Origin: Pseudomonas alcaligenes
GTDB taxonomy: Bacteria > Pseudomonadota > Gammaproteobacteria > Pseudomonadales > Pseudomonadaceae
Direction: 5' to 3'
DNA: 64,000 nucleotides
NCBI RefSeq assembly: GCF_014490745.1
Contig: NZ_LZEU01000001.1
Coordinates: forward strand, 496,001 to 560,000
Both the position numbers and the translations under genes were made by a program. Below the pieces are notes generated by a model, which was given only the letters and a program-made list of their open reading frames with translations, did not search any database and was not told the origin of the DNA. Numbering within the stretch: position 1 is the stretch's first letter; the number at the start of each line of letters is the position of its first letter. This document shows positions 1 through 64,000 of this stretch, in pieces.

Positions 1-117
1 GGATGCGGGGCATGGGCGGCTTCCTGAGGAATAAGCGCCTGACATGCCGCCTGGCGGCCACTACGTCAGCGACGGTGATGTCCGCCCGCCGGCTGGTCGG
101 TGCGGCGGGCGAACCGG

Positions 118-135
118 GCCGGCGCGAGCGCCGGC
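118..135. terminator. GC-rich hairpin downstream of the secreted protein gene
   Basis: A perfect palindrome with 8-base arms (GCCGGCGC / GCGCCGGC) and a 2-base loop lies just past the stop codon of the minus-strand gene ending at 146. There is no T-run, so it may be a weak terminator or only a local repeat. Bases 1-117 hold nothing that I can assign. Confidence 0.35.
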
Positions 136-145
136 AGGCCGCGTA

Positions 146-589
146 TTACTTGACGTTGGCCAGGTCGGCCTTCAGCGCAACGCCCGCCATGATGGCGCCG
201 GCATGGCACTCGTAGTTGCTGGCGTTGGAGTAGGGCACGTTCTTGTAGTTGCTCATGATGTTGACCACGGCATTGGCGCCGGCCTGCTTGGCCGCGTTCT
301 GCAGGCGGATCAGCGCCGATTGCAGGGCCCAGGAGCAGGCACCTTCGTCGCTCTTGTTGAAGGCGTTGGTCTTCTGGCTGGTGGTGACACCGGATTTGAC
401 CACGCTGACGGTGCCGGCCGGCTTGGTGCCTGCCAGGTAGAACTTGACGCTGCCATCCAGGCGCCCGGCGTTGGTGGCTTCCTGCACGGCGGCCTGGAAG
501 TCCGGGTACAGGGTGGTATCGCGAGCCTGGCTGATGGCGGGAACGGCTGCGAGGATCAGTGCAGCGAGGGTCCAGTTTTTCAGTTTCAT
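146..589 (-). CDS. Small secreted protein of unknown function (often annotated excinuclease-like)
   Basis: The protein has 147 residues. Residues 1-22 form a clear Sec signal peptide (Lys-rich start, hydrophobic core, AISQA cleavage context), so the product is probably periplasmic. The mature part has a conserved-looking GANAVVNIMSNYKN segment near residues 107-120 and a YECHAG motif, loosely like the YbjQ/heavy-metal-binding fold. Homologues are often called 'excinuclease ATPase subunit' in databases, but no ATPase motif is visible and I do not endorse that name. An AGGAG ribosome site precedes the ATG. It lies 135 bases downstream of apeR on the same strand and may be read with the pigment operon. 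Function unknown. Confidence 0.7.
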   Translation of the reverse strand: MKLKNWTLAALILAAVPAISQARDTTLYPDFQAAVQEATNAGRLDGSVKFYLAGTKPAGTVSVVKSGVTTSQKTNAFNKSDEGACSWALQSALIRLQNAAKQAGANAVVNIMSNYKNVPYSNASNYECHAGAIMAGVALKADLANVK

Positions 590-724
590 GGTCGTCTCCT
601 TGACGATGAGTGCTTCACAGGGTTTTCGGGATAGCAGGTGCAGGGTGCCGGCGGGCGTTCGACCCAGCGATTGTAGTCACGCTGCTGGTGGCCGTTGCGC
701 CGACCTGGCCGCTGGGCGTCATGC

Positions 725-1951
725 TCAGCTCCAGCGCCGGAAGATCAGCGAGGTGTTGACCCCGCCGAAGGCGAAGTTGTTGTTCATCACGTACTGGTGG
801 CTCATCGAGCGGAACTCGCCGCGCAGGTAGTCCAGCTCGCCGCATTCCGGGTCGACGTTGTCCAGGTTGAGGGTGTAGACGTAGCTGTCGCTGTTCATCA
901 TCTCGATGCTGAACCAGGACTCCAGCGCACCGCAGGCGCCCAGGGTGTGGCCGAAGAAGCTCTTCTGCGAGCTGATCGGCATGCGCGGGCCGAACAGGCT
1001 GCTGGTGGCCAGGCTCTCGGCCACGTCGCCCTGGGCGGTGGCGGTGCCGTGGCCGTTGACGTAGCCGATGGCCGCCGGTTCCAGGCCGGCATCTTCCAGG
1101 GCCAGCTCCATGGCGCCACGCATGGTCGCCTGCTCCGGCTTGGTGGCGTGGATGCCGTCGGAGTTGCAGCCGAAGCCGACGATCTCGGCGTGGATGGTCG
1201 CCCCGCGCGCCAGGGCATGCTCCAGTTCTTCCAGCACCAGGATGCCGGCGCCCTCGCCGATCACCAGGCCGTCGCGGCCGGCGTCGTAGGGGCGTGGCGA
1301 CAGGTGCGGGGTGTCGTTCTTCAGGCTGGTGGCGTAGAGCGCGTCGAACACCATGGCCTCGGTCGGGCACAGCTCCTCGGCGCCGCCGGCCAGCATCATC
1401 TTCAGGCGGCCGAACTTGATCGCCTCGTAGGCGTAGCCGATGCCCTGGCTGCCGCTGGTGCAGGCGCTCGAGGTGGGGATCAGGCGGCCCTTGAGGCCGA
1501 AGAAGATGCTGATATTGGCCGCCGTGGTGTGCGGCATCATGCGGATATAGGAGTTGGCGTTAAGGCCGTCTGCTACGGAATTGAGCAGCATATTGCCGAA
1601 CGCCTTGATCTCGTCGGTGCTGCCGGTGGACGAGCCGCAGGCCACGCCCATGCGCCCGTCCTGGATGCACGGGTCGCCGAGCAGGCCAGCGTGCTCCAGG
1701 GCGCGCTCTGCGGCGTACACCGCCAGCTTGGAGACGCGGCCCATGCTGCGGGTCTGCTTGCGCGTCCAGTGCTTGGGCTGAACGAAGTCGTCCACCGGGC
1801 CGCCCAGGCGGGTGTTCAGCTCGCTGAAACGATCCCACTCGTCCATCCGGCGGATACCGCTCTTGCCCGCCCGGAAATTGGCCGAGATGGTCGGCCAGTC
1901 GCTGCCCAGCGAGGTGATACCGGCCATCCCGGTGACGACTACACGTTTCAT
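725..1951 (-). CDS. apeR: 3-ketoacyl-ACP synthase of the aryl polyene cluster
   Basis: This is a FabF-type condensing enzyme of 408 residues, which would extend an ACP-bound chain with malonyl-ACP. The thiolase-fold triad is complete: Cys164 in SSACTSGSQG, His301 in VNGHGTATAQGD and His335 in FFGHTLGACG. In the Ape scheme this last gene is ApeR, thought to supply starter or early chain elongation beside the ApeO:ApeC pair; that role is from family knowledge. The ATG at 1951 overlaps the apeQ stop as TGATG, preferred over the GTG 6 bases upstream. It is the last core gene of the operon. Confidence 0.92.
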   Translation of the reverse strand: MKRVVVTGMAGITSLGSDWPTISANFRAGKSGIRRMDEWDRFSELNTRLGGPVDDFVQPKHWTRKQTRSMGRVSKLAVYAAERALEHAGLLGDPCIQDGRMGVACGSSTGSTDEIKAFGNMLLNSVADGLNANSYIRMMPHTTAANISIFFGLKGRLIPTSSACTSGSQGIGYAYEAIKFGRLKMMLAGGAEELCPTEAMVFDALYATSLKNDTPHLSPRPYDAGRDGLVIGEGAGILVLEELEHALARGATIHAEIVGFGCNSDGIHATKPEQATMRGAMELALEDAGLEPAAIGYVNGHGTATAQGDVAESLATSSLFGPRMPISSQKSFFGHTLGACGALESWFSIEMMNSDSYVYTLNLDNVDPECGELDYLRGEFRSMSHQYVMNNNFAFGGVNTSLIFRRWS

Positions 1952-2679
1952 CAACACAACCCACCGTTAACCGCGAGAACCTGGCGGGTAATGTACGCCG
2001 CCTCTTCCGACATCAGGAAATTCACTGCCCCGGCCACTTCCTCCGGGGTGCCCATGCGCGCCGCCGGGATCATCTTGAGGATCTCCTCCACCGGCACCTG
2101 CTCGTCGAGGATCTCGGTGTCGATCAGCCCCGGCGCCACGCAGTTGACCGTGATCTTGCGCTTGCCCAGCTCGATGGCCAGGGCCTTGGCCGCGCCGATC
2201 ACGCCAGCCTTGGAGGCGCTGTAGTTGACCTGGCCGCGGTTGCCGATCAGCCCCGATACCGAGGTGATGCAGACGATGCGCCCGGCCTTGCGCCGGCGGA
2301 TCATCGGCATGGTCAGCGGGTGCAGCACGTTGTAGAAGCCATCCAGGTTGGTGCGCAGCACCTGATCCCAGTCTTCTTCGCTGAGCGCCGGGAAGGCGCC
2401 GTCGCGGGTCAGGCCGGCGTTGCACACCACGCCGTAGTAGGCGCCGTGCTGCTCGATATCGGCTTCCAGCGCCGCGCGGCAGGCGCTGCGGTCGGAGACG
2501 TCGAACTGCAGGATGCGCGCCTGTTGGCCCAGCTCGGCGATCTGCGCCTGCACGGCCTCGGCTTCGTCGCGGCGCGAGCGGCAGTGCAGAACGATGTCGT
2601 AACCGCTGCGTGCCAGACGCAGGGCAATGGCCCGGCCGATGCCGCGGCTGGAGCCGGTGACCAGAATGGTTTCAGTCAT
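1951..2679 (-). CDS. apeQ: 3-ketoacyl-ACP reductase (SDR family)
   Basis: A FabG-like short-chain dehydrogenase of 242 residues that would reduce the 3-keto group on the growing polyene with NADPH. Visible motifs are the nucleotide loop GSSRGIG (residues 9-15), NAG at 87-89, Asn111, and the catalytic Ser140, Tyr153 and Lys157 (YSASK). Because polyenes need no enoyl reduction, a ketoreductase plus dehydratase is the expected set. The start at 2679 gives an ATGA overlap with apeP; the longer open frame upstream is low-complexity read-through of apeP in another frame. Confidence 0.93.
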   Translation of the reverse strand: MTETILVTGSSRGIGRAIALRLARSGYDIVLHCRSRRDEAEAVQAQIAELGQQARILQFDVSDRSACRAALEADIEQHGAYYGVVCNAGLTRDGAFPALSEEDWDQVLRTNLDGFYNVLHPLTMPMIRRRKAGRIVCITSVSGLIGNRGQVNYSASKAGVIGAAKALAIELGKRKITVNCVAPGLIDTEILDEQVPVEEILKMIPAARMGTPEEVAGAVNFLMSEEAAYITRQVLAVNGGLC

Positions 2680-3128
2680 TGCATTTGCTCTTGTAGATAG
2701 CTCGCCACCTCTGGGGGGCGGAACACGTTGAGGCGGGCGAAGGCTTCGATACCTGGGCCGGAAAGCTGGCACTCGAACACGCCCATGCCGTTGTCGTCCT
2801 GCAGCGAGCGCAGGGCCTTGATATGCAGCGTGCTACCTGCGGGGAAACACTCGACATTGCACTCGAACTTGCGCGTGCCGAGCAGGAAGCCCAGCTCCAC
2901 CGGCAGGCCGGCCTGGCGTGCCTGGCAGCCGGCATAGGCGGCAATGCTCTGCGCCATCAGCTCGACGCCGACCCAGGCCGGCAGGCTGCCGTCGGCCTGG
3001 CTGAACAGGCCGCCCGGGCGCACGGTGAGACGGGTCTCGATATCTTCGTCGCCGAAGCTGACGACTTCGTCGATCAGAATCATGTCGGCGGCGTGGGGAA
3101 TCAGTTCGGCGATCGGCCAGCGGCTCAT
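2676..3128 (-). CDS. apeP: Hotdog-fold 3-hydroxyacyl-ACP dehydratase subunit
   Basis: A 150-residue FabA/FabZ-like hotdog protein with an opening AELIPHAADMILIDEVVSF segment typical of the family. In Xenorhabdus the ApeP dehydratase works as a heterodimer with ApeI, which here is the C-terminal domain of the apeH-apeI fusion at 14578-16239. It would remove water from the 3-hydroxyacyl chain after ApeQ. The gene overlaps apeO (ATGA) at its start and apeQ (ATGA) at its end, indicating tight translational coupling. Confidence 0.85.
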   Translation of the reverse strand: MSRWPIAELIPHAADMILIDEVVSFGDEDIETRLTVRPGGLFSQADGSLPAWVGVELMAQSIAAYAGCQARQAGLPVELGFLLGTRKFECNVECFPAGSTLHIKALRSLQDDNGMGVFECQLSGPGIEAFARLNVFRPPEVASYLQEQMQ

Positions 3129-4324
3129 GGCGCATCCCCCGGCTTATCACCCAAAATCAGACTGACATTGTTGCCGCCGAAGGCGAAGGAGTTGCTCATC
3201 AGCCGGCGCTGCGTCGTACGCCGCAGGCGCGTGCCGCGCTCGGTCAGCTGCAGCGGCGGCAGAGCCGGGTCGGCCTGGCCGTCCCACAGGTGCGGCGGCA
3301 GCAGGCCGTCAGGGTTGTGCTCGCTCAGCACCAGCCAGCAGAAGGCTGCTTCCAGCGCGCCGGCGGCGCCCAGGGTGTGGCCGGTCAGCGGCTTGCTCGA
3401 GGAGCAGGCCAGGCCGGCGGGGAACAGTGCGCGCACGGCCTGGCTTTCCATGGCATCGTTGTGCGCGGTGGCGGTGCCGTGCAGGTTGAGGTAGTCGATC
3501 TCTTCGGCCGTCACGCCGGCGCTGCTCAGCGCCTTGCGCATCGCCGCCTGGGCGCCGAGACCCTCGGGATGGGGCGCGGAAATATGGTGGGCGTCGGAGC
3601 TGGCGCCGCCGCCGAAGAAGGCGATCGGGCTGCTCTCTTTGGTCATCAGGAACAGGGCCGCACCCTCGCCGATATTGATGCCGTGGCGATTCACCGAAAA
3701 CGGGTTGCACGGCTCGGCGGACACCGCCTCCAGCGCCGAGAAGCCGTTGAGGGTCAGGCGGCACAGGCTGTCCACCCCGCCGCAGATCACCGCGTCGCAC
3801 AGGCCCTGCTGCAGCAGGCGATGGGCGCTGAGCAGGGCGCGTGCGCTGGAGGTGCAGGCGGTCGACTGACAGTACACCGGGCCGGCGAGGCCCAGCCATT
3901 CGGCGAGGAAGCTGGCCGGTGCGGCCAGTTCCTGCTGGGCATAGTGGTAGTGCGCCGGCAGGGCGCCGTGGTTGACGTACTCGGCGATGCTCTGGCTGGC
4001 TTCGTCGATGCCCGAGGTGCTGGTGCCCAGCACCAGGCCGACGCGGGTCGGGCCGTACTGGGCGATGGCGGCGCGCAGCTCGCTTTCGATCTGCAGGGCG
4101 GCAGCCAGCAGCAGCTGGTTGTTGCGGCTGGCCGGCTGACTGCTGGACGTCGGCAGGGGCGGCAGTGCGTCGCGCACGGCGCCGACGGTCAACACGCGTT
4201 CGCCAACCCAGCCGTGCTCGCCGCGCATGCCCGAGGCATCGCCGGCCAGCAGGGCGCTGGCGACCGCCTGTTTGCCGTTGCCGAGGGCGCAAAGCAGGCC
4301 GAGGGCGTTCAAATAACTGGGCAT
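3125..4324 (-). CDS. apeO: 3-ketoacyl-ACP synthase, chain-elongating subunit
   Basis: A 399-residue ketosynthase with Cys157 in STACTSSA, His282 in NLHGTATAHND and His316 in TGHTLGAAG, so the catalytic triad is intact. In the characterised APE pathway ApeO pairs with the chain-length factor ApeC, encoded at the far end of this operon (18079-18792). It would build the conjugated chain from the aryl starter. The ATG at 4324 overlaps the upstream stop as TGATG; an in-frame TTG lies 3 bases earlier. It overlaps apeP by 4 bases. Confidence 0.9.
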   Translation of the reverse strand: MPSYLNALGLLCALGNGKQAVASALLAGDASGMRGEHGWVGERVLTVGAVRDALPPLPTSSSQPASRNNQLLLAAALQIESELRAAIAQYGPTRVGLVLGTSTSGIDEASQSIAEYVNHGALPAHYHYAQQELAAPASFLAEWLGLAGPVYCQSTACTSSARALLSAHRLLQQGLCDAVICGGVDSLCRLTLNGFSALEAVSAEPCNPFSVNRHGINIGEGAALFLMTKESSPIAFFGGGASSDAHHISAPHPEGLGAQAAMRKALSSAGVTAEEIDYLNLHGTATAHNDAMESQAVRALFPAGLACSSSKPLTGHTLGAAGALEAAFCWLVLSEHNPDGLLPPHLWDGQADPALPPLQLTERGTRLRRTTQRRLMSNSFAFGGNNVSLILGDKPGDAP

Positions 4325-4821
4325 CAACGGCCTTCTTCTTGGGGCAGGACACTGACCTGGTAGGCCAGGTCGCTTGCGCTATTCAGGGTAAAGTCCAGCG
4401 GCGCACGGTAGCGGATTAGCCAGCCCGGGTTAAGCCGACGCTGACCATCGGCGCTGCGTTGCCAGCTACCGGCCGGGTAGTCCTGCAGCGCCGCCTCGTT
4501 GCTGAGGGCGAACAGCAGGGCGGCGAACAGCTCGCGGGCCTCGGCGTTGGGCGGCAGCAGGCCATCGTTGCGCCACTCGCCATCCTGCAGCAGCTGGCGC
4601 GCCAGCGGCACGCCGAGCGGGTCGAACAGCGACCAGCGCAGCGCCGTGCCTTCGGCCTGCAGCACCAGCAGCCAGTCGCGCTGCTCGCCGGCCTGCTGGC
4701 GCTGGATCTGCAGGCTCAGCGGCAGCGCGGCGACCAGCGTCGGCGCAGTGTCCGGCACGGGCGTATGCCCGGCGCAAGCGCCGAGCAGCAGGCACAGTCC
4801 GAGCAGCCAGGCGCGCAGCAT
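4324..4821 (-). CDS. apeN: DUF3261-type outer membrane lipoprotein
   Basis: A 165-residue protein with a lipoprotein signal: a hydrophobic core followed by LLGACAG, giving a lipobox Cys near residue 16. The rest is soluble and matches in character the DUF3261 lipoproteins found in aryl polyene clusters beside the MMPL exporter. It probably helps transfer or anchor the polyene lipid at the outer membrane together with the LolA-like protein and the exporter; that role is inferred from context. TGATG overlap with the methyltransferase upstream. Confidence 0.75.
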   Translation of the reverse strand: MLRAWLLGLCLLLGACAGHTPVPDTAPTLVAALPLSLQIQRQQAGEQRDWLLVLQAEGTALRWSLFDPLGVPLARQLLQDGEWRNDGLLPPNAEARELFAALLFALSNEAALQDYPAGSWQRSADGQRRLNPGWLIRYRAPLDFTLNSASDLAYQVSVLPQEEGR

Positions 4822-5546
4822 CAGGCGCTAGGCTCCAGCGGCTTGCGCGCCACCACGTTGACCAGGGTCTCGTCGCGCTGGCCGAACGGCTTGGCTTTCA
4901 TGATGCCCCAGCGCTCGAGCAGACCGAAGTCCTTGGAGCGGCTCCACCACAGATAGGGGTAGGAGGTGTTGCGTTCCTCCAGCTCGAAGCCCTGCGCGCG
5001 CAGCATGCCCAGGTACTCCTCGGCGCTCTTCTGCACATGCATGGGGTGGCGGAACAGCCAGCGGATCACCCAGGTGTCGATATAGAACTTGGTCGACTCG
5101 GCGAACAGCAGCCGGCCGCCCGGCTTGAGCACGCGCCAGAACTCGGCCAGGGCCTGTTCCTGCTCGACCAGGTGGTGGAAGGTCTGGTGGCAGAACAGCA
5201 GGTCGACGCTGGCGTCGGGCAGGTCGATGGCCGCGCAGTCGCTGGCGATCAGCTGCACGTCGAGGCCCAGGCGCTCGGCCTCGGCGCGTGAGCAGTCGAG
5301 GCTGTGCGGGTCGGCATCCAGGCCGATCATCCGCGCCGGGGCGAAGGCCTCGTTGAGCAGGCCGAACGAGCGGCCCTGGCCGCAGCCGGCATCCAGCAAC
5401 ACCGGTGCCTGCGGCAGCGGGCCGTCGAACAGGCGCTTGAGGTCGTTGATCGCCACGCGCAGCACATGGTGGTGCCAGACATGGCTCTGCAGGAACCAGA
5501 AACCGAAGCGGGTTTCCTCGACATAGGTGGCGGCGGCGCGTTCCAT
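4821..5546 (-). CDS. apeB: Class I SAM-dependent methyltransferase
   Basis: A 241-residue Rossmann-fold methyltransferase with the SAM motif LLDAGCGQG (near residue 50), an acidic GLDADP strand and a CHQTFHHL segment at the post-II region. In APE clusters this enzyme is placed as the one methylating the aryl head group (ring or hydroxyl). It lies 15 bases downstream of the flavoprotein gene and overlaps the lipoprotein gene. The substrate is inferred from context only. Confidence 0.82.
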   Translation of the reverse strand: MERAAATYVEETRFGFWFLQSHVWHHHVLRVAINDLKRLFDGPLPQAPVLLDAGCGQGRSFGLLNEAFAPARMIGLDADPHSLDCSRAEAERLGLDVQLIASDCAAIDLPDASVDLLFCHQTFHHLVEQEQALAEFWRVLKPGGRLLFAESTKFYIDTWVIRWLFRHPMHVQKSAEEYLGMLRAQGFELEERNTSYPYLWWSRSKDFGLLERWGIMKAKPFGQRDETLVNVVARKPLEPSA

Positions 5547-5561
5547 CGGCGGTGGCTGTCC

Positions 5562-6806
5562 TTAGTTCATGGCGCAGAGTTCGGCGAGCACGCCCAGGCG
5601 GCGCTTGGGCTCGGCGACATAGGGGTTCTTCTCGTCCCAGGCGTAGCCGGCGAGGATCGAGCAGATCATCCGGCGGATCTCCGGCGAGGCCTTCTCGTAG
5701 AAGATCACGTCCTGGAACGAGCCATCGTACCAACCCTGCACATACACGCGGAACGTATCCACGCCGCGCTTGAGCGGGATGACGAACTGGTTTTCCCAGT
5801 CGATCTGTTCGCCGTTCAGCTGGCGATGCAGCAGGCCGGCGGCCATGCTCGCCGAGCGCATGGCGATGGTCACCCCGGAGCTGAACACCGGGTCGAGGAA
5901 TTCGGCGGCGTTGCCCAGCAGGGCGAAGCCCGGGCCGTGCAGGCGTTTGACGTTGGCCGCATAGCCACCCAGGGCACGTGCCGGGGTGTCCCATACGGCG
6001 TTCTGCAGCACCTTGGCCAGGCTCGGGGTTTCCGCGACAAACTGTTTGAGGCAGGCGTCGAGATCCAGCGGACGACCTTCGTAGCGCTTGGCATCGGCGA
6101 CCACGCCCAGCGAGCAGCGGCCGTTGCTGAACGGGATGGTCCAGAACCACACGTCACGCAGCGTGGCGTGGGTGGTGACGAGGATCTTCTCGCGGTCGAA
6201 GGCCGGGTCGTCGATGCGGTCCTCGATATGGGTGAACACCGCCTGGCGCACCGGGAAGTCCGACGGCAGGTCGAGGTCGAGCAGGCGCGGCAGCACGCGG
6301 CCATAGCCGCTGCCGTCGAGGACGAAGGCGCACTCCACCTGGTACTCGTGGCCATCGGCCAGGCGCTTGACGGTCAGGCGCGGGCAGTCGCCGCTGAAGT
6401 CGGCGGCAACGATTTCTTCCTCGTAGCGCACTTCCACGCCCTGGCGCGCGGCTTCGTCGGCCAGGATCTGGTCGAAGTGGGCGCGCTGTACCTGGAAGGT
6501 CGAGCCTTGCCCGGCGGTGAACTTGTCGCGGAAGTCGAACTGGGTGTAGCGCTCGCCCCAGGCGAAGGCCGCGCCGTGCTTGGTCTGGAAGCCGGCGGCG
6601 TGCACCGCTTCGAGCATGCCGGCCTCCTCGACGAAGTCCAGGCAGTGCGACAGCAGGCTCTCGCCGATGGAGAAGCGCGGGAAGCGCTGGCGCTCCAGCA
6701 CCAGCACGTCGTGGCCGTTGCGCTTGAGCAGGGCGGCGGCGATGGCGCCAGAGGGGCCGGCGCCGATCACCACAACCTGGCGTTGTTCGACTTCAAGAGA
6801 CTTCAT
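5562..6806 (-). CDS. Halogenase-like FAD-dependent oxidoreductase
   Basis: A 414-residue flavoprotein with the dinucleotide motif VIGAGPSGAIAA (13-24), RFSIGES at 44-50 and a WFWTIP stretch at 220-225 that matches the WxWxIP signature of flavin-dependent halogenases. Lys76 in KHGAAFAWG sits where phenolic halogenases carry their conserved lysine. It may halogenate the aryl ring, as brominated xanthomonadins show is possible, or be a geranylgeranyl-reductase-like oxidoreductase; sequence alone does not settle it. The ATG at 6806 overlaps the upstream gene by 14 bases and has a GAGG site about 11 bases upstream; an alternative start at 6836 is less likely. Confidence 0.8.
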   Translation of the reverse strand: MKSLEVEQRQVVVIGAGPSGAIAAALLKRNGHDVLVLERQRFPRFSIGESLLSHCLDFVEEAGMLEAVHAAGFQTKHGAAFAWGERYTQFDFRDKFTAGQGSTFQVQRAHFDQILADEAARQGVEVRYEEEIVAADFSGDCPRLTVKRLADGHEYQVECAFVLDGSGYGRVLPRLLDLDLPSDFPVRQAVFTHIEDRIDDPAFDREKILVTTHATLRDVWFWTIPFSNGRCSLGVVADAKRYEGRPLDLDACLKQFVAETPSLAKVLQNAVWDTPARALGGYAANVKRLHGPGFALLGNAAEFLDPVFSSGVTIAMRSASMAAGLLHRQLNGEQIDWENQFVIPLKRGVDTFRVYVQGWYDGSFQDVIFYEKASPEIRRMICSILAGYAWDEKNPYVAEPKRRLGVLAELCAMN

Positions 6807-7941
6807 AGCGGCTTCGTGCCTCGTTGTTGTTGGCATGTCTGCCGAGCAGCGCCGGCAGCAGGGTGGAAAACAGGCTCATCAGCAGCAGGCCGAAGTAGAT
6901 CAGCGAGTCGATCAGCTGCAGCTGCAGGAGCAGATTGAGGAAGACGATTTCGGTGAGGCCGCGGATGTTCAGCAGCAGGCTCTCGCGCCACTTCACCCGC
7001 GCCGCGGCGCTCGGGTCGGCCCAGTGCAGACCGAGCCAGCTGCCGAGCACTTTGCTCAGTACCGGCAGCGCCAGCAGGATAGCGATGACCAGCCAGGAGT
7101 AGTCTTGACCTATGCCATGGAAGTCCACGCGCAGCACGCCGAACGTCAGGATCAGCGGTACCGCCAGGCCGTTCATCAGCAGCTTCCAGGCGCGCTCCGG
7201 CAGCGGCAGCACGAAGGGCTGTTTGAGGCCGGCCAGGCACAGCATGTAGGCGATGCCAAACACCAGGGCGTTGAGCTTGAGTTGCTGGAACAGCAGCATC
7301 AGGGCGAAGAACGGCAGGCTGTAGAACAGCGCATGGCGCAGCTTGAGCAGGCGCAGCGCCAGCGGCAGGGCAGCGGCCAGCAGCGGCCACAGCAGCGCGG
7401 CCGGGTGGCTGCTGCCCTGAGCCAGACCGAACAGGCTCCAGCACAGGAAGTCCATGAGGATCGCCGCGTGCAGCAGGCGCTTGGTGTCCGCCGCCGGGTA
7501 GCCGATGCTCTGCAGGAACAGGTAGAGCACCGGAATGGCGGTGATCGAGAACAGCAGGCCGATGCCCACCGAACTCAGCCAGCTGCGCTCGCCGGGCAGT
7601 AGCCAGAGCGAGCAGGCCAGGCCGGCCAGCATCGGCACCAGGAAGCTGGGCAGGGCGATTTTCACGCAGGCCGGGCTCAGATCCAGGTCGATCACGTCGC
7701 TGAGGATGTAGCCCAGCAGCAGGGCGAAGCACAGGCCGTAGGCCAGGTTCAGCCAGGTCGGCGCCAGCAGGTCCTGGGCGCTCAGCTGCCAGTGCGGCTC
7801 GACCCACAACAGCAGCAGGGTGGGAATGGCGATGGCCGCCACCAGCAACTGGCCGACGATGGGAATCAGCCGGCGCCCGCCGATCAGCGCCACCAGGGCG
7901 TAGCCGGCCAGGGCCAGCAACCAGAAACCGAGCACGCTCAC
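6793..7941 (-). CDS. Cation/proton-antiporter-like polytopic membrane protein
   Basis: A 382-residue, very hydrophobic protein with about ten to twelve membrane segments, laid out like the CPA-type antiporter fold (repeated helices, a charged mid-section and a C-terminal hydrophobic half). No soluble regulatory domain follows. The GTG start at 7941 overlaps the exporter stop as GTGA and has a strong GGAGGT site, so the longer open frame upstream is not used. It is not one of the canonical ApeA-R proteins that I recall; it may support ion balance for the MMPL exporter, or act on a pigment intermediate. Function uncertain. Confidence 0.7.
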   Translation of the reverse strand: MSVLGFWLLALAGYALVALIGGRRLIPIVGQLLVAAIAIPTLLLLWVEPHWQLSAQDLLAPTWLNLAYGLCFALLLGYILSDVIDLDLSPACVKIALPSFLVPMLAGLACSLWLLPGERSWLSSVGIGLLFSITAIPVLYLFLQSIGYPAADTKRLLHAAILMDFLCWSLFGLAQGSSHPAALLWPLLAAALPLALRLLKLRHALFYSLPFFALMLLFQQLKLNALVFGIAYMLCLAGLKQPFVLPLPERAWKLLMNGLAVPLILTFGVLRVDFHGIGQDYSWLVIAILLALPVLSKVLGSWLGLHWADPSAAARVKWRESLLLNIRGLTEIVFLNLLLQLQLIDSLIYFGLLLMSLFSTLLPALLGRHANNNEARSRYEVS

Positions 7942-10265
7942 GCGGCCACCTCCTTGTGTGGAGTTGCCGCAGCCCAGGGCGACAGCAGGAAACAGAACAG
8001 CAGGCCTAGGCTGATGGCCAGGCCGAAGTTGGCGATGGCCGGGGTCTGGCTGAGCAGCAGCAGGCCGAACGACAGCCAGGCGGTGAGCGCCGAGAACAGG
8101 GTGCCGAGCAGGCTCACCGCCGGGCCGCCGATGTTCTCGCGCATCAGGATGGCGTAGTCGACGCCGATGGCGGTGATCAGCAGCAGGCCGAACAGGCTGA
8201 ACAGGGTCAGCGGCTGGCCCAGCCAGCCGAGGCAGGCCAGCGCCGCCAGGGCCGAGAGCAGTGGCAGGCAGATCACCCGCAGCGCGCCGCCGAGGCCGAA
8301 GGGCAGGCACAGCAGCAGGAGAATGGCGGCGCTGGAGATCAGCTTGAGTTCGGCGGCGCTGAGCTGGGTGGCGGCGAACAGCTGGTTCAGCTCGCCCAGG
8401 CGATCGACTGCCTGCACGCCGTCCAGACTGGCTGCCGCCTGCAGCAGCAGGGCAGGGTCGGCGAGCCCTTGCAGGCTGACGATACCGGCCACCCCGTCTG
8501 CATTGCTACCCAGCCATAGCGGGCGCCAGGGCTCGCCCAGCGGGCCGGCCAGGGCTTGTTGCAGATCCGCTGGCGGCGCGTGCAGCAGCTCATCCAGCTC
8601 GGCACGCAGGGCCGCTTCCGGCAGGCCGAGATCGAGCAGCGGCTGCCAGTGCTGCGGCAGTCTGGCCAGTGCCGTGCGCAGCGGCGCCTGCTCGTTCGCA
8701 GGCGCCACCAGCTGGCTAAGGGCGCGGTAGCCGCGCAGCTGGCCGGCGGCCACCGCCGTATCCAGGCGTGCGCTCAGGGCGGCCTGACGCTGCAGCAGTT
8801 GCTGCTGGTTGGCACCGCGCACCAGGAAGAACTGGCTGGTGGGCTGCTGGCCGCTCAGCTCGGCGATGCGCTGGGCTTCGCCGAGCAGGCGCGGCTCGTT
8901 GCCCAGCCACTGGCGCAGGTCGTTCTGCGTGTGCAGCTGTCCCAGGCCGCCGGCACAGAACAGCAGCAGGGCGACCAGCCATGGCCAGCTGCCGGTGCGT
9001 GCCAGCAGCTGTTCGCGGCCGTGCACCAGGCGCTCGGCGGCGCGGCGCAGGCTGGCTGGCGGCGCCAGGCGCAGGCCATGCAGCCAGGCTGGCAGCAGGC
9101 ACACCGAGCACAGGTAGGCGCCGATCAGTCCGGCGGCGGAGAACAGGGCGATCTGGGTCAGCGCCGGGAACGGAGTGAAGGCCAGCGCCAGGTAGCCGGC
9201 CAGGTTGGTGCCCAGGCTCAGGGTCAGGCCCGGCAGGGTCTGGCGCAGGGCGCTCCAGCTCGACCACTGACCATCGCCCCAGCTCTTGCTCAGGTAGTGC
9301 TGCGGATAGTCGGCGGCCACGCCGATCAGGCTGGCGCCGAGTACCAGGGTCAGCGCGTTGATCTGGCCGAACACCAGTACGCAGGCGGTGCAGCCGGCCA
9401 GCAGGGCGACGCCCACCGGCAGCAGGCTGACCAACACGCGCGGGCGGCGGAACGCCAGCAACAGCAACAGCAGGGTGCCGAGGGTGGCGCCGCCGCCGAT
9501 CAGGCTGATCTCGCGGGTGGCCTTGGCCTGGCCGGCCGCCGCATACAGCACGCCGCCGGCGGCGAGCAGCTGACCGCCCTGGGCGGTGACCTGCTGGCGC
9601 AGCTCGGCCACTGCGGCGGCAATGCGTGGTGGCGCCTGCATATCAAAGGCGCCACCCTGGCTGCGTACGCGCAGCAGGGCCCAGGTCATGTCGCCGTCCT
9701 GCAGCAGCAGGGCGCCGCTGCCGAGGTCGGCCTGGATACGGCTGCCGGGATTCAGTGCCTGCTGGGCGCGCAGGCCGAGGCCAAGCCAGTCCTGCTCGGT
9801 GGGCAGCAGGCCGAAGCCGGCGAAGGTGTCGAACAGCTGCGCGGCGCGCTGCTGGATAAAGGCGTCCGGCTGCTCGCTCAGCAGCTGGCGGTCACTGGCC
9901 GGCAGCAGGGCCAGGCGACTGGTGCGCAGCTGCTGGCGCAGGGCTGTGAGGTCGGCCTGCAGGTTCCACTGCACCTGGGCGAAGCGCTTGCTGGCCTGCC
10001 ACTGGCTGGCGGCCTGCTGCACCAGGGCGATGGCGCGCTCGCGTTGCGGATGGCCGATCAGGATCAGCAGTTCGCTGTTGAGCGGCTCCTGCATGCGCTG
10101 CTCGGCCTGTTGCACCAGCTCATCGCTAGCGCCCTGGGGTAGCAGGGCGAGCATGCTGGCCTGCACTGGCGGGCCATCGCGCCACTGCCAGGCGGCCAGC
10201 GCCAGCAGGGCCAGCAGCAGGACGCCAAACAGGCGCGGCAGGGCTTTCTGCAGGTCAGTGGACAA
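7938..10265 (-). CDS. apeM: MMPL/RND-family aryl polyene exporter
   Basis: A 775-residue protein with the MMPL layout: an N-terminal helix, a large periplasmic loop (about residues 40-240), five or six helices (about 245-420), a second periplasmic loop, then a final helix bundle from about residue 640. The family moves lipids across the inner membrane; here it should export the aryl polyene lipid. The start is probably TTG at 10265 with AGGAG ten bases upstream, overlapping apeL by 11 bases. It lies between the LolA-like protein and the antiporter-like protein. Confidence 0.85.
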   Translation of the reverse strand: MSTDLQKALPRLFGVLLLALLALAAWQWRDGPPVQASMLALLPQGASDELVQQAEQRMQEPLNSELLILIGHPQRERAIALVQQAASQWQASKRFAQVQWNLQADLTALRQQLRTSRLALLPASDRQLLSEQPDAFIQQRAAQLFDTFAGFGLLPTEQDWLGLGLRAQQALNPGSRIQADLGSGALLLQDGDMTWALLRVRSQGGAFDMQAPPRIAAAVAELRQQVTAQGGQLLAAGGVLYAAAGQAKATREISLIGGGATLGTLLLLLLAFRRPRVLVSLLPVGVALLAGCTACVLVFGQINALTLVLGASLIGVAADYPQHYLSKSWGDGQWSSWSALRQTLPGLTLSLGTNLAGYLALAFTPFPALTQIALFSAAGLIGAYLCSVCLLPAWLHGLRLAPPASLRRAAERLVHGREQLLARTGSWPWLVALLLFCAGGLGQLHTQNDLRQWLGNEPRLLGEAQRIAELSGQQPTSQFFLVRGANQQQLLQRQAALSARLDTAVAAGQLRGYRALSQLVAPANEQAPLRTALARLPQHWQPLLDLGLPEAALRAELDELLHAPPADLQQALAGPLGEPWRPLWLGSNADGVAGIVSLQGLADPALLLQAAASLDGVQAVDRLGELNQLFAATQLSAAELKLISSAAILLLLCLPFGLGGALRVICLPLLSALAALACLGWLGQPLTLFSLFGLLLITAIGVDYAILMRENIGGPAVSLLGTLFSALTAWLSFGLLLLSQTPAIANFGLAISLGLLFCFLLSPWAAATPHKEVAA

Positions 10266-10851
10266 GGTCGGCGCGCTCCTGCGCAGTCAACGCGTCGCCA
10301 GCCTGGCTTTGCGGCAGCTTGAGGACGGTGCGGTCGCCCTGGGTCTCGATCAGTTCGATGCGCTCGACCAGCGCGCCGCCGTCGATGCGGATGCTGCTGA
10401 AGATCTGCCTGAGCAGCACGGAGTGGGGCGTGAGTTCGAGCTGCCAGGCGTTGTGTTCGCCGCTGAGCTTGAGCTCGAAGTCGCGCTCCAGGCCCGAGCG
10501 GTCACCCTTGAGCACGGCGAGGAACAGGCGGCTCTGCTGGGCGGCCACATCCTGGCCCGGTTGTTGTTGCCAGCCCTGCGCGGTGCGGCGGGCGATGCCG
10601 CTGTCGTCGATGCGGTAGTCCTGCTGCAGCGGCTTTTGCAGCAGCCAGAGCAGGCCATGCTCGCGCGACAGGCTGAACTGGCCCTGGCTGGTCAGCGGTG
10701 TGGGCAGGGCGCGGAGGTGTTTCTCCTGCACGAACGGGCCGCGCACCACGGCGGGCTTGGCCAGCTGGGCGCTGAGCTCGGCCAGGTCGAAGGCGTGGGC
10801 TGCCGGCATCAGCGCCAGCAGCAACAGGCCCAGGCAGGCGCGCAATTTCAC
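10255..10851 (-). CDS. apeL: LolA-like periplasmic lipid carrier
   Basis: A 198-residue protein with a Sec signal peptide (LRACLGLLLLALMPAAHA) and a LolA-like body beginning FDLAELSAQLAKPAVVRGPFVQEKH-type sequence. It would accept the exported polyene lipid in the periplasm from ApeM and pass it to the outer membrane. The real start is a GTG at 10851 overlapping the thioesterase stop as GTGA; the longer open frame upstream is low-complexity shadow of the thioesterase gene. Confidence 0.8.
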   Translation of the reverse strand: MKLRACLGLLLLALMPAAHAFDLAELSAQLAKPAVVRGPFVQEKHLRALPTPLTSQGQFSLSREHGLLWLLQKPLQQDYRIDDSGIARRTAQGWQQQPGQDVAAQQSRLFLAVLKGDRSGLERDFELKLSGEHNAWQLELTPHSVLLRQIFSSIRIDGGALVERIELIETQGDRTVLKLPQSQAGDALTAQERADLVH

Positions 10852-11273
10852 CCGAGGATCCTGGCGACGGCGTCGGTGAGCACCTTGGGCGAGGCCAGCA
10901 GCATCTCGCGGGTGGCGATTTCCACCGCCACCTGCACGCTGCTGCCGCGGGTCATGCGCTCGCCGGTGGCCACGTCGGTGATCAGGTAATTGATCTTCAG
11001 GCGGTTCTCCCACTCGACCAGATCGGCGCGCACCTTGATCCGCTGGCCGAACTGGGCGCCGCGGATATAGCGCAGCTGCAGGTCGATCACCGGCCAGGCG
11101 TAGCCGGCGTCGCGCATCTGCCGGTAGTTGTGGCCGAGCTTGTCGAGCAGGGCGCAGCGCGCCTCTTCGAAGTATTTGACGTAGTGGCCGTGCCAGACCA
11201 CCTCCATCATGTCGACGTCGAAGAACGGCACGAGGATTTCAACGTCCGCCTGCAGTACGCCTTCCTTACGCAT
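10848..11273 (-). CDS. apeK: 4HBT (YbgC-like) thioesterase
   Basis: A 141-residue hotdog thioesterase with the YbgC-type active-site segment FFDVDMMEVVWHGHY, Asp21 being the likely catalytic residue. It would release the polyene carboxylate from ACP or edit stalled chains. The ATG overlaps the end of the lyase gene by 8 bases, and its own stop overlaps apeL, so it lies inside the continuous operon. Confidence 0.86.
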   Translation of the reverse strand: MRKEGVLQADVEILVPFFDVDMMEVVWHGHYVKYFEEARCALLDKLGHNYRQMRDAGYAWPVIDLQLRYIRGAQFGQRIKVRADLVEWENRLKINYLITDVATGERMTRGSSVQVAVEIATREMLLASPKVLTDAVARILG

Positions 11274-12801
11274 ACAGCCCCCAGTGGCGGCTGCGAATGC
11301 GTGCCAGGCACAGGCGCAGCTCGCCTTCCAGGGCGCGATCTTCGATGACTGGCGGGAAGTCCGCGGCCAGCTGTTCGCGCATGGCGGCCAGCGGCGCGGG
11401 GATGTCCTGCTTGCCGGCGCGTTCGCGCAGCCACACGCCCTGGTTGGCGGCCAGCAGGGTGGCGGCGGCGACCTGTTCGGTCAGCTCCAGGCTGCGCAGG
11501 GCGTCGCGCGCGGCGATGGTGCCCATGCTTACCTTGTCCTGGTTGTGGCACTCGGTGGAGCGCGAGAACACGCTGGCCGGTATGGTGTTTTTCAGCGCTT
11601 CGGCGGTCCAGGCGCTGGTGCCGATCTGCACGGCCTTGAAGCCGTGGTTGATCATCGCGGTTTCCGCCGGGGCGCCGGACAGGTTGCTCGGCAGGCCGTG
11701 GTTGTAGCGGGTGTCGACCAGCAGGGCGAGCTGGCGGTCGAGCAGGTCGGCGACGTTGCCGACCAGGTTCTTCAGGCTGTCCATGGCGAAGGCGATATGC
11801 CCGCCGTAGAAGTGGCCGCCGTGCAGGGTGCGCTCGGTTTCGGCGTCGAACAGCGGGTTGTCGTTGGCGCTGTTCAGTTCGATCTCGATGAACTGACGGA
11901 GCAGGCCCAGGCTGTCGGCCAGCACGCCGAGCACGTGCGGCGCGCAGCGCAGCGAGTAGCGATCCTGCAGGCGGTGCAGCGGCGGCAGCGGCTCGGCCAC
12001 GGCCAGATCCTCGCGCAGCCAGGCGGCGACCTGGGTTTGGCCCGGATGCGGCTTGGCGGCGAACAGGCGCTCGTCGAAGTGTTCCGGATTGCCTTCCAGC
12101 GCCACCACGTTGAGCGCGGTGATGCGCGTTGCCAGTTGCAGCAGGTAGTCGGCGCGCGAATAGGCCAGACAGGCCAGGGCGGTCATCACCGCCGTGCCGT
12201 TCATCAGCGCCAGCGCTTCTTTCGGGCGCAGGGTCAGTGGCGTCCAGCCGAGTTCCTTGTGCACTTCGGCGGAGCTGCGGCGCTCGCCCTGGTACATCAC
12301 CTCGCGCTCACCGCTGAGGGTGGCGGCCACATAGGACAGCGGGGTCAGGTCGCCGCTGGCGCCGACCGAGCCCTCTTCCGGGATCAGCGGCAGCACATCA
12401 AATTCGAGGAAGGCCTGCAGGCGCTCCAGCAGCTCCACGCGCACCCCGGACACACCGTGGCACAGCGACTGCAAGCGCGCGGCCAGCACGGCGCGGGTGC
12501 TGGCCTCGTCGAGCAGCTTGCCCAGGCCGCAGCCGTGGAAGGTGAACAGGTGCCTGGGCAGCGCCTCGACCTGGTGCAGCGGCACGGCCACCACGCAGGA
12601 GTCGCCGTAGCCGGTGGTCACGCCGTAGATCACGCCTTCCTTGTCCAGCAGGGTGTCGAGGAAGCGCGCGCCCTTGGCGATCTTCTCGCGGTAGGCGGCA
12701 TCGCCCTGCAGCTGGGCGCGGGCGTTGCGGCTGGCCAGGGCGACCACCTGCTCGATGGTCAGCTGGGCTTCGCCGAAGGTCACGTGGTCAGTCATGGGCA
12801 T
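11266..12801 (-). CDS. Aromatic amino acid ammonia-lyase (HAL/PAL/TAL family)
   Basis: A 511-residue lyase that removes ammonia from an aromatic amino acid. The MIO cofactor tripeptide Ala148-Ser149-Gly150 lies in GSVGASGDLTPL, and Tyr59 in YGVTTGYGD is the usual catalytic tyrosine. The substrate-selecting pair reads Phe88-His89 (TFHGCG), which is neither the Ser-His of histidine lyases nor the His-Leu of bacterial tyrosine lyases. Its place in the operon suggests that it makes a cinnamate-type starter for ApeH, as in flexirubin clusters; the substrate is not proven. ATGs at 12801 and 12795 are both possible. Confidence 0.88.
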   Translation of the reverse strand: MPMTDHVTFGEAQLTIEQVVALASRNARAQLQGDAAYREKIAKGARFLDTLLDKEGVIYGVTTGYGDSCVVAVPLHQVEALPRHLFTFHGCGLGKLLDEASTRAVLAARLQSLCHGVSGVRVELLERLQAFLEFDVLPLIPEEGSVGASGDLTPLSYVAATLSGEREVMYQGERRSSAEVHKELGWTPLTLRPKEALALMNGTAVMTALACLAYSRADYLLQLATRITALNVVALEGNPEHFDERLFAAKPHPGQTQVAAWLREDLAVAEPLPPLHRLQDRYSLRCAPHVLGVLADSLGLLRQFIEIELNSANDNPLFDAETERTLHGGHFYGGHIAFAMDSLKNLVGNVADLLDRQLALLVDTRYNHGLPSNLSGAPAETAMINHGFKAVQIGTSAWTAEALKNTIPASVFSRSTECHNQDKVSMGTIAARDALRSLELTEQVAAATLLAANQGVWLRERAGKQDIPAPLAAMREQLAADFPPVIEDRALEGELRLCLARIRSRHWGLYA

Positions 12802-13720
12802 TCCAGAACGGGTAGAAGTTGAACCATTGCCGCGGAGCGTTCAGGCAGCGTTCGCCAAGACGCTCGGCATAGCGTTGTACCCAGCCGCGGATCACCTCGT
12901 CGCGCTCCTTGCGTGTCCACTGCACGCGTTTGGCAAAGCGTTCGAGGATCACCTGGTAGCGGCCGTCGATCTTCAGGCAGCTCATCAGGTTGACCGGGCA
13001 TTGCAGGAGTCCTGCCAGCAGCCAGGGGCCCTGGGGGAAGGCGGCCGAATGGCCGAGGAAATTCACGCTGACGTTGCGCCCGCCATGCAGCGGCACGCGG
13101 TCGCCGGCGATCGCCAGCCACTCGCCGCGCTCCAGGCGCTCGGACAATTGCAGCATGATCGCCGCATCCAGTTCGCTGACCTGGATCAGGCGCAGGTGGC
13201 TGGCGCCGGCCTCGCCGAGCAGGCGATTGAACTGCTCGGCGTGCTTGGTGTGCACCAGCACGTTCATCTGCACCTTCTCGCCCAGCTCGGCCAGGGCGCG
13301 GCACACCTCGAGGTTGCCCAGGTGGGCGCCGACCAGCATCTGCCCGCGCGGCTCGCTGTGCAGGCGCTGGCGGATGCCGTCGGGGTCGACCAGGGTGATC
13401 TGTTCCAGGCCGAGGCGGCCGTTCCACACGTCGAGCTTGTCCAGCAGGGCATCGGCGAAGGCCATGAACTGGGCGAACACCGAGCCGAAGCGCGGCGCCA
13501 GTTCGCTGCGTCCGCTCCAGCTGGCCAGGTTGTGCTGGTACTGGCGGATGCTGCGCCGCGCCTGGCGGCCGAAGGCGAAGAAGTACAGGACGATGGCGTA
13601 CAGCAGTGGCGTCAGCGCGCGGCGGCCGAGCAGGCGCACGGCGCCGGCGGTGAACTTCATCAGCAGGAAGTGGCCGCGCTCGCGCTGGCCGGCCCAGTGT
13701 TCGGCCTTCTGCCCGTTCAT
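12788..13720 (-). CDS. Lipid A biosynthesis-type (LpxL/HtrB) acyltransferase
   Basis: A 310-residue membrane-associated acyltransferase. The HX4E catalytic motif of the LpxL family is His133-Leu-Gly-Asn-Leu-Glu138, followed by a GDRVPLHGG segment near 200. The N-terminus has a hydrophobic patch (about 35-50). In other APE clusters this domain is found with the glycosyltransferase as ApeJ; here the two are separate genes overlapping as ATGA at 13717-13720. It probably attaches the aryl polyene acyl chain to the lipid anchor. Confidence 0.85.
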   Translation of the reverse strand: MNGQKAEHWAGQRERGHFLLMKFTAGAVRLLGRRALTPLLYAIVLYFFAFGRQARRSIRQYQHNLASWSGRSELAPRFGSVFAQFMAFADALLDKLDVWNGRLGLEQITLVDPDGIRQRLHSEPRGQMLVGAHLGNLEVCRALAELGEKVQMNVLVHTKHAEQFNRLLGEAGASHLRLIQVSELDAAIMLQLSERLERGEWLAIAGDRVPLHGGRNVSVNFLGHSAAFPQGPWLLAGLLQCPVNLMSCLKIDGRYQVILERFAKRVQWTRKERDEVIRGWVQRYAERLGERCLNAPRQWFNFYPFWNAHD

Positions 13721-14451
13721 CCGCGCCACCTGCGCCAGAGAATCAGCGGCGCGCGCAGCAACATGCCGAAGAACAGCTTGGCGTGCATCTTCGAGATCAG
13801 CGCGTTGTCGTGCAGCAGGCGGAAGTGCGACAGGCCATCCAGCGGGTAGTGCACCTTGGTCGGCAGCCACTGCATCGGCTGGTTGCGCCAGGCCAGGCGC
13901 ACGAGGATTTCCGGGTCGAAGTCCATGCGCTTGCCCAGCTTGCTGGCCTCAATCAGCGCCACCGTGGCCGGCAGCGGGTAGACGCGAAAGCCGCACATGG
14001 CATCGCGGATCGACAGCGACAGGCTGTTGATCCACACCCACACATGGGTCAGATAACGGGCATAGAGACGGCTCTTCGGCACGCTGGCGTCGTACTGCGG
14101 GTAGCCGCAGACCAGCGCCTGCGGATGCTCGCGGGAGGTGCCGAGGAAGGTGGCGATATCGGCCAGGTCGTGCTGGCCGTCGGCGTCCACCTGCAGGGCG
14201 TGGGTAAAGCCCAGGCGCTGCGCCTCGCGCAGACCGGCCATCACCGCGCCGCCCTTGCCCTGGTTGAGCGGCAGGCGCACCAGGTAGGTGTTGTCCTGGG
14301 TGGCCAGCTGATCCATCACCGCCGCGCAGCTCGGGCTGGAAGCATCGTCGACCAGCACGCAGGGCAGGCCGGCCTGGTGCAATGCGGCGACCACCACGGG
14401 CAGGGCGTGCTCGTGGTTGTAGACCGGGATGACGGCACAGGGCTTATGCAT
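13717..14451 (-). CDS. Family 2 glycosyltransferase
   Basis: A 244-residue GT-A glycosyltransferase starting CAVIPVYNHEHAL, with LVDDASSP at about 33-40, a nucleotide-sugar-binding DADG motif in LQVDADGQHD (about residue 93) and a short hydrophobic C-terminus. It resembles dolichol-phosphate-mannose-synthase-like enzymes and the glycosyltransferase half of ApeJ. It would glycosylate the pigment lipid anchor. A repeat of about 100 bases separates it from apeH-apeI, the only sizeable gap inside the operon. Confidence 0.85.
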   Translation of the reverse strand: MHKPCAVIPVYNHEHALPVVVAALHQAGLPCVLVDDASSPSCAAVMDQLATQDNTYLVRLPLNQGKGGAVMAGLREAQRLGFTHALQVDADGQHDLADIATFLGTSREHPQALVCGYPQYDASVPKSRLYARYLTHVWVWINSLSLSIRDAMCGFRVYPLPATVALIEASKLGKRMDFDPEILVRLAWRNQPMQWLPTKVHYPLDGLSHFRLLHDNALISKMHAKLFFGMLLRAPLILWRRWRG

Positions 14452-14457
14452 GGGTTT

Positions 14458-14558
14458 CCCTCACCCCAGCCCTCTCCCAAAAGGAGAGGGGGCTGTCCGC
14501 GCGGGAGGCGAGTGCGTGCTTCCCCTCTCCCCTTGGGAGAGGGGCCAGGGGTGAGGGG
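14458..14558. repeat. MITE/REP-like palindromic element inside the APE operon
   Basis: The outer ends form an inverted repeat (CCCTCACCCC at 14458-14467, GGGGTGAGGG at 14548-14557). Each half also contains its own hairpin of CCCTCTCCC and GGGAGAGGG. This CCCTC-rich palindrome class is scattered in many proteobacterial intergenic regions. It sits between apeH-apeI and the glycosyltransferase and could form a strong RNA structure within the operon transcript. Confidence 0.75.
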
Positions 14559-14577
14559 CTGCCAGGCGCGAACAGAC

Positions 14578-16239
14578 TCACTGGGCAGCCCCCAGCAAGA
14601 TGCGCCCGGAGGAGCAGGGCACCTCGCCATTGCGGTAGGCGAAGTACAGCTTGCCGCGCTCGGCGTCGAAACGCAGGGTCAGCTGGATGCGGTCGCCGGG
14701 GCGTACCAGCTGCTGGAACTTGAGTACTTCCATGCCGCAGAAACGCGGCGGCAGCTCGGTGATCAGTTGGCGCGCCAGCTGCTGGGCCCAGTCGATCTGC
14801 ACTACGCCAGGCAGTACCGGGGTCTGCGGGAAGTGGCCGGTGAAGTGGGCCAGATCCGGCGGCACGTCCAGTTCCAGCTGCCATTCGCCATCGACCAGCG
14901 CGGCCTGGCGCGGCTCGACGCGGGTCGGTCGCGGCGCGGCGACCAGTGCGTCGACAGTTGCCTGGGCCAGCTTGCCCTGGCTGCTGTAGGGCAGCTCCAG
15001 CAGCAGGCGCCAGCGGCGTGGCAGGGCGATGGCCTCGCAGTGGCCGGCCAGGTGCTTGCGCAGTGTCTCGGTGACGGTCTTGCGGCCCTGGTTGCGCAGG
15101 GCATGCAGGCCGGCCGGGCTCAGCGCCAGCAGGGCGCCGAGGAAGGCGCGGCCTTCCTGGATCACGCCGAGGCGGGCGTCGGCGACCCACTCATGTTGGC
15201 TCAGCGCCTGCTCCAGCATGGGCAGGGAGATGCGCTTTTCTTCCAGCTTGACGATGCGATCCAGGCGCCCGCGCAGGGCGAAGCGACCATCGGCCTGCAG
15301 TTCGGCGGCATCGGCACTCTGCTCGATATGCCCGGCCGGCAGGTAGGGCGAGGCGATGCGCAGGGCGCCTTGGTCATTCAGGCTCAGCTCCACGCCGGCA
15401 AACGGCGTCCACAGCTCGCCGCCCTGGCGCCAGGCAATGCCGCCAGTCTCGGAGCTGCCGTAGATCTCGGCGGGCTGCTGGCCGAGCTGGGCGCCCAGCT
15501 CGACGGATACCTCTGCCGGCAGCGCGCCGCCGGAGGAGAACACCCGGCGCACGGCGCCCAGGGCATTCCAGTCGAGGTTGTTGCCCATGCGTTTGAGCAG
15601 TGCCGGGCTGGCCACCCAGGCGAAGGCCGGTTGGCCCAGGCTCTCGCGCTGCAGGTCTTCGGGGAACGGCAGGGCGCGGCGCCAGAACGGCCGACCGGCG
15701 CACAGCGGCCAGAGCACGCGGAACAGCAGGCCATAGATATGCTGGGCGGCGACGCTGCCGAGAATGGTCGCGCCAGCCAGATCCTGGCCCCACAGCTGTT
15801 CCAGGGCCTCGACCTCGTTGGCCAGCTGGCGCAGGGACTTGTCGATCAGCTTGGGCTCGCCGCTGGAGCCGGAGGTGCACAGGGTCAGGCGGCAGCTGTC
15901 GAGATCGAGAGTGGCGGGGGCCAAAGCTTCGCCATCAAGACCGTCGAGGCTGTCCAGCCACAGATCGGCCTGCTCGCTGAGGCGCTGGCGGCTCTGCGCC
16001 TGGGCATCGGCCGGCAGCAGCACGGCAGCGCCGGCACGCCAGGCACCGAGCAGGGCGATGGCCAGCTCACCGGCATCTTCCAGGTACAGTGCCACGCGCT
16101 GCACACCGCGCGCCTGCAGGGCGCCGGCCAGGCGCAGGGCGCGCTGCTGCAGCTGGGCATGCTCGAGCGCCGGCTCCAGCGCCACGGCGCGGCCGGCCAG
16201 GGGTTGCAGCAGCTGCTCGGCGAGTCCCAGCCAGCTCAT
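14578..16239 (-). CDS. apeH: Aryl-acid AMP ligase fused to a FabZ-like dehydratase (ApeH-ApeI)
   Basis: A 553-residue two-domain protein. Residues 1 to about 450 are an adenylating enzyme: TSGSSGEPK phosphate loop, EIYGSSETGG, GRLDRIVKLEEKR and a C-terminal YSSQGK lysine. Residues from about 460 on are a hotdog domain with FTGHFPQTPVLPGV, the FabZ/ApeI active-site region. The ligase would activate the aryl acid and load it on an ACP; the second domain should pair with ApeP for dehydration. In E. coli these are two genes, so this is a fusion. The ATG at 16239 overlaps apeG as ATGA; a longer frame with an upstream ATG at 16272 is less likely. Confidence 0.86.
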   Translation of the reverse strand: MSWLGLAEQLLQPLAGRAVALEPALEHAQLQQRALRLAGALQARGVQRVALYLEDAGELAIALLGAWRAGAAVLLPADAQAQSRQRLSEQADLWLDSLDGLDGEALAPATLDLDSCRLTLCTSGSSGEPKLIDKSLRQLANEVEALEQLWGQDLAGATILGSVAAQHIYGLLFRVLWPLCAGRPFWRRALPFPEDLQRESLGQPAFAWVASPALLKRMGNNLDWNALGAVRRVFSSGGALPAEVSVELGAQLGQQPAEIYGSSETGGIAWRQGGELWTPFAGVELSLNDQGALRIASPYLPAGHIEQSADAAELQADGRFALRGRLDRIVKLEEKRISLPMLEQALSQHEWVADARLGVIQEGRAFLGALLALSPAGLHALRNQGRKTVTETLRKHLAGHCEAIALPRRWRLLLELPYSSQGKLAQATVDALVAAPRPTRVEPRQAALVDGEWQLELDVPPDLAHFTGHFPQTPVLPGVVQIDWAQQLARQLITELPPRFCGMEVLKFQQLVRPGDRIQLTLRFDAERGKLYFAYRNGEVPCSSGRILLGAAQ

Positions 16240-16781
16240 CCATGTCTCCTTACTTGCTGGCGGATCAACCACTCAGCGGCAAACAGCAGGCCCATCAGGG
16301 CGTAGGCGATCAGCCCGGTATACAGCGTCCACCAGCTCAGCGGCGCCCACAGGGTCAGGGCGCTGGCGATCAGCGCGTTGACCAGGAAGAACCCGGCCCA
16401 CACCGCGGTGACCTTACGGGTGTAGCGCACCGCATGTTCCGGCAGCTCCGGCTCGCGCAGGCGCGCCAGGCGCTCCACCAGCGGCGGGCCGAATTTCAGC
16501 GACAGGCCGAACAGCGCCAGCAGCATCAGGTTGAGCAGCACCGGGTACCAGCGCAGCAGCGCCGGCTCGCCGGCCAGGCCGAGCAGCAGGCAGAAGGCCA
16601 GGGCGGCGCCGGCCATCCAGCGGCTGCCGGGCTTGTCGCGGTTGCTCAGCGCGCGCGCCAGCCACAGGCCGCCAAGCAGGGCGGCGAACAGGCGCGGCGA
16701 CAGGTGCTCCATGCCGTAATACACGGCGAACGGGTAGAGCAGGCCGGCTACCACCAGCAGCAGGCCAAACAGGCGAGCCAT
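16236..16781 (-). CDS. apeG: Small polytopic membrane protein of APE clusters
   Basis: A 181-residue hydrophobic protein with about five or six membrane segments, of the COG4648 type that accompanies APE ligases. The role is not established; a membrane anchor or permease for the polyene-loading machinery has been suggested by context. It lies 3 bases downstream of an ACP gene and overlaps apeH-apeI. Confidence 0.7.
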   Translation of the reverse strand: MARLFGLLLVVAGLLYPFAVYYGMEHLSPRLFAALLGGLWLARALSNRDKPGSRWMAGAALAFCLLLGLAGEPALLRWYPVLLNLMLLALFGLSLKFGPPLVERLARLREPELPEHAVRYTRKVTAVWAGFFLVNALIASALTLWAPLSWWTLYTGLIAYALMGLLFAAEWLIRQQVRRHG

Positions 16782-16784
16782 TGC

Positions 16785-17045
16785 TTAGTCTTGGGCCGGG
16801 GCGTTGACGACCTGGAACACGGCTTCGACTACGTCGCCGACGGTGCGCACGGCCTTGAATTCCTCGGCGGCGATCTTCTTGCCGGTCTGGCGCTTGATGT
16901 GGTCGATCAGGTCGACGGCGTCGATGCTGTCGATTTCCAGATCCTGGTACAGGTTGGCTTCGAGGGTGACACGCTCGGCGTCCAGTTCGAACAGCTCGAC
17001 CAGGGCGTCGCGCAGGGTGGCGAAAATCTCTTCACGGCTTTGCAT
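16785..17045 (-). CDS. apeF: Acyl carrier protein
   Basis: An 86-residue ACP with phosphopantetheine-attachment Ser40 in DLEIDSIDAVDLI. It would carry the aryl starter or growing polyene. The ATG at 17045 is preceded by GAGGA; the longer open frame upstream overlaps the other ACP gene out of frame. This is one of two ACPs in the cluster, as in E. coli and Xenorhabdus; which of the two is primed by ApeH cannot be told from sequence. Confidence 0.92.
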   Translation of the reverse strand: MQSREEIFATLRDALVELFELDAERVTLEANLYQDLEIDSIDAVDLIDHIKRQTGKKIAAEEFKAVRTVGDVVEAVFQVVNAPAQD

Positions 17046-17055
17046 TGCGACGTCC

Positions 17056-17316
17056 TCAGGCAGCCTGTTTCGCGGCAACGAACGCCGCCAGGCTGGCCAC
17101 GTTGGCGAAGTGCTGGCGGGTGTCCTTGGCTTCGGCGTCGATCTTGATGCCAAAGCGTTTCTGGATGGCCAGACCCAGTTCGAGGGCGTCCACCGAGTCC
17201 AGGCCCAGGCCGTCGCCGAACAGGGCGAGGTCGGCGGCGATGTCTTCGGCGGCCATGTCTTCCAGGCCCAGGGCCTCGATGATCAGGTTCTTGATCTCAG
17301 TTTGCAGATCGCTCAT
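17056..17316 (-). CDS. apeE: Acyl carrier protein
   Basis: An 86-residue ACP with Ser41 in GLGLDSVDALEL as the phosphopantetheine site. It differs clearly from the adjacent ACP, so the pair is not a recent duplication. Its start overlaps the end of the acyltransferase gene by 20 bases, and it is separated from the next ACP by 10 bases. Confidence 0.92.
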   Translation of the reverse strand: MSDLQTEIKNLIIEALGLEDMAAEDIAADLALFGDGLGLDSVDALELGLAIQKRFGIKIDAEAKDTRQHFANVASLAAFVAAKQAA

Positions 17317-18106
17317 CTGTTGCGAGCTCCTTCATGAAGTGGTGATGCAGGTGGTCATTGAGCTTGCGCGAGGCAATCGGCAACGGGGCCCGCTCGGTGA
17401 ATTGTCGCGGGTCGATATCCTCCCCGACCCGCAGGCGAAAATGGAAACGGCGCGACGGAATGCTGTACCAGGGCTCGGCCTTGGTCAGGGTGGTGGGCGT
17501 CACGCTGATCACCACCGGGGTGACCACGCTGGCGCCGCGCACCGCAATGGCCGCGGCGCCGCGATGAAATTCGGGTGTCTGCCCCGGCGTAGTGCGGGTG
17601 CCCTCGGGGAATACGATCAGAGTCTGGCCCTGCTGCAGGGCGCCGGCGGCCTCGTCGAGCATGTCCAGGCTGCCGCTGTTGCTGATGTAGCCGGCGGCGC
17701 GGATCGGCCCGCGCATGCACGGGTTGTCCCACAGGCTCTGCTTGACCACGCAGTTGGCGTCGCGGATGAAGGCGATCAGCACCACCACGTCGATCAGCGA
17801 AGGATGGTTGGCGATCACCATCTGCCCCGGGCGGCCAAGGCGCTCGGCGCCTTCCACTTCGTAGGTCAGCACGCCGCTGCGGAACATGAACTGGACGAAC
17901 CAGTAGAAGGTGCGGCTGACCACGGCGCGAGCGCGGGTACGGCGGGCCAGGGCGTCGCCCGGCAGCAGGGCGAGCAGCGGGAACACGACGATGCGCAGCA
18001 GTACGCCGCCGATGCCGAACAGCGAGAAGCTCAGCGCGGTGGCGATCAGGCGCCAGGCGTAGGGCGCGCTGCGTGGGCTCAGGCCCTGATGGGTGACCAG
18101 TTCCAT
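17297..18106 (-). CDS. apeD: 1-acyl-glycerol-3-phosphate-type acyltransferase
   Basis: A 269-residue PlsC-like membrane acyltransferase with the HX4D motif (His101, Asp106 in NHPSLID), the FPEGTR motif at 166-171 and an N-terminal hydrophobic region (about 20-50). It may make or modify the lipid anchor of the polyene. The ATG at 18106 overlaps apeC by 28 bases; the longer open frame upstream is apeC read in another frame. Confidence 0.82.
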   Translation of the reverse strand: MELVTHQGLSPRSAPYAWRLIATALSFSLFGIGGVLLRIVVFPLLALLPGDALARRTRARAVVSRTFYWFVQFMFRSGVLTYEVEGAERLGRPGQMVIANHPSLIDVVVLIAFIRDANCVVKQSLWDNPCMRGPIRAAGYISNSGSLDMLDEAAGALQQGQTLIVFPEGTRTTPGQTPEFHRGAAAIAVRGASVVTPVVISVTPTTLTKAEPWYSIPSRRFHFRLRVGEDIDPRQFTERAPLPIASRKLNDHLHHHFMKELATDERSAN

Positions 18107-18792
18107 TGCCGGTTGTTCCAGTGATGTTGCAGGGAGTCCGCTTGGCCACACAGGGCGCGAACCAGGTTGAGGGCGTGCGGCCAGACGGCACGCGGGCCGC
18201 TGCCCTGGCTCAACTCCAGTTGCCAGTCGTGGCCAGGTGTGAGCAGCAGGGCGACGGCATAGGGAAAGGGCACGTCGTCGATATAGGGGCCGTACAGCGC
18301 CGGCGGGGTTTCCTCGGCGATCACCAGCAGCACGGCCGGGGCGCCTTCGCCGAGCAGGGTACTGGCTTCCAGCAGGGCCTGCTCGAGGCCGTCGCCTTCG
18401 GCGGCCAGGGCGGTCATCTCGCTGGTGTCGCCGCGCTGGATCGACCACAGGCCGATAATCGCGTTGTGCACCGAGAGGCTGAACTGGGTGGGCGACAGCG
18501 GCTCGTCGTGGGCTAGGTCGGTGAGAATGGCCAGGGTGCGCGGGGTTTCGCCGTGGCGCGAGGCGAACACCAGCGGCAGCGGGCCGGTGGCATCGGCCAG
18601 CGGCCAGGCGACATGGAAGGCCATCCGTGCCAGGCGGCTCAGGCGGCGGCGTTGCAGGGCGGGGAGGAAGCCGACATCCGGCTGCTGCTGATCGTCGGCC
18701 AGGCGCAGCGGGGCCCGGCTCCAGTCGGCCCAGTCATCCCTGCTGTCCAGCCCAGGGGCCCAGGCGCGCCATTGATCGATCCTGAAATGCAT
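18079..18792 (-). CDS. apeC: Ketosynthase-like chain length factor
   Basis: A 237-residue protein of the 'beta-ketoacyl synthase N-terminal-like' type. It lacks the active-site Cys/His/His triad and the second half of a ketosynthase, and in characterised systems it forms a heterodimer with ApeO that sets chain length. The ATG at 18792 is the best fit (MHFRIDQWRAWAPG). It is the first gene of the operon, facing parA across a 309-base divergent region. Confidence 0.78.
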   Translation of the reverse strand: MHFRIDQWRAWAPGLDSRDDWADWSRAPLRLADDQQQPDVGFLPALQRRRLSRLARMAFHVAWPLADATGPLPLVFASRHGETPRTLAILTDLAHDEPLSPTQFSLSVHNAIIGLWSIQRGDTSEMTALAAEGDGLEQALLEASTLLGEGAPAVLLVIAEETPPALYGPYIDDVPFPYAVALLLTPGHDWQLELSQGSGPRAVWPHALNLVRALCGQADSLQHHWNNRQWNWSPIRA

Positions 18793-19101
18793 CACGCGAA
18801 GCTCTGCTTGGCCCCTTCGGGCGTCCTTGTCTACTGCGGCTGACCCTCGTCGACAGGCGACGTGTGGCGGGCGCCATGGCGAGGTGCTGGCATTATCCAG
18901 ACCGTGCGGGGGTGGCGCAAATATTGGCACGACCGTTCGGACAGGAGGGCGGCGGTCACGGGATGACCAAATGGCTCGCCCTTGTCATGCGCTTTGCATA
19001 GAATTCAACGCCGTTTTGGGCGCAGAATCCGTCCTGCAGCCGGCCGCTGTGCGCCTTGGGCGTGGCACCGGTGGCGCTCGGGACTCTCAGGGAGGTGTGG
19101 T
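18793..19101. promoter_or_regulatory. Divergent intergenic region between the APE operon and parA
   Basis: No gene is visible here. The region must hold the promoter of the large APE operon (minus) and of parA (plus). I could not define a -35/-10 pair with proper spacing; a TTGTCA at 18982-18987 and TAGAAT at 18999-19004 are only 11 bases apart. A clear GGAGGTG ribosome site precedes the parA ATG. Confidence 0.5.
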
Positions 19102-19866
19102 ATGCGGCGCGTAGTGTTCAACCAGAAAGGCGGTGTGGGTAAATCCAGCATCGCTTGCAACCTGGCGGCGGTGAGTGCGGCGGAGGGCTATCGCACCCTG
19201 CTGATCGACCTGGATACCCAGGCCAACTCGACTCATTACCTGACCGGCCTGACCGGCGACGATATCCCCCTGGGGATTGCCGAGTTCTTCAAGCAGACGC
19301 TGTCCAGCACGCCGTTCAAGAAGGGCAAGGTGGATATCTACGAGACCCCCTTCGACAACCTCCATGTGATCACCGCGACCGCAGAGCTGGCTGACCTGCA
19401 GCCCAAGCTGGAGCAGAAGCACAAGATCAACAAGCTGCGCAAACTGCTCGAAGACCTCTCCGAGGACTACGACCGGATCTACCTGGACACGCCGCCGGCG
19501 CTGAACTTCTATACCGTCTCGGCGCTGATTGCCGCCGACCGCGTGCTGATCCCCTTCGACTGCGACAGCTTCTCGCGCCAGGCGCTGTACGGCCTGCTGC
19601 GCGAGATCGAGGAGCTCAAGGAAGACCACAACGAGGAGCTGGAAGTCGAAGGCATCGTGGTCAACCAGTTCCAGCCGCGCGCCAGCCTGCCGCAGCAGCT
19701 GCTCGACGAGCTGCTCGAGGAAGGTCTGCCGGTGCTGCCGGTCAACCTGATGAGCTCGGTGAAGATGCGCGAATCGCACCAGGCCTGTGTGCCGCTGATC
19801 CACCTGGATCGCAGCCACAAGCTGACCCAGCAGTTCGTCGAGCTGCACAATCTGCTGGAAAGCTGA
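19102..19866 (+). CDS. ParA-family ATPase
   Basis: A 254-residue MinD/ParA-type ATPase with the deviant Walker A KGGVGKSS (9-16), the LLIDLDTQANST motif near 34-45 and YLDTPPAL around 131-138. Such proteins position cellular cargo or chromosome regions. There is no parB or parS-like partner next to it, so it is an orphan; the P. aeruginosa neighbour of usp and metY (about PA5028 from memory) fits. The ATG at 19102 follows GGAGGTG; upstream in-frame starts are GC-rich read-through. A terminator follows. Confidence 0.88.
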   Translation: MRRVVFNQKGGVGKSSIACNLAAVSAAEGYRTLLIDLDTQANSTHYLTGLTGDDIPLGIAEFFKQTLSSTPFKKGKVDIYETPFDNLHVITATAELADLQPKLEQKHKINKLRKLLEDLSEDYDRIYLDTPPALNFYTVSALIAADRVLIPFDCDSFSRQALYGLLREIEELKEDHNEELEVEGIVVNQFQPRASLPQQLLDELLEEGLPVLPVNLMSSVKMRESHQACVPLIHLDRSHKLTQQFVELHNLLES

Positions 19867-19882
19867 GTGCCCGCAGAGACAG

Positions 19883-19907
19883 AAAAGGCGCCCACGGGCG
19901 CCTTTTT
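19883..19907 (+). terminator. Rho-independent terminator after parA
   Basis: AAAAGGCGCCC / GGGCGCCTTTTT hairpin with a 2-base loop and a T-run, 17 bases past the parA stop. It is nearly symmetrical and could also act on the minus strand for the Usp gene. Confidence 0.9.
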
Positions 19908-19912
19908 CATTG

Positions 19913-19934
19913 CGTAGGGCGGGTGTAATCCGCG
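19913..19934. repeat. REP-like half element
   Basis: CGTAGGGCGGGTGTAATCCGCG, one base away in most positions from the REP units at 25880-25901 (inverted) and 36907-36961. It lies between parA and the convergent usp gene. Confidence 0.65.
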
Positions 19935-19962
19935 TGTCGGCCCGGTTGAGCCGACCCGGGTT

Positions 19963-20757
19963 CTAGCGCACCACGAAGATGTCGCAGGGTGCCTTGTGCA
20001 GGAAGTGCTGCGCCAGGCTGCCCAGCAGGGCCTGGGACAGCGCGCTGCGGCCGTGGCAGCCGAGTACCAGCAGCTGCGGCTGATTGACCGTGATGTATTC
20101 CTGCAGGCTGCGCTGGATGCCGCCCTGCCGAACCTCGTGGCTCAGGCTCGGGCTGCCGGTGGGCAGGCGCAGGGCCTCGTCGGCCATCAGCTGGTCGATC
20201 AGCGCGCGCTGGGTCAGCAGCTGCGCCTCGCTGGTGGCCTGGTTCTTGGCCGGCTCGAAGACGTGCAGGGCATGCACCTTGGCTTCGCCCGGCAGCAGCT
20301 GGCAGGCCTGGTTCAGCGCGGTGCAGGCGCACAGGGAGAAGTCGAGGGCGGAGACGGCGCTGAGATAGGGCGTGTTCTCGTCGCGGGCCACCAGCAGCAG
20401 CGGCACCGGGCAGCGCCGGGCGATGCGGTCGAGGGTGGTGCCGGAGAAGAACTCGTGGCGCTGGTGGTGGGCGCCCAGTACCAGCAGGTCGGCGCCGAGC
20501 TGCTGCACCTGTTCCAGCACCGCGTCGGCCGGTTTGCCCTGGCACAGCTTGAGCTGGCTGCCGGGTGGGGCGAACTGGGTCAGGCTGTTGTCCAGCATCT
20601 GCTCGATGCGTTCCTGGTCGGCCTGGCTGACGCGGCCGTCGATCACATGCAGCAGGGTGAGGCGGGCGTTGTGCTGGCGGGCCAGCTGGGTGGCGCGGCG
20701 CAAGGCGAGGTCGGCGGTGCTGCGCAGGTCGTGGGCAATAAGGATGTGACTGGTCAT
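19963..20757 (-). CDS. Tandem-domain universal stress protein
   Basis: A 264-residue protein made of two UspA domains. The first starts ILIAHDLRSTADLALRRA and ends near residue 135 (RRCPVPLLLVARDE); the second begins near 140 and contains GCHGRSALSQALLGSLAQHFL, an ATP-binding-type GxxGxxxxxxxGS loop. Usp proteins act in stress tolerance in the cytoplasm. The ATG at 20757 starts the first domain; the extra upstream frame does not look like protein. Monocistronic, convergent with parA. Confidence 0.88.
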   Translation of the reverse strand: MTSHILIAHDLRSTADLALRRATQLARQHNARLTLLHVIDGRVSQADQERIEQMLDNSLTQFAPPGSQLKLCQGKPADAVLEQVQQLGADLLVLGAHHQRHEFFSGTTLDRIARRCPVPLLLVARDENTPYLSAVSALDFSLCACTALNQACQLLPGEAKVHALHVFEPAKNQATSEAQLLTQRALIDQLMADEALRLPTGSPSLSHEVRQGGIQRSLQEYITVNQPQLLVLGCHGRSALSQALLGSLAQHFLHKAPCDIFVVR

Positions 20758-20866
20758 CGGGTATCCCCTCCGCGCGGCGCTCCCGCTGCGCTGTAAAACC
20801 TCTATTGGGTTCTTAATCTGACTCCCATTGATAGACCTGCTTTTGATCCACGGCAAGTCCCGTGCG

Positions 20867-21310
20867 TCAGTGTTTGCGCAATTGGTACAGGCCTCTGCTT
20901 TCTGCCACCACTTCGCCGCTGCCGTCGCGCAGCTGCAGCTCGAGTACATACTCGGCCTTGCCTTCGCGTTCGGCCTCGGTCTGGATGCGCTCGATCTCCT
21001 CGCTGGTCAGGCTGGCCTCAATAAGGATGTCGCTGCTGGCCGGGCGACGGAAGCGCAGGTTCATCTCCTTGATCACCGGGTAGAAGCGCTGGGCGTCGAA
21101 GCTGGTGAGGAACAGGGCGCCGCCGGGAATCTCGGCGAGGGTGAACAGGGCGCCGGCGTACATGCTGCCGATATGGTTCTGGTTGCCCTGCAGCGGCATG
21201 CGCAGGCACACGCGCCCGGGCTCGAGGACTTCGGCCTTGAGCCCGCTGCGTTTGACGAAGTCGATCTTCTCTTCGGTGAACAGGCGGGCCATTTCGACGG
21301 GCAGCGGCAT
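20867..21310 (-). CDS. PaaI/YiiD-type hotdog thioesterase (DUF4442)
   Basis: A 147-residue single hotdog domain with the motif NHIGSMYAGALFTLAEIPGGAL, typical of acyl-CoA thioesterases of the YiiD C-terminal/DUF4442 group. The substrate is unknown. The ATG at 21310 is preceded by AAGGAG with ideal spacing. It lies about 110 bases upstream of usp on the same strand and may be read with it. Confidence 0.78.
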   Translation of the reverse strand: MPLPVEMARLFTEEKIDFVKRSGLKAEVLEPGRVCLRMPLQGNQNHIGSMYAGALFTLAEIPGGALFLTSFDAQRFYPVIKEMNLRFRRPASSDILIEASLTSEEIERIQTEAEREGKAEYVLELQLRDGSGEVVAESRGLYQLRKH

Positions 21311-21390
21311 GCTGGACTCCTTTTTCCAGGTGAGTCCCGAGCCTAGCTGTTTGCCCGCGCTGAACAATGACCGCAGCGCTCGCGGCCACT

Positions 21391-21538
21391 GACCGTTGTG
21401 CTCAGCACTTAGCCACGATCTTCTGAATTAGAGCCAGGCAAGGCGAAATTGGGCGAGGGTGCGGAGTTTACAAACCGTAAATGAGCAGCCCGAGCCCGAT
21501 TTCAACGCAGGCTGGCCGACAGTCAGGAGAGCGTGTTC
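21391..21538. repeat. Probable dispersed Pseudomonas intergenic repeat
   Basis: This 148-base gap between trxC and the thioesterase carries no gene. It contains GTTTACAAACCGTAAATGAGC and matches, from memory, a non-coding sequence repeated upstream or downstream of many Pseudomonas genes. No second copy is in this window, so this is a low-confidence call. Confidence 0.35.
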
Positions 21539-21973
21539 TTAGATGCCCTGGCTGCGCAGCCAGCTGAGCAATTGCGGCAGCGGCAGGGCGCCGCTCTGCC
21601 GGGCGACTTCGACGCCGCCTTTGAACAGCAGCAGGCTGGGGATCGAGCGGATGCCGAGCTGGGTCGACAGTTGTGGGTTGGCTTCGCTGTCCAGTTTGCC
21701 CAGGCGGCAGCGCCCCTGCAGTTGCCCGGCGGCCTGCTCGAAGGTCGGCGCAAAGCTGCGGCACGGCCCGCACCAGCTGGCCCAGACATCCACCAGCAGC
21801 GGCAGGTCGCCCTTGAGCTGGCTGGCGAAGCTGGCCTGGTTAAGCTCGAAGGGCTTGTCCGGCAGCACGGCGCTCTTGCAGCGCCCGCAGATCGGCGCAT
21901 CGCCCAGACGTTCGGCGGGGATGCGGTTGAGGCCGTTGCAGTGGGGGCAGGGGATCAGCAGGGGTTGGGTCAT
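21539..21973 (-). CDS. trxC: Thioredoxin 2 (zinc-ribbon thioredoxin)
   Basis: A 144-residue cytoplasmic thioredoxin with an N-terminal zinc ribbon (Cys9, Cys12, Cys29, Cys32) and the redox motif WCGPC at 67-71, followed by a cis-Pro loop SIPSLLLF. It reduces protein disulfides under oxidative stress. The ATG at 21973 has AGGAG 8 bases upstream. It lies 60 bases downstream of metY with a strong hairpin between them. Confidence 0.93.
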   Translation of the reverse strand: MTQPLLIPCPHCNGLNRIPAERLGDAPICGRCKSAVLPDKPFELNQASFASQLKGDLPLLVDVWASWCGPCRSFAPTFEQAAGQLQGRCRLGKLDSEANPQLSTQLGIRSIPSLLLFKGGVEVARQSGALPLPQLLSWLRSQGI

Positions 21974-21982
21974 GGCAGGGCT

Positions 21983-22013
21983 CCTGTATGCCACCAAGGT
22001 GGTGGCATACAGG
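21983..22013. promoter_or_regulatory. Perfect 13-bp hairpin in the trxC leader
   Basis: CCTGTATGCCACC and its exact complement flank a 5-base loop. On the minus strand it sits between the metY stop and the trxC ribosome site, so it may stabilise the metY 3' end, act as a terminator without a T-run, or expose or occlude the trxC start. Confidence 0.6.
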
Positions 22014-22033
22014 CGGTAAAACAAGGGCGGGCT

Positions 22034-23311
22034 TTACTGCGCGGCGGCATCCAGCGCCTGGGCCAGGTCGGCGAGGATGTCGTCGCTGTGCTCGATGCCG
22101 ATCGACAGGCGCACCATGTCGCGCGGCACGCCGGCCTTTTCCAGCTCCTCGTCGTTGAGCTGGCGGTGGGTGGTGGAGGCCGGGTGGCAGGCCAGCGACT
22201 TGGCATCGCCGATATTGACCAGGCGTACCACCAGCTTGAGTGCGTCGATAAAGCGCGCGCCGGCGGCCTGGCCACCGACTATGCCGAACGAGAGGATCGC
22301 CGCCGGCTTGCCGCCGGTGTAGCGCAGGGCCAGTTCGTGCTCGGGGTGGTCGGGCAGGCCGGCGTATTTCACCCAGGCCACCTGCGGGTGGTTCTGCAGG
22401 AAGTGCGCCACCTTGAGGGCGTTCTCGGTATGCCGCTCCATGCGCAGGGCCAGGGTCTCCAGGCCTTGCAGGATGAGGAAGGCGTTGAACGGCGACAGCG
22501 CCGCGCCGGTGTTGCGCAGCGGCACCACGCGGCAGCGGCCGATAAAGGCGGCGGGGCCGAAGGCCTCGGTGTAGGTCACGCCGTGGTAGGACGGATCCGG
22601 CGTGTTGAGCAGCGGGAAGCGCGCCTTGTTGGCGGCCCAGGGGAAGTTGCCGGAGTCGACCACGATGCCGCCGATGCTGGTGCCGTGGCCGCCGATGTAC
22701 TTGGTCAGCGAGTGCACGACGATGTCGGCGCCATGCTCGAACGGCCGGCAGAGGATCGGTGTGGCCACCGTGTTGTCGACGATTAGCGGCACGCCATGGC
22801 GGTGGGCGGCGTCGGCCAGGGCCTGGAGGTCGACGATATTGCCGGCCGGGTTGCCGATGGATTCGCAGAACACTGCCTTGGTGCGCTCGTCGATCAGCGC
22901 TTCCAGGGCGGCGATATCGTCGTGGGCGGCGAAGCGGGTCTGAATGCCGAAGCGCGGCAGGGTGTGGGCCAGCAGGTTGTAGGTGCCGCCGTACAGCTTG
23001 GCCACCGAGACGATGTTGTCGCCGGCCTCGGCCACCGTCTGGATGGCGTAGGTGATGGCGGCCATCCCCGAGGCCACGGCCAGCGCGCCAACGCCGCCTT
23101 CCAGCGCCGCCACGCGCTCTTCGAGCACGGCGTTGGTCGGGTTCATGATGCGCGAGTAGATATTGCCGGCGACCTTCAGGTCGAACAGGTCGGCACCGTG
23201 CTGGGTGTCGTCGAAGGCAAAGGAGCTGGTCTGGTAGATCGGCACCGCCACCGCCTTGGTGCTCGGGTCGGGGCTGTAGCCGGCGTGGATGGCCAGGGTT
23301 TCCAGTTTCAT
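22034..23311 (-). CDS. metY: O-acetylhomoserine sulfhydrylase
   Basis: A 425-residue PLP enzyme of the Cys/Met metabolism family making homocysteine from O-acetylhomoserine and sulfide. The PLP lysine is Lys204 in [23 protein letters not shown] and the phosphate-binding SGM (81-83) and the IVDNTVATP segment (177-185) are typical. Length and start (ATG at 23311, [16 protein letters not shown]) fit the family. It lies beside a TauE-type sulfur-anion exporter gene on the same strand, a shared sulfur context. Confidence 0.92.
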
Positions 23312-23361
23312 GCAGGGCGTTCCTTCGGGCGATTGAAAGGTTCGCAGCATGTGAAAAACGC

Positions 23362-23402
23362 CAAGGCCCGGTCAATGCGCTGGAGCAATGAACCGGGCCT
23401 TT
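23362..23402. terminator. Hairpin terminator between the TauE gene and metY
   Basis: AAGGCCCGGT at 23362 pairs with ACCGGGCCTT near 23393-23402. T-runs flank it on both strands (CCTTTTG on plus; GGCGTTTTT on minus), so it can end the minus-strand TauE transcript upstream of metY. Confidence 0.8.
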
Positions 23403-23440
23403 TGCCTAGAACGTTTTGGCAGGGGCTTATGCCCCTCGGA

Positions 23441-24418
23441 TCAGGCCAGGGCCTTGTAGATGTTGAAGGCGCTGATCAGGGTGATCAGGCAGCCGACGAT
23501 GGTCATCAGGGTGCGCGCCGGGATCTTCTTGCACAGGAAGGCGGCGAACGGTGCGGCGAACAGGCCGCCGAACACCAGGCCGGCCACCATCAGCCAGGTA
23601 TCCAGCTCGCCGGCCAGGAGGATGAACGAGGCGGCGCTGGACAGGGTCAGGAAGAACTCGGCGAAGTTCACCGAGCCGATGGTGGTGCGCGGATCGCTAC
23701 CGGAGCCGATCAGGCTGCTGGTGACCACCGGGCCCCAGCCACCGCCACCGGCGGCATCGACGAAACCGCCGAACAGGGCCAGCTTGGCCACGTGCTTGGG
23801 CGCCTTGCGCTGGGCCACATGGCGGTAGGCCTTGTACAGGATGTACAGGCCCATCAGCAGCAGATAGGCGGATATGAAGGGCTTCATCACCGCGCCGTCG
23901 AACTGGGTGATCAGTACCGCGCCCAGCACCGCGCCGATGATGCCCGGCAGCAGCAGGCGCAGGAACAGCGACTTGTTGACGTTGCCCAGCTTGACGTGGG
24001 AGATGCCCGACAGGCCGGTGGTGAACACTTCGGCGATGTGCACGCTGGCGCTGGCCGCGGCCGGCGAGGCGCCGGCGCTGAGCAGGAAGGTGGTGGCGGT
24101 GATGCCGTAGGCCATGCCCAGGGCGCCGTCGACCACCTGGGCGAGCAGGCCGACGGCCACTGCGCTCCAGAAGGTCGGGCTGTTCAGCGCGGCTTCGATG
24201 ATATCCAGACCGCTTGCGCCGCCGTGGTCGCCGAAGAACAGGCGCCAGGCCAGGGTCGCGAGCAGGCTGACCAGGATCAGCACGGCCGCCCACATGGCCG
24301 CACGCAGTACCGGATGGTTGTCCGGATGGGCGACGTAGTCTTCTACAGGGGGCAGGCCCAGCGCTTCGTGCTCGGCATTGAGCGGGCTGGAACTGTAATC
24401 GAGATCGCGAATTTTCAT
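23441..24418 (-). CDS. TauE/SafE-family sulfite or sulfonate exporter
   Basis: A 325-residue inner membrane protein with about eight helices in two repeats: GLLAQVVDGALGMAYGITATTFLLSAG in the first half and ALFGGFVDAAGGGGWGPVVTSSLI in the second, the classic TauE signature. The N-terminal about 40 residues are hydrophilic. Probable role is export of sulfite or related anions; substrate inferred from the family and the metY neighbour. Divergent from the MFS gene across 199 bases of AT-richer DNA that should hold both promoters. Confidence 0.85.
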   Translation of the reverse strand: MKIRDLDYSSSPLNAEHEALGLPPVEDYVAHPDNHPVLRAAMWAAVLILVSLLATLAWRLFFGDHGGASGLDIIEAALNSPTFWSAVAVGLLAQVVDGALGMAYGITATTFLLSAGASPAAASASVHIAEVFTTGLSGISHVKLGNVNKSLFLRLLLPGIIGAVLGAVLITQFDGAVMKPFISAYLLLMGLYILYKAYRHVAQRKAPKHVAKLALFGGFVDAAGGGGWGPVVTSSLIGSGSDPRTTIGSVNFAEFFLTLSSAASFILLAGELDTWLMVAGLVFGGLFAAPFAAFLCKKIPARTLMTIVGCLITLISAFNIYKALA

Positions 24419-24617
24419 GCAGTGAGGCGCCTGACAGCGGGTGGTAGAACAGGCTGGAATAAAGTAGCGGGCAAAGATAAGCGGCTTTGCTTAGAGAGTC
24501 TAAGAATGTTTGGGCAGGTTTATATTCTATTTTGTTTTTCTACGCCGCCTGCTGGCCACGGTTGCTCCCGCTCTCTGTGCCCCCTACGCTGGACGCCCTT
24601 TTCCAGGAGCTGCCTGC

Positions 24618-25862
24618 ATGACCGCGAGCGACCGTCCCGGCAACGCCACCCTGTTGCTGCTGGCCAGCCTGTATTGCGCCCAGGGCCTGCCGTCCGGCCT
24701 GGTGGCCCATTCGCTGCCGGTGCTGTTGCGCCAGCACGGCGTCGACCTGGGCCTGATCGGCCTGTTCAAGCTGCTGGCCCTGCCTTGGTTGTTCAAGGTG
24801 CTGTGGGCGCCGTGGATCGACCGGATTGGCTCGGCGCGCCTGGGCCATCACCGCGGCTGGATCCTGCCGCTGCAGGCCACGGTGATCCTCTGTCTCGGCG
24901 GCCTGGCGCTGCTCGCCCCGCAGGCGCTGTTCGGCCAGGCGATCTGGTTGCTGCTGGGGCTGCTGCTGATCATCAACCTGGCCGCCGCCAGCCAGGACGT
25001 GGCCACCGATGGGCTGACCGTGCGCTTGCTGCCAGCGCGCTGGCGCGGCCTGGGCAACAGCCTGCAGGTGGGCGGCTACAAGGTCGGCATGCTGGCCAGT
25101 GGCAGCGGCCTGCTGCTGTTGATCGACCCGCTGGGCTGGAACCTGTCCATCGCCCTGCTGGCCTTGATTCTGGTGCTGCTGACCCTGCCGATCTGGCGCT
25201 TTCGCGAGAACCAGCAGCTGCCGCGCCACGAGGCCCTGGCCGAGCCGGCCGGCCCCGGCCTGCTATTGCGCCACTATCGTGGCCTGCTGGCACAGCCGGG
25301 CATGCTCGCCTGGCTGCTGGTGGTGCTGACCTTCAAGCTCGGCGATGCTCTGGGCTCGCCGATGATCAAGCCGATGTTGGTCGATCAGGGCTGGGACACC
25401 ACGGCCCTGGGCCAGCTGACCCTGATCGGCAGCCTTGCCGGCATCGGCGGCGCGCTGCTTGGCGGCCTGCTGTATGCACGCCTGGGCGCCCTGCGCTCGC
25501 TGCTGGGCTTCGGCGCCCTGCAGGCGCTGGGCATCGCCGGTATGGCGCTGCTGGTGGGGCGTGGCGGCGACACCGGACTGGTCTATGCCCTGTGCCTGTT
25601 CGAACAGGTGGCCGACGGCATGTCCACGGTGGCCCTGTTCGCCGTGATGATGAGCCAGTGCCGCCCTGAGCACGAAGGCGCGGACTTCACCCTGCAGGCC
25701 AGTACCCAGCTGCTGCTGGCCGGCCTGGTCGGCGCCTGCAGCGGAGTGCTGGCCAAGCTGCTCGGCTATCCGGCGTTGTTCGTCGGCGCCGGGCTGCTGG
25801 CGGCGGCGATGCTGGCGCTGGTGCTGGGCTATTTCCTGCGGGCCAGGCCTGCGGCGGTCTGA
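24618..25862 (+). CDS. AmpG-like MFS transporter
   Basis: A 414-residue permease with twelve predicted helices. The opening SLYCAQGLPSGLVAHSLPVLLRQHGVDLGLIGLF and a WAPWIDRIG loop resemble AmpG-type PAT/MFS proteins, which import muropeptides or acyl-CoA-like compounds. It is shorter than AmpG proper, so a muropeptide role is not assured. The ATG at 24618 has AGGAGC upstream; a longer frame reaching 24510 is less likely. Confidence 0.8.
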   Translation: MTASDRPGNATLLLLASLYCAQGLPSGLVAHSLPVLLRQHGVDLGLIGLFKLLALPWLFKVLWAPWIDRIGSARLGHHRGWILPLQATVILCLGGLALLAPQALFGQAIWLLLGLLLIINLAAASQDVATDGLTVRLLPARWRGLGNSLQVGGYKVGMLASGSGLLLLIDPLGWNLSIALLALILVLLTLPIWRFRENQQLPRHEALAEPAGPGLLLRHYRGLLAQPGMLAWLLVVLTFKLGDALGSPMIKPMLVDQGWDTTALGQLTLIGSLAGIGGALLGGLLYARLGALRSLLGFGALQALGIAGMALLVGRGGDTGLVYALCLFEQVADGMSTVALFAVMMSQCRPEHEGADFTLQASTQLLLAGLVGACSGVLAKLLGYPALFVGAGLLAAAMLALVLGYFLRARPAAV

Positions 25863-25879
25863 GCACGGCGCCGGCCCCA

Positions 25880-30805
<4,926 letters not shown>

Positions 30806-30932
30806 GGTCGCGTTCGGCGGCTCGTGGAAATAGTGCGGCTAATGATATGCCAGAGGCACGCCCCATGGGGTGACGTGTCCCTGGCTTCGCAAAGCGAGGT
30901 TGGATCGGCGGATGTGACAGTAGTGCCGTGGA

Positions 30933-32675
<1,743 letters not shown>

Positions 32676-32910
32676 GGGCGTACTCCGGGCGGAAGGCGAG
32701 GGGTGACGCTCTAGGTTCTGTTCACGGGCGGCGCTGGCCGCACTGCTGCGTCAACAGATCCTAAGCAGAGATCATGCCGGATAATAACCTGCCGCTTCGC
32801 CATCCTGTCAAAAGGAAACGGCCTCTGAATGGGCGCTGTTCTTCTCGCAAATCAGCGGCTTAGCTGCGTGGCCAGAGTTGCGCCAGCGGTCAGATGGGTT
32901 TCCTCCGGGC

Positions 32911-32938
32911 AAAAAAAGCCCCGCATGTGCGCGGGGCG
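32911..32938 (-). terminator. Rho-independent terminator of the acyl-CoA dehydrogenase gene
   Basis: On the minus strand GCCCCGC and GCGGGGC flank a short loop and are followed by seven T. It lies about 20 bases past the stop at 32959. The rest of 32676-32958 is the cvrA upstream region and holds no gene. Confidence 0.93.
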
Positions 32939-32958
32939 GAAAAAGCTGAAGCGTCGAA

Positions 32959-34761
32959 TCAGAACCAGGCGTCCTGCATGCCCAGGCAGGTGTCGTCACG
33001 GGCTTCGAGGATGGCCAGGTCGTGGTGGCAGCTCGGCACTTCCCAGGTCAGGAAGTAGCGCGCGGCCTGCAGCTTGCCCTGGTAGAAGTCGGCATCGGCG
33101 GCATTGCCACGGGCCAGGCCTTCGGCGGCGCGGATTGCCTGCTCCAGCCAGCGCCAGCCGATCACCGCGTGGCCGAATACCTTGAGGTACAGCGCCGAGT
33201 TGGCCAGGCCCTGGTTGACCTTGCCGGCCATCAGGTCGCCGAGCAGGGCCAGGGTCACGGTGCCGAGGCGGTTGACCAGCTGTTCCAGCGGCTGGCGCAG
33301 GGCGTTCAGCGACTCGTGCTGGCTGGCGCGCTGGCAGGTGCCCTGGATCAGGGCCATCAGCTGCTTGAGTGCGGCGCCGCCGTTCATCGACACCTTGCGC
33401 CCGAGCAGGTCGAGCGACTGGATGCCGTGGGTGCCTTCGTGGATCGGGTTGAGGCGGTTGTCGCGGTAGTACTGCTCCACCGGGTATTCGCGGGTGTAGC
33501 CGTGGCCGCCGAGTACCTGGATGGCCAGTTCGTTGGCCTTGAGGCAGAACTCCGACGGCCAGGATTTGACGATCGGGGTGAGCAGGTCGAGCAGCTCCAG
33601 GGCCTTCTTGCGCTCGTCCTCGCTCGGCAGGCTGTGGGTATCGTCGAACAGCCGCGCGGCGTACAGGCCGAGGTCGAAGGCGCCTTCGACATAGGCCTTC
33701 TGGGTCAGCAGCATGCGCCGCACGTCAGCGTGCTCGACGATGGAGATCTGCGGGCTGGTCGGATCCTTGCCGTCGGCGTGGCGGCCCTGCGGGCGGTTGC
33801 GCGCATAGTCCAGCGAGTACAGGTAGCCGGCGTAGCCGAGCATGATGGCGCCCATGCCGACGCCGATGCGCGCCTCGTTCATCATCTGGAACATGTAGCT
33901 CAGGCCATGATGTGGCTTGCCTACCAGATAACCGACGCAGTCGCCGTTATCGCCGAAGTTCAGTGCGGTGGAGGTGGTGCCGCGCCAGCCCATCTTGTGG
34001 AACAGGCCGGCCAGGGTCACGTCGTTGCGCTTGCCCAGCGAGCCGTCGTCATTGACCAGGAACTTGGGAACGATGAACAGGCTGATGCCCTTCACCCCGG
34101 GTGGCGCGTCCGGCAGCTTGGCCAGCACCATGTGCACGATGTTCTCCGAGATCGGCTGGTCACCGCCGGAGATGAAGATCTTGTTGCCCTTGATCCGGTA
34201 GCTGCCATCGGCATGCGGCTCGGCCTTGGTGCGGATGTCCGACAGCGAGGAGCCGGCATGCGGCTCGGTCAGGCCCATGGTGCCGAAGAAGCGACCGTCG
34301 ATGATCGGCTGCAGGAAGCGCTGCTGCTGTTCGGCACTGCCGAAGGACTCGATCAGGTTGGCCACGCCCATGGTCAGCATCGAGTAGGAGCTGGTGGCGC
34401 AGTTGGCCGACTGGAAGTGGGCGAAGCAGGCCTGCGACAGCAGGTGCGGCAGCTGCATGCCGCCGGCCTCGAAGTCGCGGGTAGCGTTGAGGAAGCCGGC
34501 TTCGTGGAAGGCGCGCAGGGCCGGTTCGACTTCCGGGATCAGCACGGCGGCGCCGTCCACGTACTGCGGTTCGTGCTCGTCGTTCTTGCGGTTGTGCGGG
34601 GCGAACAGCTCCTCGGCGATGCCACGGGCGGTGGCGATGGCGGCGTCGAAGGTCTCGCGATTATGGTCGGCGAAGCGCTCGCGCTGGGTCAGGGCTTCGG
34701 CGTCCAGCACTTCGTAGAGCTCGAAGGCCAGGTTGCGGGAGCTGAGCAGGGACTCGGACAT
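32959..34761 (-). CDS. Acyl-CoA dehydrogenase, FadE-like long form
   Basis: A 600-residue flavoenzyme of the long ACAD group (PA5020-like from memory). Three ACAD domains are in order; TEPHAGSSLSDIRT is the FAD-binding signature near residue 165, and the catalytic Glu is probably in NPIHEGTHGIQ (about 430). A C-terminal extension (about 470-600) is typical. It would oxidise acyl-CoA in fatty acid degradation; chain length is unknown. The second ATG at 34761 lies 7 bases from AGGAGG, so the earlier ATG at 34767 is less likely. The open frame that runs on to 36240 is not coding. Confidence 0.9.
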   Translation of the reverse strand: MSESLLSSRNLAFELYEVLDAEALTQRERFADHNRETFDAAIATARGIAEELFAPHNRKNDEHEPQYVDGAAVLIPEVEPALRAFHEAGFLNATRDFEAGGMQLPHLLSQACFAHFQSANCATSSYSMLTMGVANLIESFGSAEQQQRFLQPIIDGRFFGTMGLTEPHAGSSLSDIRTKAEPHADGSYRIKGNKIFISGGDQPISENIVHMVLAKLPDAPPGVKGISLFIVPKFLVNDDGSLGKRNDVTLAGLFHKMGWRGTTSTALNFGDNGDCVGYLVGKPHHGLSYMFQMMNEARIGVGMGAIMLGYAGYLYSLDYARNRPQGRHADGKDPTSPQISIVEHADVRRMLLTQKAYVEGAFDLGLYAARLFDDTHSLPSEDERKKALELLDLLTPIVKSWPSEFCLKANELAIQVLGGHGYTREYPVEQYYRDNRLNPIHEGTHGIQSLDLLGRKVSMNGGAALKQLMALIQGTCQRASQHESLNALRQPLEQLVNRLGTVTLALLGDLMAGKVNQGLANSALYLKVFGHAVIGWRWLEQAIRAAEGLARGNAADADFYQGKLQAARYFLTWEVPSCHHDLAILEARDDTCLGMQDAWF

Positions 34762-34941
34762 GGACATGCCTCCTTTGAGATGGCCGGAGTCTAGTTCGGT
34801 GAATAAAGGCTGCCTAGCAACATCCATAAGCGTGATAAAGCCGCCAAACCTGCACGTTTCTGCCGCGCCGTCGCCTGTGCCCGACCTACGGCTGGCCGCC
34901 TGGTTCGGGCTACAATTCGCGCCTCGCGAGGAATCATCACC

Positions 34942-35778
34942 ATGAACTACCGTCACGCCTTCCATGCCGGCAACCATGCCGACGTGCTCAAGCACATCAC
35001 CCTGAGCCGCATCATCGCCCTGCTGTCGCGCAAGGAAGCGCCGTTCGTCTGCATCGATAGCCATGCCGGGGTCGGCCTCTACGACCTCAAGGGAGACGAG
35101 GCCAGCCGCACCGGTGAATGGCTGGAAGGCATCGCCCGCCTGTGGGATGCCGCCGATCTGCCGGAGGCGACTGCCGACTACTTCGGCGTGCTGCACGCCC
35201 TCAACCCGGACGATGAGCTGCGCTACTACCCCGGCTCGCCGGAGCTGGCGCGCCAGCTGACGCGCATGCAGGATCGCGTGCTGCTCAACGAGAAGCACCC
35301 GCAAGACGGCCAGCTGCTGAAAGACAACATGAAGGGCGACCGCCGCGTGGCCGTGCACCTGGGCGAGGGCTGGCACGTGCCGCGCGCCCTGCTGCCGGTG
35401 GCGGAGAAGCGCGCCCTGCTGCTGATCGACCCGCCGTTCGAGAAGGCCGACGAGCTGCAGCGCTGCGTCACCGCGCTGGACGAGGCCATCGGCCGCATGC
35501 GTCAGACCGTGGTGGCCATCTGGTACCCGATCAAGGACGAGCGCCAGCTCAAGCGCTTCTACCAGGATCTGGGCAAATCCAGTGCACCCAAGCTGCTGCG
35601 CGTCGAGCTGTTCGTGCATGCCGCCGACGACGCCAACCGCCTGGCCGGCTCCGGCCTGGTCATCGCCAACCCGCCATGGGGCCTGGAAGACGAGCTCAAG
35701 CAGCTGCTGCCGTGGCTGGCCGACAAGCTGGCGCAGAGCCAGGGCAGCTTCCGTCTGGACTGGCTGATCGCCGAGTAA
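34942..35778 (+). CDS. rlmJ: 23S rRNA A2030 N6-methyltransferase
   Basis: A 278-residue adenine-N6 methyltransferase. It starts NYRHAFHAGNHADVLKH, as E. coli RlmJ does, and has the SAM motif IDSHAGVGLYDL and the catalytic DPPF at LLIDPPFEKADE. It methylates 23S rRNA during ribosome assembly. It is divergent from the acyl-CoA dehydrogenase and convergent with the MCP-like gene, 10 bases away. In P. aeruginosa its other neighbour is msrA, here 27.5 kb away. Confidence 0.93.
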   Translation: MNYRHAFHAGNHADVLKHITLSRIIALLSRKEAPFVCIDSHAGVGLYDLKGDEASRTGEWLEGIARLWDAADLPEATADYFGVLHALNPDDELRYYPGSPELARQLTRMQDRVLLNEKHPQDGQLLKDNMKGDRRVAVHLGEGWHVPRALLPVAEKRALLLIDPPFEKADELQRCVTALDEAIGRMRQTVVAIWYPIKDERQLKRFYQDLGKSSAPKLLRVELFVHAADDANRLAGSGLVIANPPWGLEDELKQLLPWLADKLAQSQGSFRLDWLIAE

Positions 35779-35788
35779 GGCGCAGGCC

Positions 35789-36844
35789 TCAGCTGCCGGC
35801 CGGCTCGGCTCGATCGCTGCTGGCCTGCTGCTGCAGCCGCCCGGCCAGTTCGGCCAGGTGCCGTTGCTGTTCGTCCAGCTGCCCCAGTACGGCGTCCGTC
35901 TGGTTCGCCGGCGGGCTGAACTGGGCGGCCTGTCGGGCCAGCTCCTGCAGTAGCCCGCACAGCTGCCCGGCACTCGTCTGGGCGGCGGCCTGTTGCTCGG
36001 CGAGAGTTTCCAGCTGGGCGCCGATCTGCCGGCTGGCCTCATCCATACCCTGTTGATCGAGTCGGGCCAGCTGCCCGGCCTGCGCCGCCGTGCGCTGCAG
36101 GGCCTCGAGCATGCCGGCGACCGTGCTGCGGATGGCCTGGGAGAAGTCGGTGGAGCGGCTGGACAGGGCGCGCACCTCGTCGGCGACCACGGCGAAGCCA
36201 CGCCCGCTGTCACCGGCCCGCGCCGCTTCGATGGCGGCATTCAGGGCCAGCAGATTGGTCTGCTTGGCGATGGCGTCCATGTCGTCGGTGGCGCGCAGGA
36301 TGGTTTCGCCCTGCTGGGTGATGGCCAGCATCTGCCCGGCCAGTTCGCCGGCCTGGTCGCGGGTCTGCTGCAGGTCGGCGGCCAGGCCGGCAAGGGCCTG
36401 GCTGCTGTCCGTCGTGCTGGCGGCGGCGGGAGGCAGGAGCTGCTGGGCGCTGTGGCCGTACTCTGCAATCTGCTCGTGCAGGGCCTGCCACTGCTGGCCC
36501 TGGGCGCTGGCCTGCGCGTCCAGCTGCTGGCGCAGGCGGGCGAGCAGGGCCAGGTGCTGCTCATTGTGGGTGGCGAGTTCGGCGGCCAGTGCCGCGATCC
36601 AGGGTGCCGGCTCGGCTACCACGGCGCGTGGCTGCATCAGCGCCCGCCAGTGGGTGGCAGTGGCCAGCGCCGGCAGCACGCCGAGGCTCAGGCTGGCGCC
36701 GGCGAACAGGCAGATCCACAACGGCATGCCCAGCCAGGCGGCGGCGCCGGCCAGCAGCCAGGGGGCGATCTGCAGGGCCAGGGCGGCAGCGCTGAAGGCT
36801 TTCGGCGGAATCTCGTGGAGGTCGGAAAAGCGCGGGTTGTGCAT
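35789..36844 (-). CDS. Small membrane-anchored MCP-like chemotaxis transducer
   Basis: A 351-residue protein with two N-terminal helices (about 18-60) and almost no periplasmic sensor, then a coiled-coil region and an MCP signalling domain with the hairpin-tip-like [23 protein letters not shown] and [16 protein letters not shown] (about 195-235). The C-terminal helix is Gln/Ala-rich. It may signal to the Che array or to another phosphorelay. There is no HAMP domain that I can recognise. Not in the P. aeruginosa backbone at this place, as far as I recall. Confidence 0.8.
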
Positions 36845-36906
36845 GGCTGGCCGGGTCTACTGCTTAGGGGCGAACGGGCACGGTTCGCAGAGTTTAGGTC
36901 GCTTTG

Positions 36907-36961
36907 CGTAGGGCGGGTGTAACCCGCGAGTTGCGGTCACGCGGGTTGCACCCGCCCTACG
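36907..36961. repeat. Paired REP element (BIME-like)
   Basis: CGTAGGGCGGGTGTAACCCGCG and its exact inverse (with one mismatch region) face each other across 11 bases, giving a strong hairpin between the MCP-like gene and the HD-GYP gene. Confidence 0.8.
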
Positions 36962-36969
36962 GTGACGGC

Positions 36970-38226
36970 TTATTTTCCGCGTTGACGCGGGTCGACGTAA
37001 TAGCTCAGCTGTTCGCGCGGGTTGAGGTAGTCCAGGGCTTCGGCCGGCAGCTGCGAGCGGCGCAGGCTGCGGGCGATGGCCAGCTGCGGCTCCTGTTCGA
37101 GGTTGACGATCAGCGCCTCGCTTTTCGGGATCTTCGGTTCGTAGAGGATCAATGTCGGCTTCAGCGGCAGGCTCGGGTGCATGCCCAGCACCAGGGCATA
37201 GCGCTCGTCCTCCAGCTGCACCAGGCTGCCTGGCGGGTAGACGCCCATGCTGCGGATAAAGGCCTTCAGCGCCACCTCGTCGAAGCGCTCGCGGTGCTGT
37301 TTGAACATCAGCGCCAGGGCTTCGTGGGGGCTCAGTGCCTCGCGCGGGTTGAGCGGGTTGCACAGGTTGTCGAAGTGGTTGGCGATGCTCACCACCCGGC
37401 TCAGGCGGCCGATGGCCGCTTCGTGCAGGCCGCGCGGGTAGCCGCTGCCGTCGCAGTGTTCGTGGTGCTCGTGGATGATCCGCAGCACTTCGTCGTCGAG
37501 CATCAGCTGCTGGCCGCGGCGCAGGCCGAACTCGGTGTGCAGCTGGAACAGCTGCTGCTCGGGGCGGCTTAGCGGCTCGGCCTTGAGCAGTACCTTGCTC
37601 GGCACTTCCAGCTTGCCGATGTCGTGCAGCAGCGCGCCGAGGCCCAGGCTGTGGCAGGCCTCGCTGTCATAGCCGAGCTGGCGACCGAGCATCACTGCCA
37701 GCACGGTGACGTTCAGCGGGTGTACGTAGGCGTCGTCGGCGGCCTTGCCGTTGATGCTGTGCAGGGCCGCGCCGTCCTCGCCGAGTAGCGCTGCCACCAG
37801 CTCGCGCACCACCTCGCCGGCCAGCTTGAGGGCGTCTTCCGGCTGGTTGCGCAGGGTCTGATTGAGGGTTTTGACCCGCTGGCTGGCCTGCACGAAGGTG
37901 CGGTCGACCTCGGCCAGGCGTTTGCGCAGGGCGCCGAGCTTGGCGGCGCGGGCCTGACGGGCGACTTCCGCGGGATCGGGCTTGGCCACTTCGACAGGCG
38001 CCGGGGCCTCGTCGGCAGCCAGCTCCAGCGGTGCGCAGTCGCTGCGCGCCGGGTCATAGCGCAGGCGTTGCAGGCCGAGCTTGCGCAGGGCCTGGAGCTG
38101 GGTTTCGTCCTTGATCTTGAAGCTGCTGAAGGTGAAATCATGCTCCCACCAGCCCAGGTCGAGCTGGATATACAGGCCGATGCACAGTTGCTCGGGGACG
38201 ATGTAGACGGCGGGGGCGGCAGGCAT
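36970..38226 (-). CDS. HD-GYP cyclic-di-GMP phosphodiesterase
   Basis: A 418-residue cytoplasmic protein: DUF3391 at residues 1 to about 130, then an HD-GYP domain with HD at 201-202 (LLHDIGKLEVP) and HHEHCDGSGYP at 254-264, which keeps the GYP triad. It would degrade cyclic di-GMP and lower biofilm commitment. The start is the first ATG (PAAPAVYIVPEQLCIG). It lies downstream of the PadR gene, but the 65-base gap and separate function argue against one operon. Confidence 0.87.
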   Translation of the reverse strand: MPAAPAVYIVPEQLCIGLYIQLDLGWWEHDFTFSSFKIKDETQLQALRKLGLQRLRYDPARSDCAPLELAADEAPAPVEVAKPDPAEVARQARAAKLGALRKRLAEVDRTFVQASQRVKTLNQTLRNQPEDALKLAGEVVRELVAALLGEDGAALHSINGKAADDAYVHPLNVTVLAVMLGRQLGYDSEACHSLGLGALLHDIGKLEVPSKVLLKAEPLSRPEQQLFQLHTEFGLRRGQQLMLDDEVLRIIHEHHEHCDGSGYPRGLHEAAIGRLSRVVSIANHFDNLCNPLNPREALSPHEALALMFKQHRERFDEVALKAFIRSMGVYPPGSLVQLEDERYALVLGMHPSLPLKPTLILYEPKIPKSEALIVNLEQEPQLAIARSLRRSQLPAEALDYLNPREQLSYYVDPRQRGK

Positions 38227-38291
38227 GCTGGTATCGAGGACTGCTGGCTATTTGCTGGCAGTCTAGCGTTTTGCGCCGGGCCTGGCAGCCA

Positions 38292-38828
38292 TCAGCCGCG
38301 CGCCAGTTCCTGTTCGACCTCGGCGGCCCAGGCCAGCCACGACTGCTCGCCAAGAATGCCGCGGCGCAGGGTCAGGTAGGGCAGGCGCAGGGCCGTGCGT
38401 TGCTCGGCGGGCAGGGCGTGGTAGTCGCGCTCGATACTGAGCAGGCTGTCCAGGGTCTTGCGGTGTACGGCCACGTGGCGAGCCATCTCCTCGCGCAGGT
38501 TGTCCGGCGAGGTGTGCGCGCCGGCGTAGAGTTTCACCAGCAGGGCATCGTTGATCCGGTTCGGCTGCACCGGCTCGGCCAGCCAGCGCTGCAGCTCGGC
38601 ATGGCCGGCCGGGGTGAGGCGGTGGATCTTCTTGTCCGGGCGGGTGTCCTGGGCCTGTTCCTCATACTCCAGCCAGCCGGCGGCGTTGAGCTTCTTCAGC
38701 TCCTGGTAGACCTGCTGGTGCTTGGCGTTCCAGAAATAGCCGAGACCATCCTTGAACCGCTTGAGCAGGTCGTAGCCGCTGCCGGGCTGGCTTTCCAGAA
38801 GGATTAGGATGGCGTGTTTGAGCGACAT
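38292..38828 (-). CDS. PadR-family transcriptional regulator
   Basis: A 178-residue regulator: winged-helix domain at about 5-85 (SLKHAILILLESQPGSGYDLLKRF, VYQELKKLNAAGWL), then a C-terminal helical dimerisation domain typical of the subfamily with the Vir_act_alpha_C fold. It is divergent from the FAD oxidoreductase gene, and two near-identical 16-base palindromes lie between them, as expected of a repressor of that gene and of itself. The ligand is unknown; phenolic acids are typical for the family. Confidence 0.88.
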   Translation of the reverse strand: MSLKHAILILLESQPGSGYDLLKRFKDGLGYFWNAKHQQVYQELKKLNAAGWLEYEEQAQDTRPDKKIHRLTPAGHAELQRWLAEPVQPNRINDALLVKLYAGAHTSPDNLREEMARHVAVHRKTLDSLLSIERDYHALPAEQRTALRLPYLTLRRGILGEQSWLAWAAEVEQELARG

Positions 38829-38875
38829 GGGCGGGGTTCACAGGCCGAGGGGCGATGCGCCGCAGTATACGGATT

Positions 38876-38928
38876 ATGCAAAAAGTTGCATGGTCTGCAG
38901 CTGCTATCTACTATGCAAAAACTTGCAT
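38876..38928. promoter_or_regulatory. Twin palindromic operators, probable PadR sites
   Basis: ATGCAAAAAGTTGCAT (38876-38891) and ATGCAAAAACTTGCAT (38913-38928) each have 6-base arms and a 4-base centre. Their starts are 37 bases apart. The PadR consensus ATGT-N8-ACAT has the same layout. They lie between the divergent regulator and oxidoreductase genes. Confidence 0.8.
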
Positions 38929-38953
38929 AACAAGAACAACGCAGGAGACCCCC

Positions 38954-40603
<1,650 letters not shown>

Positions 40604-40640
40604 GTTAGTTGTAGGTTGGGGCAGTCTGCAGGCGCTGCTC

Positions 40641-40720
40641 CAACTTGAACACCGTGCCGGCCTAACCTGATACACGGCGCCGGAAAGGCTTGAACACCCT
40701 GCTGGCGAAAATGATTCGCC
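40641..40720 (+). repeat. Copy A of an rhs-flanking repeat
   Basis: AACTTGAACACCGTGCCGG followed by similar sequence recurs at 53462-53540 (copy B), about 75% alike by eye over some 78 bases. Both copies lie just downstream of an rhs tip and immunity gene. It marks an old rhs module boundary. Confidence 0.65.
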
Positions 40721-40750
40721 CGCGAAAGTGATTTAAGCTTGCGCGGAAAT

Positions 40751-40785
40751 ATCCCCCAACTGCCTGGGTTAGGCAGTTGGGGGAT
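40751..40785. terminator. 15-bp perfect hairpin downstream of the TPR-like gene
   Basis: ATCCCCCAACTGCCT, a 5-base loop, then its exact complement. It lies 43 bases past the stop at 40829 on the minus strand but has no strong T-run; it is either a terminator or a repeat. Confidence 0.5.
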
Positions 40786-40828
40786 AAGAGATGACTAGAG
40801 TGAAGCGAGAGTTGGAGGGGCTGTGAAG

Positions 40829-41335
40829 TCAGATCGCGCTTGACTTGCTCTCTGCGGCCTTTATAAGTTCATCTTTTGAAGTGGGCGTGTTGAAGTTTGA
40901 TATCCACATCTTCATGCCGTCCTTTATGTGGCTGCACGCCTCAATTGCCTCTTGATATAGCTCCAGCTTCACGAGGGTATATGCCCTGAGAAATACAAGC
41001 TCGTCAGTGTATGGCGTATGCGTTTCAGGCAGCTCTGCAATGCCCATGTTCACTGTTCGATATGCATCCTTGAATTTTCCAGCTCTAATTAAATATAAAG
41101 AGGCAAAGAAGATGTCCGCCTCCTCTTGGGCCTCGTCGATAAGCTCAAGGCGATCACCAATGGCTTGCTGATAGTCACCTAGTAAACTGTGTATATGGGA
41201 TCTCTTGCGTAAAAGATCTCGATGCTCAGCGGAGTTCTTCTCTTCTAGCAGGATGTTGCAAAGAATGAGGGCCTCATCGTAATTTTTATTTTTGATGAGG
41301 GCGTCTAGCTTTTTGATATCGGTTAATTGATTCAA
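40829..41335 (-). CDS. TPR-like putative immunity protein
   Basis: A 168-residue acidic helical protein with repeated short helix pairs ([56 protein letters not shown]) like tetratricopeptide repeats. The codons are AT-richer than the backbone. It directly follows a truncated rhs tip, with a TTG start at 41335 overlapping the tip stop as TTGA and a GGAGG 12 bases upstream; this is the usual place of an immunity gene. A longer frame from 41371 also starts TTG. The function is inferred from position only. Confidence 0.6.
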
Positions 41336-41835
41336 TTTACTCTGTTGCCTCCGCAGCGTTGGGAAACACAACCCATCATGCAGGTGTTCCAGCTACCCCC
41401 CCATACATGTTGTCGGTTGGGGTCAGACATTGAGTCCTCACAGATTTGCTCGCAGTGTTTGACTTCGTCCTCACAGGGCTCTTCGTCGTCTTCAGAGCAC
41501 CACTCAATAGCTTTGTCAGCTGCATGCCCAAGAGCTGTGCCTAGAGCGCCGCCGATTGCCACGCCAGCAGCTACTTCTGCAGGTGTAGCAAGAATATTCA
41601 GCCCGCCTGTTGCCGCATCAACAACCAAAGAGCCTCCAACTGCAACAGCTCCACCAGCCACGGCTCCAGTTGCCCCCCAAGATTCGGCGAGTTCCAGTCC
41701 AAATGGATCAATAAATCTCAGAGGATTTCCTGTGACATAGCCATAGGTATTCAGCCCGCCCCTTAGCCCAATCGGATCGCTCTCGACGTAGCGCCCGAGC
41801 TGCGGGTCGTAATCGCGGAAGTAGTTGTAAAGGAA
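41332..41835 (-). pseudogene. 5'-truncated rhs remnant: core end plus Cys-rich tip
   Basis: Read on the minus strand it opens [22 protein letters not shown], the conserved rhs core end, and continues through a Gly/Ala-rich stretch to a tail with seven Cys (last residues CGGNRVN). A stop codon lies 18 bases before the first core residue, and upstream DNA is unrelated, so the body of the gene is gone. The closest related core is in the rhs gene at 53825-56524, about 85% alike by eye over 100 bases. This looks like a displaced rhs tip kept with its immunity gene. Confidence 0.8.
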
Positions 41836-41862
41836 TTTTCCCGATTACCCGCTTGGGCGAGG

Positions 41863-42264
41863 TTATGCAGTCCTGACTTCGTTCAGCAGTTCGGGGTGGC
41901 GATCAAGCACCTTGAGCAGTTTCACCAGGGCCAGCGGAGGCTTGGTCTTGCCGTTCTCGTAACGCGAGAACGCATTGACGCCGCCGCCGAAAATTTCAGC
42001 TGCCTCACGTTGGTCGAGGGCGAGCTTCTTGCGGACGTTGGCGATGAAGTTCGGGTCGACGATCGAAGCATTCACCTGCTTGTTAAACCCCAGCATCGCT
42101 GCACTGACGCGGGCCGACTCACCTGCATCCAGAACCGTCTCGCCGCAGGCCGGGCAGAAGTCGCCGGTTACTGCCGGAATAGTGGTCGACTCGTTCTTGT
42201 AGGTGTACGGCAGGTCACGGGTGTCGTGCACCAGTTCCGCCGCTGCGCAGGATGGACATTTCAT
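41863..42264 (-). CDS. mqsA: MqsA-family antitoxin
   Basis: A 133-residue antitoxin with an N-terminal zinc domain (Cys3, Cys6, Cys37, Cys40 in CPSC and CPAC) and a C-terminal HTH (about 65-130; VRKKLALDQREAAEIFGGGVNAFSRYE). It would bind MqsR and repress the operon. The ATG at 42264 has AGGAG 8 bases upstream; an ATG at 42270 overlaps the toxin stop as ATGA but sits too close to that site. Its stop is 27 bases from the rhs remnant. Confidence 0.93.
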   Translation of the reverse strand: MKCPSCAAAELVHDTRDLPYTYKNESTTIPAVTGDFCPACGETVLDAGESARVSAAMLGFNKQVNASIVDPNFIANVRKKLALDQREAAEIFGGGVNAFSRYENGKTKPPLALVKLLKVLDRHPELLNEVRTA

Positions 42265-42266
42265 GT

Positions 42267-42563
42267 TCATAGCTCCTTGAAGGACACGATGAGCACATCA
42301 TCAATGACCGTGAGTTTCAGGTAGACCTCTCCGGCTTCCGTGTCCGTCCGATACACGTCTTGCCAGACCGTGTGATCGGCGTGCGTGGTCATGCTCTTGT
42401 AGAAATCTGCCGGGGCCAGCGCCATGACAACGCCGACGATGCCCTCAAAGTCGAACCCCAACGCCGCCCCTCCAGTCAGGGCGGACATGGTGGAGCGCAC
42501 TTTCCCAGCTTCGACCAAGGCTTTGACGGTCGTCAGCTTGCAGTGCGGAGTTCTTTTTTCCAT
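42267..42563 (-). CDS. mqsR: MqsR-family mRNA interferase toxin
   Basis: A 98-residue toxin with the RelE-like MqsR fold: EKRTPHCKLTTVKALVEAGKVR at the N-terminus and DFYKSMTTHADHTVWQDVYR in the middle, very close to E. coli MqsR. It cleaves mRNA at GCU. The toxin gene precedes the antitoxin gene, as in E. coli. The pair should be regulated by MqsA at the operator at 42575-42589. Confidence 0.95.
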   Translation of the reverse strand: MEKRTPHCKLTTVKALVEAGKVRSTMSALTGGAALGFDFEGIVGVVMALAPADFYKSMTTHADHTVWQDVYRTDTEAGEVYLKLTVIDDVLIVSFKEL

Positions 42564-42574
42564 ATCGTTTACGC

Positions 42575-42589
42575 TAACCTATTAGGTTA
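42575..42589. promoter_or_regulatory. MqsA operator of mqsRA
   Basis: TAACCTATTAGGTTA, a palindrome of AACCT-N3-AGGTT, the known MqsA recognition layout. It lies 12 bases upstream of the mqsR start. Confidence 0.85.
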
Positions 42590-42635
42590 TATTTGGCAAC
42601 TTGGTTAATGGAACTGTCCCATGGGATGTCTGTCC

Positions 42636-43586
42636 TCAGCGGTCGGAGCCTCGGGCCGCCGGATGCGTTTTGCTGTAAACGCCTTGCAGATCCGTGATGG
42701 TCACATGGGTGTAGATCTGGGTGCTCTCGATGCACAGGTGCCCGAGCATTTCCTGCACATACCGAATGTCCGCTCCATTGCGCAGCATGTGTGTCGCGGT
42801 GGCGTGGCGAAGGGCGTGGCAGGAGCCGCTCTTACCGATGCCGGAGCGGCGAATGCACCGGCCAACAAGCTCGGTCAGTTTGCTCTTCTGGATGCGCTTG
42901 CCTGTTCCTCCAAGAAAGAGCGCTTCACCGCTGGCCATTGTTGCCAGCTTGCTGCGGAGTTCGCTGAGATACCGCTCAATCGAATCGAGTGCCCGCTGTG
43001 CAATGGGAACCCGTCGATCCTGACTACCTTTCCCTTTGCGAACGGTGACGATCTGATGTTTGAAATCCACGTCCCGAATATCCAGCCCGGCCAACTCGGC
43101 TCGGCGTATACCGGTGGCGTAATAGACCTCCAGGATGGCCCGATCCCTTAGCCCCATCCGGCCGTTGATCGTCGTCTGATGCAGGATGGGCTCGATCTCT
43201 TCCTCGTCAGGGATCTGCTTGGGTATCTGCCTCGGTACCCTGGGCAACGGGAACCTAGCGTAGGGCTCCGACTGTAAGATGTCGTAGGCATGTAGGCGCT
43301 TGAGAAGGCCGGTCACCGCCATCAACCGCATGCGCTGGGTCGAGAGTTCCAATGGCTCGTGATCGCGACGCTTGCGGTAGCGATAAAGGTACTTGCGATA
43401 GCGCTCCAGCAAATCCAGATCGACCTGCGAAACATCGCAAATACCCTGCGGCTGGCACCAGAGCACGAACTGCTGCAGCAGCGCTGTCTTGGTGGTGGCC
43501 GTCGCATCACTTTGTCCGCGCGCCAGGCAGTCCTCGATGTAGAAGGACACACACCCTGACAGGCTGCTCGGATAATCAGTGTTCAT
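42636..43586 (-). CDS. Tyrosine recombinase, XerC/D-like
   Basis: A 316-residue site-specific recombinase. All catalytic residues are present, counted from the GTG at 43592: Arg163 (GIRRAEL), Lys188 (GKG), His259 and Arg262 (CHALRH), His285 (LGH) and the nucleophile Tyr294 (QIYTHV). It has the SAM-like N-terminal domain. It follows the TOPRIM-like gene with an 11-base overlap; the ATG at 43586 is 5 bases from GGGAGG. It lies in one operon with IS21 genes, which is not the usual IS21 content. Confidence 0.92.
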   Translation of the reverse strand: MNTDYPSSLSGCVSFYIEDCLARGQSDATATTKTALLQQFVLWCQPQGICDVSQVDLDLLERYRKYLYRYRKRRDHEPLELSTQRMRLMAVTGLLKRLHAYDILQSEPYARFPLPRVPRQIPKQIPDEEEIEPILHQTTINGRMGLRDRAILEVYYATGIRRAELAGLDIRDVDFKHQIVTVRKGKGSQDRRVPIAQRALDSIERYLSELRSKLATMASGEALFLGGTGKRIQKSKLTELVGRCIRRSGIGKSGSCHALRHATATHMLRNGADIRYVQEMLGHLCIESTQIYTHVTITDLQGVYSKTHPAARGSDR

Positions 43587-44430
43587 GGCCACCTCCCTTG
43601 CTCTCCGGCAGCGCCAAGGCGTCCTTCAGCAAGCGCGACAGCTCCGCTGCTGGGTCATCCACCGACGAAGCAAAGCCGTTGCCGTCCAAGCCGAGAGGAA
43701 ACAAAACCACGCGCACCTCGATACTGTTCTCAGCAAGCAGATGGGCGATCCGGCGAGCCTCATCCAGCTCGGGGCGAGAAGTGCCAAAGGCGATGTAGAT
43801 CAGCTTGATCAAACTGTTCTGCAGGAGGTGCAGGTGCTCATCGTCAAAGCCGGCGAACCCCTGGATGGCCGCCACGTTTCTATGGCCGTGGTACCACCAG
43901 GTCAATGCCTCGATTGGGCTTTTGCAGAGAATCAACTCGGGAAACTCGAACAGCGCCGCCTGGTTGAAGAAGCCGCGATGCTCCAAATGCCAGTGCACGT
44001 GATAGGCCGAGTGTGCCGTCAGCTTGGGCGTGATCCGCCGCCCATAGCCACCGAGGATCTGCCCTTGCTGATCGAGCATTGGAAACAGCACTGCTCCACG
44101 AAACAGCTCGTGTCCCGACGTCCTTAGCAGCCCGACACGCTGCAAGGCACCTCTGATCATCTCCTCCTGCAGGCGGCTCATCTTGCGCAAATGATGACCC
44201 AGGGACCGGTCTGCAAAGCCCAGACGAAAGTGAGCCAAGAGATCGAGCCGATAGATACCTCGGCGTTGTAAAAAGGCTAGAGCCTTCGAGTGATTGCGCA
44301 GGGTTTCCGAGTAGTAGTCGAGCACCTGGTTGACCACCAGTCTGTCGGCCATGCCGTCGTTATAGGCGCAGCGAAGGATGGGGTAATGGATCAGCACATC
44401 CTGGTGCTGAATCTGATGGGGTTCGTACAT
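43576..44430 (-). CDS. DnaG-primase-like protein with degenerate TOPRIM domain
   Basis: A 284-residue protein resembling the catalytic core of DnaG. Residues 35 to about 85 match the primase lead-in (YYSETLRNHSKALAFLQRRG, FRLGFAD), and about 165-235 match a TOPRIM domain. In place of the usual Glu-Gly of the first TOPRIM motif it reads LCKSPIEALT, and in place of Asp-x-Asp it reads IAFGTSRPELDEA, so the metal-binding acids look lost. No CHC2 zinc finger is visible. It lies 2 bases from istB and overlaps the recombinase. The role is unknown; not a working primase by these residues. Confidence 0.72.
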   Translation of the reverse strand: MYEPHQIQHQDVLIHYPILRCAYNDGMADRLVVNQVLDYYSETLRNHSKALAFLQRRGIYRLDLLAHFRLGFADRSLGHHLRKMSRLQEEMIRGALQRVGLLRTSGHELFRGAVLFPMLDQQGQILGGYGRRITPKLTAHSAYHVHWHLEHRGFFNQAALFEFPELILCKSPIEALTWWYHGHRNVAAIQGFAGFDDEHLHLLQNSLIKLIYIAFGTSRPELDEARRIAHLLAENSIEVRVVLFPLGLDGNGFASSVDDPAAELSRLLKDALALPESKGGGHEH

Positions 44431-44432
44431 AG

Positions 44433-45182
44433 CTAGTCCTCCCCATCTTCGAGGCCATGTTTTTTACGCATGGAGTCGCCGCGCATCTCGATCTTGTGTG
44501 CCCGGTGCACGATGCGATCCAAGATGGCATCTGCCAGCGTCGGCTCGTTGATGTACTCGTACCACTTGGTTGCTGGCAGCTGGGAGGCAATCAGGATCGC
44601 CCCGGCCCCAGTTCGGTCATCGACGAACTCCAACAGATCCTGCCGGCCGATATCAGAGAGCGGCGACATGCCCCAATCGTCGAGGATAAGTAGATGGCAT
44701 TTCGCGAGCCTATTGCGAAAGCTGACAAGAGAACCGTCAGCCCTGGCAATTTCGGTTTCTTCCAGCAGGCGGCTGACCCGGTGATAGGCGACGGACCAGC
44801 CGCGTCGGATGGCCTGCATGCCGAAGGCGCAAGCCAACCAGGTTTTACCGACGCCGGTAGGCCCGGTAATGAGCAAATGCTGATGGCGCTCGATCCATTG
44901 GCACTGCCCGAGCGACAGCAGCTGTGCCTTATCCAGACCGCGCCGTGGCCTGTAGTCGATATCCTCCAGGCAGGCGTTGCGCATCTTTAACTTCGCCTGC
45001 GCCATAAGGCGTCGCTGCCGACGATTGTCACGATCATGGAACTCCGCCTCGACCAGCAGAGCAACGCGATCACTGAATGGCAGGCTCTGTGTGCTGGGAC
45101 TTTCCAGCTGTGCAGTTAGGGCGCTGGCCATACCAAATAACTTCAGCGCTTGAAGCTGCTCGATTGTCTGCTGCTCATTCAT
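44433..45182 (-). CDS. istB: IS21-family helper ATPase IstB
   Basis: A 249-residue AAA+ DnaC-like ATPase that regulates the IstA transposase. Walker A GPTGVGKT is at 107-114 and Walker B LLILDDWG near 170. The ATG at 45182 overlaps the istA stop by 8 bases. The gene is intact and is followed after 2 bases by the TOPRIM-like gene. Confidence 0.95.
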   Translation of the reverse strand: MNEQQTIEQLQALKLFGMASALTAQLESPSTQSLPFSDRVALLVEAEFHDRDNRRQRRLMAQAKLKMRNACLEDIDYRPRRGLDKAQLLSLGQCQWIERHQHLLITGPTGVGKTWLACAFGMQAIRRGWSVAYHRVSRLLEETEIARADGSLVSFRNRLAKCHLLILDDWGMSPLSDIGRQDLLEFVDDRTGAGAILIASQLPATKWYEYINEPTLADAILDRIVHRAHKIEMRGDSMRKKHGLEDGED

Positions 45183-46719
45183 GGCGGTTCTCCTCGGCGT
45201 AGTAGTCGGAGCCGCGTACATTGGCGTGGGGCGGGATCAGGACGGCAGCGGGATGCACGGGCCGGTGCAACTCATCCAGCCGGTGCTGCAGGATGGATCG
45301 CAGGCTCTTGATCGTTGGCGATTGGATGGCCAAGGCCCTCGCGCAAGCCGCCTCGACCCTGGCATTGCCGTAGTTCTTGGCCAGGTGCTGTAACTGCTGG
45401 CAGGCCTTGCTGCCGGCGACGGAAAAGTCAGCCTTACCCTGAAACTGCGCCTGCACGACCTCCGCGGTAGCCGTACCAAGACCACAAGCCCATTCGAGGT
45501 AGTGGTGCGCGGTCCGTGAGGCATAGGCTTGGTGAGCTTCTGGGCGGTGATTGGGGTTAGTTGACGCTTCCCCCGGTGTGTCGTCGCGAGGGTGAATAGC
45601 TACTCGCTTATTCAGGTGGAACAGGGCAATAGTCGAAGAGCTAATGCGGGCCTCTACCCGTTCTCCTACCAAGCGCCAGGGGACCGAGTAGGCGTGGTTC
45701 AGCACATAGACGTGGTAGTCCGGGCCAACCTTCTGAGCGGCCATCCACTCGCCGTACTCATAGGGGGTTGGTGGCAGTGTTTTCAGAGCAGGCTTATCCA
45801 GCTCCTGGAATCGCTCGAAGCGATTGCCGGGCAGGCGTTTGAAGGAACGCCGATTCAATTTCTCCAGCAGCTCAGCCAAAGCAGCGTTGATCTCTTCCAG
45901 GCTGAAAAACTGCCGTCGACGAAGAGGCATGGTCACCCACAGCGTGGCTAGCTTCACGCCGAGCTCTGCTTTGGATTTGTCCTGAGGTCTTCGTACCCGA
46001 GCTGGTACCACCACGAAACCGTAGTGCTCTGACAATTCCTGGTAGGTCTTGTTGATTACGGGCTCGCTGCCTGGAGTGATCACCGCGGACTTGAGATTGT
46101 CCGGGATCACCGTCATCGGTACACCACCGAAGAACTGGAACATCCGGTTGTGCGCCTCAATCCAGTCCGGTGACTTTTGGCTGGCACAGGCCCAGGCAAA
46201 AAGGTAGTTGGAACAGCCCAGTACGGCGACGAAGAGCTGGGCCTCGCGTTGCTTGCCGCGCACGGCGTCAAACCACGGAATAGTCTGGCCAGCGAAATCC
46301 ACAAAGATGCAGTCGCCTGCGTAATGGATCTGCCGCATGGTGATGTCGATCTTGCTCAGGAACTCGCGGTAGTAGCAGGTGAACTGTGAGTAGGAGTAGG
46401 CCGCTGACTTGAGTTGATCGCGGTATTCCTCCCAGAGCTGGATCAAGGTCTGGTGTTTGGCCTGCATCAGTTTATGGATGGCCACCCAGTCCGGCATGAC
46501 CTTGCCATTTTCCTGCTGCCGAACTCCGCGAAGGCAGGTTTTCAGTTGGCGATCGTCCATGTCCTGGACGGCTGCCCAGTCCCATTCGTTGGCTTGCGCG
46601 ACAGACACGATCCTTTTGACGGTATTGATGGAAATGCTCGCCAGCCTGGCAATTTGTCGCTGACTCATGGTCGAGCAGCAGTGGAGATGCAACGCCTTAC
46701 GGTAGGTTTGAACTTGCAT
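45175..46719 (-). CDS. istA: IS21-family transposase IstA
   Basis: A 514-residue DDE transposase with an N-terminal HTH (SQRQIARLASISINTVKRIV), the catalytic acids Asp141 (VDFAGQT), Asp207 (IPDNLK) and Glu252 (DKSKAELG), and the C-terminal Mu-like region. It appears intact. A GGAGGG ribosome site precedes the ATG. A structured leader (46720-46986) lies upstream. Confidence 0.95.
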   Translation of the reverse strand: MQVQTYRKALHLHCCSTMSQRQIARLASISINTVKRIVSVAQANEWDWAAVQDMDDRQLKTCLRGVRQQENGKVMPDWVAIHKLMQAKHQTLIQLWEEYRDQLKSAAYSYSQFTCYYREFLSKIDITMRQIHYAGDCIFVDFAGQTIPWFDAVRGKQREAQLFVAVLGCSNYLFAWACASQKSPDWIEAHNRMFQFFGGVPMTVIPDNLKSAVITPGSEPVINKTYQELSEHYGFVVVPARVRRPQDKSKAELGVKLATLWVTMPLRRRQFFSLEEINAALAELLEKLNRRSFKRLPGNRFERFQELDKPALKTLPPTPYEYGEWMAAQKVGPDYHVYVLNHAYSVPWRLVGERVEARISSSTIALFHLNKRVAIHPRDDTPGEASTNPNHRPEAHQAYASRTAHHYLEWACGLGTATAEVVQAQFQGKADFSVAGSKACQQLQHLAKNYGNARVEAACARALAIQSPTIKSLRSILQHRLDELHRPVHPAAVLIPPHANVRGSDYYAEENRHE

Positions 46720-46986
46720 GGCTGTACCCTCCGCGAGCCGGCTCCAGCCATCTGTAGGGCGCGCTGGGTCGGCATCGTTAGACGCAATCGAAAAAGGGAT
46801 ACAGCGAGGCCCCGAAGCCAGCGCCTGCGCACTGGCTCTCGTCTTGACAGGTTGGGCTTCGGGGATAAGACTGAAGACAGTCGGGCTTCATATCGACTGC
46901 CACAAAAGGCCTCTGGGATAGCCGTCCCGGGGGCTTTTTCTTATCCGCGCCTCACTGCGTTGGTTACGCGCACGGTAGTTAGCTCA
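46720..46986. promoter_or_regulatory. Hairpin-rich leader upstream of istA
   Basis: No gene is visible. CCCCGAAGCC (46811-46820) pairs with GGCTTCGGGG (46853-46862), and an outer GGATAAGA (46863-46870) pairs with TCTTATCC (46939-46946). Within the latter AAAAGGCCTCTGGGA (46904-46918) faces TCCCGGGGGCTTTTT (46925-46939), a terminator-like hairpin with T on both strands. It would end transcripts from the 46987-47289 gene, and may be an end or attenuator of the element. Confidence 0.55.
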
Positions 46987-47289
46987 TCAGGGATCACCTC
47001 CTTGCTCACGATTGGGTGAAACGCCCAGCGCGGCACTGAAGCGCTGCTCGGCCAGATAGCGCGCAACGTCCTTCACCAACGCGTGCTTTCCACGCCGGTG
47101 CTCCAGGTTAAACAGAGGTACTGCGACGGTGTTTCGCATCCGCGACTGCCGGAAAGCCTCTTTCGACGTGTAGCCCAAAGCACGCAGCAGCTCATCCCCG
47201 CTCATTACAGGGCCGTAGCGGCCCAGCAAATCGCTCTCAAGGCTTTTGGCAAGCTCATCAACCAGCAGGGCTTTTTCTGCTTCGTCCAT
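46987..47289 (-). CDS. Small winged-helix-like protein of mobile elements
   Basis: A 100-residue protein with the segment GRYGPVMSGDELLRALGYTSKEAFRQS followed by VPLFNLEHRRGKHALVKDVARYLAEQR. This pattern resembles small DNA-binding or excisionase-like proteins of integrative elements: a helix-turn-helix core, then a basic beta wing and an AEQR helix. It lies upstream of istA but with a terminator between them. The start is the first ATG; the ribosome site is weak. Function unknown. Confidence 0.6.
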   Translation of the reverse strand: MDEAEKALLVDELAKSLESDLLGRYGPVMSGDELLRALGYTSKEAFRQSRMRNTVAVPLFNLEHRRGKHALVKDVARYLAEQRFSAALGVSPNREQGGDP

Positions 47290-47493
47290 CGTGGCGGTTC
47301 CAAGTCGTGCGTATTAAAGCGTGACCTCGTGAAGTCTATTCCACGCCCTAGATAGCTGCATTTCGTCGCCTTATCGGAGAAAGTCTCAGAATTCGAAAAT
47401 ACTGGGACTACCTTTCTGCATGGATAGAGGGCTTTGCCAGTTATAACCCTGGTTCACTCCACGCAGTGTTAAATTCCTATCGCGTCGCTCTCT

Positions 47494-48336
47494 ATGGAAT
47501 ATTTTCCGATATTGCCAGAGGCTGTGAGATCAATACGTAGCAAATACTATGTTGGCGTACTTCTTTGGCGCCTCGAAGCAAAACGAGTAGCTCAAATTCC
47601 TGCGGCTCTTGATGGGTTAATGCAACTCCCGGAGGTGGGGTGTTTCTCAAAATATCGCAGCGATCTGTTTAGATACTGGAGTGGTTCCCACATAAAAAAT
47701 CCAGACTTTGTCGCCGATGTAAATCGTGCATTGCCGGGGACTGCCAGAATTTTAACTCACCCTGTATGGGAGTTAATTTCAGGGCCGATCGCAACAGGGA
47801 GTGTTTTGGTTACGCTTGCTCAAATGCTGAGCCCTGACCTTAATAAGTACATTATTAAGTACGATGAAACGATTCAGGAAGTCATATTCAAGAGGTTCTC
47901 AATAAGAAATCTTCGGGTAAGCGATGGCTCCAACTTTCTGCGTGCGATAGATAGGCGAGGGCTCGACGAGTTGGCCGCGCTGCTGGTGTTAATTAGGGCG
48001 CAGGAAATGCAAGGAAACTACGCCATATCTCAGCGCCTGAGGAAATTGCTCCTCAATTTCTTTATAGAAATAAGTCATCTGGATGAATTTCAAGCAGTTG
48101 TTGTGCGGATATTTCAACAGACTTGCCAGGTATTTTTTGATGATTTTCACAAGGATGCTAATGGTTTGGGATTCGAGTTTATGCTCGAAAATGGCCTGGA
48201 AAATCTTGACTATACACTCGGTGTTATTGAGCAGATCTCATCAATGGAGCCTCGCCGAGATGATCCATATAGCAGCATTCTCGGCGGCGCCAGAAACTTG
48301 GAGATAGGTGGCAACTCTAGAGCTAAGTCACATTAA
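47494..48336 (+). CDS. Protein of unknown function in the AT-rich island
   Basis: I do not recognise this 280-residue protein. It is mostly helical and has no clear signal peptide; a hydrophobic patch occurs at about 93-115 (PVWELISGPIATGSVLVTLAQML), perhaps a buried helix. The codons are AT-rich against the GC-rich backbone, and stop codons are sparse in this frame, so it is likely to be real. It lies near the KAP/HEPN pair on the plus strand and may belong to the same imported region. Confidence 0.6.
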   Translation: MEYFPILPEAVRSIRSKYYVGVLLWRLEAKRVAQIPAALDGLMQLPEVGCFSKYRSDLFRYWSGSHIKNPDFVADVNRALPGTARILTHPVWELISGPIATGSVLVTLAQMLSPDLNKYIIKYDETIQEVIFKRFSIRNLRVSDGSNFLRAIDRRGLDELAALLVLIRAQEMQGNYAISQRLRKLLLNFFIEISHLDEFQAVVVRIFQQTCQVFFDDFHKDANGLGFEFMLENGLENLDYTLGVIEQISSMEPRRDDPYSSILGGARNLEIGGNSRAKSH

Positions 48337-48429
48337 ATGTAGTGGGCCTTGCTATCCAAGGCTAGGTGCTAACTGCAGCTCCAAAAGAAACCCGCTGCGA
48401 GCTGGACAGAGTCCCTGCCCGGCCGCTGC

Positions 48430-48690
48430 GTGATACTCTCTAGCTACGACATAGCCCACGACGCAGCCCAAATGAGCAGATATCGCCAGTCAGATAGCAG
48501 TTTTGAAGAGATCGTTGAGGGCAAGGCTCGCCGGCGCGAGGAGCTGATGAATGCTATCCGATCGGCAGACCCCGCAGTCTTGGAGGAAGCCGCTGAGCGC
48601 CTCAGAGAGGCGATGCGTAAAAGGGGCCCTAGCCAGGGGCGCCGTAGGCTTGGCCCCCTCCGCTTTCTGCCAAATAGCCCAGAGTCATAA
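48430..48690 (+). CDS. Short charged hypothetical protein
   Basis: A weak candidate of up to 86 residues starting GTG at 48430 or ATG at 48472 (SRYRQSDSSFEEIV). The middle is an Arg/Glu-rich amphipathic helix (ARRREELMNAIRSADPAVLEEAAERLREAMRKRG). There is no clear ribosome site. It lies between the unknown gene and the KAP gene, which it faces. It may not be a gene. Confidence 0.3.
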   Translation: MILSSYDIAHDAAQMSRYRQSDSSFEEIVEGKARRREELMNAIRSADPAVLEEAAERLREAMRKRGPSQGRRRLGPLRFLPNSPES

Positions 48691-48783
48691 CCAACTCTGA
48701 ATAGACAGTGACGCACTAAAGGAGCAGAGATGCCCCTTGGACACTCACTGCCGAGAGGCTATCAAGTAGCCAGAGTAGTGGTT

Positions 48784-51700
48784 TCAGCCCTTTAGAAGCT
48801 TTCTAATCAATCCTTTGAATCCTCGCTTTTCAGAAAGAATTCCATATAAATTGGGAAGCCGATCTTTCATTTTTGCGGTAATTGACCCTAGAACCTCTTT
48901 CATTCCTTTGCTGTAATTAAAGCGGGTCAATTCTTCCGCCCGAGCGTCGAAGAATGTAGCCGCAGCAATGGAGCTATCTGGGTGGTCATTAATAAATTCA
49001 AGTATTTGCAGCAAGCGACCAGCCTCCGCAACATCTGCGGGTTGCGCATCTGGAATTAGATGCCCCACAACCTCTATTGCATAGGTAGCTGCCGCTAGGC
49101 TTGTTCCGCTGTCTAAGACAAGAGTGCGAATGTTCGTTCCCATGACTAGCTGTGCATCACGATCCAGGCAGTTGAGAACTGCTGTGATTTTTCCACTAAG
49201 CTCTTCATCGGGTCGCACATATGGTTCAAGCCCAGCTATAGATTGCAGTTTATCGAGTATCGCACCTCTAGCTTCGCTTTTGCTTTTGATTAGCATGTTC
49301 TTCTCAGCCATATACCGTAGCACCTGCAAGGCATTGACTGATTTTTGGTCAAAAAACTTAACCCAGTACTCCTTGGCTGTATCAGCTGAAAAATAACTTA
49401 GGAAAGTTTGCTTGAGCTTGGACACTGTTCCAGACTGCCTCGATAGCATATGCGCCACAAGATTGCTATCTGTGGACTCAAGCTCAGGTGCCAATTTAAA
49501 TTCAGACCATCGCTTATCTATCCAATCGCAAACGTCACTCTCTGTTAAATCGTATGCCTCGACTTTGCGACAGATACGTGAAAAATCACTATATAGATAA
49601 GTGGTAGGCATGAAGTAGACGGAGTCTTCTGCAATGATTTTTGCAAGAAGTGGTGCAATGATGTGGGCACAGTCTTCGTTCCTGAGAGCCAAACATAGCT
49701 GCTCAAAACTGATAGCAGCCTTGACGAGAGCAACGAAGAAATCGGACATATGGAAGTCTTCAACACCTTGAATTGACCCTAAGGTGCTGTAGTCCTTTAG
49801 ACGCAAGCATACGATAGCCATTGCCATTCTAATATGGCTATCCTTCGCTTGGGTATATGAGGAGAAGAAGGATTTATAGTCGCCGCTCAGGTTTTGAGTA
49901 AGTGCCAGCGCTACCCATAACCGGGGTTCAGCAGGAGTGCTTGAGATGATGTTGTTCACGGAGCTGAACTCTTCGTCGTTCAGTCCATAAGTTCTTTTTG
50001 TTGCAGTCAGCAGACTGCTTTTAAACGCATGGTTTAATGCCGGCTCCCATTCATCCTCATTAAGAGGAGTTAAACCGAAGTCCACATGATCATTGGCGCA
50101 GATTTGTCGAATGGCAGATTCAATACCGGTCGAGGTTAATTTAAGCTTATCCGGCTCAATTTTCTGCAGCCAATTGGCCGGCAGAACCAGGTGGTAAAGA
50201 ACTTCCGCACTATCTAGGGATGCACTTGGTGGCTCCTCATCAAGGACGTGAAGGTAAGCGTCATACTCCTCTAGAACTAACTCCTCATCGTTCAGCTTTA
50301 CATATGGCACTCCAAGGGACTTAGTGAACGAGCTGCGTAGAGACGTAATATTTGGAGCAAATAGTGATTTGTCTAGGCCCACACTAGTAAGAGTCTTGAT
50401 GGCTTCTATATATTCACTGCTGAAGGGCACGCCAAGCAGTTCTGAGTCATTTATTAGCTTAGAGTTTAGCTCTGAAATAATTTGAGAAAAAAGAGGGGGT
50501 TGGAGCTTTTGGCGCGACTCACTGATTGCTCTCATCAGTAGAGTCCTAGATATGCCTTTCTCGATCACCCTCCTGAACCCATCGAGAAACCCAAACATTG
50601 TGCTTATACGACCGAGTTTCTCAGTATCTATATTCTCTATCGCTGTTGTGAGAGGAGCATCCAGCAACTCAGCTACAGCAATATCTGATGATGTTTGGAA
50701 GTGGATTTGAAGGAACTGTATCGGCCAGCCGGACTCCATCTCGCTACCAAATTTACTAGTCAGGAAGCTCCTGGTTTTGTCTAGATGAAGTTGATCTTGA
50801 GTGCTGTCTTTATCGTCAGAAAGTGACTGGTTAAGCACCGCCTCAATTGGTATCGAGTTATATTTGCACAATAGAATATAGGCTGCGATACAAAGAGGAT
50901 TGGGGCTGCCTTCTGTAACAAGTGCCGTGGTTGCAATATCATTTAAGAACCGCTTCTGAAGCCTGGGAGTTACTAGCCTATTTTCCATAGGGCTATGCCG
51001 CTGCAATAGCGTACCGCAGTGGTCGGCTTCACTTGAAAAGTCATCACCGAAACTTTCCTTCCAGAGGCTCTTAAATGCATCCCTCCATCCGGAGGTAATT
51101 ATAGGTGGCGCCCGGAAGACAACAGGAAACTTCTTGGCTATGAAGTCTTTTGAGTCGTAGCTTGCACTATCGCTAGCATCAAGGTATTTGGCGACCTTGG
51201 AGGAACAGAAAGGAACAATGACATGAAAGTTTTTATTGGCCGGCGGGGATGTAAATATCTCTAGATCGCTCCAAACTGTTCGCAACGAGTCCTTTGGCAA
51301 TCTATCTAGGTTATCCAAAACAACCACATAAGCTGTGTCGGAAACAGTATCTAGGTGAGCAAGAAGCGCCTTCTTCAAATCCAAGGGGCTGACGTCTTTG
51401 CTAACCTCAACTGTTTCGCTAATATAATCGTCCGATGTTCCTTTGAAGAGGCTTAGCAAGCTCCACTTCTTTCGGCCCAATTTCTTTTTTCTATTAAAAA
51501 TCCAAGCGAGAAAGAAAATTATTGCTGGAGAGGCGACGCCCAAGCCGAAACCCAAGTACCACCACCATTCAGTGGTGGTTGCTTGGCGTGCAATGGAAAG
51601 AAGTTCCTTTAGGAATGTAGAAGCAACAAAAAGTGAAGTTAGAAGCGCAATAGCCCAAGGGCTTACTTTGCTACTAGTCTCCTTTGAGTAGGTGAGGTGG

Positions 51701-52068
51701 CGACCAAGTGCAATATCGCGCGTTTTCTCTACGCCCGAGATTTTTACATCTTGCTTTTTCTCGCGCAAATTTGAGATTACTTCGTCTGTAAACAGTTCGA
51801 TGAAGTTACTTTTTATAGATCCTTGATAGTTCTGCTCGCAGTCGAACGTCCATAACTTGTAGTGATTATTCAGGTTACTGATTCGAGTCTCGAGCATTTT
51901 GAGAATAGAGCTCTTGCCCGAGCCGAATTCACCGTCCAGACCAATGATCCGGGTTTGAGTGTCGCGGAGAATATGTCTGAAAATGGCTTCAGCAACGCGT
52001 TCATGGCTAGAACCGGGGAACAAGTCTCTAGATGAGGGCTGCTCGCTGTGAAAGCTCAAGGGCTTCAT
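48784..52068 (-). CDS. KAP-type P-loop NTPase with inserted membrane helices
   Basis: A 1094-residue protein. Walker A GEFGSGKS is at 46-53 and Walker B VVVLDNLDR at 248-256; between them two membrane helices (about 135-153 and 169-191) interrupt the NTPase domain, the hallmark of KAP NTPases. The remaining 700 residues are helical and unrecognised. Some KAP proteins act in phage defence. The ATG at 52068 follows AAGGA. Codon use is AT-rich. It is divergent from the HEPN gene. Confidence 0.75.
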   Translation of the reverse strand: MKPLSFHSEQPSSRDLFPGSSHERVAEAIFRHILRDTQTRIIGLDGEFGSGKSSILKMLETRISNLNNHYKLWTFDCEQNYQGSIKSNFIELFTDEVISNLREKKQDVKISGVEKTRDIALGRHLTYSKETSSKVSPWAIALLTSLFVASTFLKELLSIARQATTTEWWWYLGFGLGVASPAIIFFLAWIFNRKKKLGRKKWSLLSLFKGTSDDYISETVEVSKDVSPLDLKKALLAHLDTVSDTAYVVVLDNLDRLPKDSLRTVWSDLEIFTSPPANKNFHVIVPFCSSKVAKYLDASDSASYDSKDFIAKKFPVVFRAPPIITSGWRDAFKSLWKESFGDDFSSEADHCGTLLQRHSPMENRLVTPRLQKRFLNDIATTALVTEGSPNPLCIAAYILLCKYNSIPIEAVLNQSLSDDKDSTQDQLHLDKTRSFLTSKFGSEMESGWPIQFLQIHFQTSSDIAVAELLDAPLTTAIENIDTEKLGRISTMFGFLDGFRRVIEKGISRTLLMRAISESRQKLQPPLFSQIISELNSKLINDSELLGVPFSSEYIEAIKTLTSVGLDKSLFAPNITSLRSSFTKSLGVPYVKLNDEELVLEEYDAYLHVLDEEPPSASLDSAEVLYHLVLPANWLQKIEPDKLKLTSTGIESAIRQICANDHVDFGLTPLNEDEWEPALNHAFKSSLLTATKRTYGLNDEEFSSVNNIISSTPAEPRLWVALALTQNLSGDYKSFFSSYTQAKDSHIRMAMAIVCLRLKDYSTLGSIQGVEDFHMSDFFVALVKAAISFEQLCLALRNEDCAHIIAPLLAKIIAEDSVYFMPTTYLYSDFSRICRKVEAYDLTESDVCDWIDKRWSEFKLAPELESTDSNLVAHMLSRQSGTVSKLKQTFLSYFSADTAKEYWVKFFDQKSVNALQVLRYMAEKNMLIKSKSEARGAILDKLQSIAGLEPYVRPDEELSGKITAVLNCLDRDAQLVMGTNIRTLVLDSGTSLAAATYAIEVVGHLIPDAQPADVAEAGRLLQILEFINDHPDSSIAAATFFDARAEELTRFNYSKGMKEVLGSITAKMKDRLPNLYGILSEKRGFKGLIRKLLKG

Positions 52069-52289
52069 CAGAATTCCTTTTCGAGGTGATGATGGCTATA
52101 TGGTAGCACCATTAATGGCAAGGGAGCAGACTGGAAAAATCCTTGTTTCTTAAGGTTTAAAGCTTCGTGATGCGGCTGTCCTAAGCGCTTGCTAGGGAGC
52201 CATTCCGGCGACTAGACACCATAAAACAATCAACCTAGTGCTAAGGGATTAAATTCGGGTGCAAATATTGAAACTCATATAACCCGTGC
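52069..52289. promoter_or_regulatory. Divergent AT-rich promoter region of the KAP and HEPN genes
   Basis: This 221-base region holds no gene. It should carry promoters for both genes; AT-rich patches such as TTAAGGTTTAAAGC (52150-52165) and TGCAAATATTGAAAC (52260-52275) are visible, but I cannot place -35/-10 boxes with confidence. No clear palindromic operator is seen. Confidence 0.4.
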
Positions 52290-53273
52290 ATGCCAACACA
52301 TAACGACTTATTTTCTAGAAGCCACGAGCAAGAGACATTTATGAAGTTCACATTCATTACTGCGCTGGATTACTTGAGCATTCCTCAGAAAATTGAATGC
52401 AAGGTTGGATTTGACAACAGCCTCAGCCTAACCAATGACACGGAGAGAGTGTCTGCGCTTATTGAGGCTTATCATGCTAGCTGCATGGGAGAGCTAGAGC
52501 ATAACCACTTACTATCTGGGCGCCCCGTAGTTTATGTCGAGAGAGATGTGCCTGGCCCGCATCATGTGTCTGACATGCTGGTCGATTTTCTTCGAGAGGT
52601 CCAGAGCCTCCTAGGTGAGCTGTGGTTGTGGAAAGATAATAGTATCAACTGTCAGCAAGCGTTCGCTTTGGCTAAGAATATGCCTTCGACATCTAGCAAC
52701 TGCCTTCCTGTATTCAACTCATCTGCTACTGGAGAGGATATCAATACACGCATAACTGCGGACGAATTTGTTGGGGTGATAAAATCTCGGGTCGTGCAGA
52801 TAGACAGCTTTAAGGAAAGCAATATTCCAAGGCAAACATCTATAAGGAAGTCAACGGGGCGATTGAATGTTGCCTTGTATCATTTGCAGAATGCTAGGAA
52901 TAATAGGGATCTTGGGTTCAAAATTGCCAATTATTGTAGTTTCTTTGAGGCGCTTTTTAGCACTGACACTGCGGAGCTTTCTCATCAGCTATCACAAAGA
53001 ATATCCTTTTTCTTGCATGACTGCCCTAATAAGCGTCTGGAAATGTACAGGATGACTAAGAAGGCTTATGCGGTCAGGTCAAAGACGGTTCATGGCGATA
53101 TGCTGGACAGCTCAATCTCAAACCTGAGGGATATTTCTTTGCATTGCGACGATATTGCCCGGGGGTGCCTTATGAAGATATTCAAGAACCAGCATCTATT
53201 TGATATTTTTAACTCTCATTCAAAAGAGAAGGTTTCAAACTACTTGGTTGAGATGGTTTTTGGTGTTTCTTAA
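52290..53273 (+). CDS. HEPN-domain (Apea-like) protein
   Basis: A protein of up to 327 residues with an unknown N-terminal part (about 1-180) and a C-terminal HEPN-like domain. The RNase motif RX4H is Arg263-SKTV-His268 (AVRSKTVHGD), and FFEALFSTDTAELSHQLSQRISFFL precedes it as in the Apea-HEPN family, whose members are found in anti-phage systems. The first ATG is 52290, but an ATG at 52341 (residue 18) has an AAGAGA site and may be the true start. AT-rich, divergent from the KAP gene. Confidence 0.68.
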   Translation: MPTHNDLFSRSHEQETFMKFTFITALDYLSIPQKIECKVGFDNSLSLTNDTERVSALIEAYHASCMGELEHNHLLSGRPVVYVERDVPGPHHVSDMLVDFLREVQSLLGELWLWKDNSINCQQAFALAKNMPSTSSNCLPVFNSSATGEDINTRITADEFVGVIKSRVVQIDSFKESNIPRQTSIRKSTGRLNVALYHLQNARNNRDLGFKIANYCSFFEALFSTDTAELSHQLSQRISFFLHDCPNKRLEMYRMTKKAYAVRSKTVHGDMLDSSISNLRDISLHCDDIARGCLMKIFKNQHLFDIFNSHSKEKVSNYLVEMVFGVS

Positions 53274-53588
53274 TCATTATCATCTTGAGCCTCCACCTAT
53301 GAGATATACGGGGCTACATGGCTGTCTTGCTCATAAGTGGGTTAAAAGCAGTAAGGTGCTGCGCTAGCAGTAGAGTGTTCAGGTTTTTTCGGCTCAAGGT
53401 GTCAGCTTCGGCCAGCAGACCGTAATAAATCTACCGGCCCCCACATATGTAGGGACTGCATCAACTTGAACACCGTGCCGGTACAACCTGATACCTTGAA
53501 CCGATAAAGTGTGAACGGCCTGCTGGAGAAACTGATTGGTGCACAGTGGAGCACTGCGGCCTATTAATAGGCCGCAGCAGGAGTAGTT
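53274..53588. other. Intergenic region with copy B of the rhs-flanking repeat
   Basis: This 315-base gap has no gene. Bases 53462-53540 match the copy at 40641-40720 (AACTTGAACACCGTGCCGG start). The rest is unremarkable. Confidence 0.6.
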
Positions 53589-53828
53589 TTATTTTTTGCT
53601 GTGAGTATGAAAAGCGTAGAGCCTGGCTATTATGCTGTAGCCAAAATCAGCAAGTTCTTTCTCATCAAACACCAGGCTTTCAAATTGAGCTTTATCATAG
53701 TCTTTGAATGTATATAGAGCGTCTTGGCTCCAAGTTTTCCCACCCTGCTGATTAAGGTCGTCGAGGCAGACTCTCAATGTTCCAGGGTCTTCTTCTATTA
53801 GCCTCACAAGAACTGCTTTCTTGCTCAT
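53589..53828 (-). CDS. Small putative immunity protein of the rhs locus
   Basis: A 79-residue acidic protein (SKKAVLVRLIEEDPGTLRVCLDDLN start), with no family that I recognise. The ATG at 53828 overlaps the rhs stop as ATGA, so translation is coupled to the Rhs protein. This is where an immunity gene sits in other rhs loci; the role is inferred from position. Confidence 0.62.
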   Translation of the reverse strand: MSKKAVLVRLIEEDPGTLRVCLDDLNQQGGKTWSQDALYTFKDYDKAQFESLVFDEKELADFGYSIIARLYAFHTHSKK

Positions 53829-56524
53829 TTTGTTCCCCATGGTGGAAGTGGCGGGTTCACATCGCTGCCTCGCAAGCAGCGAGCATATCTAGCCATTGCT
53901 TGTCCTTCACATATTTTGTATGCAGAGGCCCCATCCCTTTTGCCAAGGGCAGCGCAGGTTGCTAGGTCTATTTCTAGCCTTTCTTCGCAGACTTTCTCTT
54001 TGTCTGGACACTCTTCGGCATCGTCGTCTGAGGTTGCCCATACCAGGCCACCAAGGGCAGCCCCTCCAACCCCATAGACAGCCCATTTGGGCCAGGCGAA
54101 ATCTGAAGGCTCAGGTATTGCGGTGTCTGTAGCGACCCAAGTACCCCACGCCGCCAGCGCAGTCTCTCCTGCCAAGCCACTTCTATCGCTGTAGCCAAGC
54201 GGATTGCCCATGACGTAGGCATAGGTGTTCAGCCCGCCATTGAGCCCAATCGGATCACTCTCCACATAGCGCCCGGTCTGCGGGTCGTAATCGCGGAAGT
54301 AGTTGTAGTGCAGGCCACTTTCACTGTCGTAGTACTGCCCTGGGAAACGCAGGTTGATGGAGTTCAAACCGCTGCCGACGGCATTGGTTGCAACGCCGTA
54401 GCCGAATGCATCGGACTTCCAGCGCCAGACTTCCTGGCCGGCCTGGTTGGTAGCCAGGCGCGGGGTGTTGAGGTGGTCGCTGTGCAGGTAGAAGACGGTG
54501 CTGGAGCTGATGGCGCCGGCCGCGTCGAAGTTCAGGGTGATGCCGCCGAGCGGCATGCTGTCGAGCCACAGGTAGTACTGGCTGCTGAGCTTGAGGCCCT
54601 GGCTGCTGTAACGGTTCTCGCCGAGCAGCTGACCATCCGGGCCGTAGAGGAAGGTGGTGGTCGCGGTCTCGGTGATCTTGTGGGTGCGTTGGCCGAGGGC
54701 GTTGTAGCGGTACTCGGCAACCAGTGTGCTGCCCAGCGTAACTTTGCTTAGCCGGCCCTGGGCGTCGTACTCCAGGGCGCGGTTGGCGCGATCCTGGGTC
54801 AGGTTGCCTGCGGCATCGCTGGTCACTGGCTGGTTATCGACCTGGGTCAGGCGGTTGCTGGTGCTGGCATAGCTCTGGGTGGTGACGGTACTGGTCTGCG
54901 CCTGGCCATCGACGATGGGCGTGACGGTCTTGCTGGTGCGGTTGCCGACGGCGTCGTAGCTGTATTCCTGACGCTGGGTGGCGTGCTCTTCGGCAGTCAG
55001 TCGGTCGAGCTTGTCGTAGCTGTAGGCCAGGTCGCCGAACAGGTTGCTCTGCAGGCTCTGGATATTGCTGTTGGCATCATAGCCATAGCTGGCCTGCCAC
55101 ACGCCGACGTTCTGCTGGCTCAGGCGGTAGTCCTGGTCATAGCTGCGCGCCAGGCTGATGCCGTTGGCCCAGGTCAGGGTCTTGAGCGGGCCGAAGGGCA
55201 GGTAGCTGATGTTGTAGGCCAGGGCCGCAGGGGGCTGGGAGCCCATGACGATGTCGACTTCGCCGACCTGGCCGGCAGCGTTGCGCTGGTATTGCACGGT
55301 GAAACCGGCGGGGTAGGCGATGCTGCTCAGCTGGTTACTGTTGTCGTAGCCGTACTCCAGGCTGTCGTAGGTGTCATTGTTCACCACCACTACCGAGCGG
55401 ATCTGCTCGACCAGGTTGCCGCGCTCATCGTAGCGATAGCCCAGTACGCCGCTGGCATCCTGCACGGCGGTCAGACGGCCGATGCCCTTGTTGCCTTCGG
55501 CGGTCATGTCGTAGTGGTACTGCACGTTGAGCGCCGGAGTGGCCGGGTACTGGCGACCGGTCAGGCGGTTCAGGGCATCGTAGCTGTAGGTGGTGACCAC
55601 GCCACGGGCGTCGGTCTTGCTCAGCACGTTGCCGGCCGCGTCGTGGGTGTAGGTGGTGGTGCCGCTGTCCGGGCTGAGCAGTTGGGTCAGGTTGCCCAGG
55701 CCATCGTAGTGGTACTGGGTGGTAACGCCGCGCGGGTCTTGCACCTGGGTCAGGTTGTCCTGGGCGTCATAGCCGAGCGCTGTAACGCCATTGAGCGGAT
55801 CGGTGCTCGACACCAGACGGTTCAGCGCGTCGTAGCTGCTGACGGTGCTGTCCTGCTTGGGCGTGGTGCTGCGCGTGGGATTGTTGTTGAGGTCGTAGCC
55901 ATACTGGCTGGCCTGGCCGGCGGCGCCGACACTGCGCAGCAGGCGGCCCAGCTCGTCATACACCCAGCTCTGCTGCTGGGTGAGGTTGCTGGAGGCATCC
56001 TTCAAGCGCTGGGCGGTGCGGTTGCCCATGGTGTCGTAGTCGTACTCGACCGCTTCACCCAGGTTGTTGGTGATCCGGGTCAGGCGACGAGCGCCGTTCC
56101 AGGTGTACTCCAGCCAGCTGCCATCGCCACGGGTGACCTTGGTGATCTGGCCGATGGCATCGTGTTCGAAACTGGTGGTGCTGCCAGCAGTGCTTACCGA
56201 CGTCAGCCAACCCTGCGGGGCATAGGTCAGGCTGGTGACTACGCCGTTGGGGTCGATCACCGTTTGCGGGTTGCCGAACACATCGAAGTTGGACAGCTGG
56301 GTGATGTGCCCCAGGGCATTGGTGACCTGGGTCAGGTGGCCCTGGGCATCGTAGGCGTAGGTGGTGACATCGGCGACGTCGGTGCGCGGGCCGTCGGCGG
56401 TTTCCACCAGGCCCAGGCTGTTGTAGGTGTAACTCCAGCTGCGTTCGGCGGCCTGGGCTGCGGGCAGCCCCAGGGCAGAGGCCAAGGCCAGAGCAAGCAG
56501 GCTTGCTCGGTGCAAGGTCTTCAT
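53825..56524 (-). CDS. Rhs-repeat protein with Cys-rich C-terminal tip
   Basis: An 899-residue exported protein. Residues 1-25 are a Sec signal peptide (LLALALASALGLPAAQA). About 26-755 hold many YD/RHS repeats (YDAQGHLTQV, YDALNRLTGRQY and so on), ending in the conserved core DPIGL at 757-761. The C-terminal about 115 residues are a different tip: a Gly-rich hydrophobic stretch near 817-829 and a tail with five Cys, ending PPLPPWGTK. The N-terminus lacks the DUF6531-type domain, which is present instead in the tandem genes upstream. Toxin activity cannot be told. It is followed by an immunity-like gene. Confidence 0.88.
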   Translation of the reverse strand: MKTLHRASLLALALASALGLPAAQAAERSWSYTYNSLGLVETADGPRTDVADVTTYAYDAQGHLTQVTNALGHITQLSNFDVFGNPQTVIDPNGVVTSLTYAPQGWLTSVSTAGSTTSFEHDAIGQITKVTRGDGSWLEYTWNGARRLTRITNNLGEAVEYDYDTMGNRTAQRLKDASSNLTQQQSWVYDELGRLLRSVGAAGQASQYGYDLNNNPTRSTTPKQDSTVSSYDALNRLVSSTDPLNGVTALGYDAQDNLTQVQDPRGVTTQYHYDGLGNLTQLLSPDSGTTTYTHDAAGNVLSKTDARGVVTTYSYDALNRLTGRQYPATPALNVQYHYDMTAEGNKGIGRLTAVQDASGVLGYRYDERGNLVEQIRSVVVVNNDTYDSLEYGYDNSNQLSSIAYPAGFTVQYQRNAAGQVGEVDIVMGSQPPAALAYNISYLPFGPLKTLTWANGISLARSYDQDYRLSQQNVGVWQASYGYDANSNIQSLQSNLFGDLAYSYDKLDRLTAEEHATQRQEYSYDAVGNRTSKTVTPIVDGQAQTSTVTTQSYASTSNRLTQVDNQPVTSDAAGNLTQDRANRALEYDAQGRLSKVTLGSTLVAEYRYNALGQRTHKITETATTTFLYGPDGQLLGENRYSSQGLKLSSQYYLWLDSMPLGGITLNFDAAGAISSSTVFYLHSDHLNTPRLATNQAGQEVWRWKSDAFGYGVATNAVGSGLNSINLRFPGQYYDSESGLHYNYFRDYDPQTGRYVESDPIGLNGGLNTYAYVMGNPLGYSDRSGLAGETALAAWGTWVATDTAIPEPSDFAWPKWAVYGVGGAALGGLVWATSDDDAEECPDKEKVCEERLEIDLATCAALGKRDGASAYKICEGQAMARYARCLRGSDVNPPLPPWGTK

Positions 56525-56543
56525 CGGTCAGTTCCTTCTGTCA

Positions 56544-58187
56544 TTAAAGTGAGTTAACAGTGCGGCTCAGTTGCCGTCCCTGGGTGTCGTACTGGTAATG
56601 GGTCACCTTGCCTGGCTCGGTTACCGTCTGTGGCAAGAACAGCGTCGGGTGCCATTCGGTGGTGATGGTGCGAGCCTGGGGCGTGCCGGAGGCCTCGGTA
56701 CGGGATATCTCCAGGCCGCGGCTGTTGTAGGTGTAGGTGGTCAAGTAACCCTTGTTGTCGGTCTTGGTCTTGAGCAAGCCGTTGCTGTCGTAGGTGAAGC
56801 TGGAGTTGCTGTTGGGGCAGTTCGGCGAAGGCTCGCCCTGGATCGAGGTGATGCGGCGCACACCCTTGATGTACTGGAAGCTGTACTTCGCCACCTTGCC
56901 CAGTTCGTTGGTCACCGACACCGTGCCGTCGCTGTTGTAGGTCACACTGACATGTTCGGCGCCATCCGCGTGCTCACTGGAAGTGGCGCGTCCCTGATCG
57001 TCATACGCCCAGGTCGCATAGCGCACGCCGCGCTCATCAGTGATGCCGGTGAGCAGGTCAGGTTTGCCCGCGACTTCATAGTGGAACTGGCGCTGGGTAG
57101 TTTGCCCGCCAGCGACACGAGTTAACGAGGTCAGGCGTTTGCTGGCGTTGTAGGTGTAGGTGATCTGCACGCCGGGCGCGGTTAGGGTCAGCGGCTGATG
57201 ATCGGCATCTTCGGTAAAAGACAGGCTGTTGCCAAGGTTGTCGGTGACCGTGACCTGGCTGCCAGAGTAGGTGAACTGCTGCACTGCGCCGTGGGCATCG
57301 CTCCATTGGGTGAGCTTGCCGGCGGTATTGAAAGTGAAACGCTCATTGGCCGTCGAAATGTATTGCCAGCCTGTCGTACCGGTTTTGCTCAGCACGCCAA
57401 GATCGGCAGAGGTTGGGGTGACCGTCGTGCCGCTGACGGTGAAAAACGACTCGCGGCCGTGGGCCATTACCACCGACACATACTGAGTGCCGGCAAAACG
57501 CAGGTAAGTCGAAAAGTTGTGACGCCACAGGCCATCGAGGCTGTTGTAGCTGCGTGCAAAATTCAGCACTGAATTTCCGCTGGCTGAATAATCGGCTTCA
57601 GTTTGGAATTTGTTGCCGATAGCGAAGTTAATCGGGTTGCCCGCAATAGATATGTTCTCTGTTGGTGGCGCTCCAGCACTGCATGACTGTTGTGGTGGGC
57701 CTTTCTGTTCATCAGGACTACAAGCCCCTGTTACCAGATTCGGGTTAACATCATTTGTACAGGTGTCGCCAGAGCGCCAGAGAACATTCAAAGAGTCAAA
57801 AACGACCGGATTGGTGTAGTCACTGGGAACCCATGATCTAATTGATGATGCCCCGCAGCTGTAAAAATAACCAGCAATCTGTCCGTATTTATTTTTGTTT
57901 GTGGAGTAGCCATATTTCCCTGTTCTGTTTATATATTTTACTGACGTGTTACCTTTTATGGAGTCGGTTTCTCTTTTGTCTAGTATTTCATTGCAGCCAA
58001 TCCAGGGGTCGGCATAGGGTTTAGTTGTAATGTCTTCCTTCCAAGTGATTGGTGAGCCAGCACGTGCCGGTGAGGTCGCTAATAGAAGGCTGAGAGATGC
58101 ATAAATTTTCCAATTTAATTTTGGTGTGTTTGAAAATATTTTATTGACTAGTGGTGTGAAGTGGGGCGCGAGTTTTATTTTTAGCAT
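56544..58187 (-). CDS. Exported Rhs N-terminal-half paralogue 1
   Basis: A 547-residue protein. A signal peptide lies at about 27-43 (WKIYASLSLLLATSPARA). A variable AT-rich leader to about residue 180 ends in a Cys motif (C..NP.LVTGAC..DEQKGPPQQSC). A conserved DUF6531-like and YD region follows (NPINFAIGNKFQ, RESFFTVSGTTVTPTS) and stops at YQYDTQGRQLSRTV, with no tip. It is 19 bases upstream of the rhs gene and may act with it as the missing N-terminal half. It is one of four tandem paralogues. Confidence 0.82.
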   Translation of the reverse strand: MLKIKLAPHFTPLVNKIFSNTPKLNWKIYASLSLLLATSPARAGSPITWKEDITTKPYADPWIGCNEILDKRETDSIKGNTSVKYINRTGKYGYSTNKNKYGQIAGYFYSCGASSIRSWVPSDYTNPVVFDSLNVLWRSGDTCTNDVNPNLVTGACSPDEQKGPPQQSCSAGAPPTENISIAGNPINFAIGNKFQTEADYSASGNSVLNFARSYNSLDGLWRHNFSTYLRFAGTQYVSVVMAHGRESFFTVSGTTVTPTSADLGVLSKTGTTGWQYISTANERFTFNTAGKLTQWSDAHGAVQQFTYSGSQVTVTDNLGNSLSFTEDADHQPLTLTAPGVQITYTYNASKRLTSLTRVAGGQTTQRQFHYEVAGKPDLLTGITDERGVRYATWAYDDQGRATSSEHADGAEHVSVTYNSDGTVSVTNELGKVAKYSFQYIKGVRRITSIQGEPSPNCPNSNSSFTYDSNGLLKTKTDNKGYLTTYTYNSRGLEISRTEASGTPQARTITTEWHPTLFLPQTVTEPGKVTHYQYDTQGRQLSRTVNSL

Positions 58188-58208
58188 CTTGCTACGAGGG
58201 CTCCATGA

Positions 58209-59741
58209 TTATCGTTCTTCTACAGTTCGGCTGAGTTGCCGTCCTTGGTTATCGTATTGGTAACGGATGATACGGTTGGGCTCGGTTACCGTCTGTGGCA
58301 AGAACAGCGTAGGGTGCCATTCGGTGGTGATAGTGCGAGCCTGGGGCGTGCCGGAGGCTTCGGTGCGGGATATCTCCAAGCCTCGGCTGTTATAGGTGTA
58401 GGTAGTTAGGTAGCCCTTGTTATCGGTCTTGGTCTTGAGCAGGCCGTTGCTGTCGTAGGTGAAGCTGGAGTTGCTGTTGGGGCAGTTCGGCGAAGGCTCG
58501 CCCTGGATCGAGGTGATGCGGCGCACGCCTTTGATGTACTGGAAGCTGTACTTCGCCACCTTGCCCAGCTCGTTGGTTACCGACACCGTGCCGTCACTGT
58601 TGTAGGCAACCCCCACATGCTCGGCGCCATCCGCATGCTCGCTGGAGGTGGCACGCCCCTGATCGTCATACGTCCAGGTCGCATAACGCACGCCGCGCTC
58701 GTCGGTGATGTCGGTGAGCCAGGAGTTGTTGCGGCTGTCTTCGTAGTGAAACTGGCGCTGGGTGGTTTGGCCGCCAGCTGTGCGAGTCACTGAGGTGAGG
58801 CGCTTATTGGTGTTGTAGCCATAGGTGATCTGTACACCCGGAGCACTTAGGCTCAGCGGCTGGTGACTGCTGTCTTCGGTGAAGGACAGGCTGTTGCCGA
58901 TATTGTCGGTAACCGTGACCTGGCTGCCGGAGTAGGTGAGTTGCTGCACGGCACCGTGGGCATCGCTCCACTGGCTCAGCTTACCGGCGGAATCGAAGGT
59001 GAAGCGCTCGTTAGCCGTTGAGGTGTACAGCCAGCCGGTGCCGCTCTTGCTGAGTACACCCAAGTCGGCGGACGTGGGAGTGACTGTCGTGCCGCTAACA
59101 GTGAAGAAAGATTCGCGGCCGTTGTGCATGACTACCGATACGTACTGAGTACCGGCAAAACGGAGGTAGGTCGAGAAGCTGTGGCGCCAAATGCCATCGA
59201 GGCTGTTGTAGCTGCGAGTGAAGCTCAGTGATGAGTTATCGCTGCCTGAATAGTCGGTATCAGTCTGGAACTTATTGCCAATAGCAAAATTTATAGGGTT
59301 TCCGGCAGCTGTGCTAGGGCAAGTTTGTGGTGTTCCTTTTTGTTCATCTTTACTGCAAATTCCAGCTGTGGGGTTGTTTTGCAAGTCGTTTAAGCACTCA
59401 TTCCCTCTTCTTCCTAAGCTATAAGTCAAGCTTTCGTATATGCTTCCGCTGGCTCGTTTTGTCGTGTACTTGCAGTCTGCAATTTGGGGGGGTCTAATTT
59501 TTGTTATTTGGGCTTGCGTCACAAGGCCATTAGTTGGTTTTCTAAAATCTGCATAAGCTGTGCATGCACTTTCCGGTGTAAGAAATTTTGCTGGGGCGGG
59601 GTCGGATGGTGAAGACCAAGTCCAGTAATACTCTTCAGCTGAGGAAGTAGGGGATGTTACGGTCACCGCCAGAAATAGAAAAATTGCGATTTTCTTGTCA
59701 GATAACAATGTGAGTGTCGGTGCATTTATGATGGAGGTCAT
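58209..59741 (-). CDS. Exported Rhs N-terminal-half paralogue 2
   Basis: A 510-residue protein, with hydrophobic signal IAIFLFLAVTVTSPTSSA at about 18-35, then AEEYYWTWSS and a variable leader. The Cys motif is ECLNDLQNNPTAGICSKDEQKGTPQTC. The conserved half (NPINFAIGNKFQT to YQYDNQGRQLSRTV) matches the other paralogues almost fully by eye. It is 21 bases from paralogue 1. Confidence 0.82.
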   Translation of the reverse strand: MTSIINAPTLTLLSDKKIAIFLFLAVTVTSPTSSAEEYYWTWSSPSDPAPAKFLTPESACTAYADFRKPTNGLVTQAQITKIRPPQIADCKYTTKRASGSIYESLTYSLGRRGNECLNDLQNNPTAGICSKDEQKGTPQTCPSTAAGNPINFAIGNKFQTDTDYSGSDNSSLSFTRSYNSLDGIWRHSFSTYLRFAGTQYVSVVMHNGRESFFTVSGTTVTPTSADLGVLSKSGTGWLYTSTANERFTFDSAGKLSQWSDAHGAVQQLTYSGSQVTVTDNIGNSLSFTEDSSHQPLSLSAPGVQITYGYNTNKRLTSVTRTAGGQTTQRQFHYEDSRNNSWLTDITDERGVRYATWTYDDQGRATSSEHADGAEHVGVAYNSDGTVSVTNELGKVAKYSFQYIKGVRRITSIQGEPSPNCPNSNSSFTYDSNGLLKTKTDNKGYLTTYTYNSRGLEISRTEASGTPQARTITTEWHPTLFLPQTVTEPNRIIRYQYDNQGRQLSRTVEER

Positions 59742-59786
59742 AGGGTTTTAAGTCGCTTGGAATTGGTTTGTAGCCTTGAAACCACT

Positions 59787-61322
59787 CTACATTCTATTTT
59801 TTATAGAGCTTCTCAGCTGTTGTCCTTTGTTGTCATATTGGAAGGTGGTAGTTATTTCCGGTTCGGTCACGGTCAACGGTAGAAACAGAGTCGGGTGCCA
59901 TTCAGTGGTGATGGTGCGGGCCTGTGGCGTGCCGGAAGCCTCGGTGCGGGAGATCTCCAGGCCACGGCTGTTGTAGCTGTACGTGGTGAGATAGCCCTTG
60001 TTGTCGGTCTTGGCCTTCAGCAGGCCATTGGTGTCGTAGGTGAAGCTGGAGTTGCTGTTGGGGCAGTTCGGCGAAGGCTCGCCCTGGATCGCGGTGATGC
60101 GGCGCACGCCCTTGATGTACTGGAAGCTGTACTTCGCCACCTTGCCCAACTCGTTGGTTACCGACACCGTGCCGTCACTGTTGTAGGCAACGCCCACATG
60201 CTCGGCGCCATCCGCGTGTTCGCTTGAGGTAGCACGCCCCTGATCGTCATATGTCCAGGTCGCATAGCGCACACCACGCTCGTCGGTGATGCCGGTGAGC
60301 CAGGAGTTGTTGCGGCTGTCTTTGTAATGGAACTGGCGCTGGGTGGTTTGCCCGCCAGCAACGCGAGTTACTGAGGTCAGGCGTTTGTTGGTGTTGTAGT
60401 CATAGGTGATCTGTACACCCGGAGCCGTCAGGCTCAGTGGCTGGTGATTGCTGTCTTCGGTGAAGGACAGGCTGTTGCCGAGGTTGTCGGTAACCGTGAC
60501 CTGGCTGCCGGAGTAGGTGAGCTGCTGCACGGCACCGTGGGCATCGCTCCACTGGATCAGCTTGCCGGCAGAGTCGAAGGTGAAGCGCTCGTTAGCCGTT
60601 GAGGTGTACAGCCAGCCGGTACCGCTCTTGCTGAGTACGCCAAGGTCGGAGGAAGTTGGGGTGACGGTCGTGCCGCTAACAGTGAAAAAAGACTCGCGGC
60701 CGTGGTGCATGACCACGGACACATATTGAGTTCCAGCGAAGCGCAGATAGGTTGAGAAGCTGTGGCGCCACAGGCCATCGAGGCTGTTGTAGCTACGAGA
60801 GAAATTCAACGAGAGGTTATTGGAAAGTTTGTAATCGCTATCTGTCTGAAATTTATTGCCGATGGCAAAGTTAATAGGATTTCCAATAAAAGAAATATTG
60901 CTAGCCGGATAACTGCCTATGCTGCATGAGTGTGTAGGAGGGCCTTTCTGTTCATTGTTGTCGCATCCGCCAGTGGTCGGGTTATATTCGCTTAGTATGA
61001 GGCATGAGGTTCCCTTGCGCTGTAGGCCTGCGTAACTTTTGTAGAGTCTGTCATTTCCGGTGGATTGGAACCAGCAGCCATAGTCCGTGCCAGTTGAACC
61101 TACTATTCCTGTTTTGCTAAATGATACTAGTTTAGGGTAGTCTCTTAGTGCGGCTTCGCCGGCTTCTCGGCAGCCGTCGATAAAATTTTGGTATGAATTT
61201 CCCTGTATGGCTTTTGAGTAAGAAAGCGTGCTGCTGACCGTCCAGTAGTATTCGCTTGCAACTGATTTTGTGGTGGCGACTATTGCTGTTAGCAATACAA
61301 GTAAGTTAAGCGCTCTTTCCAT
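59787..61322 (-). CDS. Exported Rhs N-terminal-half paralogue 3
   Basis: A 511-residue protein starting at ATG 61322 (ERALNLLVLLTAIVATTKSVASEYYW), a good signal peptide, with AAGGAAGG upstream; the longer frame to 61496 overlaps paralogue 4 and is not used. The Cys motif is SCLILSEYNPTTGGCDNNEQKGPPTHSC. The conserved half ends FQYDNKGQQLRSSIKNRM, so its last residues differ from the other copies. Confidence 0.82.
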   Translation of the reverse strand: MERALNLLVLLTAIVATTKSVASEYYWTVSSTLSYSKAIQGNSYQNFIDGCREAGEAALRDYPKLVSFSKTGIVGSTGTDYGCWFQSTGNDRLYKSYAGLQRKGTSCLILSEYNPTTGGCDNNEQKGPPTHSCSIGSYPASNISFIGNPINFAIGNKFQTDSDYKLSNNLSLNFSRSYNSLDGLWRHSFSTYLRFAGTQYVSVVMHHGRESFFTVSGTTVTPTSSDLGVLSKSGTGWLYTSTANERFTFDSAGKLIQWSDAHGAVQQLTYSGSQVTVTDNLGNSLSFTEDSNHQPLSLTAPGVQITYDYNTNKRLTSVTRVAGGQTTQRQFHYKDSRNNSWLTGITDERGVRYATWTYDDQGRATSSEHADGAEHVGVAYNSDGTVSVTNELGKVAKYSFQYIKGVRRITAIQGEPSPNCPNSNSSFTYDTNGLLKAKTDNKGYLTTYSYNSRGLEISRTEASGTPQARTITTEWHPTLFLPLTVTEPEITTTFQYDNKGQQLRSSIKNRM

Positions 61323-61384
61323 AAAACCTTCCTTGGTTGACCAGGGGGCAATGCACGATTTTCGCTGTGCTTTTCGAAGCCATG

Positions 61385-62890
61385 TCAGCGGTCTTGTATG
61401 AGATGGCTGAGCTGCCGTCCCTGGGTGTCGTACTGGTAACGGGTCACCTTGCCTGTCTCGGTTACCGTCTGTGGCAAGAACAGCGTCGGGTGCCATTCGG
61501 TGGTGATGATGCGGGCCTGTGGTGTGCCGGAGGCCTCGGTGCGCGAGATTTCTAGGCCACGAGCGTTATAGGTGTAGGTGGTCAGGTGGCCCTTGTTGTC
61601 GGTCTTGGTCTTGAGCAAGCCATTGGTGTCGTAGGTGAAGCTGGAGTTGCTGTTGGGGCAGTTCGGTGAAGGCTCGCCCTGGATCGCGGTGATACGACGC
61701 ACGCCCTTGATGTACTGGAAGCTGTACTTCGCCACCTTACCCAGCTCGTTGGTTACCGACACTGTGCCGTCGCTGTTGTAGGTCACACCTACATGCTCGG
61801 CGCCATTCGCGTGCTCGCTGGAAGTGGCACGCCCCTGATCGTCATATGTCCAGGTTGCATAGCGCACACCGCGCTCGTCGGTGATGCCGGTGAGCCAGGA
61901 GTTATTGCGGCTGTCTTCGTAATGGAACTGGCGCTGAGTGGTTTGCCCGCCAGCGGTGCGGGTTATCGAGGTCAGGCGCTTATTGGTGTTATAGCCATAG
62001 GTGATCTGTACACCAGGAGCACTTAGGCTCAGCGGCTGGTGACTGTTGTCTTCGGTGAAGGACAGGTTATTACCGAGATTGTCGGTAACCGTGACTTGGT
62101 TGCCCGAGTAGGTGAATTGCTGCACTGCTCCATGGGCATCGCTCCATTGGATCAGCTTGCCAGCAGAGTCGAAGGTGAAGCGCTCGTTAGCCGTTGAGGT
62201 GTACAGCCAACCGGTGCCGCTCTTGCTAAGTACGCCAAGATCGGAGGAAGTTGGGGTGACTGTCGTGCCGCTAACAGTAAAAAAAGACTCGCGGCCGTTG
62301 TGCATGACTACCGATACGTACTGAGTACCGGCAAAACGGAGGTAGGACGAGAAGCTGTGGCGCCAAATGCCATCGAGGCTGTTATAGCTGCGTGTGAAAC
62401 CTAGTGATGAGCTGCTGCTAGCTTGGTAGTCGGACTCTGACTGGAATTTGTTGCCAATAGAAAAATTTATGGGGTTGCCAACAAACGAAATATTGGTAGT
62501 CGGGAGTTTTTCTACGTTGCAGGATTGTGGTGGGCCTTTTTGCTCGTCATTGCCGCATTGGCCCGTAAAGCGGTTGTAGTTTGTTGTTGTTTGGCACGTG
62601 TCACCCTTTCGTGTTGCGGTTATGTGAAATAAGTAACCATCACTTGGGCGGAATATATGGCAGTAAAAGGATGTGTCTGCGCGATACTCTGTGCTTATTA
62701 GGTGTCTTCCTGGGAAGTGCGTTACTGCGGCCTCGCAAGCTACTTGCGCAGAAATAAATTTACTATTTATGTCTACGACGGAGTACCAGTAATAAGGCTC
62801 TCCCCAGCCGAAGTTGCTATATGCTAATAAGCTTAGGGTGAGTGTGGAGTTGAGGAAGTTTATATTTATTCTTGACTTCATGTGTGTCAT
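61385..62890 (-). CDS. Exported Rhs N-terminal-half paralogue 4
   Basis: A 501-residue protein, first in the tandem series. Signal region FLNSTLTLSLLAYSNFGWG is at about 12-30, followed by EPYYWYSVVD. The Cys motif is TCQTTTNYNRFTGQCGNDEQKGPPQSC. It has the same conserved half as the others, ending RYQYDTQGRQLSHLIQDR. Starts at 62890 and 62881 (both ATG) are possible. Confidence 0.82.
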   Translation of the reverse strand: MTHMKSRININFLNSTLTLSLLAYSNFGWGEPYYWYSVVDINSKFISAQVACEAAVTHFPGRHLISTEYRADTSFYCHIFRPSDGYLFHITATRKGDTCQTTTNYNRFTGQCGNDEQKGPPQSCNVEKLPTTNISFVGNPINFSIGNKFQSESDYQASSSSSLGFTRSYNSLDGIWRHSFSSYLRFAGTQYVSVVMHNGRESFFTVSGTTVTPTSSDLGVLSKSGTGWLYTSTANERFTFDSAGKLIQWSDAHGAVQQFTYSGNQVTVTDNLGNNLSFTEDNSHQPLSLSAPGVQITYGYNTNKRLTSITRTAGGQTTQRQFHYEDSRNNSWLTGITDERGVRYATWTYDDQGRATSSEHANGAEHVGVTYNSDGTVSVTNELGKVAKYSFQYIKGVRRITAIQGEPSPNCPNSNSSFTYDTNGLLKTKTDNKGHLTTYTYNARGLEISRTEASGTPQARIITTEWHPTLFLPQTVTETGKVTRYQYDTQGRQLSHLIQDR

Positions 62891-63281
62891 CCGTGATTAA
62901 TGAGAGTCTGCAGGTTGTTCTGTCGTTTGGTTTTGTCTGCTTTCTGCGAGTCGTTGGGGCGGTTGCAGCCACAGTCAAGTAATTTCTCTGTCATTTATAT
63001 ATTAAGTGCAGCGTGCTAGCGCCGGTGAAGCTATTGTGCCAGTCGTGAGTTGGCTGCCGAAGTTGGTGTGTATCAAATATTTAATATCGGCGGTAGGCAG
63101 GAGTGGCTCGAAGCGTAATATTTTGGGGCGGAGAGCGTTTCATATAAGGTGCAAGTCCATCTGCAGTGATAGTCGCTGAGTCGTGTCACGTTAAAACAAC
63201 TTGGTACTCTCTCGCCAGAGTGTCTCCTGCACAGGGGGCAGCCAGAGGGCATCGCTCCGGCGCAGGTGAGGGGCGTAGCAC
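62891..63281. promoter_or_regulatory. AT-rich upstream region of the rhs paralogue array
   Basis: This 391-base region has no gene. It should hold the promoter of the array (minus strand) and end at the msrA stop. TTTATATATTAAGTG at about 62995-63009 and TATCAAATATTTAATATC at about 63070 are the AT-rich parts. I saw no terminator for msrA with a good T-run. Confidence 0.5.
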
Positions 63282-63929
63282 TTACCCCGGCAGGCACACC
63301 CCGGTGCCGCCCAGGCCGCAGTAGCCGCCGGGGTTCTTGGCCAGGTACTGCTGGTGGTAGGCCTCGGCGTAGTAGAAGGGCGGCGCCATGCCCAGTTCGG
63401 TGGTGATGGGGCCGAAGCCGGCCTTGTCCAGCTGGCCCTGGAACAGCGCCTGGCTGACTTCGGCGGCCTGCAGCTGGGCGTCGTCGCTGCAGTAGATGGC
63501 CGAGCGGTACTGGGTGCCGATGTCATTGCCCTGGCGCATGCCCAGGGTCGGGTTGTGCGCTTCCCAGAACACCTTGAGCAGGGCCTCGTAGTTGGTCTGC
63601 TGCGGGTCGAACACCACCAGCACCACTTCGGTATGCCCGGTCAGGCCGGAGCAGACTTCCTCGTAGGTCGGGTTGGGCGTATGGCCGCCGGCGTAGCCTA
63701 CCGCGGTTGTCCATACCCCTGGCTGCTGCCAGAAGCGCCGCTCGACGCCCCAGAAACAGCCCATGGCGAATACCGCCTGCTGCAGGCCGGCGGGGAAGGG
63801 TGGCTTGAGTGGATTGCCATTGACGTAATGGCTGGCGGGCACCGGCATGGCTTCGCTGCGCCCGGGCAGGGCCTGTTCGGCGCTGGGCAGTTCGAGTTTG
63901 TGGGCGAGAATTTGCGAGCGCAGAACCAT
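63282..63929 (-). CDS. msrA: Peptide methionine sulfoxide reductase MsrA
   Basis: A 215-residue reductase repairing Met-S-sulfoxide. The catalytic Cys58 is in [12 protein letters not shown], and resolving Cys lie in the C-terminal [29 protein letters not shown] and [21 protein letters not shown] are typical. The N-terminal about 45 residues form the usual Pseudomonas extension. It restores the backbone order after the rhs region. The window ends 71 bases upstream of its start. Confidence 0.95.
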
Positions 63930-64000
63930 GATCCGTTCCTCGGGAATAGTGAGCGTGGGCCTAGCTTACTCCGCTGGTGCGGTGAGTGAAGCTGACAGGT

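Follow-up and report, generated by a model that had tools for sequence, protein, structure and literature searches.

An IS21-family transposon of Pseudomonadaceae with a probable second mode of recombination directed at rhs toxin genes

Why should an IS21-type operon carry, behind istA and istB, genes for a DnaG-like protein and an XerC-like tyrosine recombinase? The question is posed by positions 42636-46719 (minus strand) of a 64,000-nucleotide stretch of Pseudomonas alcaligenes DNA (the window), where neighboring frames of the istA-istB-(DnaG-like)-XerC-like operon overlap or touch. An earlier note on this DNA proposed a transposon with two integration modes, or one that resolves cointegrates or targets replication. 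The operon is the engine of a larger element that extends well beyond these positions (Table 1). Sequence comparison of its copies leads us to propose, with a probability of about 0.78, that the element is an IS21-family transposon, about 12-25 kb long, which moves through a circle and has acquired another recombination system whose site lies within rhs toxin genes. Neither cointegrate resolution nor replication targeting is supported as its role.

Table 1. Features of the element and the surrounding rhs locus in the window
Feature	Positions	Strand	Remarks
Full-length rhs gene, resident body and incoming tip	53825..56527	-	Open frame extends 740 codons upstream and 160 downstream of the recombination point
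rhs core end in active gene (attL-like)	54198..54307	-	Starts TACAACTACTTCCGCG (codons YNYFR); 86% identical over 110 bp to 41720-41829
83-aa ORF overlapping tip end	53589..53840	-	Candidate immunity gene, from position
IS21-type right end	53448..53540	-	Outer end ...GTCCCTACA at 53448
2-bp spacer between abutted right and left ends	53446..53447		TA
IS21-type left end	53355..53445	-	Outer end TGTGGGGGCC at 53445
Cargo ORF, 333 aa stop to stop	52272..53273	+	No Pfam or PADLOC match
Cargo KAP-family P-loop NTPase, 1094 aa	48784..52068	-	Weak PADLOC: PifA 3e-7, QatA 2e-6
280-aa ORF	47494..48336	+
100-aa ORF conserved in element	46987..47289	-	80-95% identity in 7 copies
istA, IS21 DDE transposase	45175..46719	-	IstA NF033546 4.4e-73; DDE core aligned to IS5376
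istB, AAA+ helper	44433..45221	-	IstB NF038214 1.1e-75
TOP, short DnaG_N/TOPRIM-like protein, catalytic acids lost	43576..44430	-	DNAG_N 1.6e-9
XerC/XerD-like tyrosine recombinase	42636..43592	-	Phage_integrase 2.8e-40; NF002331 2.4e-99
mqsR toxin	42267..42563	-	PF15723, 5.8e-34
mqsA antitoxin	41863..42270	-	PF15731, 3.6e-64
Element-side arm of proposed recombination site	41830..41840	-	Diverged here: GAAAATTCCTT
Second rhs core end (attR-like)	41720..41829	-	No rhs body before it
Displaced orphan rhs tip	41332..41844	-	Just 5 open codons precede the site
TPR-like ORF 3' of orphan tip	40829..41371	-	Candidate immunity gene
Degenerate right-end copy R'	40627..40716	-	Outer end ...GCCTGCA

Coordinates and family matches agree with the four-gene operon as first described. 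The istA and istB genes overlap by 47 bp with the longest istB frame and by 8 bp with the start MNEQQ, the RefSeq placement in pPUV-9; istB lies 2 bp from the DnaG-like gene (TOP), which overlaps the recombinase gene by 17 bp, counted from the recombinase GTG start. A search for other such operons brought the total to eight elements (the window, six other Pseudomonadaceae genomes, and one plasmid event, pPUV-9), so the arrangement is not confined to the window. The four-gene set is present in all eight, that of G1049 being divided over two contigs inside the TOP gene. One element per genome was found in these searches, and most copies are at rhs. The operon genes have no internal stops in the seven copies compared, and median dN/dS values were 0.088 for istA, 0.076 for istB, 0.154 for TOP, and 0.112 for the recombinase (21 non-independent pairs from seven of the eight copies). 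Divergence was correlated between TOP and recombinase (0.85) and between istA and istB (0.90); across the two pairs, the coefficients ranged from -0.07 to 0.28.

Alignment of the copies located both the ends and the target. All six genome copies covered on the left side have the same order: rhs core end and tip, IS21-type right end, 2 bp, left end, cargo, and operon. Copies covered on the right side have a second rhs core end and a body-less tip after the operon side. The aligned ends are terminal inverted repeats (TG...CA) with repeated inner sites. In the left ends, CTGCTG-type sites are present at both positions 28 and 73 in five of six junctions; in the right ends, the site at position 73 is present in all six, and that at position 28 in two of six by the CTGCTG-type motif. 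The spacer is exactly 2 bp in six of six junctions and differs in each (TA, GG, AG, GA, GC, and TG), a variety that points to separate events. The pPUV-9 copy is linear, running from left to right end in an unrelated gene and with a 6-bp target-site duplication (AGGGGG), read against the empty sister plasmid pPUV-4; duplications in the IS21 family range from 4 to 8 bp. Three pPUV plasmids are identical over 24,001 compared bases (the leftmost 5.5 kb left out); therefore, the linear insertion counts as one event. The anatomy gives good support to the two integration modes anticipated by the earlier note: one linear insertion with a 6-bp duplication versus six abutted-end copies behind an rhs core end.

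The overlapping istA and istB genes, DDE core, inner repeats, terminal CA, and 6-bp duplication in pPUV-9 are as in the IS21 family (IS21, IS5376). PMC10122671 describes IS21-family ends with L1/L2, R1/R2, and terminal CA; according to PMC3299598, the spacer between abutted IS21 ends has fewer base pairs than the target duplication, as in our element. Unlike the IS21 family, the element adds a tyrosine recombinase, a TOPRIM-like protein, and an rhs core end with its tip. It is also unlike the small elements with only istA and istB, measuring 24,686 bp in pPUV-9 and 12.5-23.7 kb from core end to core end in five loci, with 6-17 kb between the left end and the operon.

A single circle, opened at either of two points, would account for both the linear and the rhs-inserted forms. 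IstA and IstB would act on the two ends, with their TG...CA termini and repeated inner sites, to make a circle in which right and left ends abut across the 2-bp spacer; the abutted ends themselves are seen. IstAB could then reinsert this circle into an unrelated target, duplicating 6 bp there; such a product was seen once (pPUV-9). Alternatively, the XerC-like recombinase, aided by the presumably catalytically dead TOP, would join the core-end site of the circle (ATTAGTT-TACAACTACTTC...) to the codons YNYFRDYDP of a resident rhs gene; we infer that the recombinase performs this step. The product would have the resident Rhs body in frame with the incoming tip, then the right end, 2 bp, the left end, cargo, operon, usually mqsRA, and finally the old tip without a body, which is the arrangement seen. 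The toxin tip thus appears to be exchanged and the old one displaced. Rhs C-terminal displacement, as described in PMC5727410, likewise puts a new tip on the resident body and moves the old tip downstream. In our loci, by contrast, the two tips are separated by an element that has its own recombinase, and the changeover falls at one fixed base.

That base is the start of TACAAC, where the identity of the two core ends begins in all five loci with both on one stretch. From TACAAC there are 0 identical bp leftward and 12-30 rightward (12 bp in G1215), and upstream identity is 20-29%. A short identical core of this kind, present in five of five loci, is a feature of integration by tyrosine recombinases; the pPUV-9 copy lies elsewhere. 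In each of the five active rhs genes covered in full, the reading frame continues open across the site; body-less tip copies have only 4-11 codons before it (eight of eight). The element-side arm ATTAGTT is kept in seven of eight copies, the exception being the window; this diverged arm and an altered istB C terminus in L004 suggest that some copies may be less active. In G1173, the 400 bp upstream of the arm have no BLAST match to other copies.

It is conceivable, though improbable, that IstAB makes the circle and ordinary RecA-mediated recombination of homologous rhs core ends accounts for its insertion, with the recombinase doing other work (e.g., dimer resolution). The core ends are 80-87% identical over 100 bp, and an IstAB-made circle inserted by homologous recombination would produce an indistinguishable map; the fixed boundary at TACAAC is not decisive between the readings because homology ends there anyway. 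Nevertheless, RecA works poorly on substrates such as these, whose mosaic homology covers only some 100 bp and includes identical runs of just 12-30 bp. Further points against RecA are a conserved short arm that adjoins the boundary but is not part of rhs, purifying selection on the recombinase, and a matching layout in three of eight testable loci of CHC2-type relatives of the TOP-recombinase pair. Homologous recombination is the general explanation of Rhs tip exchange in PMC10539506 and PMC5727410, with integrases only suspected, and the latter states that Rhs-associated integrase-like genes call for further work. Tip and flank queries for three of the five complete loci found no filled and empty pair of the same rhs gene among 57, 38, and 38 relatives for the window, G093, and G1173, respectively. 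The flank comparison for G1173 does not isolate the element because the entire rhs locus lies within a larger island, absent from G014 and G012.

It is very unlikely that plain IS21-type transposition inserted a unit running from the left end through core end and tip to the right end, beside a right end already behind rhs, leaving the recombinase no role in integration. IS21-type ends are present, an extra right end (R') lies past the displaced tip in three of five complete loci (window, G1173, and G1215), and the GA spacer of G1173 occurs again directly after R'. However, R' was not found downstream in G093 (6.2 kb covered), G1140 (19.3 kb), L004 (6.0 kb), or L005 (1.5 kb), no target duplication around the R' copies was convincing, and in each of the three R' loci the 6 bp preceding the left end do not match the 6 bp following R'. 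The constant 2-bp spacer also speaks against this route, as does an element-free rhs core end in G013 with no right end close by, although this core end belongs to a short open frame and not to a complete rhs gene. R' copies are not required by the simple circle cycle.

Close IstA (≥80% identity) and short TOP (≥71%) coincide in the same seven of 398 Pseudomonadaceae genomes sampled, with up to three IstA candidates scored in each. Of the 398, 47 had an IstA match at E ≤ 1e-80, seven of them with short TOP, and distant IstA relatives (≤46% identity) occur without it. These distant relatives would fit an IS21 element and a recombinase module merely lying side by side, but this is scarcely credible because all eight elements have the genes together, close IstA and short TOP coincide in seven of seven genomes, adjacent genes overlap or almost abut in the copies read, and dN/dS is low for all four. 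The earlier note would have given up a single element if the set occurred only here or if TOPRIM and recombinase genes lay mainly away from IS21; a search on both points left the single element standing, but longer relatives of this gene pair have no istAB in the loci read.

Among the matches listed for 398 Pseudomonas genomes, the close TOP form was in G000 and G093, six more genomes had TOP matches (35-38%) in longer frames, two of them cut by contig ends, and the others were weak, mostly DnaG-like frames of 640-780 aa. The class-wide TOP search (E ≤ 1e-25) matched 10 of 369 genomes: the element's own and nine at ≤38% identity, with frames mostly of 840-1080 aa. An order-wide recombinase search (E ≤ 1e-110) found, among 293 genomes, the own genome alone. 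In viral contigs, patterns matched, yet no TOP or IstA relative was confirmed. Literature searches, mostly outside subscription journals, found nothing joining IS21, Rhs, transposon, and tyrosine recombinase, or IS21, toprim, and tyrosine recombinase.

In TOP, CHC2 had no match up to E = 1, the first match was DNAG_N from residue 39, and Toprim_2 gave only a sub-threshold match (0.054); the TOP profile matched 2au3 at 4.6e-20 (residues 28-277). In alignments to DnaG structures, CKSPIEALT and AFGTSRPELDEA face the Glu and DxD of DnaG TOPRIM, which we take to be the catalytic residues. Comparison across homologues bore out the reading that these acids are missing: Lys stands at the catalytic-Glu position in 24 of 24 aligned TOP homologues (24 of 31 proteins were aligned), compared with E and DxD retained in all 11 longer CHC2-type relatives read. 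The window protein has GTS where DxD is expected; some distant homologues retain the first D. TOP is degenerate and probably not a working primase, but, as judged from dN/dS, it is under purifying selection despite the lost acids, and it may be a structural or DNA-binding partner of the recombinase. Four 411-aa TOP homologues run on into a stretch like the N-terminal part of the recombinase (BLAST 2e-7 to 4e-11), without the catalytic part, which partially supports a TOP-recombinase fusion. Two other fusion candidates were rejected: P0025 gained no support (E 0.51), whereas P0015 has the appearance of a junction left by a deletion.

The recombinase scored 332.8 bits against NF002331, below the model cutoff of 371, and 115 bits against the integron integrase model (cutoff 265). 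It aligned to XerD 1a0p through the catalytic region (residues 87-303) with matches at all R, K, HxxR, H, and Y positions, presumably the tyrosine recombinase catalytic motif; with no internal stops in seven copies, its catalytic residues are intact, as had been noted. The tyrosine recombinase TnpI of the Tn3-family transposon Tn4430 resolves cointegrates within that transposon. Our element resembles Tn4430 in having a DDE transposase and a tyrosine recombinase in one element, but its proposed recombinase site is in a host toxin gene.

A homologous TOP-recombinase pair (TOP 29-38% identity) is found in modules of a CHC2-TOPRIM protein (about 1000 aa) and XerC. Unlike the element, these modules have no istAB in the operon and keep the CHC2 region and the TOPRIM acids, and their target codons are GAK and VENN rather than YNYFRDYDP. 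Nine loci were entered in a test for toxin repeats, and eight were testable (L007 had no downstream sequence). The units in L009, L011, and L034 are bounded by copies of the pre-tip sequence inside a toxin gene; L037 has a 92-bp repeat that does not clearly lie within a toxin frame (1.5 kb upstream covered), and no toxin-internal repeat was found in L008, L010, L012, or L036 within the stretch covered. Several modules adjoin two-partner-secretion or hemagglutinin-type toxin genes. According to PMC3482391, XerC/D genes adjoin some polyimmunity loci.

A PADLOC scan of 30 cargo proteins, the conserved 280-aa ORF among them, gave strong matches in G093, G1140, and pPUV-9 and weak ones alone in the window and in G1173. 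No match was obtained for three G1049 proteins, two of 10 proteins in one batch, and several elsewhere. By these matches, phage-defense genes are among the cargo of several copies, so a single event would bring both a weapon tip and a shield. ORFs opening like the 280-aa ORF of the window lie at the same place in G093, G1140, G1173, G1215, G1049, and pPUV-9. A CBASS reading for G1215 is based on ORF openings common to G1140, not on PADLOC.

More tentatively, and with the odds slightly against it, the codons before the tip (YNYFRDYDP in Rhs; VENN and GAK in two-partner secretion) may be attachment sites of a widespread TOPRIM and XerC tip-swapping system, one branch of which merged with IS21 and so has two ways of integrating, with a warhead and phage-defense cargo. 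A concrete element with mapped ends and site makes the question of Rhs tip exchange testable. If our reading is true, this is an IS21 element with a circle that can find its way home by an additional, site-specific route, and the exchange of weapons would be tied to the spread of phage defense.

The istA and istB genes of the window, a short DnaG_N/TOPRIM-like gene (TOP) and an XerC-like tyrosine recombinase gene form one overlapping or touching operon on the minus strand, as the earlier note had described. Directly after mqsA comes an rhs core end (the stretch just before the variable toxin tip), which leads into an orphan tip and has no rhs body before it. It carries a 110-bp stretch that is 86% identical to one in the full rhs gene, 12.5 kb upstream. 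The window lies at G000:C1:496001-560000 of a 4.97 Mb genome, in which its IstB is the sole strong IstB match (239 bits); two further matches, in larger frames, are close to the cut-off. Upstream of the full rhs gene are four tandem rhs-like N-terminal fragments with open frames of 503-592 aa, differing leaders, a repeat spacing of 1.58-1.67 kb and 76-94% likeness in the listed families. Two small element-conserved genes without a Pfam or PHROGs match are candidates for regulation or directionality.

Features of the element and its surroundings in the window
Feature	Position	Strand	Remark
istA	46719-45175	minus	
istB	45221-44433	minus	
TOP	44430-43576	minus	DnaG_N/TOPRIM-like
Recombinase gene	43592-42636	minus	XerC-like
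mqsR then mqsA	downstream of recombinase gene	minus	same strand as operon
Full rhs gene	53825-56527		includes 110-bp core-end stretch
Small conserved gene	47494-48336		
Small conserved gene	46987-47289		
rhs-like tandem fragments	56544-62896		

Searches of Pseudomonas and Pseudomonadaceae genomes and of genome_contigs found copies in G093, G1140, G1173, G1215, G1185 (locus L004, P. cuatrocienegasensis) and G1049 (split over contigs C135 and C58, the latter being locus L005 of Pseudomonas sp. PIC25), giving eight elements with the window and plasmid pPUV-9. IstA of at least 80% identity occurred in 7 of the 398 genomes in the family sample, the same genomes that carry the short TOP. The next IstA relatives reached at most 46% identity, and several such genomes had two or three copies, with up to three candidates scored per genome.

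In pPUV-9 (P. aeruginosa, locus L044), the operon sits inside a 24.7 kb insertion that is absent from the sister plasmid pPUV-4. The insertion starts with TGTAGGG and finishes with CCCTACA, has inner repeats common to both ends and is flanked on each side by AGGGGG; it is an IS21-type insertion into an unrelated gene. Two more pPUV plasmids were identical across the 24,001 bases compared, which cover the insertion except for 5.5 kb at its left, and were therefore counted as the same event. With the pPUV-9 ends as probes, the right and left ends in the window were found abutted, 2 bp apart, just behind the active rhs tip. In each of the six genome copies whose left side was available (the L004 sequence begins inside the element), the rhs core end and its tip are followed by the right end, a 2-bp spacer and the left end, and the six spacers all differed. 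A junction pattern search over 122 loci matched at element loci only; it missed G1173, whose junction was found by alignment. Behind the displaced tip, G1173, G1215 and the window (where it is degenerate) have a further right-end copy; none was found in the 1.5-19 kb examined in G093, G1140, L004 and L005. No target duplication tying this extra copy to the left end was found, and in G1173 the spacer GA is repeated after it; the extra copy may be a remnant of an earlier round.

The five loci having both core ends on one stretch were compared. Identity started at TACAAC in all five, with no matching base to its left; core-end pairs shared 12-30 identical bases and 80-87% identity over 100 bp to the right of this boundary, against 20-29% over 100 bp upstream. 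The active rhs frame is open across the site in 5/5 complete genes (734-755 codons before, 134-183 after), and a sixth, in G1049, begins at the contig end 29 codons before the site. The body-less copies have just 4-11 codons ahead of it (8/8), and their element-side terminus is ATTAGTT in seven of eight, the window's copy having diverged. In G1173, the 400 bp ahead of the site had no BLAST match to any other copy; the last 8 bases nevertheless reached a mean agreement of 0.84 with the seven other copies, dropping to 0.22-0.29 farther out. The G1173 rhs locus is on a 39 kb island (joined stretch 5861-44965, L085-L087) that is absent from G014 and G012 and whose left end gave a weak match to a tyrosine recombinase. 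G013 has a core end without the element, its site lying in a short open frame rather than a full gene, and no element ends were found nearby. For none of the three loci tried was the same rhs gene found without the element.

A single circle would account for both forms of the element. Transposition opening the circle at the abutted ends would give the linear pPUV-9 form, and the recombinase opening it at the core end would give the rhs-located form, in which the resident Rhs body would gain the incoming tip and the old tip would stay behind the element. According to PMC3299598, IS21 is among the families using a minicircle with abutted ends, and its junction distance is shorter than the direct repeat; the element is alike in this, with 2 bp against 6 bp. 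Alternatively, homologous recombination at the rhs core end may have placed the element. A fixed boundary is expected under either process, because homology ends at that point.

For the recombinase route, TOP would be a partner. Lysine occupies the TOPRIM glutamate position in all 24 aligned TOP homologues (31 were found at E<=1e-10, and seven were left unaligned), and E and DxD are kept in all 11 longer CHC2-type relatives read; the loss is therefore a lineage trait, not specific to one copy. Median dN/dS, from seven of the eight copies (G1049 was omitted because it is split), was 0.154 for TOP, which is thus still constrained, 0.088 for istA and 0.076 for istB; the L004 istB has an altered C-terminus. 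TOP divergence correlated with that of the recombinase (0.85) and not with IstA (0.07) or IstB (-0.07). Four 411-aa TOP-like proteins (P0022, P0023, P0026 and P0027) extend into a stretch resembling the N-terminal part of the recombinase and end before its catalytic part. We infer that TOP is a non-catalytic partner of the recombinase. Divergence of the istAB half and the TOP-recombinase half was uncorrelated across seven element copies, a pattern that would fit exchange of the two halves among elements.

The cargo region, from the left end to a 100-aa ORF, spans 6-17 kb and differs between copies. PADLOC matched DrmA, DrmB, a methyltransferase and SduA in G093, JetC, JetD, a CBASS cyclase and TRIP13 in G1140, and LmuA, LmuB and AbiEi in pPUV-9; matches were weak in G1173 and the window, and the three G1049 proteins scanned gave none. 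A Fic-family gene, named from the pPUV-9 annotation and with the same opening in G093, lies after mqsA and ahead of the second core end (L038, 6308-7840; L044, 25314-26846). In pPUV-9, mqsRA is broken.

Plasmids and Pseudomonas genomes also carry CHC2-type modules, which have XerC and no istAB in their operon; several of these modules adjoin large secreted-toxin genes. The unit boundary was toxin-internal in three of eight testable loci (L009, L011 and L034). In L034 (genome G364), a 7.4 kb CHC2-XerC unit (7,415 bp) is tandemly repeated at 99.99% identity (4351-19198), with a boundary inside a hemagglutinin-type frame (Pfam) at GGTGCAAAAG; the unit is bounded three times by GGTGCAAAAGC[TA]ACTGGT, the first being in that frame. 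The L034 boundary motif also occurs in L009, inside tpsA2. In L011, an Enterobacter plasmid, the duplicated unit has boundaries at 3074 and 10759, on VENN codons in a hemagglutinin-repeat gene; VENN is known as the motif at which the variable tip of CDI toxins begins. Lonsdalea populi plasmid NZ_CP072857.1 (L013), a small circular record of 11,289 bp (10,318 read), contains toxin/immunity-like genes, a single annotated primase-XerC module and, without annotation, a second TOP-like stretch. It may represent a circle, excised or replicating, from a related CHC2-XerC system.

C-terminal displacement through recombination in the core is described in PMC5727410 and PMC10539506, and nearby XerC/D genes are recorded in PMC3482391; an integrase role had not been shown, according to PMC5361080. 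No published account of an IS21-family element with an rhs tip and a tyrosine recombinase appeared in the literature searched. The element belongs to the IS21 family by its transposase, ends and target duplication, which it has in common with that family, whereas the site-specific route would be its own addition; judged from sequence, this route would bring a function undescribed in the IS21 family within that literature.
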